NCBI GenBank assembly: GCA_031181145.1
Contig: JAPSLB010000001.1
Span: 211,775-275,774, forward strand
DNA from: Microvirga sp.
Lineage (GTDB): Bacteria; Pseudomonadota; Alphaproteobacteria; Rhizobiales; Beijerinckiaceae
Direction of reading: 5' to 3'
DNA length: 64,000 bases
The stretch's first letter is position 1, and each line of letters begins with the position of its first letter. Positions 1 to 64,000 of the stretch are shown here, piece after piece. A program made the position numbers and the translations under genes. The notes below the pieces were generated by a model that worked only from the letters and a program-made list of their open reading frames with translations, did not search any database and had not been told where the DNA came from.

Positions 1-1
1 G

Positions 2-406
2 GCGGACCTGCACAGCGCCACGATCAACCAGATCGCCATGCACGAGGTCGCGCTTACCCGTTTCGACGACCAGGTCGCGATGGCCCGTGCCTGCTACCGG
101 GAGCGGCGCGATGCCATGCTCGCCGCCCTCGCCCGTCATGCGACGGACGGCATGGAGTGGACGAAGCCCGAAGGTGGCCTCTTCGTCTGGGTCACCCTCC
201 CCGACGGCGTAGACGGACGCCGCCTGCTCGAGCGCGCGGTCGCCGAGGAAAACGTTGCCTTCGTCCCGGGGCAGGCCTTCTTCCCGGACCGCTCGGGGAT
301 CAATACGATCCGGCTCAGTTTCTCCCTCCCCGATCCGCATAGGATCGAGGAAGGGATCGCCCGCCTCTGCAAGGTGATCCGAGCGGATCTCCCGACGAGG
401 CAGTAA
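2..406 (+). CDS. PLP-dependent aminotransferase, C-terminal part (5' end outside window)
   Basis: The frame is open from the window edge, so the N-terminal two thirds including the PLP lysine are missing. The visible 134 residues match the C-terminal small domain of class I/II aminotransferases of the 2-aminoadipate/MocR-like group. Typical segments are GGLFVWVTLPDGVD, FVPGQAFF and an IRLSFSLPDPHRIEEGIARL tail. Such enzymes move amino groups between amino acids and 2-oxo acids in the cytosol. The exact substrate cannot be told. It stops 45 bp before the next gene, an MFS carrier on the same strand, so the two may be co-transcribed. Confidence 0.85.
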   Translation, partial: ADLHSATINQIAMHEVALTRFDDQVAMARACYRERRDAMLAALARHATDGMEWTKPEGGLFVWVTLPDGVDGRRLLERAVAEENVAFVPGQAFFPDRSGINTIRLSFSLPDPHRIEEGIARLCKVIRADLPTRQ

Positions 407-451
407 ACCGAAATCCGGCTGCGGCCGGTTCCTCCGGCATGGAGCGCCACG

Positions 452-1630
452 GTGTCGATCCGGCGTCGAACCGTCCTTTGCATCGGTTTCGGCCAGCTCA
501 TCTGCTGGGGCATCTCCTATTATCTGATCGGCGCCTTCGGCGAGATGATCGTCGCCGATCTGGGATGGAGCCGCACGCGCGTGTATGGCGGCTTCTCCGT
601 TGCCCTGGTCGTGATGGGGATCTGGTCCCCGTTCGTCGGCCGCCTCATCGACGCGCATGGCGGCCGTACCGCGATGGCGGCCGGTTCCGGTCTGACGGCG
701 CTCGGCTGCATCGGGCTGGCGCTTTCCCATGGAGTGGTGGGCTACTATGCCTCGTGGGTCTGCCTCGGGCTGGCGATGCGCCTGACCCTGTACGAGGCGG
801 CATTCGCCGCGCTGGCGCGGCTCGGCGGCCCTGAGGCCCGGCGCCCGATGTCTCAGATCACCTTGTTCGGAGGCCTGTCGTCGAGCGTGTTCTGGCCGAT
901 CGGCTTCTTCCTCGCGAGCCATTTCACCTGGCGCGGCGCCCTCGTTGCTTATGCCGGGTTCGCGCTCCTGACGGTTCCTCTCTACCTCGCCATTCCGAAG
1001 GATCGCCATTCCGCGGCAACCGACGGAAAGCCCCTCTCCGATCAATCCGCGAAGCAGCCTCCTGCCCGGGACCGTATGCTCATCGCCGGATTGTTCTGCC
1101 TCATCGTCGTGATGACGAACGTGCTCAGCTCCGCGATGTCGGCGCACATGATCGGTATCCTCGAGGGGCTGGGCGTGGCGGCCGCGACGGCGGTCGGCAT
1201 CGGCACCCTGCGAGGCATCGGCCAGTTCGGCGCACGGCTCGGGGAGGTGCTCTTCGGCGCCCGCCTGCACCCGCTGAACCTCTACCTGATCGCGGTGGCC
1301 CTGCTGCCGATCTCCTTCGCCATCGGCCTGATGACGCCGGAAATGCTCGCCGCCGCCTTCGTGTTCGCTCTCCTGTTCGGTGCCGGGAACGGACTCGTCA
1401 CCATCGGCCAGGGAACCGTGCCGCTCGTCCTGTTCGATCCTGCGACCTACGGCGCCTATGTCGGCAAGCTCCTGGTGCCGGGCTTCCTTTTCTCCGCCGC
1501 CTCTCCGCTCCTGTTCGCCTTCGTCATCGAACGGTTCGGCGAGAGGACCGCGATCGGCGTCTGCTGCGGCATGGCCCTCGTTGCGTTGGCGGCCGCCGCA
1601 CTCCTGAGACGGAGGAACGGCACGGCATGA
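452..1630 (+). CDS. MFS transporter
   Basis: This is a 392-residue polytopic membrane protein of the major facilitator superfamily, with about 12 hydrophobic segments in two halves separated by a polar loop near residues 185-210. It starts with GTG at 452, preceded by a GGAG about 8 bases upstream. An early GFGQLICWGISYYLIG helix and an FVGRLIDAHGGR loop 2-3 resemble the conserved MFS motif A region. It is likely a proton-coupled exporter or importer of a small organic compound. It follows an aminotransferase gene and precedes a truncated hydrolase gene. The substrate is unknown. Confidence 0.85.
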   Translation: MSIRRRTVLCIGFGQLICWGISYYLIGAFGEMIVADLGWSRTRVYGGFSVALVVMGIWSPFVGRLIDAHGGRTAMAAGSGLTALGCIGLALSHGVVGYYASWVCLGLAMRLTLYEAAFAALARLGGPEARRPMSQITLFGGLSSSVFWPIGFFLASHFTWRGALVAYAGFALLTVPLYLAIPKDRHSAATDGKPLSDQSAKQPPARDRMLIAGLFCLIVVMTNVLSSAMSAHMIGILEGLGVAAATAVGIGTLRGIGQFGARLGEVLFGARLHPLNLYLIAVALLPISFAIGLMTPEMLAAAFVFALLFGAGNGLVTIGQGTVPLVLFDPATYGAYVGKLLVPGFLFSAASPLLFAFVIERFGERTAIGVCCGMALVALAAAALLRRRNGTA

Positions 1631-1663
1631 TGAAACCTTCCGGCACGAAAGAGGAGTTCCGAT

Positions 1664-2158
1664 ATGCGCCGAATAGGCTTCGCATCAGTGGTCGCCGGCC
1701 GGGATGCCGCTCCATCGGCACCGTATGAGCAGGATCTTCGCGCCCCGCGCGTGTCGGCCTTCGTTGCGCATGATCCGGCATTCACCGGAGCCATGATGGA
1801 GGAACGCCTAGATAGGGTCGGGATTCCGGTTCTGGCGCTCGGTGCAGGAGGCAAGTACCCGGCCATGGACCCGAGCCCTGAGGCCAGACGTCTCGTGTCC
1901 GGCGTTCTGGCCATGACCAGATATGTCGATATCGCGGATGCCAGCCACGACAGCTTCCTGAGCGAGGGCAAGCCCGAAGGTTACGCCATCCTCAAGGCCC
2001 ATCGGCCCGGTGACGAGATCCTGTGCATCGACGGCGATCTCGGCGGCAGCCATAACAGGGGGCGGGATCGGGCAAGCCTTCATGCGGAAATTTTGGGGGA
2101 GATCGCCACGTCCCTAGTCGAAGCCGCCATTCTCGACGTACCGTGTCGGTCCCGGTGA
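1664..2158 (+). pseudogene. Truncated dienelactone-hydrolase-like alpha/beta hydrolase (C-terminal half)
   Basis: The 164 residues resemble only the C-terminal half of predicted dienelactone-hydrolase-type alpha/beta hydrolases. Recognisable pieces are the strand with the acid region (IPVLALGAGG) and the catalytic His segment ADASHDSFL. Family members are usually about 300 or more residues and carry a GxSxG nucleophile elbow in the missing half, so this protein should have no hydrolase activity. A good ribosome binding site (GAGGAG) precedes the ATG at 1664, so a short product could still be made. It overlaps the longest possible start of the following TauE/SafE gene. I infer a decayed gene; a short accessory protein is the alternative. 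Confidence 0.55.
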
Positions 2159-2163
2159 TCGGC

Positions 2164-2901
2164 ATGAACGCACCAACCCTCTTCGTCCTCGCGGTATTCC
2201 TGCTCGCAGGCCTGACCAAAGGCATCATCGGCATGGGGCTGCCGACGATCGCCATGGGGCTGCTCGTCCTCGTCATGCCGCCCGTGGAGGCCGCGACGAT
2301 CCTCATCGTGCCGTCGCTGGTGACGAACGTCTGGCAGCTCCTGGCAGGACCGGACGTGCGCGACCTCCTCCGGCGCCTGTGGACGATGATGGCGGCGGTG
2401 GTCGTCGGGACGCTCATCGGCATCCGGCTGCTCGTCGGAGACGATTCCGGCGTCGCTGGCGGCGCACTTGGCCTCGCGCTCGCCGCCTACGGGCTCCTCG
2501 GATTGTTCGGCAGGACATTTCGGGTAAGGGAAAGACACGAGATATGGGCTTCACCGGTCGTCGGATTCGTGACCGGGATCATTACCGGGGCCACGGGGGT
2601 CTTCGTCATCCCGGCCGTCCCGTACCTGCAATCGCTCGGTCTTGCGAAGGACCACCTGATCCAGGCGCTCGGTCTCTCCTTCACGGTCTCGACCCTCGCC
2701 CTGGCGGCCGCGCTCTACCGCCATGGCGGCGTCGAGACGTCATTCGCAACGATGTCGATCCTCGCCCTTCTCGCATCCTTGGTCGGCATGTACGCCGGGC
2801 AGCTCGTCAGGGATCGGCTGGAGCCCGGAGCGTTCCGGAAGGTCTTCTTCGCTGGTCTCCTTCTGCTCGGCCTGTACTCATTCTACGCAGCGCTGGCATG
2901 A
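2164..2901 (+). CDS. TauE/SafE-family membrane permease
   Basis: A roughly 245-residue protein with seven to eight hydrophobic helices of the TauE/SafE (sulfite exporter) family. These are putative exporters or importers of sulfonates, sulfite or small organic anions. The N-terminal helix has the family pattern (LAGLTKGIIGMGLPTIAM) and a mid-protein repeat, GFVTGIITGATGVFVIPAVPYL, corresponds to the second family repeat. I chose ATG 2164; a GTG at 2143 would add seven residues and overlap the previous frame. A perfect palindrome follows the stop. Substrate unknown; sulfur compounds are possible given the sox genes 10 kb away, but that is only association. Confidence 0.85.
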   Translation: MNAPTLFVLAVFLLAGLTKGIIGMGLPTIAMGLLVLVMPPVEAATILIVPSLVTNVWQLLAGPDVRDLLRRLWTMMAAVVVGTLIGIRLLVGDDSGVAGGALGLALAAYGLLGLFGRTFRVRERHEIWASPVVGFVTGIITGATGVFVIPAVPYLQSLGLAKDHLIQALGLSFTVSTLALAAALYRHGGVETSFATMSILALLASLVGMYAGQLVRDRLEPGAFRKVFFAGLLLLGLYSFYAALA

Positions 2902-2915
2902 GCTCCCTAGGGAGC
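2902..2915. terminator. Short palindrome just after the TauE/SafE stop
   Basis: GCTCCCTAGGGAGC is a perfect 14-bp palindrome directly after the stop codon at 2899-2901. It could act as a weak transcript end or a protein site. There is no T-run, so a classical intrinsic terminator is not supported. Confidence 0.25.
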
Positions 2916-2961
2916 AATGCGGTGAAAGGTCCGGTTTGGTGACAATGACGGAAGAGAGTCG

Positions 2962-3522
2962 ATGGAACGGTTTGTCGTGATTTCCGGCTGTTCGGGCGGC
3001 GGAAAGTCCATGTTGCTGGCAGAACTGGCCAGACGCGGCCACTCCGTCGTCGATGAACCGGGTCGGCGGATCGTCAGGCAAGAGCTGCAAAGGGGCGGAA
3101 TGGCGCTTCCCTGGGAGGACGGGATCGCCTTCGCACGTCGTGCGATGGCCTTGGCCCTGGAGGACCGTACATCAGCGGCGGCACTGAAGGGGTGGGTGTT
3201 CTTCGATCGGGGTTTGGTCGATGCCGCGACTGCGCTACAGCATCTGACAGGCGAATCGGTCCTGGCGGCTCTCGCACAGTCGCATCGCTATTACCGAACG
3301 ATCTTTCTGACGCCACCATGGCCCGAAATTTACGTGAACGATCCGGAGCGTCGTCACGGCTTTGAGGAGGCGGAGGCCGAATACTTCCGGCTTCTGGAGG
3401 CCTATCGCCTGCTTGGCTACGAAGTTTCCGCCTTGCCCAAGACCAGTGTGTCAAAGCGCGCCGATTTCATCGAGGGGGCTTTGCTTCATTCGAAGCGCAT
3501 TGTGGATGATCAGGTCGACTAG
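2962..3522 (+). CDS. AAA-type P-loop ATPase/kinase-like protein
   Basis: A 186-residue stand-alone P-loop protein of the AAA_28-like predicted ATPase group. The Walker A motif GCSGGGKS lies at residues 9-16, and an FFDRG segment near residue 80 may supply the second acidic site. A good GGAAGAGAG ribosome binding site precedes the ATG. Family members are small cytosolic ATPases of unknown function often compared to nucleoside or shikimate kinases. No partner gene is evident: it sits between a permease gene and a convergent minus-strand operon. A short hairpin at 3615-3632 separates it from the latter. Confidence 0.75.
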   Translation: MERFVVISGCSGGGKSMLLAELARRGHSVVDEPGRRIVRQELQRGGMALPWEDGIAFARRAMALALEDRTSAAALKGWVFFDRGLVDAATALQHLTGESVLAALAQSHRYYRTIFLTPPWPEIYVNDPERRHGFEEAEAEYFRLLEAYRLLGYEVSALPKTSVSKRADFIEGALLHSKRIVDDQVD

Positions 3523-3614
3523 GCGCAACCATCGACCCGCGAGCAGGGATCTTCACCAAGTGCACCGGGCTGCGCCCCAGCCCCCTGTCGTTCACATAGC
3601 GTTTCAGGTCCAAC

Positions 3615-3632
3615 ATCCACGTCATCGTGGAT
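3615..3632. terminator. Hairpin between convergent genes
   Basis: ATCCACG and CGTGGAT form a perfect 7-bp stem around the loop TCAT, in the gap between a plus-strand and a minus-strand gene. It could end transcripts from either side. There is no clear T-run, so confidence is low. Confidence 0.35.
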
Positions 3633-3643
3633 CGTGCAACAGT

Positions 3644-4597
3644 TTACGGGTTCAACCGGGATTTCATTTCATGCTCGCTCCATATCGCGCTCTGGCTCTT
3701 CCCAGGAGAAGGACGAGCTTCCGCCTGCCAGGGGTTCCGGCCTTCCGCGAGCCAGGCCAGGGTCTGTTCCCAGAAGCCGTCTGCGTGCCTCGAGTGGAAG
3801 AGGCCGAAGTGACCGACGGACTCGTGGCCGAGATCCTTCGGATCCAAATGGATGAAGGCCCGGTCGGATGACGTGTAGTAGGACAGTCCCCGCTTGACGG
3901 CCACGGGAGGCGCATACTCGTCATCCCGCACGGTGACGGCAAGAATAGGTGCGGTCACGGAGGCGAAGCGCCGGAGCAGGGCGTCCCGCTTCCAGGGCGG
4001 GTGGTTGAGCTCCATCCTGGCCTTCCGGAACGACCATTCGTTGGCCACCCCCGCGGGCATGTCCTCGAGCCAGCCGAGGCGGCGGCCCGGGAAGTAGCCG
4101 CAAAGGGCGGTGACTGCGGGCATGAAGACGTGCCATTTCAGGAGCAGGGGAACGCGCCTGTGGGCGGCATAGTCGCGCCACCAGGCGTACTGCGCCCCGA
4201 CGGTCAGCATGCGGTCGACCAGGACGGCGCTCTCGGCCAGCCCAGGCAGGAAACCGCCGAAGCTATGGCCCACCACCAGCAGGATACCGTCCGGATCGTG
4301 CGATTTCGCGAACCGCACGGCGGCATCGAAGTCCAACTCGCCCCAATCGCTCCAGCGGAAGCCGCACCCTCGCAGCCGCTCGGGCCGCGAGAGGCCGATG
4401 CCGCGGTAATCGTAGGTGAGCACGTCGAAGCCGTTCTGGGTCAGAAAACGGGCATAGTAGTGATAGTACTTCGCGAGTACCGCCGTGGCCGGGTTGACGA
4501 TCACGGTGCCCATGCTTGCCCCGTCGGTACGCCACAGGTGCCCGCGCAGCCGATAGCCGTCCTGGCAGGCGATCTCAACCTCTTCCGGCTCGGCCAT
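3644..4597 (-). CDS. Alpha/beta hydrolase (COG4757-like)
   Basis: A 317-residue cytosolic alpha/beta hydrolase. The nucleophile elbow GHSFGG is near residues 109-114 and the probable catalytic His lies in HFGLFH near residue 279; an early TYDYRGIGLS segment matches the strand before the oxyanion region. No signal peptide is visible. It starts 10 bp after the PEP-mutase-like gene upstream on the same strand, so the two are very likely one operon. Ester or thioester hydrolysis is the general chemistry; the substrate is unknown. Confidence 0.85.
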   Translation of the reverse strand: MAEPEEVEIACQDGYRLRGHLWRTDGASMGTVIVNPATAVLAKYYHYYARFLTQNGFDVLTYDYRGIGLSRPERLRGCGFRWSDWGELDFDAAVRFAKSHDPDGILLVVGHSFGGFLPGLAESAVLVDRMLTVGAQYAWWRDYAAHRRVPLLLKWHVFMPAVTALCGYFPGRRLGWLEDMPAGVANEWSFRKARMELNHPPWKRDALLRRFASVTAPILAVTVRDDEYAPPVAVKRGLSYYTSSDRAFIHLDPKDLGHESVGHFGLFHSRHADGFWEQTLAWLAEGRNPWQAEARPSPGKSQSAIWSEHEMKSRLNP

Positions 4598-4607
4598 CTC
4601 CGTGCTC

Positions 4608-5396
4608 CTAATGCCGGCTATAGACGAAGGTGCCGCGCTCGCGAATCCAGCTCGCCGCGTGGACCATGGCGGCCTCTGCGGTACGGGCGAGCGCGCTGCC
4701 CATACTGATGCGGGCGACTCCGACGGCGGCGAGGTCCGCGACCGACAATGGCGGCGCGTCGAGTCCCATGAGCACGTTCACGGGCTTGTCCACGGCCTCG
4801 CACACAGCCTTGATGGACCGAAGGTCCGGCAAGCCGGGCGCATAGAGCACGTCGGCGCCCGCCGCCGCGAAGGCCCTCAGCCGCGCGATGGTGTCGTCGA
4901 GGTCAGGCCGTCCATGCAGGAAATTTTCGGCACGCGCGGTGAGCACGAAGTCGCTTCCGCGGCCATGGGCTTCCTCTGCGGCTGCACGTACCCGCTCAAC
5001 CGCATGCCCGAACGGGTAGATCGGATCGTCCGGGCGTCCGGTCGCATCCTCGATGGAGCCTCCGGCGAGGCCGATGTCGATGGCGTAATGGATGGTCTCG
5101 GCACAGCCCGCCGGGTCGTCCGCGAAGCAGTTTTCCAGGTCGGCCGAAACGGGCAGGTGCGTCGCGCGCACGATCGCGTAGGCATTGGCCAGCGTCTCGT
5201 CACGCCCGACCTCGCCAACGCCATCACGCAGACCGAGCGAGAGGGCGAGGCCCGCGCTCGTAGTGCCGAGCGACTCGAAGCCGAGCGCCGTCAGTTGCCG
5301 GGCCGAGCCGACGTCCCATGCATTGGCCATGACGAAAGCCCGCCTCTCCTCGTGCATCCTGCGGAACAAGACCGCCTTCTCGGTTTGCGTCGTCAT
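4608..5396 (-). CDS. Isocitrate lyase/PEP mutase superfamily protein
   Basis: A 262-residue TIM-barrel protein of the isocitrate lyase/phosphoenolpyruvate mutase superfamily (methylisocitrate lyase-like). The N-terminus MANAWDVGSARQLTALGF and the later GGSIEDATG and TARAENF segments are typical. The true start is the ATG at 5396; the frame stays open far upstream but that extension has no family match. The family cleaves or rearranges C-C or P-C bonds of 2-hydroxy or phosphono acids with Mg2+. The exact lyase cysteine motif KKCGH of isocitrate lyase is not seen, so a non-glyoxylate function is likely. It lies in a minus-strand group with a VOC protein and a hydrolase. Confidence 0.85.
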   Translation of the reverse strand: MTTQTEKAVLFRRMHEERRAFVMANAWDVGSARQLTALGFESLGTTSAGLALSLGLRDGVGEVGRDETLANAYAIVRATHLPVSADLENCFADDPAGCAETIHYAIDIGLAGGSIEDATGRPDDPIYPFGHAVERVRAAAEEAHGRGSDFVLTARAENFLHGRPDLDDTIARLRAFAAAGADVLYAPGLPDLRSIKAVCEAVDKPVNVLMGLDAPPLSVADLAAVGVARISMGSALARTAEAAMVHAASWIRERGTFVYSRH

Positions 5397-5509
5397 CGTT
5401 CGATCCTTCAGTAGGGAGTGCCATCCTTCGCCCGGAGCATCGTTTGCCTGGATGGCGATTGGCGATTGCATGCGTGTCTTCCTCTTCTTCGTCTTGGCCG
5501 GGCAACCGA

Positions 5510-5908
5510 TCAGCCGATGCCGCTCCCGAGCGGCGCATGTTCCGCCAGGTGCCAGAGAACGCCGGACGGGTCGAAGACGTGGGCCACCTTGGCTCCCCAT
5601 GGCTCGACGCGCGGAGGCCTGGGCTGGCGGACGCCATAGCGGGTCGCGAGATCGGACGCGTCGATGCGGCTCCACCAGGCATCGACGTCCGTCACGTGGA
5701 GGTACATCATGAAGTTCGATGCCCAATCGTCGACGTAGAAATCCTGGAGGATGAACGAGAAGCCCTTGAGCCGCGCCTCGACCAGATTGCCGGCGACCGG
5801 CCGAAGCTCGAACCCGAGTTCCCGATAGAAGTTCTGGCTCGCCTGGAAATCCTTGGCAGGGACGAAAGTTCTCAACGAGACGACCGTTTCGGCGAGGGTT
5901 TCGGACAT
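5510..5908 (-). CDS. VOC (glyoxalase/bleomycin-resistance) family protein
   Basis: A 132-residue protein with one vicinal-oxygen-chelate fold: VSLRTFVPAKDFQASQNFYRE at the start and VFDPSGVLWHLAEH at the end, which carries the usual metal-ligand position. The ATG at 5908 has an AGGAA ribosome binding site, which favours it over an in-frame start 12 codons upstream. VOC proteins include glyoxalases, dioxygenases and drug-binding proteins. It is followed 113 bp later by the PEP-mutase-like gene on the same strand. Substrate unknown. Confidence 0.8.
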   Translation of the reverse strand: MSETLAETVVSLRTFVPAKDFQASQNFYRELGFELRPVAGNLVEARLKGFSFILQDFYVDDWASNFMMYLHVTDVDAWWSRIDASDLATRYGVRQPRPPRVEPWGAKVAHVFDPSGVLWHLAEHAPLGSGIG

Positions 5909-5947
5909 TGACGTGTTCCTGTGGATTGGATTTTCGCGGTCCATGGT

Positions 5948-6688
5948 TCACAAGCCACCCGAAACTCGCAGCACGATTCCGGTCACGTAGGAGGCCTCCG
6001 GCGACAGGAGCCACAGGACGGCATCGGCGATCTCGTCCGCTTCCCCGATCCGGCCCATAGGTACGCGGGAGACGACGCGGGCCGGTCGGTCCGGCTCCCC
6101 CGCGGCGGCGTGGATGTCCGTGTGGACGGTGCCAGGGGCGACCGCGTTGACGCGGGTGCCGGATGGCGCGACCTCCTTAGCAAGACCGACTGTAAAAGCC
6201 TCCACGGCCGCCTTGCTCGCGGCGTAGTGGACGTATTCGTGAGGGGCGCCGAGTGTCGCGGCGATGGATGAGATGTTGACCATGCGGCCCGGCACTCCCG
6301 CATCTCCCCAGCGGCGGATGGCCTCCTGCGCCATCAGCATCGTGCCGAGCACGTTGACGTCCAGCGTTCTGCGCATCGTTGCCGGTTCCGCATCTCGGAA
6401 GGCACCGATGCGCCCCGTGATGCCGGCGTTGTTCACGAGCGCCGTGACCGGGCCGAAGACTCGCTCCGCCTCATCAAAAAAGGTACATGCGAATGCGGGA
6501 TCGGCAATGTCGCCGCGGATGCCGTGCACCTTGCGCCCGCTCCCGTTCAGATCGGCGGCAAGTCTTCCGGCCGCCTCGTCATCACGCAGGTAACTGAAGC
6601 AGACGGCGTGGCCCCTGGAAGTCGCGGCTCGAACGATCGCCGCCCCGATTCCCCGGCCGCCGCCGGTCACCAGCAAGACGTCTCTCAT
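5948..6688 (-). CDS. SDR family oxidoreductase
   Basis: A 246-residue classical short-chain dehydrogenase. The cofactor motif GGGRGIG lies at residues 9-15, NNAG near residue 87, the catalytic Ser in VNISSIAA near 140, and YAASK near residue 155. The C-terminal IVLRVSGGL is the usual family ending. It probably acts as an NAD(P)H-linked reductase of a small carbonyl compound or 3-oxoacyl thioester. It lies 39 bp upstream of the VOC gene on the same strand and may head that operon. Confidence 0.88.
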   Translation of the reverse strand: MRDVLLVTGGGRGIGAAIVRAATSRGHAVCFSYLRDDEAAGRLAADLNGSGRKVHGIRGDIADPAFACTFFDEAERVFGPVTALVNNAGITGRIGAFRDAEPATMRRTLDVNVLGTMLMAQEAIRRWGDAGVPGRMVNISSIAATLGAPHEYVHYAASKAAVEAFTVGLAKEVAPSGTRVNAVAPGTVHTDIHAAAGEPDRPARVVSRVPMGRIGEADEIADAVLWLLSPEASYVTGIVLRVSGGL

Positions 6689-6953
6689 TCAGGCTCCCTC
6701 CGGCCCACATCACGCTGAGTACATCATAAATACATATACAATACAATCTTCAAATGCACTGGATCAAATTTCCGACGGCCGTATTGCCCGATGGCTCCGG
6801 CGTTGACATCGCGGCGGGTGAGCCGGTCCGCACGGCGACCTTCTTCGGCTTCGTCAGGGCGACCCGGGATGGCCGGTCTACGACTTGGCTATCGACTGCG
6901 GAACAAGGCCCTCGACTCGGCGACGCTGCACCTGTGGCCGCCGGTGAGGGCCG
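6689..6953. other. Non-coding stretch between SDR and dehydrogenase genes
   Basis: AT-rich promoter-like DNA just upstream of the SDR start (around 6720-6750) is followed by GC-rich sequence with no credible gene on either strand. It adjoins the LysE relic at 6954-7031. Confidence 0.4.
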
Positions 6954-7031
6954 CCCCGCCGCGATGCCGAGGATCAACGGCAGGGATCGGCGAAAGCCGA
7001 AGCGTGCGCCCGAGGCCACGGTCAGCGCCAT
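6954..7031 (-). pseudogene. Relic of a LysE-type transporter N-terminus
   Basis: On the minus strand about 26 codons read MALTVASGARFGFRRSLPLI followed by LGIAAG. The phrase SGARFGFRR-LP--LGI is characteristic of the first loop of LysE/RhtB amino-acid exporters. After this the frame loses all family resemblance and no further helices are visible. I infer a gene fragment left by deletion. The match is short, so chance resemblance remains possible. Confidence 0.4.
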
Positions 7032-7050
7032 GGCGCCCCATTCTCTCGCC

Positions 7051-7947
7051 TCATGAGGCGCGGCCCAGGGATAGAACGCCGTCGGTCCGCGCCTCGATCG
7101 CATGCAGGACCGAGACCATGTCCTTCTGTCCGTGCCCCAGCACGAGGGTCTCGCCGTAGAGGGCATGGCAGACGTCCAGCAGGGGCGAGGCCAGATTCGA
7201 GACCCTCGCCTGCTCGGCGATCAGCCGATTATTCTTCAGAACGTCGACGATGGAGGCCTGAGCCTCGAAGTCGCGGGCAACGAGCTTCTCGCACTTCACC
7301 TTGGACACGTTGCTCGCCATCGGGCTGGCATCGAGCACGGCCCGCAGCCGCTCCAGGTCCAGCCCGTGTCTCTCGGCAAAATGGACCGCCTCCGCAAGGC
7401 CTGTGACCATGGCAATCATGAACAGATTGACCGAGAATTTCATAAGCAGTGCGGACGGGACTGCGCCGCACAGGACGGTCTCGCGGCACATCGGCGCGAG
7501 CAGCGGGCGCACCTCCTCCACGGCGGCAGGATCCCCTGCGAGCATCGCCACGAGCTGCCCGGCCTCTGCGGGCTTGCGCGATCCCGAGACGGGGGCCTCG
7601 ACGTAGCTCCCGCCCGCCGCACGGACATCCGCGTCCAGCCCGCGCGAGTACCCGGCCTCGACCGTGCCCATGTTGACGATAATGTGTCCGGCCACGTTCG
7701 CCTCGAACTCAGGCGTGCCGCGTCCCAATGCGGCATCGATCGCGTTGCCGTCGTACAGCATCAGGATCACGATCCGCGTCTGCCGGAAGACCTCGGCCGG
7801 GGTCGAAGCTACGTTCGCCCCGGCCGTCCGCAGCAGCTCGCATTTCTCTCCGGAACGGTTCCAGACCATGAGCGGCGTACCCGCGCGGGCGAGATTGAGG
7901 GCCATGGGCGTGCCCATGATGCCTATGCCGATAAAACCGATGACCAT
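7051..7947 (-). CDS. NAD(P)-dependent 3-hydroxyisobutyrate/beta-hydroxyacid dehydrogenase family protein
   Basis: A 298-residue protein of the beta-hydroxyacid dehydrogenase family (3-hydroxyisobutyrate, tartronate-semialdehyde or glyoxylate reductase relatives). The N-terminal Rossmann motif [20 protein letters not shown] is followed near residue 120 by the substrate-binding EAPVSGS segment and near 168 by the catalytic Lys region LMKFSVN. It would reduce or oxidise a small 3-hydroxy acid in the cytosol. The gene stands alone, with the LysE relic just downstream. Which hydroxy acid is used cannot be read from sequence. Confidence 0.88.
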
Positions 7948-8401
7948 TGTTCCCTCTCCGTTTTTGGTGCCCTTCTGCGATCAGTCGCTCGGACCGACCG
8001 GCTCATATGCATTAACGAGTCGCAGTTCATAATAGATATAATGCCGGTACAATAGGCCATAACATCTACGACAATGTCCAGGCGGCAGCAGAACGGTCTG
8101 GAACGTAGGAAGCGGCACAATCGGCATGGTCGGTGAGATCCACCCCAGAGCCCGGAGGACGGTTTCCCATCGACCACGTTCATATCGGGTCGATCGTCCC
8201 GGGGCGGGTGCCGGCCAAACTGGCGCTGGAAGGTTCGGCAGGGGGCTCATGGAGTAGTGTGAATTCCGAATGCTGGCCGAGATCCTGACCAGCGACGATC
8301 GCGGCGAATGGAGCCTCAGGGTGCTCTGGCGCACCTCGCATCGGCGGCGACAGGCTCATCATGCGCCGGTAGCCGTCAGTACCCCTTGGAGGAATAGCCC
8401 G
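7948..8401. other. Intergenic region, promoter-like AT-rich patch
   Basis: This 454-bp stretch holds no convincing gene. It contains an AT-rich patch around 8025-8050 (CATAATAGATATAATG) that could drive the divergent dehydrogenase gene. I see nothing else I can name. Confidence 0.4.
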
Positions 8402-8620
8402 ATGATTGCCTCCAGCAGCACCCCCGGGTTCGCCCGGCCCGAAGGCGCGGATCGACAGCCGTGGGAGGCCCCTCGCCTCACGGTGCTTCTGGTCGTGATC
8501 CTCGCTCTCGTGAATGTCTCCGCCACGGTCCTGATGGCCAGGAATTGGGCAAGCCTCAGTGCCGGAATGCTTGAGCTTGAGGTGGGCACGCAGGATCACC
8601 CGACCGAGCTCGTCGATTGA
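8402..8620 (+). CDS. Small single-pass membrane protein (hypothetical)
   Basis: A possible 72-residue protein with one strong hydrophobic helix, LTVLLVVILALVNVSATVLM, at about residues 27-46. A polar N-terminus precedes it and an acidic tail follows. The ATG at 8402 is preceded by GGAGGA at good spacing, which is the main reason to accept it. I do not recognise the family. It lies between a dehydrogenase gene and the autotransporter gene, both on the opposite strand. Overlapping open frames exist on both strands, so confidence is limited. Confidence 0.4.
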   Translation: MIASSSTPGFARPEGADRQPWEAPRLTVLLVVILALVNVSATVLMARNWASLSAGMLELEVGTQDHPTELVD

Positions 8621-8791
8621 TTCCTCGGGATTGGTTGAAGCCTCGCTCGAGGTCGGCTTGCCGCCTCTATCCGGAAGTCGGCCCTACTTCCGCCATGCGC
8701 CAGAGCAGATATTCCGGATTGGGCAAGAAACCGCGAGCACCGCGTTGTCAAACGACGCAGACGGATCTCCCGAGGCTGCCGTTTGAGCCTT

Positions 8792-11700
8792 CTAGCGCGT
8801 GCCGAAGCGCCAGACGAAGCTGCCTTTCACCGCGTGGTCTTGGGCTTGCGGTCCAATCTGCCCCTCATAGGCGACCCCGAGGCCGATGTCGCGGCTCGCC
8901 TGCCAGGCGAGCCCGGCTTCAGCCACGAGGACATCCCGATCCACCGGCGTGCCGGCGACAGTGAACGAAGACGCTCCACCGGCGAACGCCATGAGGGCAG
9001 TAGGATTGATGTCACCATAAGCACGCCGCCACCCCAGCATTCCGCGCACGGTCAACGGCAGCTCATCGCTGAGCCGCGCTTCGCCACGTAGTCCAAGTGT
9101 GGTGGTGGCCAGATCCTGATCCTGGGCATAGCCGGTCAGAGCCGCGGCGCCGCCTTCCTCCTGGAAGCCGTCCGTGTGCAGCCGCAGCACGGACACACCC
9201 GCGAATGGCTCGAGTTTGATCCGGCCACGATCGAACGCATAACCCACCTCGCCGAAAGCCTGGATGGTCGAGCCCCCGTAGGACGCATGCGCCTGATCGG
9301 CAAAGCCGGGAAAGCGGATGGCTCGCTTCGTGTCGATGTCATGCCAAGCATATGACGCGCCCATCCGCAGGTTCAGATTGCCCCAAGCTGCCGAGCCGTA
9401 GAGGGAGGCAAAGACAGTATCCGTGGAGCCCGACGACAGGCGCGCATCCGCCTCGAAGGTGGTGCGCGTAAATCCACCTGCTATGCCCAGCATGGAGGTT
9501 GCATCAATCCGGGATTCTGCTCCGAGGATGAAACCTCCAGTGGACGTGTTCAGGCCCATGACATCAGAGCTGGTCTGCACCTTGCCCCAAGAGCCGAATC
9601 CCTCCCCCCACAGGGTAAAGCGGCGCGGATCGGACGAGGGTACCTTAATCTCCACTGCCTCTGATGCGGCGTCGGGCTTATCGGAAGCATATGCTGCCAC
9701 GTAGCTGCCCTGAACCTGAGCAAAGGTCGGCACCTGAGCGTTGCGCAGGCGGCTCACCACTGTGGTCTGCACAAGGCCCGCACCACCGGCAGCGGCCGCC
9801 GTGGCAGAGGCATGCGCCTCACCCGAAAGTGCATCGAAGGCCTGTCGCGCGCCTGCCACGCTCTGGCCGATCACCGCATTGAACAGAGGGTTGCCCGGGC
9901 CCAGCGCCTCGACAGCATTGGCGGTGCTGACTTGGTTGCCGCTCACAGCCACCGAGTCGAACGCCACCGGCTTTGGATCAGGCGGTTGCGGCGTGGGCGG
10001 CTGAGGACTCGGAGGCTCCGGCTGAGGAGGTTGAGGCGCCGGAGGCTCCGGCTGAGGAGGTTGAGGCGTCGGAGGCTCCGGCTGAGGAGGTTGAGGCGTC
10101 GGAGGCTCTGGCGGTGGCTCGGTCTTGCGCACGAGCGTCAGATTAACCCCGTTGGCAGCGTAGCTGAGGCTTGGCGTCAGAAAGGCAAGGTTCGAGCTCA
10201 CATCTGCAAACTTGCCGGTCACGCCCCCATCCGCCGCGAGAATGCTATAGGTGACGCCGGGCAGATAGGTGCCGTCCTCGGCAAGGACACTCACCGCGCC
10301 TCCGGACAGAGTGGCTGTGCCGGTGGCGGCCAGGTGGCCCGACAGGCCTGCTGTCCCGGCCGCAACCCCATAGGTGGAGCCTGCGCCGAAGCTCACGTTG
10401 CCGTTCACGCTGAGTGTATTGGCACCGACGTCCAGCGTGCCGAGATTGTTGAGCGCTCCTGTGACGGTCTTGCCGGACGTGCCGACCCGCAGTGTCGTTC
10501 CCGGGCCTGCGATCAAAACACCCGAGCCTGTCACGGCGCTCGCGTCGATATCGTGCCGCAGCGTCGAGATGCCTGCACCGTTGAACACGACGGAACCCAG
10601 CGGGGACGCCGCGCCGATGTTGCCGCCGGTCGTCGTCGCACCGCTGAAAGTGAGCTTGCCGCCCCCGCCAGGAGCCCCCCGAACCTCGCCAATGATGTCG
10701 CCGGAGACGGTCAGTTCACGGCTAGGGTCATTCACGAAGGCGATCGTCTCAGCGTAGATGCTGCCGTCGACGGTCCCGCTTCCAAAGGCCCCAAATCGGA
10801 GTTCCTTGATCTGGGCTGCCCCGGAGCCCACGTCGCCCTTGATCGCTGCTCCGCTGCCGCCGTCGAAGACGACCGTTCCCCGTCGATTGGTGGCGGTTGT
10901 CACATCCCCCGTCAGACTGGCCCCTTCGGTAAGATGGAGGCCAGCGTCGGCCGAGAGGCGCACAGTGGAGACGTAATTGGCTGAAAACGGAGCGGTCTGG
11001 ACCGTCGTAGCGGCGTTGCTGATCGTGATCTGCTTCAGCCGGTCGGCGTCGGTCGCGATGCCCTCACCAAGGGCAACGGTGCCAGTGCCGGAGAATGCTA
11101 TCCGCCCCTGCCCCGCTATTCCGCCCGAGGTTGTGATTTTTCCGATCCTGACGTCTGTGCTGGAAATCGACAGCAAGCCGTCCGCGCCGAAAGTCACGGC
11201 GGTGCCCGTCGCGGCATTCGCGCTGCCGGTCGACGTGTCGAAGCCGGACGCAGTATCGATGATCAATGTGCCCAAACCATTGATGGCGATCTCGTCGGTA
11301 TAGGCAGCCTGGGTGATCCGGACGATGCTTCCCGTTCCGCTCTTCAGCTCGATCTGCTTCAGTCCATGGCTTGTTGAGCCGACCGTGCCGTTCAGGGTGC
11401 TCTGCGCATTGGGCTGGAAGCTGAGAGTTCCGGTGCCGTCAGTCGAGGTAGTAATGGGTGCGTTGATGGTCGCTCCGCGGATTGACGCGGTCCCATCGGC
11501 GCCGAAGTTCACACCTTCAGCGTTCACATTGGCCAAGAAGGTGGCGAGTGAGCCGTCGAGGTTGAGCCGCTTGAGCTTCGCCGTGCCGCCCACGGCTCCG
11601 GTGAAGGTCGTGGTGCCGCCGGCTCCAAGTGTGATGGTGCCGAGACTGCCTGTGCTTCCTGATGCATAGACCGTACTGATGGTGTTCGTCAGCCCATTCA

Positions 11701-12205
11701 GGATCAGCGTGCCGTCACTGTCGTTGGTGAAGTTGACGTAGGAGTTCTGGTAGTTGCCGCCAATGGTCAGCGTTGCGGCCTGGCTATAGTAGGCTCCTGT
11801 GTTCGTCACTACGCCGCTGATGGCCATACTTCCGGTGCCGGAAACGCTAATCCGGAAGAGATTGCTGACGTCGCCATCGACGCCAGCTCCGTCACCAACA
11901 AAGTTGAGGACGCCAACACCAGCAGCCGTTGCAGTGACACTTCTTATGACGACGCCAGGATCCACTTGAGCGACGCTACTGCTCGTTGCTCCATTCTCTG
12001 CCTGGAACTCGACGGAATTTCCCGACGGGATAATGAACGTGCCTGGTGAGGTGATGGTCACATCGGCCGCCTGGACCGGAGCGGCAAGCGCGAGGCCAGA
12101 GACAAGGAGGGCGACAGGCAACGCCCTGAGCGACAGCAACGCCGTTGCAAGCGCTGTGCTGCCCAGGAAATCCTGACGGCGAGCATGGAAAGAAGGTCTC
12201 ATCAT
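8792..12205 (-). CDS. Autotransporter outer membrane beta-barrel protein
   Basis: A protein of about 1,137 residues of the type Va secretion (autotransporter) class. A long signal peptide (hydrophobic core ALPVALLVSGLALA, cleavage near APVQAA) leads into a passenger rich in Gly, Thr, Ser and Ala with repeated TGTLSF- or GTGTV-like strands, as in beta-helix passengers. A linker of PEPP/PQPP repeats follows, then a C-terminal barrel of about 280 residues starting near DPRRFTLWGEGFGSW and ending FVWRFGTR. I chose ATG 12205; 12277 is also open. The passenger is exported to the cell surface, probably for adhesion. The usual terminal aromatic residue is followed here by GTR. Confidence 0.9.
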   Translation of the reverse strand: MMRPSFHARRQDFLGSTALATALLSLRALPVALLVSGLALAAPVQAADVTITSPGTFIIPSGNSVEFQAENGATSSSVAQVDPGVVIRSVTATAAGVGVLNFVGDGAGVDGDVSNLFRISVSGTGSMAISGVVTNTGAYYSQAATLTIGGNYQNSYVNFTNDSDGTLILNGLTNTISTVYASGSTGSLGTITLGAGGTTTFTGAVGGTAKLKRLNLDGSLATFLANVNAEGVNFGADGTASIRGATINAPITTSTDGTGTLSFQPNAQSTLNGTVGSTSHGLKQIELKSGTGSIVRITQAAYTDEIAINGLGTLIIDTASGFDTSTGSANAATGTAVTFGADGLLSISSTDVRIGKITTSGGIAGQGRIAFSGTGTVALGEGIATDADRLKQITISNAATTVQTAPFSANYVSTVRLSADAGLHLTEGASLTGDVTTATNRRGTVVFDGGSGAAIKGDVGSGAAQIKELRFGAFGSGTVDGSIYAETIAFVNDPSRELTVSGDIIGEVRGAPGGGGKLTFSGATTTGGNIGAASPLGSVVFNGAGISTLRHDIDASAVTGSGVLIAGPGTTLRVGTSGKTVTGALNNLGTLDVGANTLSVNGNVSFGAGSTYGVAAGTAGLSGHLAATGTATLSGGAVSVLAEDGTYLPGVTYSILAADGGVTGKFADVSSNLAFLTPSLSYAANGVNLTLVRKTEPPPEPPTPQPPQPEPPTPQPPQPEPPAPQPPQPEPPSPQPPTPQPPDPKPVAFDSVAVSGNQVSTANAVEALGPGNPLFNAVIGQSVAGARQAFDALSGEAHASATAAAAGGAGLVQTTVVSRLRNAQVPTFAQVQGSYVAAYASDKPDAASEAVEIKVPSSDPRRFTLWGEGFGSWGKVQTSSDVMGLNTSTGGFILGAESRIDATSMLGIAGGFTRTTFEADARLSSGSTDTVFASLYGSAAWGNLNLRMGASYAWHDIDTKRAIRFPGFADQAHASYGGSTIQAFGEVGYAFDRGRIKLEPFAGVSVLRLHTDGFQEEGGAAALTGYAQDQDLATTTLGLRGEARLSDELPLTVRGMLGWRRAYGDINPTALMAFAGGASSFTVAGTPVDRDVLVAEAGLAWQASRDIGLGVAYEGQIGPQAQDHAVKGSFVWRFGTR
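10011..10110. repeat. Three tandem 30-bp units plus a partial unit inside the autotransporter gene
   Basis: Units at 10011-10040, 10041-10070 and 10071-10100 are nearly identical (one substitution in the first), followed by a partial unit to about 10110. On the minus strand each encodes ten residues of the type PEPPTPQPPQ. They form the flexible linker between passenger and barrel. The repeat number may vary by slippage. Confidence 0.9.
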
Positions 12206-12553
12206 TGGCCCCCGAAACATCATCGACGATCGTCCAGAGCCTTGAGCGACTCCTCTGATTGCTTGCGCCCATAGCATAGAATTCCCACCGGCTCTTGCCT
12301 GGGCGTCTCACTTGGATTGCCCGAGCGTCCCGATCTGCAGGCGAACGTGCAGATTATGTCGAGATGTGGCCTATGGGTGACGCACAGGATGCCGCCCGTC
12401 GGAGGTCTCCGTCAGGCAACAAAGTGTCGGCTCAGTGTCAGCTTCTGAAATTTCGTGCCCTCCAGTCAGATCCGGCCCCTTTCCGGAGCAAACATTCGGC
12501 GTGGCTCCGGGATGCGCCAGATCAGCACCCTCACATCTTCCTGATGGCGCTCT
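12206..12553. other. Upstream region of the autotransporter gene
   Basis: This 348-bp gap between soxA and the autotransporter gene should hold the latter's promoter and perhaps the end of the sox transcript. I found no clear terminator hairpin or protein-coding frame in it. Confidence 0.4.
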
Positions 12554-13351
12554 TCACGGACGGATTGCGGGAGTTTCCAGGGACATGCCCCTGGCACGGG
12601 CCATCAGGAACAGTTCCATGTTCACATATTCGGGCGCGCCGAAGGGGTAAGGCTCCGCCCTCACGCCTACCATGCAGTTCCGAAACCGCCGCTGCAGCGA
12701 TCCGACGCCCTGCCATTCCAGGCGATAGAGAGGATACCCCGTCGGGTGCGACTGCGGGATTACACTGCTCGCGAGTTTCCGCCCCCAATGATCGTCATGG
12801 CAATTGGCGCAGGAAAAATTCAGCTGCCCCTGCCGTCGCTCATATTGCTCCTGTCCCAGGGCGCGAAACGGCTCAAGGCGTCGATCGTCACCCGTCGTGA
12901 TCGGCATGCCCCGGGACTGCTTACCGATGAAAGCAGCGAGCGCGAGGAGCTCCCGGCTCTCGTAGGGCAGCGGCATGGCCTTCTGATTCATCTCGCGGCA
13001 GACATTGATGCGCCCCTGCAGATCGATGGGGCGGCTCTGCTCCGCGAAGTAGGCCGGGTAGCGTGCGGCGACGCCCTTCATGCTCACCGCAGCATCGCCA
13101 TGACAGTCGGCGCAGGAGCGGGCATTCGCTCCCGCCTTGGCGCTCCAGAGCGCCTCGCCCTCGGCAACCCAGAGCATGCCTGGGTTTGACGTGTCATCCT
13201 GCTGAAGGGCCTGCGACTCGCGGCTCATGAACTCGAAACCTGATCTCCGCTCCTGTGGGAGTGACTCCTGGCCCAAGGCAAGAGAAATGCCGAGGCCCAG
13301 AGCTCCGGCGACGCCGGCATTCCGAAGGATCCAGTTCGGCAACCCGCTCAT
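12554..13351 (-). CDS. soxA: SoxA, diheme c-type cytochrome of thiosulfate oxidation
   Basis: A 265-residue periplasmic cytochrome, SoxA, which with SoxX attaches thiosulfate or sulfide sulfur to the SoxY cysteine. Two heme motifs are visible, CADCH at 80-84 and CANCH at 181-185, so this is the diheme type. Cys226 in RFRNCMVG is the expected cysteine ligand of the active-site heme, and RAEPYPFGAPEYV is the family C-terminal signature. A signal peptide covers the first 26 or so residues. The ATG at 13351 overlaps the soxZ stop (ATGA), which supports translational coupling and the chosen start. It is the last gene of the operon. Confidence 0.93.
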   Translation of the reverse strand: MSGLPNWILRNAGVAGALGLGISLALGQESLPQERRSGFEFMSRESQALQQDDTSNPGMLWVAEGEALWSAKAGANARSCADCHGDAAVSMKGVAARYPAYFAEQSRPIDLQGRINVCREMNQKAMPLPYESRELLALAAFIGKQSRGMPITTGDDRRLEPFRALGQEQYERRQGQLNFSCANCHDDHWGRKLASSVIPQSHPTGYPLYRLEWQGVGSLQRRFRNCMVGVRAEPYPFGAPEYVNMELFLMARARGMSLETPAIRP

Positions 13352-13668
13352 TCGACGACGATCTCGGCAGTCTCCAGGTGGGCCTGACCCTTGTCGTCGA
13401 TCCACCGGAATGCGATGCGCCCGCTCTCCGTCGCGACAGTCGTGAACGAAAGGAACGGATTGGCTGCGATGGCCGGGAACAGATCCGCGCTGAAGATCTC
13501 CTCCCCGTTATAGGTGCACAGGAATCGGTTGATGATGTCGCGCGGCACGAGCGCTCCGTCGGGACCGGTCCGGTAGCCGGTCTCCATGGGATGCGAGACG
13601 AGGGCCTTGATCTCGATGATGTCCCCGGGTTTTGCCTTCGAGGGAACGTTGATGAGGGCGCGAGCCAT
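13348..13668 (-). CDS. soxZ: SoxZ, sulfur carrier partner of SoxY
   Basis: A 106-residue protein matching SoxZ in length and content: KPGDIIEIKALVSHPMETG, VPRDIINRF and FRWIDDKG segments. SoxZ has an immunoglobulin-like fold, carries no signal peptide and travels to the periplasm bound to SoxY. It starts two bases after the soxY stop and overlaps soxA by four bases. Confidence 0.93.
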   Translation of the reverse strand: MARALINVPSKAKPGDIIEIKALVSHPMETGYRTGPDGALVPRDIINRFLCTYNGEEIFSADLFPAIAANPFLSFTTVATESGRIAFRWIDDKGQAHLETAEIVVE

Positions 13669-13670
13669 GG

Positions 13671-14138
13671 TCAGCTCTCCACACAGGCAGGCAAGGTGAC
13701 GATGAGTTCGGCGGTATCCGACCAGAAGGTGCCGTCGCTGAGCTGGGCGATCGCGACGATGTTCTGGGAGTCGCCCAGGCGGATGCGGGTCGAAACGACG
13801 GCCCGACCGGCGCGCGGATTGAGGTGAAAATACGCGACATTCGGCTGCGGATTCTTTTCGTTGAAGATGGCGATCGTCCTCACGAAGTCCTGCTGCGTCA
13901 TCGGGCTCTCGACCGTCACCGTCAGGGGAACGGAGTTGCCGTTCTCGACAAGGGGCGGGATCTCGAGGGTGACTTTCCCGTTCTGAATCTCCGCCTCGCC
14001 GACGAAGGCTTTGATGGCCGCGGCCATGCTCTCAGGCGTCGCCTGGGCAGGGCGTGCAACGATCAACGCCAGGCAACCCGCTCCAGCGGCAAGGACTTCA
14101 CGCCTGGTCGCACCCAAAGGTATTGATCCTTCGCTCAT
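13671..14138 (-). CDS. soxY: SoxY-like sulfur carrier with atypical C-terminus
   Basis: A 155-residue protein with a twin-arginine-type signal (TRREVLAAGAGCLALIVA) followed by a SoxY domain: GEAEIQNGKVTLEIPPLVENGNSVP (split by family as usual) and a MTQQDFVRTIAIFNEKNPQP region. SoxY normally carries the substrate on the Cys of a C-terminal GGCGG arm. Here the protein ends LPACVES: the cysteine is kept but the glycines are lost and the tail is one residue longer. It sits between soxX and soxZ with a 4-base overlap to soxX. I call it SoxY from fold and context; its carrier chemistry may differ. Confidence 0.85.
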   Translation of the reverse strand: MSEGSIPLGATRREVLAAGAGCLALIVARPAQATPESMAAAIKAFVGEAEIQNGKVTLEIPPLVENGNSVPLTVTVESPMTQQDFVRTIAIFNEKNPQPNVAYFHLNPRAGRAVVSTRIRLGDSQNIVAIAQLSDGTFWSDTAELIVTLPACVES

Positions 14139-14632
14139 GGAGTCTCCGTCAGTGTTGCGAGGAACGCGATCACGTCCTCGATCTGCTCCGCGCTCAGCAC
14201 GGGCTTCCCCTCCCAAGCCCGCCCGACCCGGGCGAGCCTCTCGATACTGTAATAGGGGGGCATGATCGTGGCAGGGTTGAGCCGCCGGCTGTCGACGAGT
14301 CTAAGCCTCAGCTGCCCTTCGGACCAGCGGCTTCCGACGCCTCGCAGATCGGGAGCGAGATCGCCCTGAAAGCGCTGCTCGGGGAAAGGACCGGAATGGC
14401 AAAGCAGGCAGAGGCCTTTCTGCCGGTCCACGACGATTGCGCGGCCACGGGCTGGGTCGCCCTTGATGCCTGCCAGCGGTTCCGGAATAGCATCCCCGAC
14501 GATCATGAAGGAGCGGAGCTCCTGGGACTCTGTCGGCCCGCCTATCACCGCAGCCAGGATCAGAACTGCCGCGGCTGCGAGAGCTCTATCCGAAGACTTC
14601 GGCAGTGATGGTCTTGAACCACGCTTCGGCAT
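14135..14632 (-). CDS. soxX: SoxX, monoheme c-type cytochrome
   Basis: A 165-residue exported cytochrome. A signal peptide covers about residues 15-37, the heme motif CLLCH is at 75-79, and the likely axial Met lies in ATIMPPYYS. The LAPDLRGVGSRWSEGQLRLRLVD segment is characteristic of SoxX. It forms the SoxAX complex that starts thiosulfate oxidation. It overlaps the flavoprotein gene upstream by 47 bp in another frame if the long start is used; an internal start would remove the overlap. Its stop overlaps the soxY start (ATGA). Confidence 0.92.
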   Translation of the reverse strand: MPKRGSRPSLPKSSDRALAAAAVLILAAVIGGPTESQELRSFMIVGDAIPEPLAGIKGDPARGRAIVVDRQKGLCLLCHSGPFPEQRFQGDLAPDLRGVGSRWSEGQLRLRLVDSRRLNPATIMPPYYSIERLARVGRAWEGKPVLSAEQIEDVIAFLATLTETP

Positions 14633-15848
14633 AAACTGCTTCCTGCGCCCGGAATGAAGGTGGCGCGTCCATCGGGCTCGTTCCTCCGGCGCCTTCCACG
14701 TCGGTCAGAACCCCATTGACGGGGCGATAGACGCCGGCGACCGATATCCCGTATTCGGGCGCGACGAGGCTGTAACATGTGTTGATCAGTTTCGGTTCGA
14801 CCGGTTCCTGCCCTCTCAAAAGGCGCGCGATCGCTGCAGCGCAGACCTTGCCCTGCGCATTTGCGGAAAACGCCGATTTCGGCATTCCTCCGGCAATGGC
14901 GGCGTCCCCGATCACGTGGATGCTCGGCTGGAGTCGGGACTCGAAGGTCACGGGATCGATTGGGCACCATCCGGTTCGGTCGGCAACTCCGGTCGCTTGA
15001 GCAACTTGCCCGGCCCGCTGCGGCGGGATGACATTGACGACATCGCCGGTGTGGCGACCGAAATCCGTCACGAGCGTTCTGGCTTTTGGATCGACCTCGA
15101 TCACCTTCCCGCCGGAAGACAGCGGCACCCACTCAATGATGTTCGGATACAACGACTGCCATGCCGCTAGGAACAGGCGCTGCTTGGAGAAAGCGTCTTT
15201 CGCGTCCAGGATGAGCAGCTTGGAGCGTGGCTTGTGCGTCTTCAGGTAATGCGCGATCAGGCTTGCCCGCTCGTACGGCCCGGGCGGGCAGCGGAACGGG
15301 TTGCTCGGAGCGGTGATGATGACCGTGCCGCCATCGTCCATTGCCTCGAGCTGGCGGCGCAGGAGGGTGGTCTGCTCCCCGGCCTTCCATGCGTGGGGCA
15401 GGACAGCGGCTGCGGCCTCGTCGTAACCGGGCAAGGCATCGAACCTGATATCGATCCCCGGGGAGAGGACGAGCCGGTCATAACCCAGTGCCGAACCGTC
15501 TTCGAGGACGATGCGACGGTCCTGGGGGGCGACATGGATTGCCCTTTGCCGGACGATGCCGATCCCCATTCGCTCGAGGGAGTCGTGCCCGAACTGCTGG
15601 GCCTCGATCGGACGCAGGCCCGCCAGCACCGCGTTGCTCAGGGGGCAGGCCGTGTAGACCGGGTCCGGATCGACGAGGGCGACGTCGAACCCGCTGCGCC
15701 GCAATTCACGCGCGCAGGTGGCACCTCCGAAGCCGCCTCCAACGACGACGACACGGGCCTGTGATTGCGCTGCGGCACGAGACTGAATGGCAGCTGCCCC
15801 GAGCGCCATCGATCCCAAGAACTCCCTGCGGCTCAATGCTCCAGGCAT
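14586..15848 (-). CDS. soxF: Flavocytochrome c sulfide dehydrogenase flavoprotein subunit (FccB/SoxF)
   Basis: A 420-residue FAD protein with a twin-arginine-type N-terminus (SRREFLGSMALG) and the FAD motif GGGFGG at 37-42. Cysteines in FRCPPGPYERA and NTCYSLVAPEYG correspond to the redox-active pair of flavocytochrome c sulfide dehydrogenase. It oxidises sulfide in the periplasm and passes electrons to a cytochrome c subunit. The gene just upstream encodes a small class I cytochrome c, the expected partner. A GAGGTGA ribosome binding site precedes the ATG. Confidence 0.92.
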   Translation of the reverse strand: MPGALSRREFLGSMALGAAAIQSRAAAQSQARVVVVGGGFGGATCARELRRSGFDVALVDPDPVYTACPLSNAVLAGLRPIEAQQFGHDSLERMGIGIVRQRAIHVAPQDRRIVLEDGSALGYDRLVLSPGIDIRFDALPGYDEAAAAVLPHAWKAGEQTTLLRRQLEAMDDGGTVIITAPSNPFRCPPGPYERASLIAHYLKTHKPRSKLLILDAKDAFSKQRLFLAAWQSLYPNIIEWVPLSSGGKVIEVDPKARTLVTDFGRHTGDVVNVIPPQRAGQVAQATGVADRTGWCPIDPVTFESRLQPSIHVIGDAAIAGGMPKSAFSANAQGKVCAAAIARLLRGQEPVEPKLINTCYSLVAPEYGISVAGVYRPVNGVLTDVEGAGGTSPMDAPPSFRAQEAVYAEAWFKTITAEVFG

Positions 15849-15857
15849 GCCGTCACC

Positions 15858-16184
15858 TCAGCGTTGCTGACTGACCCAGGCTGCAATGGCATGGGTCTCC
15901 TCGTCGGTGAAGCCCCTCGCAATACGGTCCATGACGGTTGCCTCACGCCGGCCTGTGCGGAAAGCCTGCATGGCGGCCACGATCCCCCCCGGCTCCTGCC
16001 CTTGCAGGGCGGGAACCGCTCCGCCGGAAGCATTCGAGCCGTGGCACCCGGAGCAGGACGATGCTCCGGGTGGTGCCATGGATTGGGCCGTTGCCGGAGC
16101 CGCTGCAAAAACCAGGGCAATTGCAGCGACCAGGAGTGCAATGCTCCCCTGCCAGGGAGCGCGGGCTTGATGGGGCCTGCCCAC
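15858..16184 (-). CDS. Small class I cytochrome c (FccA/SoxE-like)
   Basis: A 108-residue exported cytochrome with a signal peptide (ALLVAAIALVFAAAPATA), one heme motif CSGCH at 44-48 and a single-domain FccA-like C-terminus (ARGFTDEETHAIAAWV). It starts with GTG at 16184, preceded by AAGG, four bases downstream of the stop of the molybdenum subunit gene. It could serve as electron acceptor for the FccB flavoprotein encoded next, for the molybdenum dehydrogenase encoded before it, or for both. Confidence 0.88.
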   Translation of the reverse strand: MGRPHQARAPWQGSIALLVAAIALVFAAAPATAQSMAPPGASSCSGCHGSNASGGAVPALQGQEPGGIVAAMQAFRTGRREATVMDRIARGFTDEETHAIAAWVSQQR

Positions 16185-16188
16185 GGCC

Positions 16189-18366
16189 TTACGCCCTGCG
16201 GAGGTCCGCGTTCATCAACGGGCCGGAGCGGATGCGTTTCCCGGTCGCGGCAAAGATGGCGTTGAGCACTGCCGGAGCCGCCACGAAGATCGTTGGCTCG
16301 CCGACCCCGCCCCAGAAGTCTCCGGACGGCATCACGATGGATTCCACCGCAGGCATCTCGTCCATCCGCATCATTTGGTAGGTGTCGAAGTTCTCCTGCT
16401 CCACCTTGCCGTCCTTCAACGTGATCTCGCCGTAGAGCAAAGCGGTGAGCCCGTAGGCGAAGGAGCCTTCGATCTGCGCTTCGATCTGCTGCGGGTTGAC
16501 GGCGTGGCCGCAATCCGTCGCCGCCACGATGCGATGGATTTTCAGCTTCCCACCATCGTCCACCGAGACCTCGGCACAAGCCGCGACATAGCTGCCATAG
16601 CCCATATGCTGGGCCAGACCACGATGCACGCCCTGCGGCGCCGGGGTGCCCCAGCCTGCCCTTTCGGCGACGGCGTTGAGCACAGCAAGATGCTTGGGAT
16701 GGTTCACGAGCAGTCGGCGCCGGAATTCGAGCGGATCCTTGCCTGCGGCATGGGCCAGCTCATCCATGAAGCTTTCGAGGTAAAGGGCATTCTGATTGTT
16801 GTTCACGCCCCGCCAGAAGCCCGGAGGGACGGGCGGGTTTCGCATGGCATGGTCGATGAGCAGGTTCGGGATGGTGTATCCGAGCACTCCCTCTGTCCCG
16901 CTCGGGTTCAGTCCCTGGAAGGTCGCGGGATCACGTCCGTTCTGGAGACCCTGGGGGTTGATGGTTGCGAGGATCGATTGGCCCGAGATGCGCATATGCA
17001 GTCCGGTCAGATTGCCGTCCGCATCGAGCGCGCCGACCAACCTTGCCTGGGTGACCGGATGATAATACCCGTGAAGCATATCCTCCTCACGAGACCAGAT
17101 CATCTTTATTGGCGTGCCGGGCATCTGCTTGGCGATGAGCACCGCCTGCCGCACGAAGTCATGACTCGTGGCGCGACGGCCGAAGCCGCCCCCGAGATTG
17201 AGGCGGTAGACCTCGCACTGACCGACCGGCAGGCCCGCTGCGGATGCCGTCGTCGCGAGCGCAGCCTCGGCATTCTGCGTTGCCGTCCAGACCTCGCACC
17301 GATCGTTGGTCCAGAGAGCAGTGGCGTTCATCGGCTCCATGGTGGCATGGTGCTGATAGGGGAATCCGTAAACCGCCTCGACCGTCTTGGCGGCGCCCGC
17401 GATCGCCGCCTTGACGTCGCCGGCCTGGTTGCCGACGAAAGCCTGCTCAGCGGTGAGCCCCTCCTCGAGCATCTCGGCGATGCTCTCGCTGGAAAGGCCC
17501 GCATTCGGCCCCTCGTCCCACTCGATGGGAAGAGCGTCGAGGGCCGTTTTCGCCCGCCACCATGTGTCGGCAACGACCGCAACCGCATTGTCGCCGACGG
17601 ACACGACCTTCTTGACCCCAGGCATGCCCTCGACCGTGGCGGCATCGAAGCTCTTGAGCTTCCCGCCGAAGACCGGACAGGCCTTGATGGCAGCATTGAG
17701 CATTCCCGGCCGCTTCACGTCGATGCTGTAGATCTGCGATCCGTTCAGCTTCTCGACCGTGTCGAGACGTTTCACGGGCTTTCCGGCGATCGTCCAGTCC
17801 TTGGGATCCTTGAGCTGGACTTCCTGTGGAGGCTCGAGCTTCGACGCGGCGTCGGCGACCTTGCCGTACGTCGTCGTTCGCCCCGACGAACCATGGGTGA
17901 TGACGCCTTTCGCGACGCTGCACTCACCGGCGGGCACCCCCCATTCATTGGCGGCGGCCTGAATGAGCATCTGCCGGGCGGCGGCTCCGCCCTTGCGCAT
18001 GTAATCGTGCGAGTCCCGGATGCCGCGGCTGCCGGCGGTCTGGAAGTTGCCCCAGACGCGGCTGCGGGCGACGTTCTGGCCGGGCGTAGGATATTCGGTC
18101 GTCACCTTGGCCCAGTCGCATTCCAGCTCCTCCGCCACCAATTGAGCGAGCCCCGTCAATGTGCCCTGACCCATTTCGACGCGACCGACCCGGACGACCA
18201 CCGTCTCGTCGGGCTTCACCATCACCCAGGCATTGATCTCAGGAGAGGCCTGGGCAAGCGCCTCCCCGCCACCGAAGGGAATGTTGAATCCCAAGGCGAA
18301 TCCACCAGCCGCAGCTGCGGAAGTCACGAGAAATGTGCGGCGCGATACGTCAAGTGCAGCAGTCAT
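16189..18366 (-). CDS. Molybdopterin-binding subunit of a xanthine-dehydrogenase-family enzyme (IorB-like)
   Basis: A 725-residue large subunit of the xanthine dehydrogenase/aldehyde oxidase family, closest in layout to isoquinoline 1-oxidoreductase beta subunits. A twin-arginine signal, SRRTFLVTSAAAAGGFALG, begins at residue 8. The two tandem molybdopterin domains include GRVEMGQGTLTGLAQLVAEE and GGGFGRRA segments. The ATG at 18366 has a GGGAGGG ribosome binding site. It acts with the 2Fe-2S subunit encoded 19 bp upstream to hydroxylate an N-heterocycle or aldehyde using water. It is followed directly by cytochrome and sox genes, suggesting cytochrome c as acceptor. Confidence 0.92.
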   Translation of the reverse strand: MTAALDVSRRTFLVTSAAAAGGFALGFNIPFGGGEALAQASPEINAWVMVKPDETVVVRVGRVEMGQGTLTGLAQLVAEELECDWAKVTTEYPTPGQNVARSRVWGNFQTAGSRGIRDSHDYMRKGGAAARQMLIQAAANEWGVPAGECSVAKGVITHGSSGRTTTYGKVADAASKLEPPQEVQLKDPKDWTIAGKPVKRLDTVEKLNGSQIYSIDVKRPGMLNAAIKACPVFGGKLKSFDAATVEGMPGVKKVVSVGDNAVAVVADTWWRAKTALDALPIEWDEGPNAGLSSESIAEMLEEGLTAEQAFVGNQAGDVKAAIAGAAKTVEAVYGFPYQHHATMEPMNATALWTNDRCEVWTATQNAEAALATTASAAGLPVGQCEVYRLNLGGGFGRRATSHDFVRQAVLIAKQMPGTPIKMIWSREEDMLHGYYHPVTQARLVGALDADGNLTGLHMRISGQSILATINPQGLQNGRDPATFQGLNPSGTEGVLGYTIPNLLIDHAMRNPPVPPGFWRGVNNNQNALYLESFMDELAHAAGKDPLEFRRRLLVNHPKHLAVLNAVAERAGWGTPAPQGVHRGLAQHMGYGSYVAACAEVSVDDGGKLKIHRIVAATDCGHAVNPQQIEAQIEGSFAYGLTALLYGEITLKDGKVEQENFDTYQMMRMDEMPAVESIVMPSGDFWGGVGEPTIFVAAPAVLNAIFAATGKRIRSGPLMNADLRRA

Positions 18367-18385
18367 CGATCCCTCCCTGAGTCGG

Positions 18386-18844
<459 letters not shown>

Positions 18845-19291
18845 GATTTTCCTCCCGCGTCTTGGTTATGGGCGCCACCTTCACGCTAATACTTAACTAT
18901 GAGTCCTAGAACCGTTCGAATTCCAGTCAATCGTTCGTGACCGGGAGAGCCTGCGGGTCCCTTACTCTCGGTGGTTGTCCGGTGCATGCACCCGCCCGTC
19001 GTGCACAAATTTGTTGCCTCGGAGCAACTTAGTCAGTTCCGGGCCAGCCTCTGACGGCTCCCTATTGGCAAGGGATTTGCTTGACGCTTCCGCCTAGCTG
19101 GCCGGTGCGGTCATGTGTTCGACCTGTTGGTGCGGTACACATAACCGCTCGCCATAAAACCCTTCGCGAAGGGGTCCGACCAAAAGCTCTCATTAAGATG
19201 CTCTGGCACTTGTGGGATGTCCCGCTCCAGGTTCGACCGAATCCTGCATTAGCGTCTAGCTTTAAATCTTCCGGAAAGGGCCTCTTGCGGA
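18845..19291. other. Gene-free region with a small palindrome
   Basis: This 447-bp stretch is upstream of the dehydrogenase-sox operon and downstream of the SDR gene. It should hold the operon promoter. The only structure I could point to is a 14-bp palindrome CCCTTCGCGAAGGG at 19160-19173. No credible coding frame was found. Confidence 0.4.
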
Positions 19292-20074
19292 TCAGACCGT
19301 CGGCACCGTCCCGCCGTCAATCACGTACTCGGCGCCGGTAATCGCGCTGGCGCGGGCCAAAACAAGAAACGTGACAAGATCGGCAACTTCTTGAGGACGA
19401 GCGGGTCGCCCAAGCGGGATGCCCCCAAGAGCCTTCATGACAATCTGCTTGCCACCTTCGTAATCGGTTCCGGCCTCGGCTGCGAGGCGTTCCGCCAAGC
19501 GAACAGCCGCCTCGGTTTCGACCCAGCCCGGCCAGACACGCACAACGCGAATCCCTTTTGGGGTAACCTCCTTTGAGAGACTCTTGCTGTACGTCGACAA
19601 TGCAGCTTTCGCGGCCGCATAGGCTGTCGTCGATTCCGGCAGCGGAAGTTCACGTTGGATCGAGGTAACGTGGACCACGACACCTGAACCTTGCTCGACC
19701 ATCAAAGGCAAGAGCGCACGGTCGAGCCGCACGGCCGACATAAGATTACAATCGAGTTCCTCCGCCCAGATGTCATCGCTGAGAGCAGCATATCCTCCGC
19801 CGGGCGCCGTCGATCCGCCGACGACATGGACGACGATGTCGATGCCGCCCAGCTTCTCCTTTACGATCTCAGCGACGTGGGCGCAGCCATCGGCCGTCGC
19901 AAGGTCGGCGGCGGCGAAATGGACACCCTCCGGGATTTCGTCCGGAAGAGATCGGGCCGTCGTCACAAGCCTGATCCCAACCTCCGCAAGCGTGCGGACG
20001 ACCGCGGCTCCAACTCCCTTCGTACCGCCCGTGACGAGAGCCCGGCGGCCGCTGAGTTCGAGAGCGAAACTCAT
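19292..20074 (-). CDS. SDR family oxidoreductase
   Basis: A 260-residue short-chain dehydrogenase. The cofactor motif TGGTKGVG is at residues 15-22, the catalytic serine in VTSIQ near 141, and the YAAAK motif near residue 155; the C-terminus ends with the usual [11 protein letters not shown]. It probably reduces or oxidises a small carbonyl or alcohol with NAD(P). Its start overlaps by four bases (ATGA) the stop of the NTF2-like gene upstream, so they form one translation-coupled operon. Confidence 0.9.
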
Positions 20075-20397
20075 GGAAGGATCTTCAAGGATCCGATCTT
20101 ATCGCCATCGAGCCTGAAGAAGTACCGAAGGTCGATGGGGCTCCCAGGGAAGTTGCCCGTCAGATAGCTCGTGACGATGACAAAGCCGTCTTTGCTTTCG
20201 GAGGAGATCGGTTCGCTCGTGTATTCGTACTTCGACGAACTGTTCTCCTTCCAACGTTTGATTTCGGCGATGCCGGTGTAGGTACGCCCTTCGTCTTTGA
20301 CGACGGCCTTCTGGGCGAAACAATCGGCGACAGCTGCCCCGTCGCGCCTATCGGCAGCGAAATAGGCGGCTATGGGGGCTGGCAGGATGAGAGGCAT
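20071..20397 (-). CDS. NTF2-like (SnoaL-type) protein
   Basis: A 108-residue single-domain protein of the nuclear-transport-factor-2-like fold. Typical features are the [19 protein letters not shown] start, a central [14 protein letters not shown] strand-helix and a C-terminal sheet ending [16 protein letters not shown]. Members are small lyases, isomerases or binding proteins. The ATG at 20397 fits the family length; the much longer open frame upstream does not belong to this protein. It is coupled to the SDR gene by ATGA overlap, so it may act on the same compound. Confidence 0.85.
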
Positions 20398-20576
20398 GTT
20401 TGTCTCCTTCTTTCTACTGGCGTTGTTCAGGCTAGGCGCCCGGAGCAGCTTCTGAGGTCTTGGTATGAAAAACTGCTTGGCAAAGGCGACTTCCGGGCTG
20501 CGCTGGCCTGAGCAATGGTGGCCTGCGGCAAGCTCCGTGACCGCTCGAGGGGGTCTTGAGCGGGACGGTCGTGGGC

Positions 20577-20826
20577 TCATGGCGCGAGCGCTTCGGGAAG
20601 TTGCGCCTTCAATGAGGCCGGGTGCTCGGGATGGTGGAGGCCGAGGGCCGGCCAGGACGCTGCGGGCCTGATCCTGGATCGGAGTATAGATCGGTGCGCC
20701 GCCGGACTTGGGGAGGGCGTCGATGAGGCCTTGGGTCTTGGGTTCGGAGACGGGAAAGGCGGCAGCACCCGAGGCGAGCACGGAGGCGAGGGCAAGGCCG
20801 GCAGTGGAGGAGGAGAGCTCGGACAT
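20577..20826 (-). pseudogene. Relic of an alpha/beta hydrolase (lipase-type) gene
   Basis: From an ATG at 20826 with a GAGAGGGAT ribosome binding site, about 60 codons read as a short export-like leader and then [19 protein letters not shown] and QARSVLAG. This is typical of the N-terminus of HSL-type alpha/beta hydrolases. The reading continues in another frame as [18 protein letters not shown] up to a stop at 20577. The catalytic domain is absent. I infer a deletion plus frameshift. The regulatory start is intact and faces the divergent LysR gene, so this was probably the original target gene. Confidence 0.55.
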
Positions 20827-20929
20827 GACAGATCCCTCTCGATGGGCAGGGTTTGAGGGGCTCTGGAGCTGAGCGGTGATCACCGCGTCAGAGATCCTCA
20901 TATCCATGTTAGGCATGGACATCTGTTGC

Positions 20930-20966
20930 GATAAGCAGGATAAATCGGGATAAGGCGTTGCGATAA
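20930..20966. promoter_or_regulatory. Four GATAA repeats upstream of the LysR gene
   Basis: GATAA occurs at 20930, 20939, 20949 and 20962, two of the copies within GTTGCGATAA. They lie just before the LysR start at 20975. Such repeats could be activator or RNA polymerase contacts. A nearby CCATG-N5-CATGG element at about 20914-20928 could be part of the same control region. Confidence 0.3.
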
Positions 20967-20974
20967 ACGGGACA

Positions 20975-21880
20975 ATGTACCGGCTTGGGCTGAACGATCT
21001 CGATGCGGTTGTTGCGATTGCGCGCAGGGGTTCGTTTCGCGCTGCTGCGCTCGATCTCGGCATGTCTACCACTGCACTCAGCAACGCCATCGGCAAGCTC
21101 GAGACGCAGCTTGGCGTCCGCCTGTTCAATCGGACGACACGCAGCATCTCGCTTACCGATGCTGGACGCATGTTTATCGAGCAGGTCGGGCCGGCGCTTC
21201 ACGACATTCACGGCGCCATGGATGCCGTGCGGTCGCGGCAGGCAACACCGTCAGGCACACTGCGCATCAACGCCTTTGCCACGGCGGCGCGCGAGGTTCT
21301 CTCGCCGCTGGTGCTGGAGTTCCTCCGCCGCTATCCGCAAGTGCATGTCGATATCGTTACCGAGGGACGATTGGTCGACATCGTAGCGGAAGGTTTCGAC
21401 TTAGGGGTGCGGGTGATCGACCTCGTGCCCAGCGACATGATCGCGGTTTCGCTTGGGCGTCCACAGCGATATGCCGTCGTCGGCTCGCCGGCCTATTTCG
21501 ACAAGCATGGGAAGCCGCATGTGCCGCCTGATCTCCTCAATCATCCGTGCATCCGTGTGCGCCTGCCCAACGGCGCCCTGTACCGATGGCGGTTAGAGAA
21601 GGATGGCCAGACTGCCCAGATGGACGTGATCGGACCGCTTACGTTGGATGACGCCAGTCTTGCACGGGCCGCTGTGCTCGAAGGCATCGGGCTCGGCTTC
21701 TTCATGGAACAAGACGTGCGTACCGATATCGAGGCGGGACGCCTTGTTCGTGTGCTGGAGGACTGGACACCGCCCTTCGGCGGGCTCTGTCTCTACTATC
21801 CAGGACGGCGCAATCCGTCGGCCGCCCTCAGGGCTTTCATCGATTTGGCCCGCGAACTGAGTGGAAAACCGGGCACGTGA
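20975..21880 (+). CDS. LysR family transcriptional regulator
   Basis: A 301-residue LysR-type regulator. The N-terminal winged helix spans about residues 5-65 ([20 protein letters not shown], then [21 protein letters not shown]). The periplasmic-binding-protein-like effector domain follows. It is divergent from the hydrolase relic and the NTF2-SDR pair, the usual arrangement for a regulator and its targets. The effector is unknown. Confidence 0.9.
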
Positions 21881-21948
21881 CCTCTGAGATGTGAAGGTCC
21901 TCGAGGAACGGCCGCCACGCGCAATCGACCGGATCCCAAGTCGGGCGT

Positions 21949-22125
21949 TCCTCCGAACCGCTCGACGAGGCTGTCGATCAGGACCCGGACCTTGCCCGGG
22001 ACATGGGCGCCCGGCGGGCGCACCACGTGGATGCCGTACTCGGGCCGCGGATACTCCAGCAGGAGGGGTTCGAGGGCGCCGCTCTCAAGGGCGTCCGCCA
22101 CCAGGAACGAGGGAGCGTCGGGCCG
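21949..22125 (-). pseudogene. C-terminal relic of a second LysR-type regulator
   Basis: The minus strand reads PSFLVADALESGALEPLLLEY, PEYGIHVVRPPG and VRVLIDSLVERFGG. This is the conserved end of LysR effector domains. An in-frame stop lies just upstream and no DNA-binding domain is present. The rest of the gene has been lost. It is not part of the intact LysR gene next to it, which is on the other strand. Confidence 0.6.
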
Positions 22126-22240
22126 GAACCGGCGCCAACTTCATGGTCGAGTGGGCAGCGGACAGGCCGATCAGCGAGCCGGTGAGGATCGACGGCGGCC
22201 TCGTGGAAAGATGCACCTCCACTTCTATTCCTAGAGGAGG

Positions 22241-24748
22241 CTAGGAGGCCTCTGGAGTACGAGCTGCATCTTCATTGGCGACCACCCGGCGGGTCGCCAC
22301 CTCCTCGATGTGCTGCCGGATGGCCGGGTGCTGCGCCAGGAAGGCCTTGAAGTCACGCACGTCCAGACGGAGCAGGAAGCAATAGCCGATCGCATGCACG
22401 TCCGACAGGCGCGGGCTCCCGGTGAGCAGGGCGATCTCGCCTACAAAGTCGCCGCGACCCAACCGGATCTTGTGCCCGGGGATGCTGACCTCGACCGCAC
22501 CGGAGGCGATGAAGTAGACGGCATCGCCTGGGTCGCCGCGCCGGATCAGGCGCTCGCCAGGGACGGCAAAGATTGACCTGAGTCGCTTGGCAAGAGCCGC
22601 GAGCTGCTCCTCCGTGAACTCAGAGAACAGGGGCAGTTGGGCCAGAAGCTCCGGCGCGTTCAAGGCAAGGTCGAGCCGAGGCTGGATCTCCGCCTTGCGG
22701 CGTTCATCCTCCACCGAACGGCGGAGATTAGCGTGGAGCTCCGGCCCGATTAGCCCATCCCCCAACAGCACGTCATATTCGAGTTCCTCCTGCCGGAGGG
22801 CGGTCTTGCGCACCAGGCGACGCTCCAGAGAGCCGGCATAGTCCGGGTACTGGAGACGCAAGGCTTCAAGGGCACCATCGATCGCCTCCCGCCTCCGCTC
22901 GATGATCTCACCCAGGACCTCGCCCACGCGCGTGCCGAGGATGGGCACAATCTTGCGATCGATGAACGGAGCCAATTCCTCGACGATGATCCGGGTCGCG
23001 AACAGCAGCTCGAAGCGGCGGGCGAGGAGGTGTTCCAGGGGGCCAGCCACGCCGAGCCGGCGGTGAAGGAACTGAGCGATATCGAAGCGCCAGTCGAAGG
23101 TCAGCGCCTGCCGCACGGCGCGCTGGAACTCCGTCCGCCCACCTGTCCTGGCCTTGTCCAGAAGCAGTTCGGCCTGGGCCAGCAGCGGCTGGACGAGCGC
23201 CGCCGAGACGGTGCGGGCCCGGTAGTGTTCCAAGACGGTGTCGCGCTCCCGCCCGGCCAGGGTGACGAGGCCCAGGGACAGCCGCTCCAAGTCGGTCAGC
23301 CCTTGCCCCTGCTCTGTCTGGGCCGCCGCCGCATCGATCCGCTCGGCATAGCGGCGGGCCTCGGCAAGTGCTGTGGCTGATCCGACCTTGTACAGTTCGG
23401 CTACGGTCTCAACAGCCTCCCGCACGTTCTCCAGCGCCACGGCAAGCACCTGTCCGCGCAGCGCCAGGTCACGAGACGACAGGCGGTCGAGGCCAAGCGC
23501 CTGGATCAGCCGGCGCATGGTGGTGCCTTGGATGAGCAGAGTGAACAGCACGAAGCCGGTTGCCAGTATGGCTACGAAGCGATGCACCTCCGCCGACACG
23601 ACGGGGTTCTCCGTTACAGCGAGTGCCAGGGCCAGAGTGACCGCGCCCCGTAGGCCGCCCCAGAGGATCACGAGGCGATAGGATCGGCTGACGGGCGGAG
23701 AAAGCCGTGCTGCCGTGAGCAGCGGCAACACGCCGAACAGGACCAGGATCCGCGCCAGGAGGGCAGCGGCCACCACGACGAGAATGAGGCCAAGGTCGAG
23801 CCAGGTGAGGTCGGCCAGCAGCCGCGGCACGAGGATGGCGGCAAGCACGAAGACGAGGGAACTGGCCCAGAAGGCAACCTGCTCCCAGATGCCGGTGAGA
23901 TAGCTCCAGCCATCGGGTGAGGCGCGTGCCGGGCCGAGCAGGTTGAGGGTCATCCCGGCGACCACAACGCCGATAACGCCCGAGACGCCGAGACCCTGCT
24001 CGGCGACGATGTACACAAGATAGGGAAGAGCGAAGCTGATCGAGACCTTGGCCGGGCGATGATCCGGGATGGAGCCGATGAGCCAAGCCGCCATACGGGC
24101 ACCGATGTAGCCCACAAGAGCGCCAACGACGAGGGTGCGGGCGAACCTAAGACTCGCGTCCGTCACGTCGAGCGGCTGACCGGCAGCCAGCACTGCGAGG
24201 AAGACGCTGAACAGGGTGATGGCCGCGGCGTCGTTCAGCAGGCTCTCGCCCTCGACCAGCCGCCCGAGGCGCGCGGGTGCCCCGATGTCCCGAAAGATGC
24301 CGACCACTGCGATGGGATCGGTGGTCGCCACGATGGCCCCGAGCAGCAGGCAGACGATCAGCGGTTGTCCGGCGAAGGGTACCAGGGCATAGCCGATGAT
24401 CACGGTTGCGATGAGAACGGCAAGCACGGCCAGGACGAGGATCGGTACCCAGTCTGGAGCCATGCGCCTGACGTCGAGGGTCAGCGCCGTCTGAAACAGC
24501 AGGGTGGGCAGGAACACGTAGAGAAAGACCGTTGAGCCGACCGGAAAGTCGAGGACGGCGCGGGCCACGTCGTTGAAGGCGTGCGTGAGCTCCGTGTACC
24601 AGAGGAACGACGCAACGCTGCCGATCACGATGCCGATCACAGCCAAGAGCACGCTGAATGGCAGCCGAACGAAGCTTGCGAGTGGCTGGGCGAGGCTGAT
24701 CACCACGAAGAGGGCGGCGAGCACCGATAGGACGATAGGCAGTTCCAC
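22241..24748 (-). CDS. CPA1-type Na+/H+ antiporter with cyclic-nucleotide-binding tail
   Basis: An 835-residue cation/proton antiporter. About 12-13 hydrophobic helices in the first 420 residues include the family-typical GESLLNDAAAITLFSVF with its Asp pair. A long cytosolic helical region follows. The C-terminal 120 residues form a cNMP-binding domain (GERLIRRGDPGDAVYFIASGAVEV-like, then FVGEIALLTGSPR). GTG 24748 with an AAGGAG ribosome binding site is the likely start; the open frame extends 73 codons further with no family match. It would exchange Na+ or K+ for protons across the inner membrane, gated by a nucleotide. No operon partner is seen. Confidence 0.9.
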   Translation of the reverse strand: MELPIVLSVLAALFVVISLAQPLASFVRLPFSVLLAVIGIVIGSVASFLWYTELTHAFNDVARAVLDFPVGSTVFLYVFLPTLLFQTALTLDVRRMAPDWVPILVLAVLAVLIATVIIGYALVPFAGQPLIVCLLLGAIVATTDPIAVVGIFRDIGAPARLGRLVEGESLLNDAAAITLFSVFLAVLAAGQPLDVTDASLRFARTLVVGALVGYIGARMAAWLIGSIPDHRPAKVSISFALPYLVYIVAEQGLGVSGVIGVVVAGMTLNLLGPARASPDGWSYLTGIWEQVAFWASSLVFVLAAILVPRLLADLTWLDLGLILVVVAAALLARILVLFGVLPLLTAARLSPPVSRSYRLVILWGGLRGAVTLALALAVTENPVVSAEVHRFVAILATGFVLFTLLIQGTTMRRLIQALGLDRLSSRDLALRGQVLAVALENVREAVETVAELYKVGSATALAEARRYAERIDAAAAQTEQGQGLTDLERLSLGLVTLAGRERDTVLEHYRARTVSAALVQPLLAQAELLLDKARTGGRTEFQRAVRQALTFDWRFDIAQFLHRRLGVAGPLEHLLARRFELLFATRIIVEELAPFIDRKIVPILGTRVGEVLGEIIERRREAIDGALEALRLQYPDYAGSLERRLVRKTALRQEELEYDVLLGDGLIGPELHANLRRSVEDERRKAEIQPRLDLALNAPELLAQLPLFSEFTEEQLAALAKRLRSIFAVPGERLIRRGDPGDAVYFIASGAVEVSIPGHKIRLGRGDFVGEIALLTGSPRLSDVHAIGYCFLLRLDVRDFKAFLAQHPAIRQHIEEVATRRVVANEDAARTPEAS

Positions 24749-24972
24749 GGCGGCGCGCTCCTTATGGTTGGCGAGAAATGCGTCCAGAACTTGTAGGGAG
24801 CGTAACCGAGGTCGTCTATAGATCCTGCGCAAAACCCGATGACCGGACCCTGGCCACCTTGGAACAGGAAGAGCTTCGCATAGGCTGCGTGGCAACGCTG
24901 GACGGGCAGGTTCAGACGCCTTAGCTAAGAAGCCGACCCCTCTTATTCCACATGCAGGCTCTCGCACCCTCG

Positions 24973-25300
24973 TCAGCCTTCAAGCGGCTGGCTGCGTCCC
25001 GCAAGCCGAGCCAGCTCACCCGCGCCCTTCCTGAACTCCGCCACCTTGAGCGCACGCTGCTCATGATCGAATGGTATTGCGAGCCTGCACGGCGGCGGAG
25101 TTGTCAGGTTGACCTGAATAAAGGCGAGGCGGCCCAAAAGCGCTCAAGCGGGCTGTGTCGTTCCGCAAGCGCGGCGGAATCCGGGACCGCTCGCGCAGAG
25201 CTAGGCCTCACGAGCCTCCGGACTCAGCCTGACCGTGAGCGCCATGTTTACCGGACCACGATCTATCTCGGGCGCGTCGCATTATCTGACCGGGCACGAA
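24973..25300 (+). pseudogene. Decayed Tn3-family transposase (C-terminal region)
   Basis: Three shifted pieces line up with the C-terminal catalytic region of Tn3-type transposases. 24973-25131 reads RALPELRHLERTLLMIEW and then LNKGEA. 25140-25208 reads ALKRAVSFRKRGGIRDRS in another frame. 25214-25246 reads ASGLSLTVSAM, and 25252 onward TTIYLGRVAL. In intact members these are contiguous (IGRIERTLF, LNKGEA, ALKRAVFF-RLGEIRDRS, ASGLNL, NTVYLGRAV). At least two frameshifts have destroyed the gene. No inverted repeats of a complete element were found. Confidence 0.7.
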
Positions 25301-25702
25301 CGGACGTTCTTTGTTCGTTCCGACTCAGCGTGCGTTTGGGAACAGCTCTTGCCCTAATGCCCACACTAGCCAAAGGCAAATCCGTTCAAGATCAGCATGT
25401 AGCAGGACCGCTATGATGTTTCAGACGATTCTTGACCCGCCGCCTGTTGCGGCGCTCCGACGCATCAGGGCTCAAGCGGGTGCGACGGCCCCCGAAGCCT
25501 CGTCTACGTCCTGATGCAGCCTGCCTAAGGACGTTGTGACGAGCCGGCGTAGGCCGATTGCTCGGAGCAGCTATATGGGTCCGGCCCCGCGACAGAAGCG
25601 TGGTGGACCGCCAGGCCAATTCTGGTGCCGACCCGACGGGTGATCGGACCTTTCCATCACGCTGCGGCTTAGGAATCTATCTATTCAGTGGCGAGACTTC
25701 AG
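25301..25702. other. Region beyond the transposase relic, nothing recognised
   Basis: This stretch between the Tn3 relic and the end of the ABC operon may be the remainder of the mobile element. I could not recognise any gene, terminal repeat or RNA in it. Confidence 0.4.
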
Positions 25703-27367
25703 CTATGCCGTAGCCACATCGCTATGTGGCATGTCATCGAAACGCCACCTCAACCGAACTCCACCGCTTGCAGTGCCCTCAAGCGCCGGGATCGCGGAAA
25801 GCAGTTTGACGGTGTAGGGATTTTGCGGCTGATCAAAGATCGTGTCGCGATCGCCCTCTTCCACGATCTGACCATCCTGCATGACAATGACCCTGTCCGC
25901 GATCTGCTCGACGACCCCAAGGTCGTGGCTGATGAAGAGGCAGGAAAATCCATGCCGTTGCTGCAGGTCGGCGAACAGGTCGAGGACCTGGGCCCGCACC
26001 GTAACGTCGAGAGCAGAGACTGGCTCGTCGGCGATGACGAAGGCAGGTCGGCGCACCAGAGCACGTGCAATCGCAACCCGCTGGCGCTGACCGCCGGACA
26101 GCTCGTGAGGATAACGCCCGGCGAACGTGTCGTCGAGACCGACATCATGCAGGATCTCGCGCACCCGGTCCACCTTTTCGCGGTGTGCCATCTCCGGCAC
26201 CAGACGCAGAGCTTCGCGCACGATGTCTGCTATGGACATCCGTGGATCGAGTGACGAATACGGATCTTGGAACACCATCTGGCAGTTGAGGCGATAGTTT
26301 GCCCAACTCTCGGAGGCTCGGCGAACGGGACGCCCGGCAAAGCGGATTTCCCCGCCCGCGGGATCGAGCAATCCGGCGATGGCGCGTCCCAGCGTCGTCT
26401 TGCCGGATCCCGATCCTCCCACGAGTGCCACGACCTCCCGCGGCCTGACGGCCAGGCTGACCCCGTGGAGCGCCCGCTTGCCGGGTTCCTTGCGAAAAAA
26501 TCCCTGGCGCCCACGATATTCCACCACGAGACCGCGCACTTCCACGATTGGCTCTACTGATGTGGAGAGATCGCGCTTGGGCAGCCGCCTCGGCATCGCA
26601 GCCAGAAGCTTTTGAGTATAGGGATGCCGGGGGTGACGCAGCAGATCCTGCGTGTTCCCCTGCTCGACGATTTCGCCCTTGCACATGACGATGATGCGAT
26701 CGGTGTAGCGGGCCACCATCGAGAGATCGTGACTGATCATGAGCACCGCCGTACCGTGCTCCCGCGTGAGCTCCACCATGAGTTCCAGAACATCGCGTTG
26801 GACAACCGCATCGAGCGCCGTCGTCGGCTCGTCGGCGATGAGCAGAGCCGGTCGAAGGAGCATGACAGAAGCCAGCATGATCCGCTGGCGCATGCCGCCG
26901 GAGAACTGGTGCGGATAGGCGGCGAGCGCCCCCTCTGGGTCCTTGATCCCGACGCGACGGAGCATATCGAGAATGAGAGCCCTGCGCTCCTTGGCATCGA
27001 TATCGCGATGAAGCGCCAAGCCCTCGTCCAGCTGCCGGCCGATGAGCATCGACGGGTTGAGCGACGTCATAGGCTCCTGGAACACCATCCCGATACGCGA
27101 GCCTCTCAGGCGCCTTAATTCTCCCGGCGGGAGCCTGGCGAGATCCTTGCCCTCGAAACGGATGCTTCCGGCAGTCCTGCGGATAGCCGGCGGCTCAAGC
27201 GCCATGATGGATCGGGCCGCGAGCGTCTTTCCGCTTCCGGATTCGCCGACAATGCCGACAATCTCGCCCGGCGCGACGGAAAAGCTCACGTTCTTGACAA
27301 CTTCCAGCTCTGTCCGCGCGACAGCGAGCCTCAATCCTTCAACCCGGAGTAGTTCGGTCGTAGCCAT
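25703..27367 (-). CDS. Dual-ATPase subunit of an oligopeptide-type ABC importer
   Basis: A 554-residue protein with two complete ATPase domains, as in GsiA/DppD-DppF fusions. Domain one has Walker A GESGSGKT, signature FSGGMRQR and Walker B LLIADEP. Domain two has GGSGSGKT, LSGGQRQR and FVIADEP. It energises uptake by the two permeases encoded just upstream on the same strand, starting two bases after the second permease stop. It is the last gene of the six-gene operon. Confidence 0.94.
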   Translation of the reverse strand: MATTELLRVEGLRLAVARTELEVVKNVSFSVAPGEIVGIVGESGSGKTLAARSIMALEPPAIRRTAGSIRFEGKDLARLPPGELRRLRGSRIGMVFQEPMTSLNPSMLIGRQLDEGLALHRDIDAKERRALILDMLRRVGIKDPEGALAAYPHQFSGGMRQRIMLASVMLLRPALLIADEPTTALDAVVQRDVLELMVELTREHGTAVLMISHDLSMVARYTDRIIVMCKGEIVEQGNTQDLLRHPRHPYTQKLLAAMPRRLPKRDLSTSVEPIVEVRGLVVEYRGRQGFFRKEPGKRALHGVSLAVRPREVVALVGGSGSGKTTLGRAIAGLLDPAGGEIRFAGRPVRRASESWANYRLNCQMVFQDPYSSLDPRMSIADIVREALRLVPEMAHREKVDRVREILHDVGLDDTFAGRYPHELSGGQRQRVAIARALVRRPAFVIADEPVSALDVTVRAQVLDLFADLQQRHGFSCLFISHDLGVVEQIADRVIVMQDGQIVEEGDRDTIFDQPQNPYTVKLLSAIPALEGTASGGVRLRWRFDDMPHSDVATA

Positions 27368-27369
27368 GC

Positions 27370-28185
27370 TCAGACTCCCCGCATTCTCGGATCGAGCTTG
27401 TCGCGCAGGGCGTCACCGAGCAGATTGATGCCGAGTAGCGTCAGTGAGATGCACAAGCCAGGAAAGATACCGAGCCATACGGCCTGGACGATGAAGGAGC
27501 GGCTGCTCGCCAGCATATTGCCCCATGTCGGGGCCGGAGGTGGCACCCCCAGACCGAGGAAGCTCAGGGCGCTTTCCGCAAGAAGCACCCAGCCAAACAT
27601 GGACGTCGCAAGCACTGTCAGGGGGGCGACGCAGTTGGGCAGGATGTGCCGCGCCATGGTATAGGCTTCGGAATTGCCCATGACTCTCGATACGTCGATA
27701 TATTCCTTTTCCCGCAGAGACAGAACGGTGCCCCGCACGACGCGGGCTACGGACGGCGTGTAGGCGAGCCCCAACGCCAGAATGATGCCGTACTTGTTGG
27801 CGCCCATGACGGCGAGAAGGCCAAGGGCCAGCAGGATGCCCGGAAAGGCCAGCAGGGCATCGTTGAATGCCATCAGAATCCGGTCGGTCCAGCCTCGCAG
27901 ATATCCCGTCAGCAGACCGATCACCGTTCCGGCTGAGACCGCGGCAGTCACCGTGAGAAGGCTGATCCACACGCTCGTCGCGGCGGCAGCCATCAATCGG
28001 CTGAGGACATCCCGGCCGAACTCATCGGTCCCCAGCCAGTACACCGGTCCAGGCGGCTGGAGACGGGCTGCAAAGTTGATTTTCAAGGGATCGAAAGGCG
28101 TCCAAACCGCCCCGAACAGGGCGCAAACGCCGATGATGCCGATGATCAAGCCGCCGAGAACGGCGTTGGGAGCAAGGAATTTCAT
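27370..28185 (-). CDS. ABC importer permease (DppC/GsiD-like)
   Basis: A 271-residue inner membrane permease of the oligopeptide-type family with about six helices. The coupling-loop region (EYIDVSRVMGNSEAYTMARH, then LPN) is the EAA motif. The early GTDEFGRDVLSRLMAA segment is characteristic of DppC-like subunits. Its start overlaps the DppB-like stop by four bases, so the permeases are translated as a pair. Confidence 0.92.
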   Translation of the reverse strand: MKFLAPNAVLGGLIIGIIGVCALFGAVWTPFDPLKINFAARLQPPGPVYWLGTDEFGRDVLSRLMAAAATSVWISLLTVTAAVSAGTVIGLLTGYLRGWTDRILMAFNDALLAFPGILLALGLLAVMGANKYGIILALGLAYTPSVARVVRGTVLSLREKEYIDVSRVMGNSEAYTMARHILPNCVAPLTVLATSMFGWVLLAESALSFLGLGVPPPAPTWGNMLASSRSFIVQAVWLGIFPGLCISLTLLGINLLGDALRDKLDPRMRGV

Positions 28186-29126
28186 TCTGCCGTCACTCTC
28201 GGATCGAACACGGGGTAAAGCAGGTCAACGACGATGTTCACGGCCACATAAACGAAGGCGATGAACAGGAGACATCCCTGAATGACCGGATAGTCGCGGG
28301 CGAAGATTGAGTCGACGAGAAGCCGGCCGAGGCCAGGGATCGTGAAGACCGTCTCGACAACAGCGATCCCGCCGAGAAGATTTCCGAGCACCAGCCCGAT
28401 AAGGGTCCAGGTCGGGCCAAAGGCGTTTTTGAAGGCATGGCGCATCAGCACAACGCCTTCGGAAAGGCCTTTGGCTCGCGCATGGGTGATGTAGTCGAGC
28501 CGCAGGACTTCGAGCGTGCTTGCTCGGGACATCCGGATCAGCACGCCCATCTCATGCAGGAACAGGGTCGCAACCGGCATGACGATGTAAAGCAGCGCCG
28601 CGGTTGGATCATCGGAGAATGAGACGTAGCCTACGATGGGCAGCCATTCGAGCTTGAGCCCGAAGAAAATCAACAGCAGAAGTCCCAGCCAGAATGTGGG
28701 GATCGACAGCAGAATGGTCGCGGTTCCCACCAGGAGGAGGTCGAGCATACTGTTCTGACGCCACGCCGCGATCATCCCTGCCGGCACGGCGACCAGGGCG
28801 GCGAACAAAACCGCGATGAGCACGATCTTGGCGCTGATCCAGAACCGGTCGAGAATGAGGGGCAGGACTGGCTGGCTCGATGTGATCGAGTGGCCGAGAT
28901 CGCCCTGGAAGATGTTCCCGAACCAGATCGCGAACTGAATCGGCAGGCTGTGATTGAGCCCCAGCCTCTCTCGCAGATCCGACAGGCTGGCCGGATCTGC
29001 CATATCACCGAGCATAAGCGCTGCAGGATCGCCCGGAATGAAGCGGATGAGGGCGAAAACCGAAACCGCCATGATGAAGAGCGTCGGAACCGCCATGAGT
29101 ATTCGTTTGGTTATAAAGCGCAGCAT
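28182..29126 (-). CDS. ABC importer permease (DppB/GsiC-like)
   Basis: A 314-residue permease. The N-terminal helix MLRFITKRILMAVPTLFIMA and the RFIPGDPAALMLGD loop are typical of DppB. The EAA coupling region is ARAKGLSEGVVLMRHAFKNA. It pairs with the DppC-like subunit to import a peptide-like or related compound. Confidence 0.92.
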   Translation of the reverse strand: MLRFITKRILMAVPTLFIMAVSVFALIRFIPGDPAALMLGDMADPASLSDLRERLGLNHSLPIQFAIWFGNIFQGDLGHSITSSQPVLPLILDRFWISAKIVLIAVLFAALVAVPAGMIAAWRQNSMLDLLLVGTATILLSIPTFWLGLLLLIFFGLKLEWLPIVGYVSFSDDPTAALLYIVMPVATLFLHEMGVLIRMSRASTLEVLRLDYITHARAKGLSEGVVLMRHAFKNAFGPTWTLIGLVLGNLLGGIAVVETVFTIPGLGRLLVDSIFARDYPVIQGCLLFIAFVYVAVNIVVDLLYPVFDPRVTAE

Positions 29127-29185
29127 TGCGTCGCCCTCCTCAAATCGGCCGTGGTGACGTCATGGGATCTTCACCATGCCCCAGC

Positions 29186-30058
29186 TCATCCGGCCGAGCG
29201 TCTGTCTTTCAAGACATCGGCGAGAAAGTCTTGCACCTGAGACACGACCCGACTTCCATCATGCGGCACGTTCGGCACTACATCGAAGCGGACAGGAATG
29301 CCGGCAGCCTCGAAGGAGCGGCGCAGACTGTCGAGCCGCTCCGGACGCGTGCGGCCTGCATCGTTGGCGCCCGGCATCCAGTGTGGGCTTCCCTCCCGGT
29401 GGGTGATTTCCCAGGTTTCGAGATCCGCAGCGCCCACGATCATCTGCACGGGCACGCGCCGCATGGCGGCGACATCGACCGTGATGCCGAACCGTTCCTT
29501 GACATCGCGAATGCCAACCCACCAGTCCCGCGTCGGGTCGAGAAGCGTCACCGAACCCGGCGCTCCGATCGAGGCTGCCCAGAGACGATCCGGGTGAAGG
29601 ATGAGAAAGCGGTGGGTGAAGTGACCGCCGCCGGAAAACCCGAACAGTGCGAATCGGGCGACGTCGAGACCGTAGCGCGCGCCAACTTCCGCCACGATGG
29701 ACATGAGGGCCTCGTCATAGCGGATGTCGGCTTCCTGCATGTATTTGAAGCCGTCGCGATTGCCGTCTCCTTGTACGCCTACGGGAAAGAGCGGGCATAG
29801 AATGATGCAGTTGTTCCAGCGACCGAACTCGGCAAAACCGTCACGATACTCCATGAAGGCTCGGCCCGTGCCGTGCATGACGACGACGAGATCAGGAGCG
29901 GCCCTCTGACCCAGGTCCGGAGGCACGTACAGACAATAGGAGAAACGCGGATCGCGTCTGCTCGCAAACACTGTCGTATGACCCAGGTCATAGATCCGCC
30001 TTCCGAGTGTCTCCAGAGAGGCCTGATCGGCTGGCTTTGGCGTGACAGGTTGGTTCAT
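29186..30058 (-). CDS. Alpha/beta hydrolase, PHB-depolymerase/esterase-like
   Basis: A 290-residue hydrolase without a clear signal peptide. The oxyanion strand reads DLVVVMHGTGRAFMEY and the nucleophile elbow is FGFSGGG; a likely catalytic His is in VPHDGSRV near the end. The ATG at 30058 gives a family-like length; the frame is open 27 codons further. It lies inside the ABC operon between the binding protein and permease genes, so it probably cleaves an ester or amide of the imported compound. The precise reaction is unknown. Confidence 0.8.
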   Translation of the reverse strand: MNQPVTPKPADQASLETLGRRIYDLGHTTVFASRRDPRFSYCLYVPPDLGQRAAPDLVVVMHGTGRAFMEYRDGFAEFGRWNNCIILCPLFPVGVQGDGNRDGFKYMQEADIRYDEALMSIVAEVGARYGLDVARFALFGFSGGGHFTHRFLILHPDRLWAASIGAPGSVTLLDPTRDWWVGIRDVKERFGITVDVAAMRRVPVQMIVGAADLETWEITHREGSPHWMPGANDAGRTRPERLDSLRRSFEAAGIPVRFDVVPNVPHDGSRVVSQVQDFLADVLKDRRSAG

Positions 30059-30144
30059 GAACGTCGTCCGTGTGAGAGCCTGCATCGATGCCGTCGATCG
30101 GCCGCCCGTCAGTGGCGGCCGATCCTTGTCTGAGCGCAACCCGA

Positions 30145-31716
30145 TCAGTGCGCGACGCGCACCTCCCAGGCCCGCGGCTTGGAGAGCACGGAGGCAGTGA
30201 AGCCATGAACATTTTTGCGGAAGGCGCTGGCCTCAACGCCGTTGTAGAGCATCACGAATGGCACTTCCTTCAGGAACCTGGCATGCAGTTCGTCGAATAT
30301 CTTTTGACGCTCGGCCTTGTCGGAAACCAGCATCGACCTCTCAAGCAAGGCCTGCGCCTCGGGATTGTCCCAAACTTTCCGGGGCTGCTTGTCCTTGGAG
30401 CCCATGACGGAATCATAGCTCAGGGACGGGTCGAGGCGAGCCGAGTATGGGAACGCCATGACCTGGTAGTTGCCCTTGTTGTACCGGTCGAGCTGGGTGC
30501 CCCATTCCAGTACCTCCAGGGTGGCATTGATTCCAACCGCCTGAAGCATAGCCTGAATGAGCACGGAGGATGCGAACGTCTGGGGATAGCGCTTGTTCGT
30601 CAGAATGACGATCGACTCGCCCTTGTAGCCCGCGTCCTTCAAGAGACGTTGCGCGGCCTCGGGATCGTATGCGTAGCCCTTGTCATGGTCTGCAGTATGA
30701 TAGGATGAATTCAAGGGCACAATCGAGTTGTTGTGCTTCGCGAGGCCCTCCGTCACGGCGGCGGTGATCTGGGCAGTATCTAGTGCCGCGGCGATGGCCT
30801 GCCGCAACTTGACATTCGACAGGAGCGGATCTCGCGTCTGGATCAGCAGCGTGCTGAGACCCATGTTTTGCGCAATTGAAAGCCCCAGCGACGGGTTGGC
30901 TTTGATCTCCTTCACGTCGGCATTGGCGATGTCAGGCACGATATCGATGTCGCCCCGAAGCAGGGCTGCCTTAGCGGCCGCATTGTCGGGGACCACGACG
31001 AAGCGAAGCTCGTCCACGAGAGGGCGCTTCGATCCGGCGTAGCCGTCGGGCTTGCCTTCCGCAGGATTCGCATAGGAATCGAATTTGGACAGCTTGACGA
31101 ACTCGCCGCGACGCCACTCCTCCAGCTTGAACGGGCCAGTTCCGATCGGCTTATCCCACGATCCGTCTGCCTTCACGGAATCCTTGTGGATGATCCCGGT
31201 CATGCCGCAATCCGTGCGCGCCAAGGTCGCCAGGAATAGGGCGTCCGGCTTGTCAAGGCGAAACACGGCGGTCTGAGCATCGGGTGTCTCCACCGCCTGT
31301 ACCTTCGACCGGCCACGGCCATCGAACTCGGAGAGACAACGCCATTCGGTCTTGGGATCCGTATAGCGCCTCCAGCTCCAGGCGACATCCTCGGATGTCA
31401 AGGGAGCGCCGTTGTGAAATTTCACTCCGTCGCGGAGTTTGAAAGTGTAGGCGAGGCCATCCTCGGAGAGCGAGACCGACTGCGCCAGAAGCGGTTTGAT
31501 GCTCGCATCCTCGCCGTAGGCCACCAATCCTTCGACCATATGAAGCACGACCGCGTCTGTATTGTCGTCTCGGTTGACGCCGGGGTTGGTGCTCCGGATG
31601 TCGGCGTTGAGCGAAATCCGCAGCGGTGTCACCTGGGCCAGCGCCGGAAGTGCTGCCGCCATGACGGCGCCCGTCAAGCAGCTTGCCAATAGAGTCCTTG
31701 CCTTCACTATCATCAC
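30145..31716 (-). CDS. Periplasmic substrate-binding protein, oligopeptide type (SBP_bac_5)
   Basis: A 523-residue solute-binding protein of the DppA/OppA type. The signal peptide TLLASCLTGAVMAAALPALA is followed by ITPLRISLN-like N-terminal strands and the family-typical FKLRDGVKFHNGAPLTSEDV segment near residue 100. It delivers ligand to the DppB/C-like permeases encoded downstream on the same strand. It is large enough for a peptide, but family members also bind opines, heme and sugars. Confidence 0.92.
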   Translation of the reverse strand: MMIVKARTLLASCLTGAVMAAALPALAQVTPLRISLNADIRSTNPGVNRDDNTDAVVLHMVEGLVAYGEDASIKPLLAQSVSLSEDGLAYTFKLRDGVKFHNGAPLTSEDVAWSWRRYTDPKTEWRCLSEFDGRGRSKVQAVETPDAQTAVFRLDKPDALFLATLARTDCGMTGIIHKDSVKADGSWDKPIGTGPFKLEEWRRGEFVKLSKFDSYANPAEGKPDGYAGSKRPLVDELRFVVVPDNAAAKAALLRGDIDIVPDIANADVKEIKANPSLGLSIAQNMGLSTLLIQTRDPLLSNVKLRQAIAAALDTAQITAAVTEGLAKHNNSIVPLNSSYHTADHDKGYAYDPEAAQRLLKDAGYKGESIVILTNKRYPQTFASSVLIQAMLQAVGINATLEVLEWGTQLDRYNKGNYQVMAFPYSARLDPSLSYDSVMGSKDKQPRKVWDNPEAQALLERSMLVSDKAERQKIFDELHARFLKEVPFVMLYNGVEASAFRKNVHGFTASVLSKPRAWEVRVAH

Positions 31717-31777
31717 TATCCTCCGAGTCTTAAGTTCCCGCTTCGTATTGTTTGTCGTTGCAGCTCTTGTCGGCCGC

Positions 31778-32974
31778 TTAGATGGCTTTCGCGTACGGCG
31801 CTCCAGGAGCCGCTTCGACGCGAGCCTGAATGGTCGGGCGCTGAATCTCCATATCGAGTTTGTACGTCGTGAACGTCTGGTTCAGCGCAGGCAGCATGGC
31901 GACCTCCATGAGGCCGCTCATCGGCTCCATGACAATCATGGCAACCGTCGCGCTCAGGTTGCTGCTGAGATTTTTCCGCGGGGGTCGGCAGACCGACCAA
32001 GGCGTCTCGAAATCATCGAACAGGGCATTCTTCACCTCGTCGCGCGTCACGCTGCCAAGATGCGGTTCGATCAAGGCCCGGACGCGCAGGTCGCGGTAGA
32101 GACTGTCCGGGGTGTTCGCTATGCCAGTGTCCTTCAGCTTGGAGAGTGCAACCGGACTCTGGAAGTGATTGGCGTGGACGATGAGACCGCGCTCAGGAAG
32201 CACCTGGAATGTCTCGTCGGGCGCGCACTCGAAATCAATGGCGATGCCGTTGGCCTGGCTGACGATCATGTTGTTCGCTGCCGACTTGCGGGTTGTGTAG
32301 ACCGCGTGCATCGAAGCCGCCAACTGCTTCTGCTCCAGAACCTTCCGGCGGATCAAGGCGAGCGGGACCCCCAATCTTTGATAATCGCGATCCGTCTCTA
32401 GATAGTTCGCGGTGATCGCAATCCCGGCGGCATTGAACCCCGACCGAGCAAGAGCTCCCGCCTCCGTGAACGTCAGGATGTCAGGACCGTCATCGCGCTT
32501 GATCTTGAGCACCACCGCCGTGTCCGCGCATTCCGCCTTCCAATCCCAGTTCTGGGCGTGGATGAGAAGCCCCTCCTTCGTCATTTCAGGCAAGACGACG
32601 ACGCCGGTGCATCCATCAGGCTCCTCGTCGAGCGTCTCCCAGTCGGCGACGGGGCGGCGCGCCAGTTTCAGGATTTCGGTCCTGGCATTCAGAAGCACGA
32701 TGGATTCCAACGGAACTCCGGCGCCTTCGGCAATGCCGCGCATCTCCTCAAGGTAGGTCGGATCGAACCGGTCTACGGTGGGCTCGAACTTGCGCACGAG
32801 CGTCGCGATGTCGTCTCCGGTCAGCTTGTGACTGCCGATCTGCGACGAATAATGCTCGATCCCGAGCTGGATCCTGTCGGCCGCCTGCTCGCCATATTGG
32901 CGCCCGCGTTCACGGGGAGAGCCGGATACCTCGATGAGCGGACAGGGCGGGACCATCTGGAAAGCCTCTTTCAT
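31778..32974 (-). CDS. C45-family Ntn hydrolase (acyl-CoA:6-aminopenicillanate acyltransferase-like)
   Basis: A 398-residue protein of the peptidase C45 family, whose prototype is the fungal isopenicillin N acyltransferase. The self-cleavage site Gly-Cys-Thr is visible in DGCTGVVVLPE, so Cys122 would become the N-terminal nucleophile. The GSPRERGRQYGEQ start is also typical. The family removes or transfers acyl groups on amide nitrogens. ATG 32974 and ATG 32956 are both possible starts; the latter has AAAGAGG in front. It opens the ABC operon, so it likely deacylates an imported amide. Confidence 0.85.
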   Translation of the reverse strand: MKEAFQMVPPCPLIEVSGSPRERGRQYGEQAADRIQLGIEHYSSQIGSHKLTGDDIATLVRKFEPTVDRFDPTYLEEMRGIAEGAGVPLESIVLLNARTEILKLARRPVADWETLDEEPDGCTGVVVLPEMTKEGLLIHAQNWDWKAECADTAVVLKIKRDDGPDILTFTEAGALARSGFNAAGIAITANYLETDRDYQRLGVPLALIRRKVLEQKQLAASMHAVYTTRKSAANNMIVSQANGIAIDFECAPDETFQVLPERGLIVHANHFQSPVALSKLKDTGIANTPDSLYRDLRVRALIEPHLGSVTRDEVKNALFDDFETPWSVCRPPRKNLSSNLSATVAMIVMEPMSGLMEVAMLPALNQTFTTYKLDMEIQRPTIQARVEAAPGAPYAKAI

Positions 32975-32999
32975 TGACTCTGGCAATTCGACTGGACTT

Positions 33000-33027
33000 A
33001 TTGTATTTCATCATGAGAGAATACAAT
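33000..33027. promoter_or_regulatory. Perfect inverted repeat between GntR gene and the ABC operon
   Basis: ATTGTATT at 33000-33007 and AATACAAT at 33020-33027 are perfect inverted halves with a 12-bp spacer. They lie in the divergent intergenic region, 18 bp before the GntR start and 26 bp before the C45 start. TTGTAT/ATACAA halves are typical of FadR/VanR-type GntR operators. The site is placed to repress both directions. Confidence 0.6.
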
Positions 33028-33044
33028 CAATAGGAAATTTCAGC

Positions 33045-33929
33045 GTGCATCAACCGAGCCGTTTGCAGCAGGATCTGGCCGACCGGATCGTCCGTCTCGT
33101 GAAAGAGGACGGGCTGCAGGTCGGGGCGTTGCTGAACGAGAACAGTTTGGCGAAGCGCCTGGAGGTTTCGCGAACCCCCGTTCGCGGCGCCCTCCAATTC
33201 CTGGAGAATCAAGGAATCGTGGCTCGCCGCCCGAACCGGGGGATGGAGCTCGTAGCCCTTCCGGAGCAGGCGCCCGGGGCAGCCACAATCAATACGGATG
33301 AGGAGTGGCTGGTGCGGCTCGCCCGTGATCATCGGAGGGGGGAGATGCCCCAGGACTTCTCCGAGGTCGAGATCATGCGGCGCTACGGCCTCAACCGTCC
33401 GACGGTCCAGCGCGTCCTGTCCCGCCTCTCGGATCTTGAAATGGTGGAGCGAAAGCCAGGCTACGGCTGGAGATTCATGACCGGGTTCCGGGATCCGGCA
33501 GCCCGTGACGAGAGCTACCGTTTCCGCCTGCTCGTTGAACCCGCGGGGATTCTAGAGCCCAATTTTCGGCTTGAGCCGCAGTGGATTGAGGAGATGCGCC
33601 GGCGCCACGCCGAGACGCTCGAACGCCCTTGGCGGGACACCTCGAGCGTTGCGTTCTTTGAGATGAATGCAGCCTTTCATGAAGGTCTGGCGGCAGCCTC
33701 CGGGAACCGGTTCATCCACTCCGCCATCCGTCACCAGAACCAGCTCAGGCGCTTTTCCCAGTACGACTGGAAATTCGGTTTCGAGCGCGTCGTGGTCAAT
33801 TGCCGCGAGCATATGGAAATTCTCGACTACTTAGCCAAAGGCGAGCGCGACGTAGCCTCGGTCCTGTTGCGCCGGCACCTTGAGAGGGCGAGCCAGGTCA
33901 GGGCGCGCGACAATCCGGATCCGGGCTAA
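33045..33929 (+). CDS. GntR family regulator with two winged-helix segments
   Basis: A 294-residue regulator starting at GTG 33045 with AGGAA in front; the longer open frame has no match. Residues about 5-70 form a GntR winged helix (LAKRLEVSRTPVRGALQFLENQGIV-like). A second helix-turn-helix-like segment, EIMRRYGLNRPTVQRVLSRL with a wing ending KPGYGWRF, follows at about 80-140. The rest is an all-helical effector domain of FCD type (HEGLAAASGNRFI, REHMEILDYLAKGE). It probably controls the ABC operon and the two genes after it. Confidence 0.88.
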   Translation: MHQPSRLQQDLADRIVRLVKEDGLQVGALLNENSLAKRLEVSRTPVRGALQFLENQGIVARRPNRGMELVALPEQAPGAATINTDEEWLVRLARDHRRGEMPQDFSEVEIMRRYGLNRPTVQRVLSRLSDLEMVERKPGYGWRFMTGFRDPAARDESYRFRLLVEPAGILEPNFRLEPQWIEEMRRRHAETLERPWRDTSSVAFFEMNAAFHEGLAAASGNRFIHSAIRHQNQLRRFSQYDWKFGFERVVVNCREHMEILDYLAKGERDVASVLLRRHLERASQVRARDNPDPG

Positions 33930-33941
33930 GCCATATATGTA

Positions 33942-33957
33942 TTTTGTTTCCACAAAA
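33942..33957. promoter_or_regulatory. Inverted repeat before the aminotransferase gene
   Basis: TTTTGT and ACAAAA flank TTCC, giving a 16-bp imperfectly spaced palindrome with TTGT-type halves like those of the site at 33000-33027. It could be a second GntR site or a weak transcript end after the regulator gene. Confidence 0.35.
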
Positions 33958-34003
33958 ATCCATGATTCGCTCAGCCAGAGCTAGACCCGCCAGGAGCACG
34001 CCG

Positions 34004-35347
34004 ATGACCGCCTCGCCGCAGACCGCCGCCCATTCGTTTGCCAACGATGCGGGGGCCGCCTATTGGTTGCCCTTTACGGCTATGCGCCAGTTCCACTCGA
34101 ACCCGATGATGTTCGTCGGCGCGGAGGGCATGCATTACATCGCGGCGGATGGCCGCCGCGTACTAGACGCCATGGCAGGCCTCTGGTGCGTCAATGCGGG
34201 CCATGCCCAGGCCCGGATCGTCGAGGCCATCCGCAAGGCTGCAGGCCAGCTCGATTTCGTCTCCTCGTTTAAGATGAGCCATCCGGGCGCGTTCGAACTT
34301 GCCAGTCGCCTCACGGATGTCGCTCCCGAAGGCTTCGACCATGTATTCTTCACCAACTCCGGTTCCGAGGCTGTCGACAGCGCACTCAAGATCGCTCGCG
34401 GCTATCATCGCGCCTGCGGGGATGCGGGGCGCACCAAGTTCGTCGGGCGCGCCAAAGGCTATCACGGGATGGGCTTCGGCGGGCTCTCCGTCGGCGGCAT
34501 CGGACGCCATAAACGGGATTTCGGTCCCCTCCTACCGGATGTGGCTCACCTGTCGCTGCCGTATGACCGCTCCTCGATGGGGTTCTCGCGCGGCCGTCCT
34601 GAGACAGGAGCCCATTACGCGGACGAACTGGAAAGCCTTTTGCAGATCCAGGATCCTTCAACGATAGCAGCCGTGATCGTCGAGCCTGTCATCGGCTCAG
34701 GAGGCGTCTATCCGCCGCCGCTGCAATATCTTGAACGCCTGCGGTCGATTTGCACCCGACATGGCATCCTTCTCATCTTCGACGAGGTCATCACCGGCTT
34801 CGGCCGCCTCGGGGCACCTTTCGCAGCTCAGGCGCTGGGGGTCACACCGGACATCATCACCTGCGCCAAAGGCATGACCAACGGCGCGGTCCCGATGGGT
34901 GGCGTCATCATGCGCGACTTCGTGTTTGACGCCTTCATGGCCGGGCCGCCTGAGGTGATCGAACTCTTCCATGGCTACACCTATTCAGGGCACCCCCTCG
35001 CCTGCGCCGCGGGCCTTGCTGCGCTCGACGTGTATCAGGACCTCGGCCTGTTCGAGCGGGGTGCCGCTATCGCCCCAATGTGGGAAGCAGCGCTCCACAG
35101 CCTGAGGGATGAGCCCCATATTGCCGACATCCGCAATATTGGGCTTCTCGGTGTCGTGGAACTAGCTCCCCGTGCCGGTGAACCGGGAACGCGCGGCAGT
35201 CTTTGCGCGCAGACGTGCTACGAGGATGGCGTCCTCGTGCGCGCCTCAGGCGATCTCATTGTCCTGTCTCCGCCCCTGATCATCGAAGAGGACCAGATCG
35301 AGCAGATGGTCGGTAGCCTTCGTCGTGCTATCAGACAGATGCACTGA
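34004..35347 (+). CDS. Class III aminotransferase (beta-alanine/omega-amino acid:pyruvate type)
   Basis: A 447-residue PLP enzyme of the class III (omega) aminotransferase family. Signatures include LPFTAMRQFHSNP at the start, FTNSGSEAVDSALKIAR for phosphate binding, the cofactor Asp in LLIFDEVITGFGRLG, and the PLP lysine in CAKGMTNG. The ATG at 34004 with AGGAG fits; 20 codons upstream are open without match. It would remove a terminal amino group, giving a semialdehyde for the next enzyme. It is 33 bp upstream of the dehydrogenase gene. Confidence 0.92.
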   Translation: MTASPQTAAHSFANDAGAAYWLPFTAMRQFHSNPMMFVGAEGMHYIAADGRRVLDAMAGLWCVNAGHAQARIVEAIRKAAGQLDFVSSFKMSHPGAFELASRLTDVAPEGFDHVFFTNSGSEAVDSALKIARGYHRACGDAGRTKFVGRAKGYHGMGFGGLSVGGIGRHKRDFGPLLPDVAHLSLPYDRSSMGFSRGRPETGAHYADELESLLQIQDPSTIAAVIVEPVIGSGGVYPPPLQYLERLRSICTRHGILLIFDEVITGFGRLGAPFAAQALGVTPDIITCAKGMTNGAVPMGGVIMRDFVFDAFMAGPPEVIELFHGYTYSGHPLACAAGLAALDVYQDLGLFERGAAIAPMWEAALHSLRDEPHIADIRNIGLLGVVELAPRAGEPGTRGSLCAQTCYEDGVLVRASGDLIVLSPPLIIEEDQIEQMVGSLRRAIRQMH

Positions 35348-35379
35348 CGTTTGCTGATCATGGATCCGGAGAGCATTGC

Positions 35380-36816
35380 GTGTCACACCACCATCACTTC
35401 TACATCAACGGCCAATGGATTTCGCCGATCGAGCAGAGGACCATCGACGTGATCAACCCGGCCACGGCAGAAGCCGCGGCGACGATCGCCGCCGGTGGCC
35501 CGGCCGATGTTGACCAGGCGGTCGTCGCCGCACGGCGGGCCTTCGCAACCTATAGCCACGCCAGTCGTGAGGATCGCCTGGATCTGCTCACCCGGGTCAT
35601 CGTCATCTACCGTCGGCGCAGCGATGAGTTGGCCGAAGCGGTTTCCGTCGAAATGGGCGCGCCTCTCGCCTTCGCTCATGAGCGCCATGTACCAGCCGGG
35701 CTCGGCCATCTCCAGCGTGCCTTAGAGGTTCTGAAAACCTACGAATTCGACGAGGTTATCAATGCGACCTTGGTTACCCGAGAGCCGATCGGCGTCTGCG
35801 GTCTTATCACGCCTTGGAATTGGCCCTTGAACCAGATCGCCTGCAAGGTCGGCCCGGCCCTTGCGGCCGGATGCACCATGGTCCTGAAGCCCAGCGAGGT
35901 CGCTCCGCTCTCAGCATTGATATTTGCGGAGATCCTGCACGAGGCAGGCGTTCCGGCAGGAGTGTTCAACCTGATTAACGGCGATGGGCCTCATGTAGGA
36001 CAGGCCCTTGCAAGCCATCCGGATGTGGACATGATCTCCTTCACCGGCTCGACCCGCGCCGGAACCCTCGTCGCGAAGGCGGCTGCCGATACCGTTAAAC
36101 GCGTTCATCAGGAGCTAGGCGGCAAATCTCCGAACATCGTGCTCGACGATGCGGATGTTGAAGCTGCCGTCACTCATGGTGTCCGCGCCTGCTTTGCGAA
36201 CAGTGGGCAATCCTGCAACGCACCCACGCGCCTCCTCGTGCCGCTCGATCGTCAGGGTGAAGTCGCGGCGATCGCCAAACGCATCGCTGAGGAGACAATC
36301 GTCGGCGATCCGCGCTCCCCGTCCACCATGATCGGCCCCGTAGTCAGCGAAGTTCAGTTCGCCCGGATTCAGAGCCTGATCGAGGCCGGAATCGATGAAG
36401 GGGCGACCCTCGTGGCGGGAGGTGCCGGTCGCCCCGCCGGATTAGATCGTGGCTACTACGTGCAGCCGACGGTGTTCGCGGACGTGTGCAATGACATGAG
36501 CATCGCACAGGAGGAGATCTTTGGACCGGTCCTGTCGATCCTGCCCTACAGGGATGAGGAGGATGCAATCCGGATTGCCAATGATACCGTATATGGATTG
36601 TCGAGTTATGTGACATCCGGCGATCTCGAACGGGCCCGCCGGGTAGCGCGGCGCATTCGGGCCGGGATGGTTCATCTGAATGGCTCCCGTGGTGATACCG
36701 CGGCTTCTTTCGGCGGCTACAAGCAATCCGGCAACGGACGCGAATGGGGCCGGTTCGGGTTCGAGGAGTTTCTCGAAACAAAGTCGATGTTCGGGTACTT
36801 GGCTCAACAGAGCTAA
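35380..36816 (+). CDS. NAD-dependent aldehyde dehydrogenase
   Basis: A 478-residue aldehyde dehydrogenase starting with GTG. The NAD loop FTGSTRAG, the general base Glu in QELGGKSPN, and the catalytic Cys in NSGQSCNAPTRLL are present. It probably oxidises the semialdehyde made by the adjacent aminotransferase. A His-rich stretch (SHHHHFYINGQW) opens the protein, a natural feature also seen in some family members. Confidence 0.92.
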   Translation: MSHHHHFYINGQWISPIEQRTIDVINPATAEAAATIAAGGPADVDQAVVAARRAFATYSHASREDRLDLLTRVIVIYRRRSDELAEAVSVEMGAPLAFAHERHVPAGLGHLQRALEVLKTYEFDEVINATLVTREPIGVCGLITPWNWPLNQIACKVGPALAAGCTMVLKPSEVAPLSALIFAEILHEAGVPAGVFNLINGDGPHVGQALASHPDVDMISFTGSTRAGTLVAKAAADTVKRVHQELGGKSPNIVLDDADVEAAVTHGVRACFANSGQSCNAPTRLLVPLDRQGEVAAIAKRIAEETIVGDPRSPSTMIGPVVSEVQFARIQSLIEAGIDEGATLVAGGAGRPAGLDRGYYVQPTVFADVCNDMSIAQEEIFGPVLSILPYRDEEDAIRIANDTVYGLSSYVTSGDLERARRVARRIRAGMVHLNGSRGDTAASFGGYKQSGNGREWGRFGFEEFLETKSMFGYLAQQS

Positions 36817-36984
36817 GTAACGTGTCTCAAGGATTGAGGAGAACAGTGCCGATCTGATGGAGTGCGCACTGCGATTGGCGGAAGTTTAGGCGGTGACGTG
36901 ACTGCCCAAGTTGAATCGCCGGCAGCCCGCGTCTGTCGTCCTGAGGCGGTTGCATCGCAAGCAAGGCTGAGAACAGAAAGATGC

Positions 36985-37442
36985 ACAAGCAGGTCAAACT
37001 TCTCCGCTACTCTCGGTCGAGAAGGGCAGGCATATTTCGCCTGCCCTTTGCGCATCATGTGGATCATTGCGATGCCATGCAGGATCGCTTCACCGGTAGC
37101 TTGGCTATCGTCCATCACGATCCGCTCGGAATGGCCGTACCGCCTGAGAGTCTTACTCATAAAGCACTTGGCGGCACGGAGGTTGCCGCCCCTCGCTGAC
37201 CCAGAACTCGATGGTGTCATCATTGCTGTCGATGGCCCGGGAGAGATAGACCGCCATCCGTAGGCTTTGACATAGGTTTCATCGATGTGCCACTTACCGT
37301 TGGCCGGGCGCTTGCGCCGGTCGATGGCGATGCCTCACTCGGACATCTGCTGATGGCTGAGGAGGCTGAGATTGTCAGCCAAGTACCGCTGCCTGCACAG
37401 CAGGATTGCCGAGCGATCATAATGCCTGCCATAGCACATCCC
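36985..37442 (-). pseudogene. Degraded IS6-family (IS26/IS240-like) transposase
   Basis: Reading the minus strand from 37442, YGRHYDRSAILLC and YLADNLSLL match the IS6 transposase N-terminus. An in-frame stop follows (MSE then TGA), then GIAIDRRKRPANGKWHIDETYVK with the central zinc-like part missing. A frameshift leads to YLSRAIDSNDDTIEFWVSEG, and another to CFMSKTLRRYGHSERIVMDD. An internal deletion then joins QATGEAIL to GIAMIHMMRKGQAKYA. The DDE catalytic Asp in DETYVK is visible, but the gene is clearly inactive. Terminal repeats were not found. Confidence 0.8.
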
Positions 37443-37690
37443 GCCGCATTCCTCTCTATCAACCCAGAGCGAAATTACCAGACAGGAAAGAACGAGCTGC
37501 GACAGAGCCATGAAACTCCGTGCCGCCCAAACTCGTCTGAACGAAGGAGGCACCAAGTAGGCGCCGCTCAAGGCGATACACAATCCGGCTCAGGATCGGC
37601 CCGTTCTTAGGCAGATGGAACTGGGGACCTGGCTTGCCGGACGATTGGCCCAATACGTAAGCATAGTATATTATAAAGCATGAGTGGATC
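37443..37690. other. Non-coding flank of the IS6 relic
   Basis: This includes the promoter-like AT-rich stretch TAGTATATTATAAAGC just before the histidine kinase start. Nothing else is recognised. Confidence 0.4.
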
Positions 37691-39430
37691 ATGAAACGCA
37701 ACTATTATAACTTGACCTATGCTGCATTTAATCTTCCTGTTAACGAAGTTATAAGCACATCCCGTTTGGCGCTTTCTCTCCTGACTTTTATCGCTATATA
37801 CATTGACCCTATCGAGTCCAATTACCCGATTTACGCATACGCCGTCTCTGGCACATACACCCTTTACGCCGCCCTCACTTATGTCCTGTACAGAAGAGGT
37901 CGTGCGTCAAAGCGGTGGAACGTATTCGCGTACTTCCTCGACTTTACCTTCTCCTCAGCCGTCGTCTTCCTGACAGGAGGGGCGTCCAGCCCCCTTTCTA
38001 TGCTGCTCGCCTTTCCATTGCTTGTTGCAACCCTCTACTGGAATTGGCGAGGCGCAGTCACGACCTGCGTCTTGCTGATAGCATTCCTTACGATTCTCAG
38101 CCTTGCAGATGATGGAACCCTGACGGGGGATCACGATGAGATTAACAGATTTGTCATACGAGGCGCATTTCTGCTGGTTGCAGGACTTATGCTCGGGCAT
38201 ATCGGCGCGTTTCGGGAGCGAAGCCTTGAGCGACTTGCAGCGCTTGCATCATGGCCCCCTGAGATAGCTACGACGGGAGAATTCCCCCGCCTCGAACATT
38301 CACTCGCGCATGCAGCAAGCGTCATGCGCGCCCACCGCGTTCTTGTGCTCTGGGAGCAAGGCGACGAGCCGTTTCTCTTCACATCAATCTGGTCGCGCGG
38401 GCAGTGCGATAACATCCGAGAAGCACCTGGAAAGTACGAAGAATTCGTAGCTGCGGAGTTGATGCAGACTGCGTTCATGCTCGGCGATCCTGGGCATGAT
38501 CGCGCCATAGCGAGACAGATCGGATGCAAAGATCCTATGCGATCCATAAACTCGGGTTTAGCTCAAGACTACGAGATCGGCCGATTTGTAACGGCCCCCT
38601 TCACGACTGCAAATGCGTCCGGAAGGGTGTTCGTTCTAGAGCCTGAATCCCTGAGTGGCGAACTGCTAGCGCTCGTCAGCATCGTTGCCAACCGTGTTGC
38701 GATTGAGATTGAGCATCATGTCCTGCGGATGGAACTCGACGCCGCGGCGGCATTGAAGGAGCGCGCGCGTCTCGCGCGTGATATGCACGACGGAATTCTT
38801 CAAACGCTCACGGCGATCGGGCTTCGACTGGCATCAGGAATGGACGGAAAGGGTCGCGGCGATACTGATGCACTGGATGAACTTCGCGAGATGCTCGCAG
38901 GCGCTCAGCGACGGCTGCGGGAATTCGTTCGTAGCGCCTATGCTGCAAAGAAGATAACATCGACCGATAGGCCATTCCCAAGCCTGAACGCGACAGAGTC
39001 CCCCGCGGATGCAATCTTCGATCTTGAGGCGGAGTGCTCAGTAACATTAGATGAGGCTAGTCGCCATTGGAAGTGCGGCACTCACATGAGGGTTTCGCCA
39101 CAAGGCGCCTACGTCGTGCGGCATATCGGCCGGGAGGTCGCATCTATCCTAACGGAAGCGGTCGCAAACGCGGTCCAGCATGGAGGAGCGAGCAACGTAA
39201 AGGTCGCAATCACCCGTAGGACGCGCTCGCTTGATCTGTCGATATCTGACGATGGAACGGGATTACCTGGTTTGACTGGCACTCTCGGTCACGAAGTTCT
39301 ATTTGAAAAGAGCATTGGCCCGAGAACAATTCGCGAGCGGGTACGCGAAACCGGCGGAAGCCTCACCATCTCGAGTTCCTCGGGCGGAGTTATTATCAAT
39401 ATCGAGATACCATTATCAAAACGAGAATGA
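37691..39430 (+). CDS. Sensor histidine kinase, NarL-type (HisKA_3)
   Basis: A 579-residue membrane kinase. The first 170 residues hold about six hydrophobic segments, an integral sensor region without large periplasmic loop. A GAF-like cytosolic stretch follows at about 195-345. The HisKA_3 dimerisation helix contains RLARDMHDGILQ, with phospho-accepting His366. The ATPase domain shows EAVANAVQHGG and SDDGTGLPG. Its stop overlaps the regulator start (ATGA). The signal is unknown; the AT-richer base use differs from its neighbours. Confidence 0.9.
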   Translation: MKRNYYNLTYAAFNLPVNEVISTSRLALSLLTFIAIYIDPIESNYPIYAYAVSGTYTLYAALTYVLYRRGRASKRWNVFAYFLDFTFSSAVVFLTGGASSPLSMLLAFPLLVATLYWNWRGAVTTCVLLIAFLTILSLADDGTLTGDHDEINRFVIRGAFLLVAGLMLGHIGAFRERSLERLAALASWPPEIATTGEFPRLEHSLAHAASVMRAHRVLVLWEQGDEPFLFTSIWSRGQCDNIREAPGKYEEFVAAELMQTAFMLGDPGHDRAIARQIGCKDPMRSINSGLAQDYEIGRFVTAPFTTANASGRVFVLEPESLSGELLALVSIVANRVAIEIEHHVLRMELDAAAALKERARLARDMHDGILQTLTAIGLRLASGMDGKGRGDTDALDELREMLAGAQRRLREFVRSAYAAKKITSTDRPFPSLNATESPADAIFDLEAECSVTLDEASRHWKCGTHMRVSPQGAYVVRHIGREVASILTEAVANAVQHGGASNVKVAITRRTRSLDLSISDDGTGLPGLTGTLGHEVLFEKSIGPRTIRERVRETGGSLTISSSSGGVIINIEIPLSKRE

Positions 39431-40083
39431 CTTCCAGGATATCAATCATCGTGGCGGATGACCACCCTCTCGTCCTACAGGGACTCGAGAGCCTCATAAC
39501 CCCAGAGCCGGACCTTCAGATTGTCGACGTGTGCTCTGATGGCATCATGGCCCTCGAGGCTATCTACAAGCACAATCCTGACATGGCGCTCCTTGATGTC
39601 ACCATGCCGGAGATGGGCGGACTTGACGTGCTGAATGCACTCGCGAGCGCGGGCTTAAAGACAAAGGTGATCTTCCTAAGTGCGACGATGTCAGATGCAC
39701 AGATCCATGCTGCTGTCGAGAATGGAGCCTTTGGAGTTGTGCCGAAGGATGCCGCTCCACGGTCACTTCTCGACTGCCTTCGCCACGTGAGCGCTGGAGG
39801 ACGGTGGTTCCAGCCTGAGTTTGTAGACCAAGCAATGCAGAGGGAACGCGTCCGGCGCTATGGAGCAAAGGAGATAACCGGCTTATTGACATCGCGCGAG
39901 CGGGAGATCGTATTATTGGTCGGACATGGACTTTCGAATAAAGAAATCGCCCGCCAGCTCTGCATCGCGGACGGAACGGTCAAGCTTCACATGCACAGAA
40001 TCTACCACAAACTCGGGACGTCAAGGCGCTCCGACGTATCAGCCATTGCAGCTTGCTATGGTGATATTCTCGAAGCCGAATGA
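39427..40083 (+). CDS. NarL/LuxR-family response regulator
   Basis: A 218-residue response regulator. The receiver domain has the acidic pair DD at 11-12, phospho-acceptor Asp57 in LLDVTMPEMGG and a Lys in VVPKDAAP near residue 108. The C-terminal LuxR-type helix-turn-helix is LTSREREIVLLVGHGLSNKE and onward to GTVKLHMHRIYHKLG. It is coupled by ATGA overlap to the kinase gene. Targets may include the outer membrane protein gene 0.6 kb downstream, which is inference from proximity only. Confidence 0.92.
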   Translation: MTSRISIIVADDHPLVLQGLESLITPEPDLQIVDVCSDGIMALEAIYKHNPDMALLDVTMPEMGGLDVLNALASAGLKTKVIFLSATMSDAQIHAAVENGAFGVVPKDAAPRSLLDCLRHVSAGGRWFQPEFVDQAMQRERVRRYGAKEITGLLTSREREIVLLVGHGLSNKEIARQLCIADGTVKLHMHRIYHKLGTSRRSDVSAIAACYGDILEAE

Positions 40084-40387
40084 AAAAGCAAATGAACGTA
40101 ATGAAGGCAACCCCTTAAAGGGCGCCTCGAACGCATGGTTTTGATTCCGGCACCTTGCGAGAGCGGCGCTAGGCGCACTCAGAATGCCTGCGCTGAGCGA
40201 TCATATACCCTCGGTTATATTCCCATCGGCTGGCCTGCCTCATATACCTGTCCATGGTCCTCATGCGTCACCGCATCAGGCCCAATACAGGCGTAAGATG
40301 GCAAGGTCCCGGATCGAACAGAACGATGGCTCGAGTACTCCAATCTCGCTACCGGATGATGGGCAGCTGTGGCTTTAGGACCCTAAG
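40084..40387. other. Intergenic region after the two-component genes
   Basis: No coding frame or named element is evident in this 304-bp stretch. It presumably carries the promoter for the small gene or the outer membrane protein gene that follow. Confidence 0.35.
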
Positions 40388-40657
40388 ATGAGGACGCTTC
40401 ATCGGCAGGTCGAGCATACAGCTCGCGCATTCTACAAAGCCAGCGGCAGCCCTCTGACTTGGGACGATGCGCCCGAGTCACATAGGGCGGAGTTCCGGCT
40501 GTATGCTCGCCGAGCCATCGCAGTTCTCCTCGAATACGGAGGGGGCGGCATCACCGAGTGTATGGTTCTACAACCGAGAGCCGAATTCAGAGATTCCACC
40601 AGCCCCGGCCGTCCTTCGTTTGATGGTTCAAATCGACGGATACACAGGAGTAATTGA
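40388..40657 (+). CDS. Small hypothetical protein
   Basis: An 89-residue frame whose first half, EHTARAFYKASGSPLTWDDA and then RAEFRLYARRAIAVLLEY, resembles short alphaproteobacterial hypothetical proteins with a conserved W-D-x-x-P/R-x-x-F/Y-x-x-x-A pattern. AGGA precedes the ATG at suitable distance. The last 35 residues look random and may reflect a frameshift. No function can be assigned. Confidence 0.45.
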   Translation: MRTLHRQVEHTARAFYKASGSPLTWDDAPESHRAEFRLYARRAIAVLLEYGGGGITECMVLQPRAEFRDSTSPGRPSFDGSNRRIHRSN

Positions 40658-40658
40658 C

Positions 40659-41459
40659 TTGACCAGAGTATTTCTCTCGGCAGTCGCTTTGGCTGCGATT
40701 ACAGCAGTGCCTGCTAAGGCAGCTGACCTCCCAATGCAGAATTCTGCGCCGGCTCCCTTTATTGCGGCGGTTCCGGTTTTCACATGGACCGGCTTCTACG
40801 CTGGCGTGAATGCTGGAGCTGCGTGGGACGATAGCAGGCTGACATTGCGGGAGGCCGGTACTCTCTTTGCCGATCAACTCGACCTGTCCGGTTTCGGCGG
40901 CAGCTCGAGCAACGCCCGCTTCAACGGCGGCGCGCAGGTTGGCTATAATTACCGGTTCGGCGCTACACTCGTTGGAATTGAGGCCGACATCAACCGCCTC
41001 AGGATCAGAAGTTCATATACAACGGCATTCACCGACGACTCTGGTGCGGAAGCCCTGAGGGCTGATCAGAGGCTCCGGTGGTTCGGCACCCTGCGCGCCC
41101 GTCTCGGATTTACACCGACTGAGCACCTGCTGGTATACGGGACCGGCGGTCTGGCGTTCGGCAGGGTTCACTCCGACACCTCGTACATTGGTAGCGGCAT
41201 AGACGGCACCGGGCCCTATGCTTTCGACTACGCTGGCTCCAGCTCTTCCACTCGTTGGGGTTGGACTCTGGGCGCCGGCGCTGAGTACGCCTTCACGAAT
41301 GAGCTGTCTCTTAAGGGCGAGTACTTGTACGTTGATCTCGGCTCGAAGAACTACGCCGCCACCGACCCCCTGCGCACCGACGTTGGCTACAACGTCAAGT
41401 CCGAGGCTAGGTTTCATGTTCTCCGGGCTGGTCTGAACTACAAGTTCAACACCTACTAG
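40659..41459 (+). CDS. Outer membrane beta-barrel protein, Omp25/RopB-like
   Basis: A 266-residue exported barrel protein. I chose TTG 40659 because AGGAG precedes it at good spacing and it leaves a compact signal peptide ending AVPAKAADLP. The mature start WTGFYAGVNAGAAW and the end LRAGLNYKFNTY are typical of Omp25/RopB-like barrels of Hyphomicrobiales. Alternating strands such as VGYNYRFGATLVGIEADI occur throughout. It is a structural outer membrane protein, abundant in relatives. A weak hairpin follows the stop. Confidence 0.9.
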   Translation: MTRVFLSAVALAAITAVPAKAADLPMQNSAPAPFIAAVPVFTWTGFYAGVNAGAAWDDSRLTLREAGTLFADQLDLSGFGGSSSNARFNGGAQVGYNYRFGATLVGIEADINRLRIRSSYTTAFTDDSGAEALRADQRLRWFGTLRARLGFTPTEHLLVYGTGGLAFGRVHSDTSYIGSGIDGTGPYAFDYAGSSSSTRWGWTLGAGAEYAFTNELSLKGEYLYVDLGSKNYAATDPLRTDVGYNVKSEARFHVLRAGLNYKFNTY

Positions 41460-41486
41460 GATCTCGAGACTGCGTTACTGACAAGG

Positions 41487-41513
41487 GTGCGCCCGGCGGC
41501 TTGCTGGGCGTAC
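41487..41513. terminator. Imperfect GC-rich hairpin after the outer membrane protein gene
   Basis: GTGCGCCCGGC pairs with GCTGGGCGTAC with two mismatches around a short loop, 27 bp after the stop. There is no T-run, so it may be a weak or factor-assisted end. Confidence 0.4.
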
Positions 41514-41815
41514 CATCGGGAAGGAGTTGCCAAGAACGGGACCTGACGGCCAATTTGATGCAGGCATATAGGAACTTGACATGGTTTCATGCTCATCGCC
41601 CGCTCCGATACCGGGCAGGTAAAGAGTGAATCGCACCTGTTCCCCTAGAAAGCTCGCGCAAAAGAGATCCTATGGTCTCTCGCACCAAACGCTTTGGTTG
41701 TCGACCTCCGTGCAACACGCTGAATTCTTCGGGCCCGCCCGAGTTGCTTGGGCATTGCCTCACATGCGCGAGACAGCCGGACGGCTCATTCCATAGGTGA
41801 CGAGTGAGCATATTC

Positions 41816-42169
41816 ATGGTTCGGACTTTGGTTTGCTTCGCTTCCATGATCTCATCGGTGTCGACTGCCCATGCAGAATGGCGCTACTGTTTAGCGCCAT
41901 CCAACGCCGCGCGCGCAGTCTATCTATCGGATGTGTTCCGTACGTCAGCGTCGTTGGATGCTTTAGAGGAACGTTTCAAGCAGGTCCTGAGCCAGTCAGG
42001 CATTGTTCATGACACGGTTCAATGCCCACGTGCCGCGAGCCATTCTGAAATTCTCGCGTGGCGAAGTCATGCCGCACGGTTCAATAAGGAGTTCCTCATG
42101 CGGCAGGTTATCGAAATCCGCTGGCCCGTTGCTCATCCTTCGGCATCTTCACCAAGCCTATCGTGGTAA
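41816..42169 (+). CDS. Small exported hypothetical protein
   Basis: A protein of about 117 residues with a signal peptide (MVRTLVCFASMISSVSTAHA, cleavage before EW) and a body starting WRYCLAPSNAARAVYLSDVF. The even spread of charged and aromatic residues and the two cysteines in C-x(n)-QCPRA argue that it is real. It resembles uncharacterised periplasmic proteins of Hyphomicrobiales. A GTG at 41804 with AGGTGA is an alternative start. Function unknown. Confidence 0.6.
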   Translation: MVRTLVCFASMISSVSTAHAEWRYCLAPSNAARAVYLSDVFRTSASLDALEERFKQVLSQSGIVHDTVQCPRAASHSEILAWRSHAARFNKEFLMRQVIEIRWPVAHPSASSPSLSW

Positions 42170-42978
42170 TGGCTTCCACTCTGTTGAGAGGGCCATGAGA
42201 TGGTATCATTGCACAGCTCATATTGTTCCCGACGAAACGCCCGCACTCGTCGCCTAGCCTGACCTTTCAACCGGTAGCGTACGTCACTTATGATTTCGAA
42301 TGTTCTTCAGGCGATCAGAAGCAGGGTGCAATCCACCGGATGACCCATGCTGTACCCTCAACAAGGCCGTTTCACGGCAACCTGCTGCGGAACCGCTTCC
42401 GTGCTTCTGAGATCTATGCTGGGTGGCGGCGAGTTGCGCCGTACAGCCTTTGCTTGGCACGAGCGTCAACAGAGTTTTGGCTCTCGGCAGCACGGCTCCT
42501 CCGGGAATCCCGCTGGCGCCCGGCGCTGTTACTCCGCCCCGTGAACGGCCGCATAAACGCGGAGGGCGGAAGAATGGCGTTGCAAGCGAAGCTTATTCGC
42601 AGGAGCAGCGAGGCCATGGCATCTCATAGCTATCGGGCGACTGGTGCGACAGATGGCGTCCAGCGGCCACGGCAACTCAAGGATTGCGACGTGCTAAGGA
42701 TCCGGATCAAATGCAGGACATCTCAGAAAGCTTTCCACTCCAGGCATGCGCCGGTGCAGTCGCCAGTCCGTTGCCAGATTCTGTCTGTTTCCAGAGTGGC
42801 GGCAGCGACGGCATCTGCAAATCATCCGGCTCCTGCGCTCCTTGCCCTCACCTGCATATTCAGCTGGGCGTCCAAGCTCATCACGCTCGCCAGCCACGGA
42901 GCTTGGCAGGGTTGGAGGCTCGCCGCTGAGAGGCGTGCAACGCCCCCCTCGTGGCGCCCCGATAGGTAGGCGAGTGCG
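42170..42978. other. 809-bp region without a recognisable gene
   Basis: Open frames exist on both strands, the longest plus-strand one at 42223-42969. None shows family resemblance, a good ribosome binding site or protein-like composition. It may be decayed coding sequence. I could not identify any element. Confidence 0.4.
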
Positions 42979-43500
42979 ATGGACCAGTTCGTTGATACGC
43001 TCGTCGTCTTCGTGCGTACGCACGAAAGCTGGGGCCCCGCAATCGTCCTGATGCTCGCCTTCGGGGAGTCTCTCGCATTTATCTCTCTTCTCCTACCCGC
43101 AACGGTAATCCTTTTGGGGATTGGTGCCCTTGTCGGGGCGAGCGGCGTCGCATTCTGGCCGTTGTGGACATCAGCCGCCATCGGTGCCTTCCTTGGAGAT
43201 TGGGTCTCCTACTGGATCGGGTGGAGGTTCAAGGAGCGGATTGCGCAGGTCTGGCCTCTATCCCGGCATCCGGACCTCCTGCGGCATGGCCATGCGTTCT
43301 TCGAACGCTGGGGAGCGATCGGCGTCTTCATCGGTCGCTTCTCCGGGCCGCTGCGAGCCTCCGTTCCGATCACTGCCGGAATCTGCGGGATGCCTTTCAT
43401 CCCGTTTCAGATCGCGAATGTGCTGTCTGCACTCGTCTGGGCGACAGGTATCCTCGCGCCGAGTGCCTTCGGCCTGCGATGGATCCAAGAGTGGCTCTGA
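42979..43500 (+). CDS. DedA family membrane protein
   Basis: A 173-residue inner membrane protein of the DedA/VTT family. Key segments are FGESLAFISLLLPATVIL, GAFLGDWVSYWIGWRFKE and the conserved FIGRFSGPLRASVPITAGICGM-like stretch with its Arg. The family includes lipid scramblase-like transporters and undecaprenyl-phosphate recyclers. It is convergent with a PAP2 phosphatase gene 20 bp away, a lipid-carrier phosphatase candidate. Together they hint at polyprenyl phosphate recycling. Confidence 0.9.
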   Translation: MDQFVDTLVVFVRTHESWGPAIVLMLAFGESLAFISLLLPATVILLGIGALVGASGVAFWPLWTSAAIGAFLGDWVSYWIGWRFKERIAQVWPLSRHPDLLRHGHAFFERWGAIGVFIGRFSGPLRASVPITAGICGMPFIPFQIANVLSALVWATGILAPSAFGLRWIQEWL

Positions 43501-43519
43501 CCCGACCGAGCTGCCTGAC

Positions 43520-44098
43520 TCAGACCTTGCGCGTAAACGGGCTTAACCAGGCGGACAGCGCGTCAGCACGATGGAGGATGGCGTCTCCCCACCTCCCCAT
43601 AGCGCATTTGGCGGTAAGAGCCGCAGCAAGGCTCACGAGTACGGCGCCAGCCATGTCGAAGGGATAGTGGACTCCGAGATAAATCCTGGCCCACGCAACG
43701 ATCAGGCCCATCACGCCTACCGCGCAAGCAAGCCTGCGCGCCCCAACGAGGGCGAGAGCCGCCGTGTAGGTGAAGAAGATGGTTCCGTGATTGCTCGGGA
43801 ATGACGGACTCGGGCGGTGCTCGATTAAGGTATTGCCCAGGCCGATCACGAAGGGACGTGGAGTGTAGGCGACCACACCTATGACATAATTCGCCGACAA
43901 TGCGATAATCAGTGCGAGCACAAGCATAACCGCAGTGGAACGGAGGCGTCGATTGCCTCCCAGCCACAGCAGGACGATGTGGATCGGTAGCAGAATGATC
44001 ACGTATTTGGCAAACATACTCGCAAGAAACACCAGAGGCCGTGATGGCTCATCAGAGGCGTTCAACGTCAGGAAGAGCGCGTGATCGAGGCTTTCCAT
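43520..44098 (-). CDS. PAP2-family membrane phosphatase
   Basis: A 192-residue inner membrane phosphatase of the PAP2 superfamily, BcrC-like in size. The three catalytic motifs are present: a Lys/Arg-x6-RP type RPFVIGLG region, PSNH in SFPSNHGTIFF, and ARIYLGVHYPFD. ATG 44098 has AAGGAGTGG in front, which rules out the longer frame. It likely dephosphorylates undecaprenyl diphosphate or a lipid phosphate at the periplasmic face. Confidence 0.88.
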   Translation of the reverse strand: MESLDHALFLTLNASDEPSRPLVFLASMFAKYVIILLPIHIVLLWLGGNRRLRSTAVMLVLALIIALSANYVIGVVAYTPRPFVIGLGNTLIEHRPSPSFPSNHGTIFFTYTAALALVGARRLACAVGVMGLIVAWARIYLGVHYPFDMAGAVLVSLAAALTAKCAMGRWGDAILHRADALSAWLSPFTRKV

Positions 44099-44622
44099 GG
44101 AGCCACTCCTTGAAGCATGCGAGCGATGTTCAAGCTGTTCGTACACAGGCAGACGGTAGTCGGCAATCTGTTACGGCATGAATCCTTGGAGAAGTGCTTC
44201 ACCGCTGTTTCCGCATGAATGCTGCGACCGGCCGAGATGCGTAGCAGGATTCGGGCGACCTCGTCGGCCACCAATGCGATGACGGCGACGTATTTGATGT
44301 CGGGAGACCGCGGAATGCCGCGTACAAGCGGCAGCTCTGGCATGCTCAGATGATGCGGCAATGCCGTGACCTTAAGCCTGCCCGCAGCGCAACCGGCGTG
44401 TTGCTATTGCAAGCAATGCGCCAGTGGATCTGACTTTAGGCGATGCTGCCGAGCGTCACGGCTAGGCTGATGCTTGGCTCCGAGCGGAACTACAATCAGA
44501 CGGCATGAGCGATGATCTGAAGTGGAAAGCGATGGTGATTGGACCTGGCCGGCTCGATCATGCCAGTCGATCTACACCGCTCTCTCATCCCTGAGTTGAT
44601 GTGACAGCACCATCGGGCGTGA
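44099..44622. other. Gene-poor stretch, possible transposase traces
   Basis: No intact gene is seen. A minus-strand stretch near 44240-44310 reads IKYVAVIALVADEVARILLR, faintly like the C-terminus of IS110-type transposases, but it is too short and shifted to call. The AT/GC mix differs little from its surroundings. Confidence 0.35.
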
Positions 44623-45870
44623 TTAGAAGCGGCCTGCCCGGTAGGGGTAAGGATCGATTATTGGTTTCCTGTTTGCAACTAAGTCAGAGACCAGCAGGCC
44701 TGTTGTTGAGCCGCCAATCAGTCCTGTCTGGCCATGGCCGAAGGCAAGCATGACGTTCCTGTGCCTGGATGACGGCCCGATGACCGGTAGAGAGTCAGGT
44801 GTCGCGGGGCGGTGCCCCATCCAGACGGAGATCGGTTCGCCGATCGTGCCGGGGAAATAGCGCTCCGCAATCTTTCCGAGGGCGGCGGCACGCCGCTCGT
44901 TCATCGGCGCGTCGAGTCCAGCGATCTCTGCCGTTCCTGCTATCCGGAGGCCATGCTCCATCGGCGTCATCATGATCTTTGCGGCCAGTGGATAGAGTGG
45001 GCGCTTTGGCGCCACCTCCGGCATGGGCAGCATCACATGATAGCCGCGCAGGCTTTCAAGCGGGATCCTGAGACCGAGCCGACCAGCCAATCGCTGAGAC
45101 CACGCGCCAGCGGCGATGATCACCATATCGCACCCCATGCGCCCGGCATCCGTTACGACGGCGCGAACGTGTCCGGCTTCCTGATCGAAATCCCTCACCG
45201 ATGTGCGAACGAAGCGCCCCCCGTTCCGCGCGACATCTTCCGCGATAGTCGTCACAAGGCGATGCGGGTTGCTGCAATGCCCGGAGTCGGGAAGGTAGAT
45301 CGCTTTCGCAAAGCGGGGTTCCAGCGAAGGCTCCAGTTGCCGGATCTCGTCAGGACCCAAGATCTCCGAACGGATGCCGAACGCATCCCTGAGTTTTCGA
45401 CCAAGGGCATCCTTGGCGAAGGCTGCATCGCTTTCATAGAGATAGAGCTGGCCGGAGACGTGAAGCAGGCTTCGGGCATCAGCGCCCAGAAGTGTGCGAT
45501 AGTGCTTGAAGCTGTCGGCATGCAGCGAGCGGAGCGCCTTTGCGATCCCACTGATGCGCGGGCTTGCGCCCGCCGCGATGAATCTGGCGAGCCACGGTAG
45601 CGCACGAGGCAGATAGCGCCAGTCGATCCATAGCGGGCTGTCGGGATCAGTGATCCACGATGCGGCCTGTCGTACGATGCCCGGCGTGGACAAGGGCACT
45701 ACGGAGCCGGGACCGATGCTTCCGGCATTGCCGAATGAACATCCCTCCCCCGGCGGCAAGGGATCGAAAATGGTCACGGAGTGCCCGTCCCGCTGAAGAA
45801 AGGCCGCACACGACACCCCGATGACGCCAGCTCCGACGATGGCGATGGCGGCCAACGCTCTCTCCCTCAC
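44623..45870 (-). CDS. FAD-dependent amino acid oxidase/dehydrogenase (DadA-like)
   Basis: A 415-residue flavoprotein of the D-amino acid oxidase superfamily. The FAD motif AIVGAGVIGVSCA is near residues 9-21, the CSFGNAGSIGPGSVVP loop is typical of DadA-like dehydrogenases, and the C-terminal GHGQTGLIGG binds the flavin ribityl. It starts with GTG at 45870, overlapping the previous stop by four bases (GTGA). It probably oxidises an amino acid or secondary amine at the membrane. It is the last gene of the five-gene operon. Confidence 0.9.
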   Translation of the reverse strand: MRERALAAIAIVGAGVIGVSCAAFLQRDGHSVTIFDPLPPGEGCSFGNAGSIGPGSVVPLSTPGIVRQAASWITDPDSPLWIDWRYLPRALPWLARFIAAGASPRISGIAKALRSLHADSFKHYRTLLGADARSLLHVSGQLYLYESDAAFAKDALGRKLRDAFGIRSEILGPDEIRQLEPSLEPRFAKAIYLPDSGHCSNPHRLVTTIAEDVARNGGRFVRTSVRDFDQEAGHVRAVVTDAGRMGCDMVIIAAGAWSQRLAGRLGLRIPLESLRGYHVMLPMPEVAPKRPLYPLAAKIMMTPMEHGLRIAGTAEIAGLDAPMNERRAAALGKIAERYFPGTIGEPISVWMGHRPATPDSLPVIGPSSRHRNVMLAFGHGQTGLIGGSTTGLLVSDLVANRKPIIDPYPYRAGRF

Positions 45871-46838
45871 AATGGAAGACGTAATCCGCGACCGGCCCGG
45901 CGGGCCTCCGCGATGACCTCAGCCGCGATGGCGAGATCGCCTAGAGCGAAGCCGGGGAAAAGGAACATGATGCGCTGCTTCTCATCCGTGCGGCCGGGAG
46001 CAGTCCCAGCAACGAGAGATGCCAGATCCGAGTCGAAGGGGCCCGGATAGCGGAGCTTGGCACGGTTGGACGGATCGGCTGCCTGACCATAATCGTCGGT
46101 GGCCAGGATATCGAGTGAGCGCAGCCCCTCCCCTCGCCAGGGACGCCCAAGATCGACCGCCGCGACGAAGCATCCAGGCCTCAGGAGCGATGCATCGAGA
46201 AACGGTTCAAGACCGGGCTGTGCCGGAACCGTCGAGACGACCACGTCGCAGGCGAGTACCTCGTTCGGAGAATCCGCCACCTCGGCATCCAGGCCGTTTT
46301 CACGAGCATATGCTGCGAGTTTTTCCGCGGATGAGCGGCTACGCGAGTTACACACAACCTTGCGAAGTCCAGGTAGCACTTCCTGAAGGCTGGCGAGATG
46401 CCCATAGGCTTGGGCGCCGCATCCGACGAAGCCGATAGTGGAACTGCCGGGGCGGGCAAGACAGGAAGCTGCCAGCGCCGACATGGCGGCCGTGCGCAGC
46501 ACCGTGAGGCTCGTTCCGTCGAGAACCGCTACCGGAACTCCGGTCGTGAAATCGCTCACCACGATCAGGCCGTTGACATTCGGCAGACCACGCTCGCGGT
46601 TATCGGCGGCGACGCCCACCCATTTCGTTGTCGCGAATGGAGGATCGGGCATGGCGGCGCAGAGCGATTGAAAGAAGTGCCCTGGGCCGACCGGCACGGT
46701 GAGTTTCGGCTGAACGTGGGTTCTTCCCTCGGCATGCAGACGGAAGGCATGCGCAAGTGCTTCGCGCGCCGCCTTGGGCTTTATGTCGAGGGCGGCAATG
46801 TCCTCGCTGGAGAGGTAAAGCAACTTGCTCATGGCCAT
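45867..46838 (-). CDS. Ornithine cyclodeaminase/mu-crystallin family protein
   Basis: A 323-residue NAD(P)-linked protein of the ornithine cyclodeaminase/mu-crystallin family. Typical segments are TKWVGVAADN, LTVLRTAAMSALA and the Rossmann motif GFVGCGAQAYGH. The family includes ornithine cyclodeaminase and imine reductases such as pyrroline-2-carboxylate reductase. The ATG at 46838 overlaps the upstream stop (TGATG). In Ti plasmids an ornithine cyclodeaminase gene accompanies opine oxidase genes, as here. Confidence 0.92.
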   Translation of the reverse strand: MAMSKLLYLSSEDIAALDIKPKAAREALAHAFRLHAEGRTHVQPKLTVPVGPGHFFQSLCAAMPDPPFATTKWVGVAADNRERGLPNVNGLIVVSDFTTGVPVAVLDGTSLTVLRTAAMSALAASCLARPGSSTIGFVGCGAQAYGHLASLQEVLPGLRKVVCNSRSRSSAEKLAAYARENGLDAEVADSPNEVLACDVVVSTVPAQPGLEPFLDASLLRPGCFVAAVDLGRPWRGEGLRSLDILATDDYGQAADPSNRAKLRYPGPFDSDLASLVAGTAPGRTDEKQRIMFLFPGFALGDLAIAAEVIAEARRAGRGLRLPL

Positions 46839-48019
46839 CACCCTGCCCGGCCGCCGGCAGCAGCCGGCAAATCGAATTCGCGCGCCAGCTTGTCCGAGAC
46901 CTGAACCGAATTCTTGAAGCGATTGATAGAGAATAGATCGATCGGAGTGTCCGTCCTGCCATCCACGATGAGATCGACAAGCACCGCAGCGACACCTGGC
47001 CCCACCTGAAAGCCATGTCCGCAGAATCCGAAGGCATGATACAGACCGGGTGTCGTCCCGCTCTCGCCGATGACTGGCAGCATGTCGGGCAGATAGCCCT
47101 CGATGCCCGACCAGACGCGAATGACCTGCGCCGATTTCAGGAACGGAGCAATCTTCATGAGATTGCGCATGCCGTTGAGTGTCTTGATTGGAGGCACGGG
47201 AGCACGGTTGAGCACCGGATCGGCTGCCGTCCGCGGATAGCCTGCGAAGATCACATTGCCGCGCAGAATCTGTCGAAAGATCACGGATCCGTCCACGGCC
47301 TGCACGGAGGGCGTGACCCGATAGGGGATGGGCTCGGTCACAAATTGTGGAGGGCCTGCTGCGAACATGGGCGCCGTCTCGCCGAAGGCTTCCGCAATAT
47401 TCAGGGCCCAGGCGCCTGCGGAGTTCACCACCGCGTCGCAATCCACCGCGCGCCCGGTATCAGTCTCCAGGGTAAAGCCGGTGCCGTTCCGGCACACTTC
47501 CGTCACGCGCGTATGCTCAACGATTTCCGCGCCACGGCGCTGTGCGGCTCTTGCGACGGCAACAGATACGAGACGAGGGTTGGACGTGGCATCCCGCGCC
47601 GAATAGGTTGCCGCCTGAGGTCCCTCCCCCAACCACGGCCAACGGCGACGAAGTTCATCGCAGCCGATCCGCTCGATCACGAGGCCATGGCTCTCGGCGA
47701 CGCGTGCGTGCTGCTCCAGTTTCTCCCGCTCGGCATCGTTCATCGCGACGTAGAGGTGGCCCGTCCTCTCGAACTCGCATCGGTCGCCGATGAGCGCTTC
47801 GATATCCTCCCAGAGCGCCTGCGATCTGAGAGACAACGGATATTGCCCCGGATGGCGCCCCTGCAGGCGCAGATTGCCGAAATTCACTCCGCTCGATTGG
47901 GCGCCGACCATGCCCTTCTCGATCAGGATCACATCCAATCCACGCCTGGCGAGGAAGTGGGCTGTCCATGTGCCTATGAGCCCGCCACCGACAACGGCGA
48001 CCCGCATTCTTGTCGTCAT
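46838..48019 (-). CDS. FAD-dependent dehydrogenase beta subunit (OoxB/HcnC-like)
   Basis: A 393-residue flavoprotein of the DAAO superfamily, the catalytic beta-subunit type found in opine oxidase, hydrogen cyanide synthase and D-hydroxyproline dehydrogenase. The FAD motif VAVVGGGLIGTWTA starts near residue 6; EKGMVGAQSSGVNFGNLR follows and GFCGHGFQVGPG lies near the end. Its ATG overlaps the alpha-subunit stop (ATGA). It should strip electrons from a secondary amine and pass them to the alpha subunit. Confidence 0.9.
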   Translation of the reverse strand: MTTRMRVAVVGGGLIGTWTAHFLARRGLDVILIEKGMVGAQSSGVNFGNLRLQGRHPGQYPLSLRSQALWEDIEALIGDRCEFERTGHLYVAMNDAEREKLEQHARVAESHGLVIERIGCDELRRRWPWLGEGPQAATYSARDATSNPRLVSVAVARAAQRRGAEIVEHTRVTEVCRNGTGFTLETDTGRAVDCDAVVNSAGAWALNIAEAFGETAPMFAAGPPQFVTEPIPYRVTPSVQAVDGSVIFRQILRGNVIFAGYPRTAADPVLNRAPVPPIKTLNGMRNLMKIAPFLKSAQVIRVWSGIEGYLPDMLPVIGESGTTPGLYHAFGFCGHGFQVGPGVAAVLVDLIVDGRTDTPIDLFSINRFKNSVQVSDKLAREFDLPAAAGGRAG

Positions 48020-49383
48020 GGCTCCATCTCCGCAGCGGCATGAAGAGGAATAGGCTTCACCGGTGCCTGCATGCGCAACCGCCCGACTTCCGCAATTGGC
48101 ACGACGCATGCTCCCGCCACGATCTCCTGCAGAGCCGGACCGCAGAATCGCCCCTGACACCGGCCCATGCCGCAGCGCGTGATCGCCTTGACGCGGTTGA
48201 CCTCACGCGGGCCGAGCGGCGCATGAACGGCAGATCGGATTTCTCCCACTGTCACCGCCTCACATCGGCAGGCGACGGTTTCATCGGAAAGTGTAGCCGA
48301 CTGCGCGACCGGCCATGCGAAAGCCCTAGCGAGCCCTCGTTGGAACTGTCGCAAGCGTTCGACCTCCCGCCTCAGCCGTGCGAGCTCGGCCTCCGGCTGG
48401 GCCCGGCCCATGTCAGTGAGCAGCGCGTGAGCCGCGAGCGCACCGCTGGCTTCTGCGGCGTCCGCTCCGCCGATTGCTGCGCCATCACCGGCCAGATAGA
48501 GATCGGCTCCGGCCCGTCCGTCGGCATCCGTCTCCGGCAGCCACAACCGGAAGATCGGATCGAACCGGAAGCGGGCTCCGGCCAGTTCGGCGAGTTGCGT
48601 TTCCGGCTTGAGGCCGTAGCCATAAGCGACCGCATCGCAGGGGATGAGCCTTTCGCGCCCTCGGCCATCCGTGATCCGCACGCCTTCGACATGGCCCTCA
48701 CCATCGATTCCGCGCGGCGTCGCGCCATCGATGATGGGAACGCCGGCCATGTGGAGCGAAGCACGGTACACGATGCCGCGTGCCAGCGTGCGCGGACTCG
48801 CAGCAAGGTCGCGCATGGCAGCCCGTTTTGCGGAGAGCGGAGTCGTATCCACGACGGCCGCAATCGATGCACCGGACTTGTGGTATTGCAGCGCCGCCAG
48901 AAACAGCAGCGGAGAGCTTCCGAGGAAGACGATGCGATTGCCGATCAGACAACCCTGGTCCTTCAGGATCACCTGCGCGCCACCCAAGGTGAAAACGCCG
49001 GGCAACGTCCATCCCGGCAGGGGCATGATTCGATCCGTGGCACCCGTTGCGAGGATCAGCGCATCATAGGGGATCGTACCAGCCGTACCGTCGCACAACG
49101 TGTGCAGGACTTTCTCATGAACGCCCCAGACGAGAGTGCCGGATCGATAATCGATCCGCTCCTGGAGAGAAGCGAAGAGCGAATGCAGGCGCTGGTATTT
49201 GCCTGCCTCGGATCCCATCAAGGCATTGATGTCAACGGCAAGGCTTTTGGCCGGCGCACGATAGCCTTGGCCTCCCACTTGCCTCGTCTCGTTCACGAGA
49301 ACCGGCTTCAGGCCTGCCTCGACCAGGATGGATGCAGCTCGAATACCGGCAGGGCCGCCACCGACGATCACCACGTTAGGCAT
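48016..49383 (-). CDS. FAD- and 2Fe-2S-containing dehydrogenase alpha subunit (OoxA/HcnB-like)
   Basis: A 455-residue protein with a pyridine-nucleotide-disulfide-oxidoreductase fold. The N-terminal FAD motif VVIVGGGPAGIRAA is followed by an ILATGATDR segment and the second flavin motif LYLAGDGAAIGG. Near residue 370 a BFD-like 2Fe-2S domain has CRCEAVTVGEI and CGMGRCQGRFC. The ATG at 49383 lies inside the stop of the 2Fe-2S gene. This architecture matches opine oxidase A and D-hydroxyproline dehydrogenase alpha subunits, which relay electrons to quinones. Confidence 0.9.
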   Translation of the reverse strand: MPNVVIVGGGPAGIRAASILVEAGLKPVLVNETRQVGGQGYRAPAKSLAVDINALMGSEAGKYQRLHSLFASLQERIDYRSGTLVWGVHEKVLHTLCDGTAGTIPYDALILATGATDRIMPLPGWTLPGVFTLGGAQVILKDQGCLIGNRIVFLGSSPLLFLAALQYHKSGASIAAVVDTTPLSAKRAAMRDLAASPRTLARGIVYRASLHMAGVPIIDGATPRGIDGEGHVEGVRITDGRGRERLIPCDAVAYGYGLKPETQLAELAGARFRFDPIFRLWLPETDADGRAGADLYLAGDGAAIGGADAAEASGALAAHALLTDMGRAQPEAELARLRREVERLRQFQRGLARAFAWPVAQSATLSDETVACRCEAVTVGEIRSAVHAPLGPREVNRVKAITRCGMGRCQGRFCGPALQEIVAGACVVPIAEVGRLRMQAPVKPIPLHAAAEMEP

Positions 49384-49705
49384 CGGCGTGAGCCTTCTGC
49401 GGATCGGTCCAAACGACCATCTCATTGGCTGCTAGGGTCGTGCAGGCCCTGACGCGGTCTCCGTCTCCGAGCGAGACCCAGCAATCCTGGCAGGCTCCCA
49501 TGAGGCAAAAACCGGCGCGGGGGGCGCCACCGAACTCGAGATGCCGGACAACCCGTCCGTTGAGCAGGAGCACCGCAAGCAGGCTGTCGCCCTCCACAGC
49601 CTCGACCGTGTCCCTGTCAATCGTCAGGCGCAGCGTCGCGCCGTGACGGGGGACGGCTCTCACGAATTGTCCTTTGTGGGTCCTCTGTTTGGGCTCGTCC
49701 GGCAT
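49376..49705 (-). CDS. 2Fe-2S ferredoxin-like gamma subunit (HcnA-like)
   Basis: A 109-residue protein with one plant-type cluster motif, CLMGACQDCWVSL, and a last Cys in RVRACTTLA. It is the small subunit of three-part amine dehydrogenases, linking the FAD subunits. It overlaps the alpha-subunit gene by eight bases and is the first gene of the operon, directly behind the 17-bp palindrome at 49724. Confidence 0.9.
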   Translation of the reverse strand: MPDEPKQRTHKGQFVRAVPRHGATLRLTIDRDTVEAVEGDSLLAVLLLNGRVVRHLEFGGAPRAGFCLMGACQDCWVSLGDGDRVRACTTLAANEMVVWTDPQKAHADA

Positions 49706-49723
49706 GCCTACCCACCACGTTTA

Positions 49724-49740
49724 TTATTGCGATGCAATAA
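49724..49740. promoter_or_regulatory. 17-bp palindrome upstream of the dehydrogenase operon (IclR operator candidate)
   Basis: TTATTGCGATGCAATAA has perfect 7-bp arms around a 3-bp centre. It lies 19 bp upstream of the first codon of the operon. A nearly identical site at 50743 precedes the second operon on the other side of the IclR gene. Confidence 0.7.
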
Positions 49741-49839
49741 CTTTTGTGGAATGGTAGGATTGTCAGAAAACGGCTGTCAAGGAAAAGGCGGTCAAGTTGG
49801 CGGCAATGCGGCGCAAATGTTAGCCAGACAGAGATTGTC

Positions 49840-50670
49840 TCAGGTGGACGAGACGGAATGCGCTCCAGCGATGATGTGCATTGCGAAGCGCTCCACGACT
49901 TCCTCGGGCGAGAAACGCGAGAGCGGAACCGCGATGTTGATCGCGCCTTCCGGACGATTGTTCGCCGCGACGACCGCCGCGGCGATGGATGCGTCGCCTC
50001 GATAGAACTCGTCGAAAGCGGTAGCGTAACCCTGCTCGCGCGAGACGCGCAGCTTCTTCACGAGATCGTCGAGCCTCCAGGTCGTTGAGGGAGTATACGC
50101 CTTCCGGTCGGAGCGCTCGAGTATCGCAATTGCTTCATCCTCCGGTAGGCGCGACAGGATCGCCATACCGGGAGCGGTGCAATAAGCCGGCATACGGGAG
50201 CCGATGATCACATTCGTGTTCAGCATGTGCCGGCTCATGAACCGAGAGATGAAGATGATCTCGGTGTCGTCGAGAACGGTGAGGTTGACCGTCTCTTCCG
50301 TCTCCTTGGAGAGATGCAGCAGATACGGCATGGCCCGCTCCACGAGGCGATTGCTGCGCAGATAATAGTAACCCAGTTGCAACGTCTTGGCGGTCAGCTC
50401 GAACCGCCTTGTATCGGGGTCTTTGCGCAAATAGCCCAACTTGGTCAGCGTATGCGTGAAGCGTTGTGCCGCGCTGACGTCCATCTCGGTTGCGACAGCG
50501 ATCTGAGAAAGGCTCAGGCTCGCGCTGTGATGGTCGAAAACCGAAAGCACACGAAAAGCCTTTTCAACCGACATCACCATCAGCGGATCCGTGCTACGGC
50601 CGCGCTTTGCCGGCTCCTCATCTTCGGCCTTCTTCATCTTACTGATCGCCATTCCGGAATTCTCTCTCAT
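49840..50670 (-). CDS. IclR family transcriptional regulator
   Basis: A 276-residue regulator. The N-terminal winged helix covers about residues 30-90 (SVEKAFRVLSVFDHHSASLS, VSAAQRFTHTLTKLGYL). The effector domain contains the family segments YCTAPGMAILSRLP, AFDEFYRGDASIAAAV and a final amphipathic helix. ATG 50670 was chosen; an ATG six codons in is also possible. It lies between two divergent operons that share a palindrome, so it very likely controls both. Confidence 0.9.
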   Translation of the reverse strand: MRENSGMAISKMKKAEDEEPAKRGRSTDPLMVMSVEKAFRVLSVFDHHSASLSLSQIAVATEMDVSAAQRFTHTLTKLGYLRKDPDTRRFELTAKTLQLGYYYLRSNRLVERAMPYLLHLSKETEETVNLTVLDDTEIIFISRFMSRHMLNTNVIIGSRMPAYCTAPGMAILSRLPEDEAIAILERSDRKAYTPSTTWRLDDLVKKLRVSREQGYATAFDEFYRGDASIAAAVVAANNRPEGAINIAVPLSRFSPEEVVERFAMHIIAGAHSVSST

Positions 50671-50742
50671 CTGAACGGCCTCGATAAGAATCTCAATAGT
50701 GGTTGACAATAGCGGCAAGTTGAGCCGAACATACAATAATAA

Positions 50743-50759
50743 TTATTGCATTGCAATAA
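50743..50759. promoter_or_regulatory. 17-bp palindrome upstream of the enoyl-CoA hydratase operon (IclR operator candidate)
   Basis: TTATTGCATTGCAATAA has the same 7-bp arms as the site at 49724, identical at 15 of 17 positions. It is 21 bp before the hydratase start and on the promoter side of the IclR gene, so it could also mediate autoregulation. Confidence 0.75.
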
Positions 50760-50780
50760 ATCATCGGGAGGTTCAAGGCC

Positions 50781-51554
50781 ATGGCTGAGTTTGTCTTGAG
50801 TGAGCGGCAGGGTGCGGTCGGCATTATCACCCTGAATCGTCCCCAGGTTTTGAACGCCTGGAATACGGCCATGCGGGACGAGTTGACCGCCACCCTGACG
50901 GCCATGGAGGAGGACGCAAATGTCCGCGCCATCATTCTTACCGGTGCAGGCGACCGCGCTTTCGGAGCCGGCCAGGACCTCAACGAGACGAAAACGTTCG
51001 ATCCGGATCGCGCTGAGCAGTGGATCGGCGAGTGGAAGCGCCTCTACGACCGCATCCGGTCGCTCTCGAAGCCGATCGTTGCGGCCCTGAACGGCGTCGC
51101 AGCCGGATCAGCCTTTCAGGTGGCGCTCCTCTGCGACTTTCGGATCGGCCACGCTGGTGTGACTATGGGCCAGCCGGAGATCAATTCCGGCATTGCCAGT
51201 ACTACCGGTCCCTGGATCATGCGCGAGATCATTGGCCTCGCCAGAACGATCGATCTGACGCTTACTGGACGCATGATGGATGCGGATGAGTGCTACCGCA
51301 TCGGTGTCATCAATCGCCTGGTGCCGCAAGATAAGGTGATGAGCGAAGCGCTTGCACTTGCAGAGCTCCTTGCCAGCAAGCCTCCCGTCGCCATGCGCCT
51401 GAATCGCCAGCGCTTCCGTGAAATGACCGAGGAAGGCTTCCGCGATTGCCTTGCCGCCGGCATCCGCATTCAGCGCGAGGCCTACGCGTCCGGTGAGCCA
51501 GCACGGATGATGGAACAGTTCCTGGCTCGCAAGGCCGCGGCAAAGAAGGGCTGA
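50781..51554 (+). CDS. Enoyl-CoA hydratase/isomerase family protein
   Basis: A 257-residue crotonase-fold enzyme. Key segments are GDRAFGAGQDLNE (oxyanion loop), AALNGVAAGSAFQVALLCDF and GQPEINSGIASTTGPW. A GGGAGG ribosome binding site precedes the ATG. It adds water to, or shifts the double bond of, an acyl-CoA. It heads the operon with a CoA ligase gene, so it probably handles the ligase product downstream in the pathway. Confidence 0.9.
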   Translation: MAEFVLSERQGAVGIITLNRPQVLNAWNTAMRDELTATLTAMEEDANVRAIILTGAGDRAFGAGQDLNETKTFDPDRAEQWIGEWKRLYDRIRSLSKPIVAALNGVAAGSAFQVALLCDFRIGHAGVTMGQPEINSGIASTTGPWIMREIIGLARTIDLTLTGRMMDADECYRIGVINRLVPQDKVMSEALALAELLASKPPVAMRLNRQRFREMTEEGFRDCLAAGIRIQREAYASGEPARMMEQFLARKAAAKKG

Positions 51555-51613
51555 AGCCCCGCCACACCACGAGGGAATGCAGGTCAAAAGATCTGCGAAA
51601 CTGGAGGACGAAC

Positions 51614-52681
51614 ATGAACAATACCTATCTGACAATCAATCGGAGACACCTGCTCAAGACTGCAGGTGGCGCAGCCCTGGTTCTCGGAATGCCGGGCCTC
51701 GCTGGCCGGGCTCTGGCGGCAACGACGATCACCGTCGCCGATCCCGGTGGCCCCTTCGGCCCTGCCTTCCGCAAAGCTTTCTACGACCCATTCGAGAAGG
51801 CGACCGGCATCAAGGTCGTCAACGTTGCCCGTGAGGCCGAACCCACGGCGCAGTTCAAGGCAATCGTAGAGACGAAATCCTACACCTGGGACGTCTGCAC
51901 GTTGACGCTCTCGGCGCGTGACATTCTCGTGAAGCAGAACCTTCTCGAGCCCATCGGATTCACCCGCGATGCCGCACCTGGCCTGATGCCCGAAGCCCTG
52001 ACCGAATACTGGATGGGCACGGACGTGTATTCCACGGTCTTCGCTTACCGGAACGATCGCTTCAAGGACAATGCGCCGAAGAGCTGGGCTGACTTTTGGA
52101 ATGTGGAGAAATTTCCCGGGCGCCGCTCCTTGCGCAAGAATCCAATCGACTCCCTTGAACAGGCCCTGATGGCAGACGGCGTGAGCATTGATCAGCTTTA
52201 TCCGCTCGACGTCGACCGCGCGTTCAAGAGCTTGGACAAGATCAAGCAGCACATCGCTGTGTGGTGGACGGGCGGAGCACAGTCGACGCAGCTTCTGCAG
52301 AGCGGCGAGGTCGACATCATCAGCGGCTGGAACGCACGCCTCCAGGCGGCGATCGACGGCGGAGCGCCGGCGACTATCGTCTGGGAGCAGGGTCTCTATT
52401 CGATCGAGGGCTGGGCAATCCCAAAGGGCTGCCCACGTGCGGATGCCGCGAAACAGTTCATCAAATTCTGCTCCGCTCCCGATCGTCAGGCCGCCTTCAC
52501 GGATCTACTAGCCTACGGGCCGACCAATCTCGATGCCTACAAGAGCATCTCTGCTGATCGTGCGAAGGTCCTGCCGACATCGCCTGAAAATCTCAAGAAG
52601 ATGCAAGTCGCCAACGAGAACTGGTGGAGCGAGAACCGCGCCGCGGTGACTGAGCGCTTCAACAGCTGGCTTCTCTCCTGA
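51614..52681 (+). CDS. Periplasmic substrate-binding protein, spermidine/putrescine type
   Basis: A 355-residue binding protein of the PotD-like family. It begins with a twin-arginine-like signal NRRHLLKTAGGAALVLG and cleaves near LAGRALAA. ITVADPGGPFGPAFRKAFYD is a family-like N-terminal strand. GGAGGAC precedes the ATG. It feeds the fused permease encoded two genes on. The ligand may be any small amine or organic acid. A strong hairpin after the stop probably keeps its mRNA level above that of the rest. Confidence 0.9.
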   Translation: MNNTYLTINRRHLLKTAGGAALVLGMPGLAGRALAATTITVADPGGPFGPAFRKAFYDPFEKATGIKVVNVAREAEPTAQFKAIVETKSYTWDVCTLTLSARDILVKQNLLEPIGFTRDAAPGLMPEALTEYWMGTDVYSTVFAYRNDRFKDNAPKSWADFWNVEKFPGRRSLRKNPIDSLEQALMADGVSIDQLYPLDVDRAFKSLDKIKQHIAVWWTGGAQSTQLLQSGEVDIISGWNARLQAAIDGGAPATIVWEQGLYSIEGWAIPKGCPRADAAKQFIKFCSAPDRQAAFTDLLAYGPTNLDAYKSISADRAKVLPTSPENLKKMQVANENWWSENRAAVTERFNSWLLS

Positions 52682-52687
52682 TGAAGG

Positions 52688-52724
52688 GCGCCGCCGCCTC
52701 GCTCTGCGAGGAAGGCGGCGGCGC
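52688..52724 (+). terminator. GC-rich hairpin between binding-protein and ATPase genes
   Basis: GCGCCGCCGCCT at 52688-52699 and AGGCGGCGGCGC at 52713-52724 form a perfect 12-bp stem with a 13-base loop, followed by ATTT. It begins 7 bp after the stop. It would stop part of the transcripts or protect the 3' end, raising binding protein over the membrane parts. Confidence 0.75.
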
Positions 52725-52933
52725 ATTTCGGTAAGACTGAGTTGGAACTCACGAACCAAGTGCGCGTGTGCCCTTGCTGATGTCCGATCGTTCGGCTGCG
52801 CGCCGATGGTCTGCTGCCGTACTCGGGCTCAAAAGGTAGGCTTCTATCGCATTTTTCGGCTGGGCGCATGTCGCGGATGTGTTCAATACCGCGCCCACAC
52901 ACGGCCTCGAGACGAAGGAAGGAAATCGCTACG

Positions 52934-54010
52934 ATGACCACGGCAGCGAAGAATGGCGTGACCGCGCCGAAGCTGATCATTGAAGGTCTGTCAAAGCAAT
53001 ATGGTGCCGTGACTGCACTGGAGCCGATCTACCTGACCGTTCCGACGGGAGAGTTCCTGACTCTGCTCGGACCCTCGGGCTCGGGCAAAACCACGCTACT
53101 CCAGATGATCTGCGGCCTCGCCGAACCGAGTTCAGGTCGTATTCTCATCGACGGACGCGACCAAACGCAAACGCCAGTCCATCAGCGCGACATCGGTCTC
53201 GTATTCCAGCATTACGCGCTCTTCCCTCACCTGACGGTTGCCGAGAACATCGAGTTCCCACTGCGCATGCGGGCCCTGTCCGCCACAGAGATAAAGCAGC
53301 GTGTCAAGAACGTCTTAACGATGGTGCAGCTTGACCATCTCGCTGCGCGCTTCCCGCGTGAGCTTTCCGGCGGACAGCAGCAGCGCGTGGCGCTCGCCCG
53401 CTCCTTCGTCTACCAGCCCTCGATCATTCTCATGGACGAGCCGCTCGGCGCTCTCGACAAGAAGCTGCGCGAGCACATGCAGATCGAGATCAAGCAGCTG
53501 CATCGTGAGACAGGAGCAACCATTATCTACGTGACTCACGATCAGGAGGAGGCGCTCGCTCTCTCTGACCGGATTTGCCTAATGAATCTTGCCCGGATCG
53601 AGCAGCTCGGCTCTCCTCATGAGATCTATGCCCGCCCGGCGACGGCCTTCGCGGCCGACTTCATCGGAATCTCGAACATCTTTCGCGGACAGGTCGACAC
53701 CTCCAACGGAGAGGCTCGTATCTCCACGCCGCACGGAAAATTCCGCCTTCCCACAGGCGCCTCACTCTCCGGTACAGAGGCCGCTATCGTGATCCGTCCT
53801 GAGCAGATCAGCCTCGGAGGTGACAAGGAGAATACCGTCGTGGGCCGCGTGATCGATGCCGTTTATGCCGGTTCCGAAACGCGGCTCATTGTCGATCTCG
53901 ACGAGGGCGAAACAGTAATCGTGCGCCTGCCGCCGGGCCACCCCGCGCCTGCGTACGGAGAGCGTGCAGCCCTGGGCTGGAATCCAGACGCAGCGGTTCT
54001 GGTGCCATGA
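52934..54010 (+). CDS. ABC importer ATPase, PotA-like
   Basis: A 358-residue ATPase with an additional C-terminal TOBE-type domain. Walker A is GPSGSGKTT near residue 46, the signature LSGGQQQRVALARS near 145, and Walker B IILMDEPLGALD near 167. ATG 52934 has AAGGAA in front and matches family length. It powers uptake through the fused permease, whose start overlaps its stop. Confidence 0.93.
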   Translation: MTTAAKNGVTAPKLIIEGLSKQYGAVTALEPIYLTVPTGEFLTLLGPSGSGKTTLLQMICGLAEPSSGRILIDGRDQTQTPVHQRDIGLVFQHYALFPHLTVAENIEFPLRMRALSATEIKQRVKNVLTMVQLDHLAARFPRELSGGQQQRVALARSFVYQPSIILMDEPLGALDKKLREHMQIEIKQLHRETGATIIYVTHDQEEALALSDRICLMNLARIEQLGSPHEIYARPATAFAADFIGISNIFRGQVDTSNGEARISTPHGKFRLPTGASLSGTEAAIVIRPEQISLGGDKENTVVGRVIDAVYAGSETRLIVDLDEGETVIVRLPPGHPAPAYGERAALGWNPDAAVLVP

Positions 54011-55791
54011 ATGGGAGGGAAACCGCAAGCATGACAGCAATCACTGCTCCCGCCGTCCCGCTCCGGCAGCGACTTCTTCGCCCCAATGCGCTCTGGCTCG
54101 CCGCACCGGGTATCGCATTCCTGGCCGTCTTCTTCCTCTACCCGGTACTGCGTCTTCTCGCTTTGAGCGTGCAGGATCCTGCAAGTGGAGCTCTCAGCGT
54201 CGCAACTTATGCCCGCATCGCGAACACAGACGTATATCTTCAGGTGCTGGGCATCACGTTCAAGATTGCGGGTAACACGGCGCTGTTCTCCGTGCTGCTC
54301 GGCTATCCCCTTGCCTATTGGCTTGCCGAACTGAAGGCGGGATTGCGGGAGCGCATGGTTCTTCTCGTAATGGTGCCGTTCTGGACGAGCTATCTCGTGA
54401 AGACCTTCGCCTGGATGGTCGTACTCGGCCGCACAGGCGTGATCAACAGCATGCTCACGGGAAGCGGCTTGGCTTCCGAGCCGCTTCCCCTTGCCTACAA
54501 CGAGTTTGGTGTGATGGTCGGCATGGTCCACGCCATGGTTCCGCTCGCGGTTCTCACCATGCTGCCAGTCATGATCGGCATCGACCGGCGCCTGATTCAG
54601 GCGGCGCAAGTGCTCGGTGCTGCGCCGGCTCAATCCTTCTGGCTCGTCTACTTCAAACTCTCCCTCCCTGGCGTGACCGCCGGCGGCCTACTTGTGTTCA
54701 TCTCTTCGCTCGGATTCTTCATCGTGCCCGCTCTCCTGGGCGGCCGGCGCGAGACGATGCTGGCGCAGCTCATCATCACGCAGGTGCAGGAGCTCCTCAA
54801 TTGGGCTTTTGCAGGGGCACTTGCGGCCATGATGCTGGTGGCCGCACTCGTCACTTGCTGGGTTTATGACCGTCTCTTCGGCCTTTCTTCGCTCTCGGGC
54901 GACACGTCTGCGCAAGGCGGCGGAACAGGACGCCTGCGCCTGCTCGGACTCGTGATCTTACGGGCCGTGGCAAAAGCGAGCGCCGTGCTGTCCGATGCTG
55001 CCCGACGGGTGATCGGAGTTCGTGGCGCACGCCGTCTGCTGCCTATCTACTGCACACTTGCCCTCGTGTATCTGGTACTACCAACCCTTCTCGTGATACC
55101 CATCGGCTTCACGAGTTCACAGTTCCTGGAGTTCCCCCCCCCTGGATACAGCCTGCAGTGGTTCGAGACTTACTTCTCCTCGCCCGTCTGGCTTTCCGCT
55201 ACTTTGCGCTCGTTCGGCGTGGCTGCAGCTACCGCAATTTGCGCAACCCTCATCGGTGGTCTCGCGGCTCTCGCGCTAGCGCGTTCTGACACCCGATGGG
55301 GTGGACTCATCTTCGCGACATTCCTTGCTCCCTTGATCGTTCCGCGTATCATCATCGCGGTTGGCCTGTTCTATCTCTTCGCACAGATCGGCCTCGTCGC
55401 GACGGATCTAGGCCTCGTGATCGGTCACACGGTCCTGGCCCTCCCCTTCACCTTCGTGACCATTACGGCGATCCTAAAGAACTACGACTGGCGTCTCGAT
55501 CAGGCTGCGGCTGTGCTTGGAGCCAACCGACTCAGGACCCTGCTTCTCATTACCGTGCCTCTCGTGAAGGGAGGGTTGGTCGCGGCTTTCCTGTTTGCTT
55601 TCATCACCTCCTTCGATGAGCTCACCATTGCGATCTTCATCAGCGGCGGGATCAAGACGACACTGCCAAAGCAGATGTGGGACGATATGATTCTACAGCT
55701 TAACCCGACGCTCGCTGCGGTGTCCGTCGTGGTCTTTGTGATTGTGACCGTCCTCCTCCTCGTCGCAGAACGCTTCCGCCGCACGACCTGA
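54007..55791 (+). CDS. Fused ABC permease (PotB-PotC in one protein)
   Basis: A 594-residue membrane protein carrying two complete permease domains in tandem. Domain one, about residues 20-295, shows the EAA coupling region QAAQVLGAAPAQSFWLVYFK. Domain two, about 335-590, repeats it as QAAAVLGANRLRTLLLITVP. About 12 helices in all. Most spermidine/putrescine-type systems use two proteins. The start overlaps the ATPase stop by four bases; ATG 54031 is an alternative. Confidence 0.92.
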   Translation: MNGRETASMTAITAPAVPLRQRLLRPNALWLAAPGIAFLAVFFLYPVLRLLALSVQDPASGALSVATYARIANTDVYLQVLGITFKIAGNTALFSVLLGYPLAYWLAELKAGLRERMVLLVMVPFWTSYLVKTFAWMVVLGRTGVINSMLTGSGLASEPLPLAYNEFGVMVGMVHAMVPLAVLTMLPVMIGIDRRLIQAAQVLGAAPAQSFWLVYFKLSLPGVTAGGLLVFISSLGFFIVPALLGGRRETMLAQLIITQVQELLNWAFAGALAAMMLVAALVTCWVYDRLFGLSSLSGDTSAQGGGTGRLRLLGLVILRAVAKASAVLSDAARRVIGVRGARRLLPIYCTLALVYLVLPTLLVIPIGFTSSQFLEFPPPGYSLQWFETYFSSPVWLSATLRSFGVAAATAICATLIGGLAALALARSDTRWGGLIFATFLAPLIVPRIIIAVGLFYLFAQIGLVATDLGLVIGHTVLALPFTFVTITAILKNYDWRLDQAAAVLGANRLRTLLLITVPLVKGGLVAAFLFAFITSFDELTIAIFISGGIKTTLPKQMWDDMILQLNPTLAAVSVVVFVIVTVLLLVAERFRRTT

Positions 55792-55813
55792 AAACACAAT
55801 CTGAGAGATATCG

Positions 55814-57349
55814 ATGTCACTCGATGATGCTAGTCTCGCCAATCTGCTGCGCCTGCGCGCCGAGAATGATCCCGACGGAATCTTCGCCCGCTTCAACGGT
55901 GAACCCATCACCTTCAGCCAGCTGGATTCCCAATCCGCTTCTTTAGCGGCTTGGCTGCGCTCCCACGGTTTGCAACCGGGCGAGCATGTTGCAGTGATGA
56001 TGCGCAACAGCGCGGAAACTCTCGCGGTGGTCTTCGGGCTCGCCAAGGCCGGCTTGGTCTGGGTGCCGCTCAACGCGCAGCAGCGTGGCCAAGGCTTGCA
56101 GTACGTCATCAATCACTCAAAGCCGGCTCTCGTCATTGCCGATGCAGACCTTCTGCCGACGATCAACGAGTGCGACGCGGAGCGTCCCCCAGGAGGCTTC
56201 CTCATTCATGGAGAGGCCGAGGGTCATCCGCGCTTGGCCGATGCCCTGATCACCGGAACCCCTTTCACCGAACCGGCACCCGCCCTGGATGCGCCCTTCG
56301 CCATCATGTACACCTCCGGCACGACTGGCCAGCCGAAAGGCGTGATCGTCTCAAACCGGATGATTCGGCTCGCGGGAGAAGGCGTCAGCCTGGTCGCGGC
56401 CTCGCGCGCCGGCGATGTGATGTTCGTGTGGGAGCCGCTCTACCATATCGGCGGCGCCCAACTTCTGAGCCTGCCGATGACCCACGACGTGATCCTCGCG
56501 ATGGTGGATCGCTTCAGCGCGAGCCGCTTTTGGGGTCAGGTTCGCGAATACGGCGCGACGCATATCCACTATCTCGGCGGCATCCTGCAAATCCTCCTTA
56601 AGCAGCCTGAATCCCCGACAGATCGTGACCATGCCGTAAGGATCGCATGGGGCGGGGGTTGCCCGGGTGATATCTGGGATGCGTTCCAGGACCGGTTCGG
56701 CGTTCAGATCCGTGAATGCTACGGCATGACCGAAGCCTCCAGCATCACCACCTTCAACGACAAGGGAGTGGTGGGTTCGGTTGGAAACGCGGTGCCGTGG
56801 TTCACGGTGGAACTGCTTGATGCCGTAGGCAATCCCGTTCCGCAGGGCGAGCGCGGCGAAATCGTGGTGCGCACCTCGATGCCGGGTGCAATCTTCCCGG
56901 GCTATTTCGATAATCCGTCCGCGACAGAGAAGGCTATTCGGGGCGGTGCCTTGTACACCGGCGATCTCGGCACCTACGATCCGGAGGGCAACCTGATCTT
57001 CCACGGCCGCTTGACCGACAGCGTCCGCTGCCGTGGTGAGAATGTCTCCGCCTGGGAGGTCGAACGCGCCGCCGCCGATCATCCATCCGTCGAGGATTGC
57101 GCCATGATCGGCGTCGCTGCGGATATCGGTGAGCAGGACATCAAACTCTTCATCAAGCCGAAGACCGGCGCCAGCGTCCAACCTGCGGAGATTTCCAAGT
57201 GGTTGTCCACTCGCCTTGCTGGCTACCAGAACCCCCGTTACATCGCTGTCGTCGACGAGTTCGAGCGCACGCCGAGCCAGCGCATTATGAAGCACAAACT
57301 CTCCAAACGTCTTGACGATTGCTGGGACAGGCTTGCGAAAGGAAACTGA
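55814..57349 (+). CDS. AMP-forming acyl-CoA synthetase (class I adenylate-forming ligase)
   Basis: A 511-residue adenylating enzyme. The ATP motif MYTSGTTGQPKG is near residues 160-171, YGMTEASS near 308, and the C-terminal lysine in RTPSQRIMKHKL. The GRLTDSVRCRGENVSAWEVE hinge is also present. It would activate a carboxylic acid as CoA thioester. It follows the permease gene and precedes an unassigned Rossmann protein gene. The closest annotated relatives are crotonobetaine/carnitine-CoA ligase-like, which I recall only in general terms. Confidence 0.9.
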   Translation: MSLDDASLANLLRLRAENDPDGIFARFNGEPITFSQLDSQSASLAAWLRSHGLQPGEHVAVMMRNSAETLAVVFGLAKAGLVWVPLNAQQRGQGLQYVINHSKPALVIADADLLPTINECDAERPPGGFLIHGEAEGHPRLADALITGTPFTEPAPALDAPFAIMYTSGTTGQPKGVIVSNRMIRLAGEGVSLVAASRAGDVMFVWEPLYHIGGAQLLSLPMTHDVILAMVDRFSASRFWGQVREYGATHIHYLGGILQILLKQPESPTDRDHAVRIAWGGGCPGDIWDAFQDRFGVQIRECYGMTEASSITTFNDKGVVGSVGNAVPWFTVELLDAVGNPVPQGERGEIVVRTSMPGAIFPGYFDNPSATEKAIRGGALYTGDLGTYDPEGNLIFHGRLTDSVRCRGENVSAWEVERAAADHPSVEDCAMIGVAADIGEQDIKLFIKPKTGASVQPAEISKWLSTRLAGYQNPRYIAVVDEFERTPSQRIMKHKLSKRLDDCWDRLAKGN

Positions 57350-57350
57350 G

Positions 57351-58436
57351 GTGACGACGCAATCGACCATCCTCCTGACCGGAACCGGCGCCTTCGCGGC
57401 CCGCATCCTGTTCGACATCGCGGCCACGGCGAGGGCTCCCACCTGTGTGGTTCTCGCGGGCCGCAATCGTGAGCGCCTGCAATGGCTGAACGTAGCGGCA
57501 GGCGCAAGAGCCGCGATCTTCAACACGCCAGTGACCGTTATTGCGCGTGAGGTCGATCTTTTTGCTGAGGATGCTGCCACCAGACTGCTCGAAGAGACGA
57601 AGCCGTCTGTAGTCGTGCAGGCGGCTTCCGTGCAGACGTCGTCCGTAATCGCAGGATCGGGCAATGCCTGGAGCAGGCTTGTTGCAGAGGGCGGGTTGAG
57701 CGCGACCGCGGTCTTCCAGGCGGTTCTCAGCGCCCGCGTGGCGGCAGCCATGACGCGCCTCGGAAGAACCATCCCGCTGATCAATTGCAGCTTCCCAGAC
57801 GTGGTGAATGGATTGATCAAGGCACTCGGCCATCGGGTCCTGTGCGGCATGGGCAATGTCGCGATCCTGTCCAGTGTCTTCGCCGCCGACCGCGATCTGA
57901 TGGAGAGAGGCCGCATCAAGGTTCTGGCCCATTATCAGCACCTCGGAGCATGGCGCCGCCCAGCCGAAACGCGTTCCGGATCGGCGCCGAGGGTCTGGAT
58001 CGACAATGAAGAGGTCGGTGATGTGTTCGGCACATTTGCTTATGTGAAGCTGACGCCGGAACCTGTCATCGACATCTCTGGGGCGAGCGGCGTGCCGATG
58101 ATCCTCGCCCTCGCGGAAGGCCGCTCATGGACCGGCCATGTTCCCGGCCCTTACGGCATGCCGGGGGGCTATCCGGTGCAGCTTACCGACGGGGCATTAT
58201 CGCTCAACCTGCCGCCGTCCGTCTCGCAGGAGGAGGCCGTGGCGTGGAACGCACGCTTCGAGGAAGAAAGTGGCCTGATCATCGGCGCCGATCGGCGGGC
58301 GCGTTACACGGGTATTCTGCGCGAGCGCCTGGCTCAGCATTCCCCCGTCCTGGCTGAGGGCTTCGATGTGGCGGATCTCGAAGAGGTCCACCGCTCGATG
58401 CAGGAGCTACGCATAAAGCTGCAGCAGCAAGGTTAA
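57351..58436 (+). CDS. Rossmann-fold protein of unknown function (saccharopine-dehydrogenase-like)
   Basis: A 361-residue protein starting at GTG 57351 behind AAGGAAA. The N-terminus TILLTGTGAFAARILFDIAA resembles a nucleotide-binding Rossmann start, and VVVQAASVQTSSV near residue 90 is like the second half of saccharopine-dehydrogenase-type domains. The C-terminal half has no family I recognise (WRRPAETRSGSAPRVW, PGPYGMPGGYPVQ). It begins one base after the ligase stop, so it belongs to the same pathway. A role in NAD(P)-linked oxidation or reduction of the CoA-linked intermediate is inference. Confidence 0.7.
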   Translation: MTTQSTILLTGTGAFAARILFDIAATARAPTCVVLAGRNRERLQWLNVAAGARAAIFNTPVTVIAREVDLFAEDAATRLLEETKPSVVVQAASVQTSSVIAGSGNAWSRLVAEGGLSATAVFQAVLSARVAAAMTRLGRTIPLINCSFPDVVNGLIKALGHRVLCGMGNVAILSSVFAADRDLMERGRIKVLAHYQHLGAWRRPAETRSGSAPRVWIDNEEVGDVFGTFAYVKLTPEPVIDISGASGVPMILALAEGRSWTGHVPGPYGMPGGYPVQLTDGALSLNLPPSVSQEEAVAWNARFEEESGLIIGADRRARYTGILRERLAQHSPVLAEGFDVADLEEVHRSMQELRIKLQQQG

Positions 58437-58449
58437 ACCCCGCCTCCCG

Positions 58450-58475
58450 CTGCGCGCGGCCAGCGTCGCGCGCAG
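58450..58475 (+). terminator. Hairpin at the end of the plus-strand operon
   Basis: CTGCGCGCG at 58450-58458 pairs perfectly with CGCGCGCAG at 58467-58475 around an 8-base loop, 14 bp after the operon's last stop. There is little T-run, so it may be a weak terminator. Confidence 0.5.
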
Positions 58476-58556
58476 TATTCAACCCTTCTATGCAAGCGCC
58501 TGTCTCTGGTGGGGGGCGTACGAGGCCGCACGCCGGTCTGCGGACTGGCCAAGCAT

Positions 58557-59090
58557 CTACTTCAGCATCATTCGTCCTAGCGCGAACGCTACGACGCGCT
58601 GCTCCTCCTTTGATAGTGTCGCCACAAGCCTTCGCTCGGTTTCCGCATGGTCCCGCATCGCGGGTTCGACCAGCCGTCGTCCTTGCTCTGTTAACTCGAC
58701 GATGACCCCCCGCCCATCCATGTCGTCGGCCATGCGGCGAATATAGCCTGCCTTCTCCAGCTTGCGCAGCAGGTTCGACAGTCCACCTGAGGTCAGGATA
58801 AGCGAGTCAAGTAACTGCTTCGGCGACATCTGGTACGGCGCACCTTCGACCCGAAGCGTCGCCAGCACAGCGAATGCCGGATACTTTAGCCGATGCTTTG
58901 CGAGGGTCCGGTTGATCGCGGTCATGAAGATCTCGTGCAGATGCAGCAGGCGGCCAACGACAGCCTTGCCGGAGCAATCCACGTCCGGAAACTCTCGACG
59001 CCACCGCTGCATGCCAGAACCAATGCGGTCCCTCTCCACCAATACAGTAGCCTCTTCAGCCTTAGTTTGTCGCAGCGCACCATTGCGCAT
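58557..59090 (-). CDS. MarR family transcriptional regulator
   Basis: A 177-residue MarR-type regulator. The winged helix is seen in SPKQLLDSLILTSGGLSNLL, RKLEKAGYI and the RRMADDMDGRGVIVELTEQG wing. ATG 59090 is preceded by GGAGG at six bases; the frame stays open 36 codons upstream but that part shows no MarR features. It is divergent from the binding-protein gene, with palindromes between, so it should regulate the transport operon. Confidence 0.88.
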   Translation of the reverse strand: MRNGALRQTKAEEATVLVERDRIGSGMQRWRREFPDVDCSGKAVVGRLLHLHEIFMTAINRTLAKHRLKYPAFAVLATLRVEGAPYQMSPKQLLDSLILTSGGLSNLLRKLEKAGYIRRMADDMDGRGVIVELTEQGRRLVEPAMRDHAETERRLVATLSKEEQRVVAFALGRMMLK

Positions 59091-59164
59091 GTCCATCCTC
59101 CAGATCGAGCCTCTCCAGCCGATAGGTGCGCTGCAAAGCGGGCCATCGGTCGCCGAAGGCATAC

Positions 59165-59194
59165 AAGATATCTTCTTATTATCTTTCTTGAAAG
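59165..59194. promoter_or_regulatory. Two palindromes in the MarR/ABC intergenic region
   Basis: AAGATATCTT at 59165-59174 is a perfect 10-bp palindrome and CTTTC-TT-GAAAG lies at 59183-59194. They occupy the AT-rich centre of the divergent region, where MarR proteins normally bind. Confidence 0.45.
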
Positions 59195-59305
59195 ACAAGT
59201 CGACCCGTGCAATGCTCCTTTCCGAGGGGCAGGCGGAAGCTCTGCCTTCGCGGGCGGGCCAGGGAACGCTGGCTCCTGCTCGGCAACCAGATGGGAGCTG
59301 AAACC

Positions 59306-60328
59306 ATGAGCCATTGTCTTCGCTACACGACGGCCGCCCTTCTCACTGCCGGCCTATCCGTCATCGCCCAAGCCGAGGAGTTGGTGGTAGGGGCGTTCGG
59401 AGGTTCCTTCGCCGACAACGTCAAGGCTTGCCACGTCGCGGCCTTCGAGAAAGCCACGGGCGCGACCGTGTCGCTTAAACTCGGCAACTCCTCGCAATTC
59501 GCTGCCGCGCTCCGGGCAACCGGCGGCAAGTCGGACATGGACATCGCCTACATCGACAATTCGCTGGCGGCCCAAACCCACGGCGAGAACCTCAACGAGC
59601 GGATCGACCGTACGAAGCTGAAGAACGCCGGTGATATCATTCCCACCGCTTGGGGTGAGGATGACAGCTACGTCGTCGCCATGGTCAGCGCGACAGCGCT
59701 TGTCTACAATCCCAAACTAGTCAAGACGCCGCCAACCTCCTGGCTCGATATCGCGGACCCAGCCTATGCCGGCAAATACGCTATCGGCGACATCAGTGGC
59801 ACTGCTGGCCTGCACTATTTCCTTGCCTTGAACAAGCTCGAAGGCGGTACGCTGGAGAACGTCGATCCCGGCATCGAGGCCATCAAGCCCATCGCTAAGG
59901 GGGCGGCAGTGCTCTACACTCAGGCGGATCAGTTGATCTCGCTGTTCGAGCGGGAGGAGATCGCCATTGCACCGTGGTACCCGGATCGTGCCGGCGTCGC
60001 CATGGACAAGGGACTTTCGCTCGCTGTCGCCTACCCTAAGGAAGGTGCCGTGGGCATTCTGCCGGCCGTGATCATCCCCAAGGGCACCACGAAGTCGGAA
60101 TTGGCGCACAAGTTCCTCGATCAAATCCTTTCGGCTGAGGGACAGGCCTGTTTCTCCGAACGCGCCTATATCGGGTCGGTCAACACCAAGGTTCAACTCT
60201 CCGACAGGCTCAAGGAAATTGTGCCCTATGGAGAAACGCTCGATAAGGCTTGGTTTGTCGATCCCAAAGTTATTGCCAAGAACTCCCCCACTTGGACGCG
60301 CCGCTGGCAGCGTGAGGTGGCGCGCTGA
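59306..60328 (+). CDS. Periplasmic substrate-binding protein, polyamine type
   Basis: A 340-residue binding protein with a signal peptide ending VIAQAEE and a mature start LVVGAFGGSFADNVKAC. A central DISGTAGLHYFLALNKL and the VIIPKGTTKSELAHKFLDQ segment are typical of PotD-like extracellular solute binding. ATG 59306 with GGGAG is chosen over the longer frame. It serves the ABC genes directly downstream, 28 bp away. Confidence 0.9.
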   Translation: MSHCLRYTTAALLTAGLSVIAQAEELVVGAFGGSFADNVKACHVAAFEKATGATVSLKLGNSSQFAAALRATGGKSDMDIAYIDNSLAAQTHGENLNERIDRTKLKNAGDIIPTAWGEDDSYVVAMVSATALVYNPKLVKTPPTSWLDIADPAYAGKYAIGDISGTAGLHYFLALNKLEGGTLENVDPGIEAIKPIAKGAAVLYTQADQLISLFEREEIAIAPWYPDRAGVAMDKGLSLAVAYPKEGAVGILPAVIIPKGTTKSELAHKFLDQILSAEGQACFSERAYIGSVNTKVQLSDRLKEIVPYGETLDKAWFVDPKVIAKNSPTWTRRWQREVAR

Positions 60329-60356
60329 GTTGGCAGTCTAAATGGTGGGAACTTCT

Positions 60357-61439
60357 ATGAGCGCGCTGAGCTTCGAGCAGCTGGGCAAGTCGTACGGGGA
60401 TGTCGCGGTCGTCAACGACATCTCCCTGACGATCAGAGAAGGCGAGTTTGTCTCGCTGCTCGGGCCGTCCGGCTGCGGAAAGACAACGATCCTGAGGATG
60501 GTTGCAGGACTGGTTCAGCCAAGCCGCGGCCGTATCCTCATCGGCAGCGACGATGTCACCGCCCTCCCGCCGAATAAGCGTGGGCTGGGTCTTGTTTTCC
60601 AGTCCTACGCACTGTTCCCGCATCTCACCGTGTACGAGAATGTCGCCTTTGGCCTGCGCCGGCGCAAGGTGGCCGGCGCAGGACTCGACAAGCGCGTGAA
60701 GGAAGCGCTCGCGATGGTCCGCCTCGCGGATTTTGGGCAGCGCTATCCGCGTCAGCTTTCTGGTGGTCAGCAGCAGCGTGTCGCTATTGCGAGAGCCCTT
60801 GCGCCTCGGCCTCGGGTACTGCTGTTCGACGAGCCTCTCTCCAACCTCGATGCGCAACTTCGCGACGAGATGCAAATTGAGCTCAAGCGCCTGCAGCGTG
60901 GGCTCGGCATCACCACACTCTTCGTAACCCATGACCAGGGCGAGGCGCTGTCAATGTCCGACCGTGTCGGGGTAATGGCGAAGGGAGTCATGCAGCAATT
61001 TGCAACGCCGGAGGACATCTATCACCGGCCCGCGACCGGCTTCGTGGCCAGCTTCATCGGCAAGCCGAACCGGGTTTCCGGCATCGTCGTCTCTCGTGCG
61101 GGAAAGGGCGGCGTGGTGCGCTTGGGCAACGCCATTGAGTTACCTGCAGCCTCCCTCGACCAGCCAGCGGGCACAAGGGTCGATATCATTATTCGCCAGG
61201 AAGCAGTTCGGCTTCTGAGTGACAGGAGCGAACCTGGCGGTCTTCAGGGCACCATTGCACTTCGCTCTTTCAGCGGTTCACGGGTCCAATATGTCGTGCG
61301 ACTCGCGGGAGGAGTGGAGCTCGTTGCCGAGACGGCGTCGCATGGGCCGAATGCTGCGCTCGCACCGGAGACGCCAGTCGTGCTCTCCGTCGATGCTGAT
61401 TCGGTCTTTACCATGCCATCCGAGGGTGCCGGCGCATGA
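60357..61439 (+). CDS. ABC importer ATPase, PotA-like
   Basis: A 360-residue ATPase. Walker A GPSGCGKTT is near residue 38, LSGGQQQRVAIARA near 134, and LLFDEPLSNLD near 157; the C-terminal TOBE-like domain holds the RQEAVRLLSD segment. An ATG 15 bp upstream is also possible. Its stop overlaps the permease start. It powers the second polyamine-type importer of this window. Confidence 0.92.
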   Translation: MSALSFEQLGKSYGDVAVVNDISLTIREGEFVSLLGPSGCGKTTILRMVAGLVQPSRGRILIGSDDVTALPPNKRGLGLVFQSYALFPHLTVYENVAFGLRRRKVAGAGLDKRVKEALAMVRLADFGQRYPRQLSGGQQQRVAIARALAPRPRVLLFDEPLSNLDAQLRDEMQIELKRLQRGLGITTLFVTHDQGEALSMSDRVGVMAKGVMQQFATPEDIYHRPATGFVASFIGKPNRVSGIVVSRAGKGGVVRLGNAIELPAASLDQPAGTRVDIIIRQEAVRLLSDRSEPGGLQGTIALRSFSGSRVQYVVRLAGGVELVAETASHGPNAALAPETPVVLSVDADSVFTMPSEGAGA

Positions 61440-62287
61440 TGTCCGTCCGGCGTGGCCTGATGCTGATCGCGCCGCTGGCGCTGGTGCTCGCAGCTTTTTT
61501 CCTCGTCCCTGTGCTGATGCTGCTCCCGACCAGCTTCAGCGAGTATATGCCAGGTTCAGGTCTGGCGAAGGGCGTCTGGACACTGGAAAACTACACGCGC
61601 ATCGTCACTGACGAGTATTACCGCGAGGTGGTCTTGCGGACGCTCGGCCTCGGTCTTTCCGTGACCCTCGTCTGCCTCGTGTTGGGCTACCCTCTGGCAT
61701 TCCTCATCGCCCGTGGACCGGAACGCTGGCGTTTGCCGCTGATCCTGCTGGTGATCTTTCCGATGATGCTGAACCTCGTGGTCCGGTCCTTTGGCTGGAT
61801 AGCGCTTCTGGCCAATCGCGGCCTGGTTAACAATCTGCTGATCCAGATGGGACTGATCTCGGCACCAATCAAGCTGATGTTCAACCTGACCGGGCTGATG
61901 ATCGGGATGACGCATATCTATCTACCCTTCATGGTCCTGATGCTGGTTGCAGCCATCCGTAACGTGCCGCGCGACGTCGAAGCAGCGGCCGCAACGTTGG
62001 GGTCAAGTCGGCTCCACGTCTTCACCTCAGTGACACTACCGCTATCTGCCCCCGGCATTCTGGCCGGCTCGATTCTTGTGTTTGTGCTGACCATCAGTGC
62101 TCTTGTGACGCCGCGCATGCTGGGTGGACCGACCTACAGGGTGATGGCAACGCTGATCTACGACGAATACATGCAGCTTCTCGATTGGCCGAGCGGATCG
62201 GCACTGTCCTTTGCGTTGACGATCATGGCCATTGGCATCATCTGGCTATCGAGCCGGCTGACCAAACGATGGGCAGGCATGGCATGA
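61436..62287 (+). CDS. ABC importer permease, PotB-like
   Basis: A 283-residue inner membrane permease. The coupling-loop motif VEAAAATLGSSRLHVFTSVT lies near residue 182. It has about six helices, starting LMLIAPLALVLAAFFLVPVL. Here the two permeases are separate proteins, in contrast to the fused permease at 54007-55791. Confidence 0.92.
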   Translation: MMSVRRGLMLIAPLALVLAAFFLVPVLMLLPTSFSEYMPGSGLAKGVWTLENYTRIVTDEYYREVVLRTLGLGLSVTLVCLVLGYPLAFLIARGPERWRLPLILLVIFPMMLNLVVRSFGWIALLANRGLVNNLLIQMGLISAPIKLMFNLTGLMIGMTHIYLPFMVLMLVAAIRNVPRDVEAAAATLGSSRLHVFTSVTLPLSAPGILAGSILVFVLTISALVTPRMLGGPTYRVMATLIYDEYMQLLDWPSGSALSFALTIMAIGIIWLSSRLTKRWAGMA

Positions 62288-63081
62288 GCCCAGACCGTGA
62301 AACCCATCCTGGCCTTGGCGTGACGATCGCAGCCTTTGCCGTAATCGTCTTTCTGCAGGTTCCGGTGATCGTGGTGGTGCTGGCGGCGTTCTCCACAACG
62401 TCCTACCTGACGATCCCACCGCAAGGTTTGACGTTGTCCTGGTTCGGAAAAGTGCTGAGTGACCCGACCTATCTCTCGGCTATCCGGATGAGCCTGATCC
62501 TGGCCTTTGGCTCGACTGCAATCTCGCTGGCACTGGGTGTGGCGTCAGCTTACGCCTTGTTCCGGAGATCGGTGCCGGGCTCGGAAGCGATCATCTCCTT
62601 CTTGATGGCGCCGCTGGTTCTGCCAGCAGTCGTCATTGGTGTCGCGCTGCTGCAGTTCTACAGCCTAACGGGACTGCGCGGCAGCCTGATCGGCCTTCTC
62701 CTCGCCCATGTGGTGATCACGGTTCCGTACATCGTGCGTTCGGCGCTCGCGAGCCTGAGCGGGCTCGACCTTGCGGTCGAGGAGGCCGCACGCGTGCTTG
62801 GGGCCACGGGCTTTGAGGCTTTCCGCCTGGTAACTCTTCCGCTCATTCGGCCGGGCCTCGTGGCCGGGGCCCTCTTCGCCTTCATCACCTCACTCGACAA
62901 TGTTCCCGTGACGATCTTCCTGATCGGTGCCAACCAGACGACCTTACCAGTTTTGATCTTTTCGTCGGTTGAAATGGGCGTCGATCCGAGTGTCGCTGCC
63001 ATCTCGACACTGCTCATTGTCGCAACCGGAATCATTCTCCTGCTGGCGGAACGTCGCGCCGGCTTTCATCGCTTCGTCTGA
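62284..63081 (+). CDS. ABC importer permease, PotC-like
   Basis: A 265-residue permease starting at ATG 62284, coupled by ATGA to its partner. The EAA region reads EEAARVLGATGFEAFRLVTL. Six helices begin with VTIAAFAVIVFLQVPVIVVV. Together with the PotB-like subunit it forms the import channel. Confidence 0.92.
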   Translation: MSPDRETHPGLGVTIAAFAVIVFLQVPVIVVVLAAFSTTSYLTIPPQGLTLSWFGKVLSDPTYLSAIRMSLILAFGSTAISLALGVASAYALFRRSVPGSEAIISFLMAPLVLPAVVIGVALLQFYSLTGLRGSLIGLLLAHVVITVPYIVRSALASLSGLDLAVEEAARVLGATGFEAFRLVTLPLIRPGLVAGALFAFITSLDNVPVTIFLIGANQTTLPVLIFSSVEMGVDPSVAAISTLLIVATGIILLLAERRAGFHRFV

Positions 63082-63095
63082 AACGAGCTCACGCT

Positions 63096-63929
63096 ATGCC
63101 GCTGACCAGCAAGGGTTTTCCGCTCTTCCTCACCTTCGATCTCGACGCTGAGACCATGTGGACGGCCCGCGATCCCGCCTATGCCAATCGTCCCATCCTG
63201 ATGTCTCAGGGGGCTTATGGCTGGAAGATCGGGACAGGGCGCATTCTTGATCTCCTCGATCGCTACGGCATCAAGGCGACCTTCTTCGTACCAGGCCTTA
63301 TCATCGACCAGCGTGAAGGATTGATCGAGGAGATCCTGAAGCGCGGTCATGAGCTGGCGCATCACAGCTATTCCCACGCATGGATCCTTTCGCTCACGCC
63401 CGAGCAGGAGCGCGAGGAGATGGAGAAGGGCTTTCAATCCATCAAGCGAGTTAGCGGCAAGGCTCCGCGCGGCTGGCGATCGCCGGCGGCAGAGATCAGT
63501 CCGATCACCATGCCGATGCTCGTCGAGTATGGCTTCGACTACTCGTCCAACTTCTTCGACGACGACTCGCCATACCTGCATGTTGTCGATGGCAAGGAGA
63601 CGGACATCGTCGAACTGCCTTTCCGCTGGGTGCTCGATGATGCTCCCTTCTTCCAGTACTCGATCGTTCTGCCCGGCCGCACGATGCAGGCGCCTTCGGC
63701 CCTGCTTGAAGCGTGGCGGAGCGAGTTCGACGTGCTCTACGCCGAAGACCGCATGATGATGATCGGCATGCATCCGCAGATCATTGGCCAACCCTCGCGC
63801 ATCAAGGTCCTTGAGGGGCTGATCGAGCATGCTCTGAAGCATCCGAATGTCTGGATCGGCCGCTGCGACGAGATTGTTGACGACATGCGCCCCGGCCTGA
63901 TGAAGGCGAGGGCGGAGGAAAGGCAATGA
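63096..63929 (+). CDS. Polysaccharide deacetylase-family (NodB-fold) hydrolase
   Basis: A 277-residue NodB-fold enzyme without signal peptide. The metal and catalytic motifs are visible: FDLDAE at 14-19, HHSYSH at 89-94 and GWRSPAAE near 128. Cytosolic members such as allantoinase PuuE and cyclic imide hydrolases open amide bonds of small molecules rather than trimming polysaccharides. It follows the ABC importer on the same strand, 14 bp after the permease stop, so it likely hydrolyses the imported compound. Its stop overlaps the SDR start. Confidence 0.88.
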   Translation: MPLTSKGFPLFLTFDLDAETMWTARDPAYANRPILMSQGAYGWKIGTGRILDLLDRYGIKATFFVPGLIIDQREGLIEEILKRGHELAHHSYSHAWILSLTPEQEREEMEKGFQSIKRVSGKAPRGWRSPAAEISPITMPMLVEYGFDYSSNFFDDDSPYLHVVDGKETDIVELPFRWVLDDAPFFQYSIVLPGRTMQAPSALLEAWRSEFDVLYAEDRMMMIGMHPQIIGQPSRIKVLEGLIEHALKHPNVWIGRCDEIVDDMRPGLMKARAEERQ

Positions 63930-64000
63930 GCGGCCTATTGACCCAACGGCGCATCCTGGTCACTGGAGCGGCCAGGGGGATTGGGCTCGCCACGGTCCGA
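63926..64000 (+). CDS. SDR family oxidoreductase, N-terminal end (cut by window edge)
   Basis: Only 25 codons are visible. They read MSGLLTQRRILVTGAARGIG and LATVR, the typical start of a short-chain dehydrogenase with its cofactor motif. ATGA overlap with the deacetylase gene shows it belongs to the same operon. Confidence 0.85.
   Translation, partial: MSGLLTQRRILVTGAARGIGLATVR

Follow-up and report, generated by a model that had tools for sequence, protein, structure and literature searches.

What coordinates the two catabolic operons that flank an iclR-family gene in Microvirga sp.? The window, the whole stretch of 64,000 nucleotides that was analysed, carries a matching pair of 17-bp palindromes, one before each operon, and the question is whether these are the sites through which the IclR protein encoded between them controls both. 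As regulation, such a system is ordinary. For a CoA-dependent catabolic pathway that has yet to be characterised, and that is present in Microvirga, Bosea, Ensifer, Azospirillum and other alphaproteobacteria, it would provide a predicted regulon open to testing, with a list of the genes for uptake, activation and oxidation whose joint induction is expected.

Palindromes and gene layout

The locus comprises the following features.

49724..49740, minus strand: candidate operator 1 (left), 17-bp palindrome, TTATTGCGATGCAATAA forward, TTATTGCATCGCAATAA on the minus strand
50743..50759, plus strand: candidate operator 2 (right), 17-bp palindrome TTATTGCATTGCAATAA
about 49840..50652, minus strand: iclR-family regulator gene, recognition helix DVSAAQRFTHTL (Gln66-Arg67 of P0001)
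49376..49705, minus strand: gene for a small 2Fe-2S subunit (Fer2), which opens the left operon; named by eye from the sequence
44623..49425, minus strand: remainder of the left operon, encoding an FAD/BFD-[2Fe-2S] subunit, a DAO-family oxidoreductase, an ornithine cyclodeaminase/mu-crystallin protein and a D-amino acid dehydrogenase-like protein (Pfam/NCBIfam)
50781..58436, plus strand: right operon, encoding a crotonase, a solute-binding protein, a PotA-type ATPase, a fused permease, an AMP-forming acyl-CoA ligase and a protein without a Pfam hit

The 7-base arms of the two palindromes are identical and the differences are confined to the three centre bases, just as the sequence-only reading had described them. 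Their positions agree with its further statement that one precedes a minus-strand oxidoreductase operon and the other a plus-strand crotonase operon, with iclR between. Operator 1 lies 18 bp from the ATG of the 2Fe-2S protein gene and operator 2 lies 21 bp from that of the crotonase gene. Together the two operons and iclR, from 44623 to 58436, span 13.8 kb, and the gene order of the right operon recurs in many relatives.

Rarity of the motif

The window contains one further match at up to three mismatches, at 43788 with 3 mismatches, in line with the earlier claim that it holds no third copy; dinucleotide shuffles of the window yield a mean of 0.62 matches at 3 mismatches. Perfect 7-3-7 palindromes number six in the window, with arms common to this pair only, and a shared-arm pair arose in 0/60 first-order Markov simulations of the window. 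Nor is the motif scattered at random across the organism's genome (4,560,140 bases searched, 93 contigs, 89.55% complete): exact TTATTGC-N3-GCAATAA occurs twice, both times at this locus, even though the genome has 17 HTH_IclR profile matches (16 over the cut-off). Three more sites appear at 2 mismatches (L003, L004 and L005); the longest open stretches over them run to 206, 96 and 515 codons, respectively. When NTATYGCN3GCRATAN is allowed one mismatch, the same genome gives 25 sites vs 7 for the reversed pattern.

The expectation that the motif would track this iclR gene holds for its position beside the gene and fails for the relaxed 15-base core TATYGCN3GCRATA, which alone does not follow the gene because at least one copy is found in 81/101 related genomes, only 13 of which encode the regulator at ≥59% identity. 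Among the nine Microvirga-type genomes with this iclR (the present one and eight others), the core matches 37 times, 17 of them at the locus (18 possible) and 20 elsewhere; two of the off-locus matches lie near other iclR-type genes and seven have a common centre, AGT/ACT. From these counts the regulon looks local.

Conservation at orthologous loci

Scanning of a species-genome collection with an IclR alignment gave 135 relatives, of which the best 80 were kept and combined with the window to give 81 loci. Sites were scored against TTAT(T/C)GC-N3-GC(A/G)ATAA, the T/C and A/G wobble having been introduced after the first orthologs had been seen, and were counted as present at ≥11/14. Conservation at orthologous operons, on which the sequence-only reading had made its regulon depend, is high. 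Among these best 80 relatives and the window, an upstream site is found in 71/73 loci with a crotonase gene divergent from iclR and in 1/8 of the others, and a downstream site in 39/43 loci with a target operon behind iclR vs 1/38 of the others. The downstream target is the 2Fe-2S operon in 38 of the 43, so that the 2Fe-2S gene occupies the same place in 38/81 loci, and the crotonase-ligase operon in the remaining 5. Both upstream misses with a divergent crotonase (L052 and L099) score 10/14, as do three of the four downstream misses; L052, L099, L102, L108 and L115 were all kept as misses at 10/14, though they resemble GTAT...ATAC variants. The fourth downstream miss scores 9 at L063, where the 2Fe-2S gene overlaps the end of iclR and therefore needs no promoter; it was nonetheless kept as a miss. 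The sole downstream site counted without a target, at L100, has a 2Fe-2S gene further on. Crotonase and acyl-CoA ligase are common to nearly all loci, and the transporter and left operon are optional.

Elsewhere in the same loci the motif has a density of 0.035 per 620 bp, and the two flanking regions of the 81 loci hold 123 matches. Across 200 permutations of the arms, the top one scored 60 upstream and 38 downstream vs 72 and 40 for the motif itself; this maximum is an unclean control because that permutation is nearly a copy of the motif, as are several others, and the means (3.46 and 1.93) are fairer. The association between site and target has a Fisher p of 2.4e-17, a value that ignores relatedness and is inflated because the IclR tree (75 rows) shows only about two changes of state for the left operon, and counting any target gives 3 independent pairs (2.5 agreeing on average, 0 disagreeing), with which a sign test cannot reach 0.05. 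The column footprint is the stronger evidence. Across representatives less than 80% identical over 97 bp (44 of 72 upstream, 36 of 40 downstream), arm columns carry ~1.4-1.6 bits vs 0.13 just downstream; the arm values are raised because the sites were picked by match, and those of the third box and promoter described below are unaffected.

At five Shinella/Rhizobium/Mycoplana loci (L102, L108, L111, L112 and L115), the crotonase-ligase operon lies behind iclR and palindromes are found there too, two at 11/14 and three at 10/14. In each, a second palindrome, imperfect in L112, starts 20 bp before the first; excerpts of a survey of the family report tandem sites 18-22 bp apart in 94 groups (PMC8222616). 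In L111 and L112, the palindromes stand beside the crotonase-ligase start codon, about 125-155 bp past the iclR-like gene, and here the palindrome has moved along with the operon.

Promoters and a third half-site

Four further features lie around the palindromes.

50733..50739, minus strand: third half-site (box 3) TTATTGT, 3 bp from operator 2 on the promoter side
50703..50732, plus strand: predicted crotonase operon promoter, TTGACA 50703-50708, 18 bp, GAACAT 50727-50732
49751..49780, minus strand: predicted left operon promoter from a promoter scan, TTGACA 49780-49775, 18 bp, TACCAT 49756-49751
50681..50709, minus strand: possible iclR promoter TTGTCA-17-TATCGA, weak, read by eye; its -35 overlaps the divergent crotonase -35

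Both operators share one layout, in which TTGACA starts 40 bp before the palindrome, nAnnAT stands at -16 to -11 from it, and 10 bp lead from there to the palindrome. TTGACA with ≥5/6 matches is found at -41 to -39 from the palindrome in 35/44 right and 27/36 left representatives, against a background of 7% for a 24-start window (ties were resolved towards -40). The crotonase -10, GAACAT, matches in 3/6 positions only, and the promoter scan of the window picked up neither this promoter nor that of iclR. With a transcript start 6-7 bases past the hexamer, the palindrome would extend from about +4 to +20. For the left operon, the scan also returned an alternative promoter-like site (TCCACA-16-AATAAT, 49750-49723), with which the palindrome would lie between and over the hexamers and transcription would still be blocked.

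At right operators, box 3 is present with ≥5/7 matches in 42/44 representatives and with ≥6/7 in 17/44 (control positions 4.6% at 5/7), and in the window it matches in 7/7. At left operators, the corresponding values are 19/36 and 9/36 (control 4.0%), with 4/7 in the window. The right operator thereby has the third half-site at fixed spacing that characterises three-box operators, and the left has a weaker form. Neither the ends of the two operons nor the gap 52682-52867 yielded a terminator-like site.

The regulator and its recognition helix

The iclR product scores 50.8 bits with HTH_IclR (Pfam cut-off 22) and 127.1 bits with IclR_C (cut-off 24), placing it in the IclR family. The closest NCBIfam model, that of the PcaR/PcaU/PobR subfamily (TIGR02431), gives 195.5 bits and falls short of its curated cut-off of 284.75, as does BhcR (NF045644) with 136.5 bits against 350. 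The regulator's closest named relatives come from Microvirga species.

Alignment with Table 5 of PMC8222616 located the recognition helix and identified Gln66 as helix position 32. Excerpts of that work equate this position with Arg60 in PobR and Gln51 in TtgV and predict that Gln there prefers A/T at operator positions 9/23 (PMC8222616), a published preference with which Gln66 agrees. The contrast was followed in 47 more distant loci, where the best palindrome was chosen by pairing, the inner four arm bases and A/T in the centre; at least 6/7 pairs were needed for the count, which left out 26 with fewer, and L161 was set aside because its helix is unreadable. T or A occupies position 9 in 8/9 loci with Gln helices, and G in 11/11 with Arg helices, a contrast that is suggestive only, because a single kind of regulator makes up most of the Arg set. 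In the ninth Gln locus, L024, the best match is G+C-rich, and a motif-guided look gives GTATCGCTCAACGATAT. Operators begin NTAT with the Gln helix vs NGT with the Arg helix of PcaR-type proteins.

Paralogs and other palindromes

A paralog in the same genome, P0002 (contig 46), is 37% identical to the regulator and accompanied by tandem palindromes, TGATCGCGTTGCGCTAC and TTATCGCAATGCGGTAA, 21 bp apart (L138:4377-4414). They precede a peptide-type ABC operon, with TTATCGCAATGCGGTAA, a 13/14 variant of the motif, between the P0002 gene and that operon. A similar tandem pair with the same spacing is seen in L019, L021, L022 and L026. Another HTH_IclR locus of the present genome, L120, has a 12/14 match. 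On contig 9 (L140:3051-3065), TATCGCAGTGCAATA separates two convergent genes, which by inspection encode an N-formylglutamate amidohydrolase and an MFS transporter; palindromes with its AGT/ACT centre are found in 7/9 Microvirga-type genomes, and also in genomes without this IclR. One relative has a second copy of the regulator, 59% identical, with its own palindrome TATTGCATTGCAATA on the downstream side (G017:C110:63711-64600).

Proposed regulation and alternatives

The reading preferred here, to which a probability of about 85% is given, is that the palindromes are operators of the IclR protein encoded between them, which would act as a repressor of both operons and be released by a pathway compound. 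A dimer or tetramer of IclR would occupy each 17-bp palindrome; at the right operator it would extend to the third half-site, which is 3 bp away towards the promoter. With each operator immediately following the predicted -10 hexamer and occupied from about -6 to +20 relative to the predicted start, bound IclR would block RNA polymerase at both operons. Release by a pathway compound, which may be an acid, an amine or a CoA ester, would then induce the uptake, CoA-activation and oxidation genes together. Among the points in favour of operators is the third box, which played no role in site choice and is present in 42 of the 44 right operators. The protein is read as a repressor because a good -35 is followed by sites that cover the predicted start. 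That both operons form a single regulon, as had been proposed for 13 kb of these genes (13.8 kb as measured), is a well-supported prediction, given the rarity of the exact motif and its conservation. The palindromic sites beside the adjacent operons are present and conserved; we infer IclR binding, the sign of control, the start sites and the inducer.

Were the same operators bound by IclR as an activator in the manner of PcaU and PobR, the protein would recruit polymerase instead of blocking it. PcaU and PobR are activators and the closest NCBIfam model holds activators; the weak crotonase -10 also speaks for such a role. The family as a whole includes both activators and repressors, according to excerpts of PMC8222616. 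However, each operator follows the predicted -10 and is near the start codon, at a fixed distance from a near-perfect TTGACA, whereas an activator would be expected further upstream, and this sign of control is considered unlikely. It is improbable that the sites are bound mainly by another regulator, such as the paralog on contig 46, or are common to both: the paralog shares the Ala-Ala-Gln-Arg helix and its gene adjoins TTATCGCAATGCGGTAA, yet the palindromes flank the present iclR and follow its target operons across genera. A further reading, considered improbable, concerns the alternating three-box operators (four-box at Shinella-type loci). There, IclR would dimerise in two registers, on boxes 1+2 or 2+3, and inducer could shift it from a blocking to a non-blocking register, not simply remove it, with Gln66 (Arg in PcaR-type paralogs) setting the half-site that is read.

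Explanations that dispense with a DNA-binding protein fare worse. Both palindromes would be transcribed in the leaders of the two operons and would fold as 8- and 7-bp RNA hairpins, in which G-U pairs would accommodate part of the variation. However, the folding is no better than that of shuffles (z -1.04 and -0.41; 28 and 60 of 200 shuffles fold as well or better), 13/36 left sites have a pair 6 that fits neither Watson-Crick nor G-U pairing, and 10/44 right sites have C-A at pair 5. TAT/ATA at pairs 2-4 is nearly invariant, partly by site choice, and the hairpin does not include the conserved third box. With folding at shuffle level and pairs 5 and 6 broken in part of the sites, RNA hairpins were rejected as very improbable. 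Chance resemblance has the shuffle matches at 3 mismatches in its favour; against these stand the simulations, the rarity in the genome and the conservation across genera, on which it was rejected with a negligible probability. The palindromes are beyond chance.

Comparison with known systems

The kind of system is known and its arrangement is ordinary for the IclR family; its half-site departs slightly from the published consensus. The three-box operators of PcaU, PobR and HmgR also combine a palindrome with an external direct half-site, the boxes alternating, and the regulator gene likewise adjoins its targets; the comparison is one of box arrangement, not exact spacing. PcaU and PobR-type operators have a half-site of the GTTCG type, in contrast to TTAT(T/C)GC here, and belong to activators, whereas the present sites overlie the predicted start. 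HmgR of Pseudomonas putida also has a palindrome with an external direct repeat, and differs in its half-site (ATTACGT...) and pathway. It covers about -16 to +29 and represses. Excerpts of PMC8222616 list 32 groups with predicted three-box operators. An excerpted account of PheR of Sphingobium SHPJ-2 describes an IclR-family repressor of a phenanthrene-degradation operon, with a core of GCAACG, whose footprint extends from +23 to -21 over the transcript start and which is derepressed by the pathway substrate (PMC13273656). PheR is a tested parallel for a start-covering repressor, the operator position at the present locus being a predicted one.

The 17-bp 7-3-7 frame of the Group 1 IclR motif, GKTYCRYW3-4RYGRAMC, is found here, and the arm letters depart from it, TTATTGC agreeing in 4/7 positions with GKTYCRY and in 5/7 with the subgroup WTTYCRY. 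The same frame is seen beside PcaR-type regulators of the same order, with AGTTCGC-N3-GCGAACA at L148 and TGTGCGC-N3-GCGAACA at L144, both regulators scoring above the TIGR02431 cut-off, and with TGTTCGC-N3-GCGAACA at L029 and L033. PcaR-type proteins have Arg at helix position 32 and GT at operator positions 2-3, in contrast to Gln and TA here. Paralogs with Gln vs Arg at this one helix position offer a natural comparison for the IclR recognition code. Literature searches on the motif, on Microvirga with IclR and on HmgR operators did not name the regulator; the group tables of PMC8222616 (181 groups) may already predict it.

Functions of the operon genes

The 2Fe-2S, FAD-BFD and DAO trio of the left operon resembles sarcosine-oxidase-type subunits, with 85.7 bits for the SoxA model, below its cut-off, and also resembles the subunits of proline dehydrogenases. 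The closest solved chain is 1y56_A, named only as hypothetical protein PH1363. PDB and NCBIfam searches of the operon proteins gave no specific function, and no substrate is assigned because the NCBIfam hits shown for the left and right operon proteins all fall below curated cut-offs. Immediately past the right operon, the window region 58557-63929 carries a MarR-type gene on the opposite strand and a second PotABC-like transporter operon that ends in a polysaccharide deacetylase-like gene; no TTATTGC site occurs in this region. Within the right operon, at 54007-55791, the PotB- and PotC-type permease halves are fused into one protein of 594 aa.
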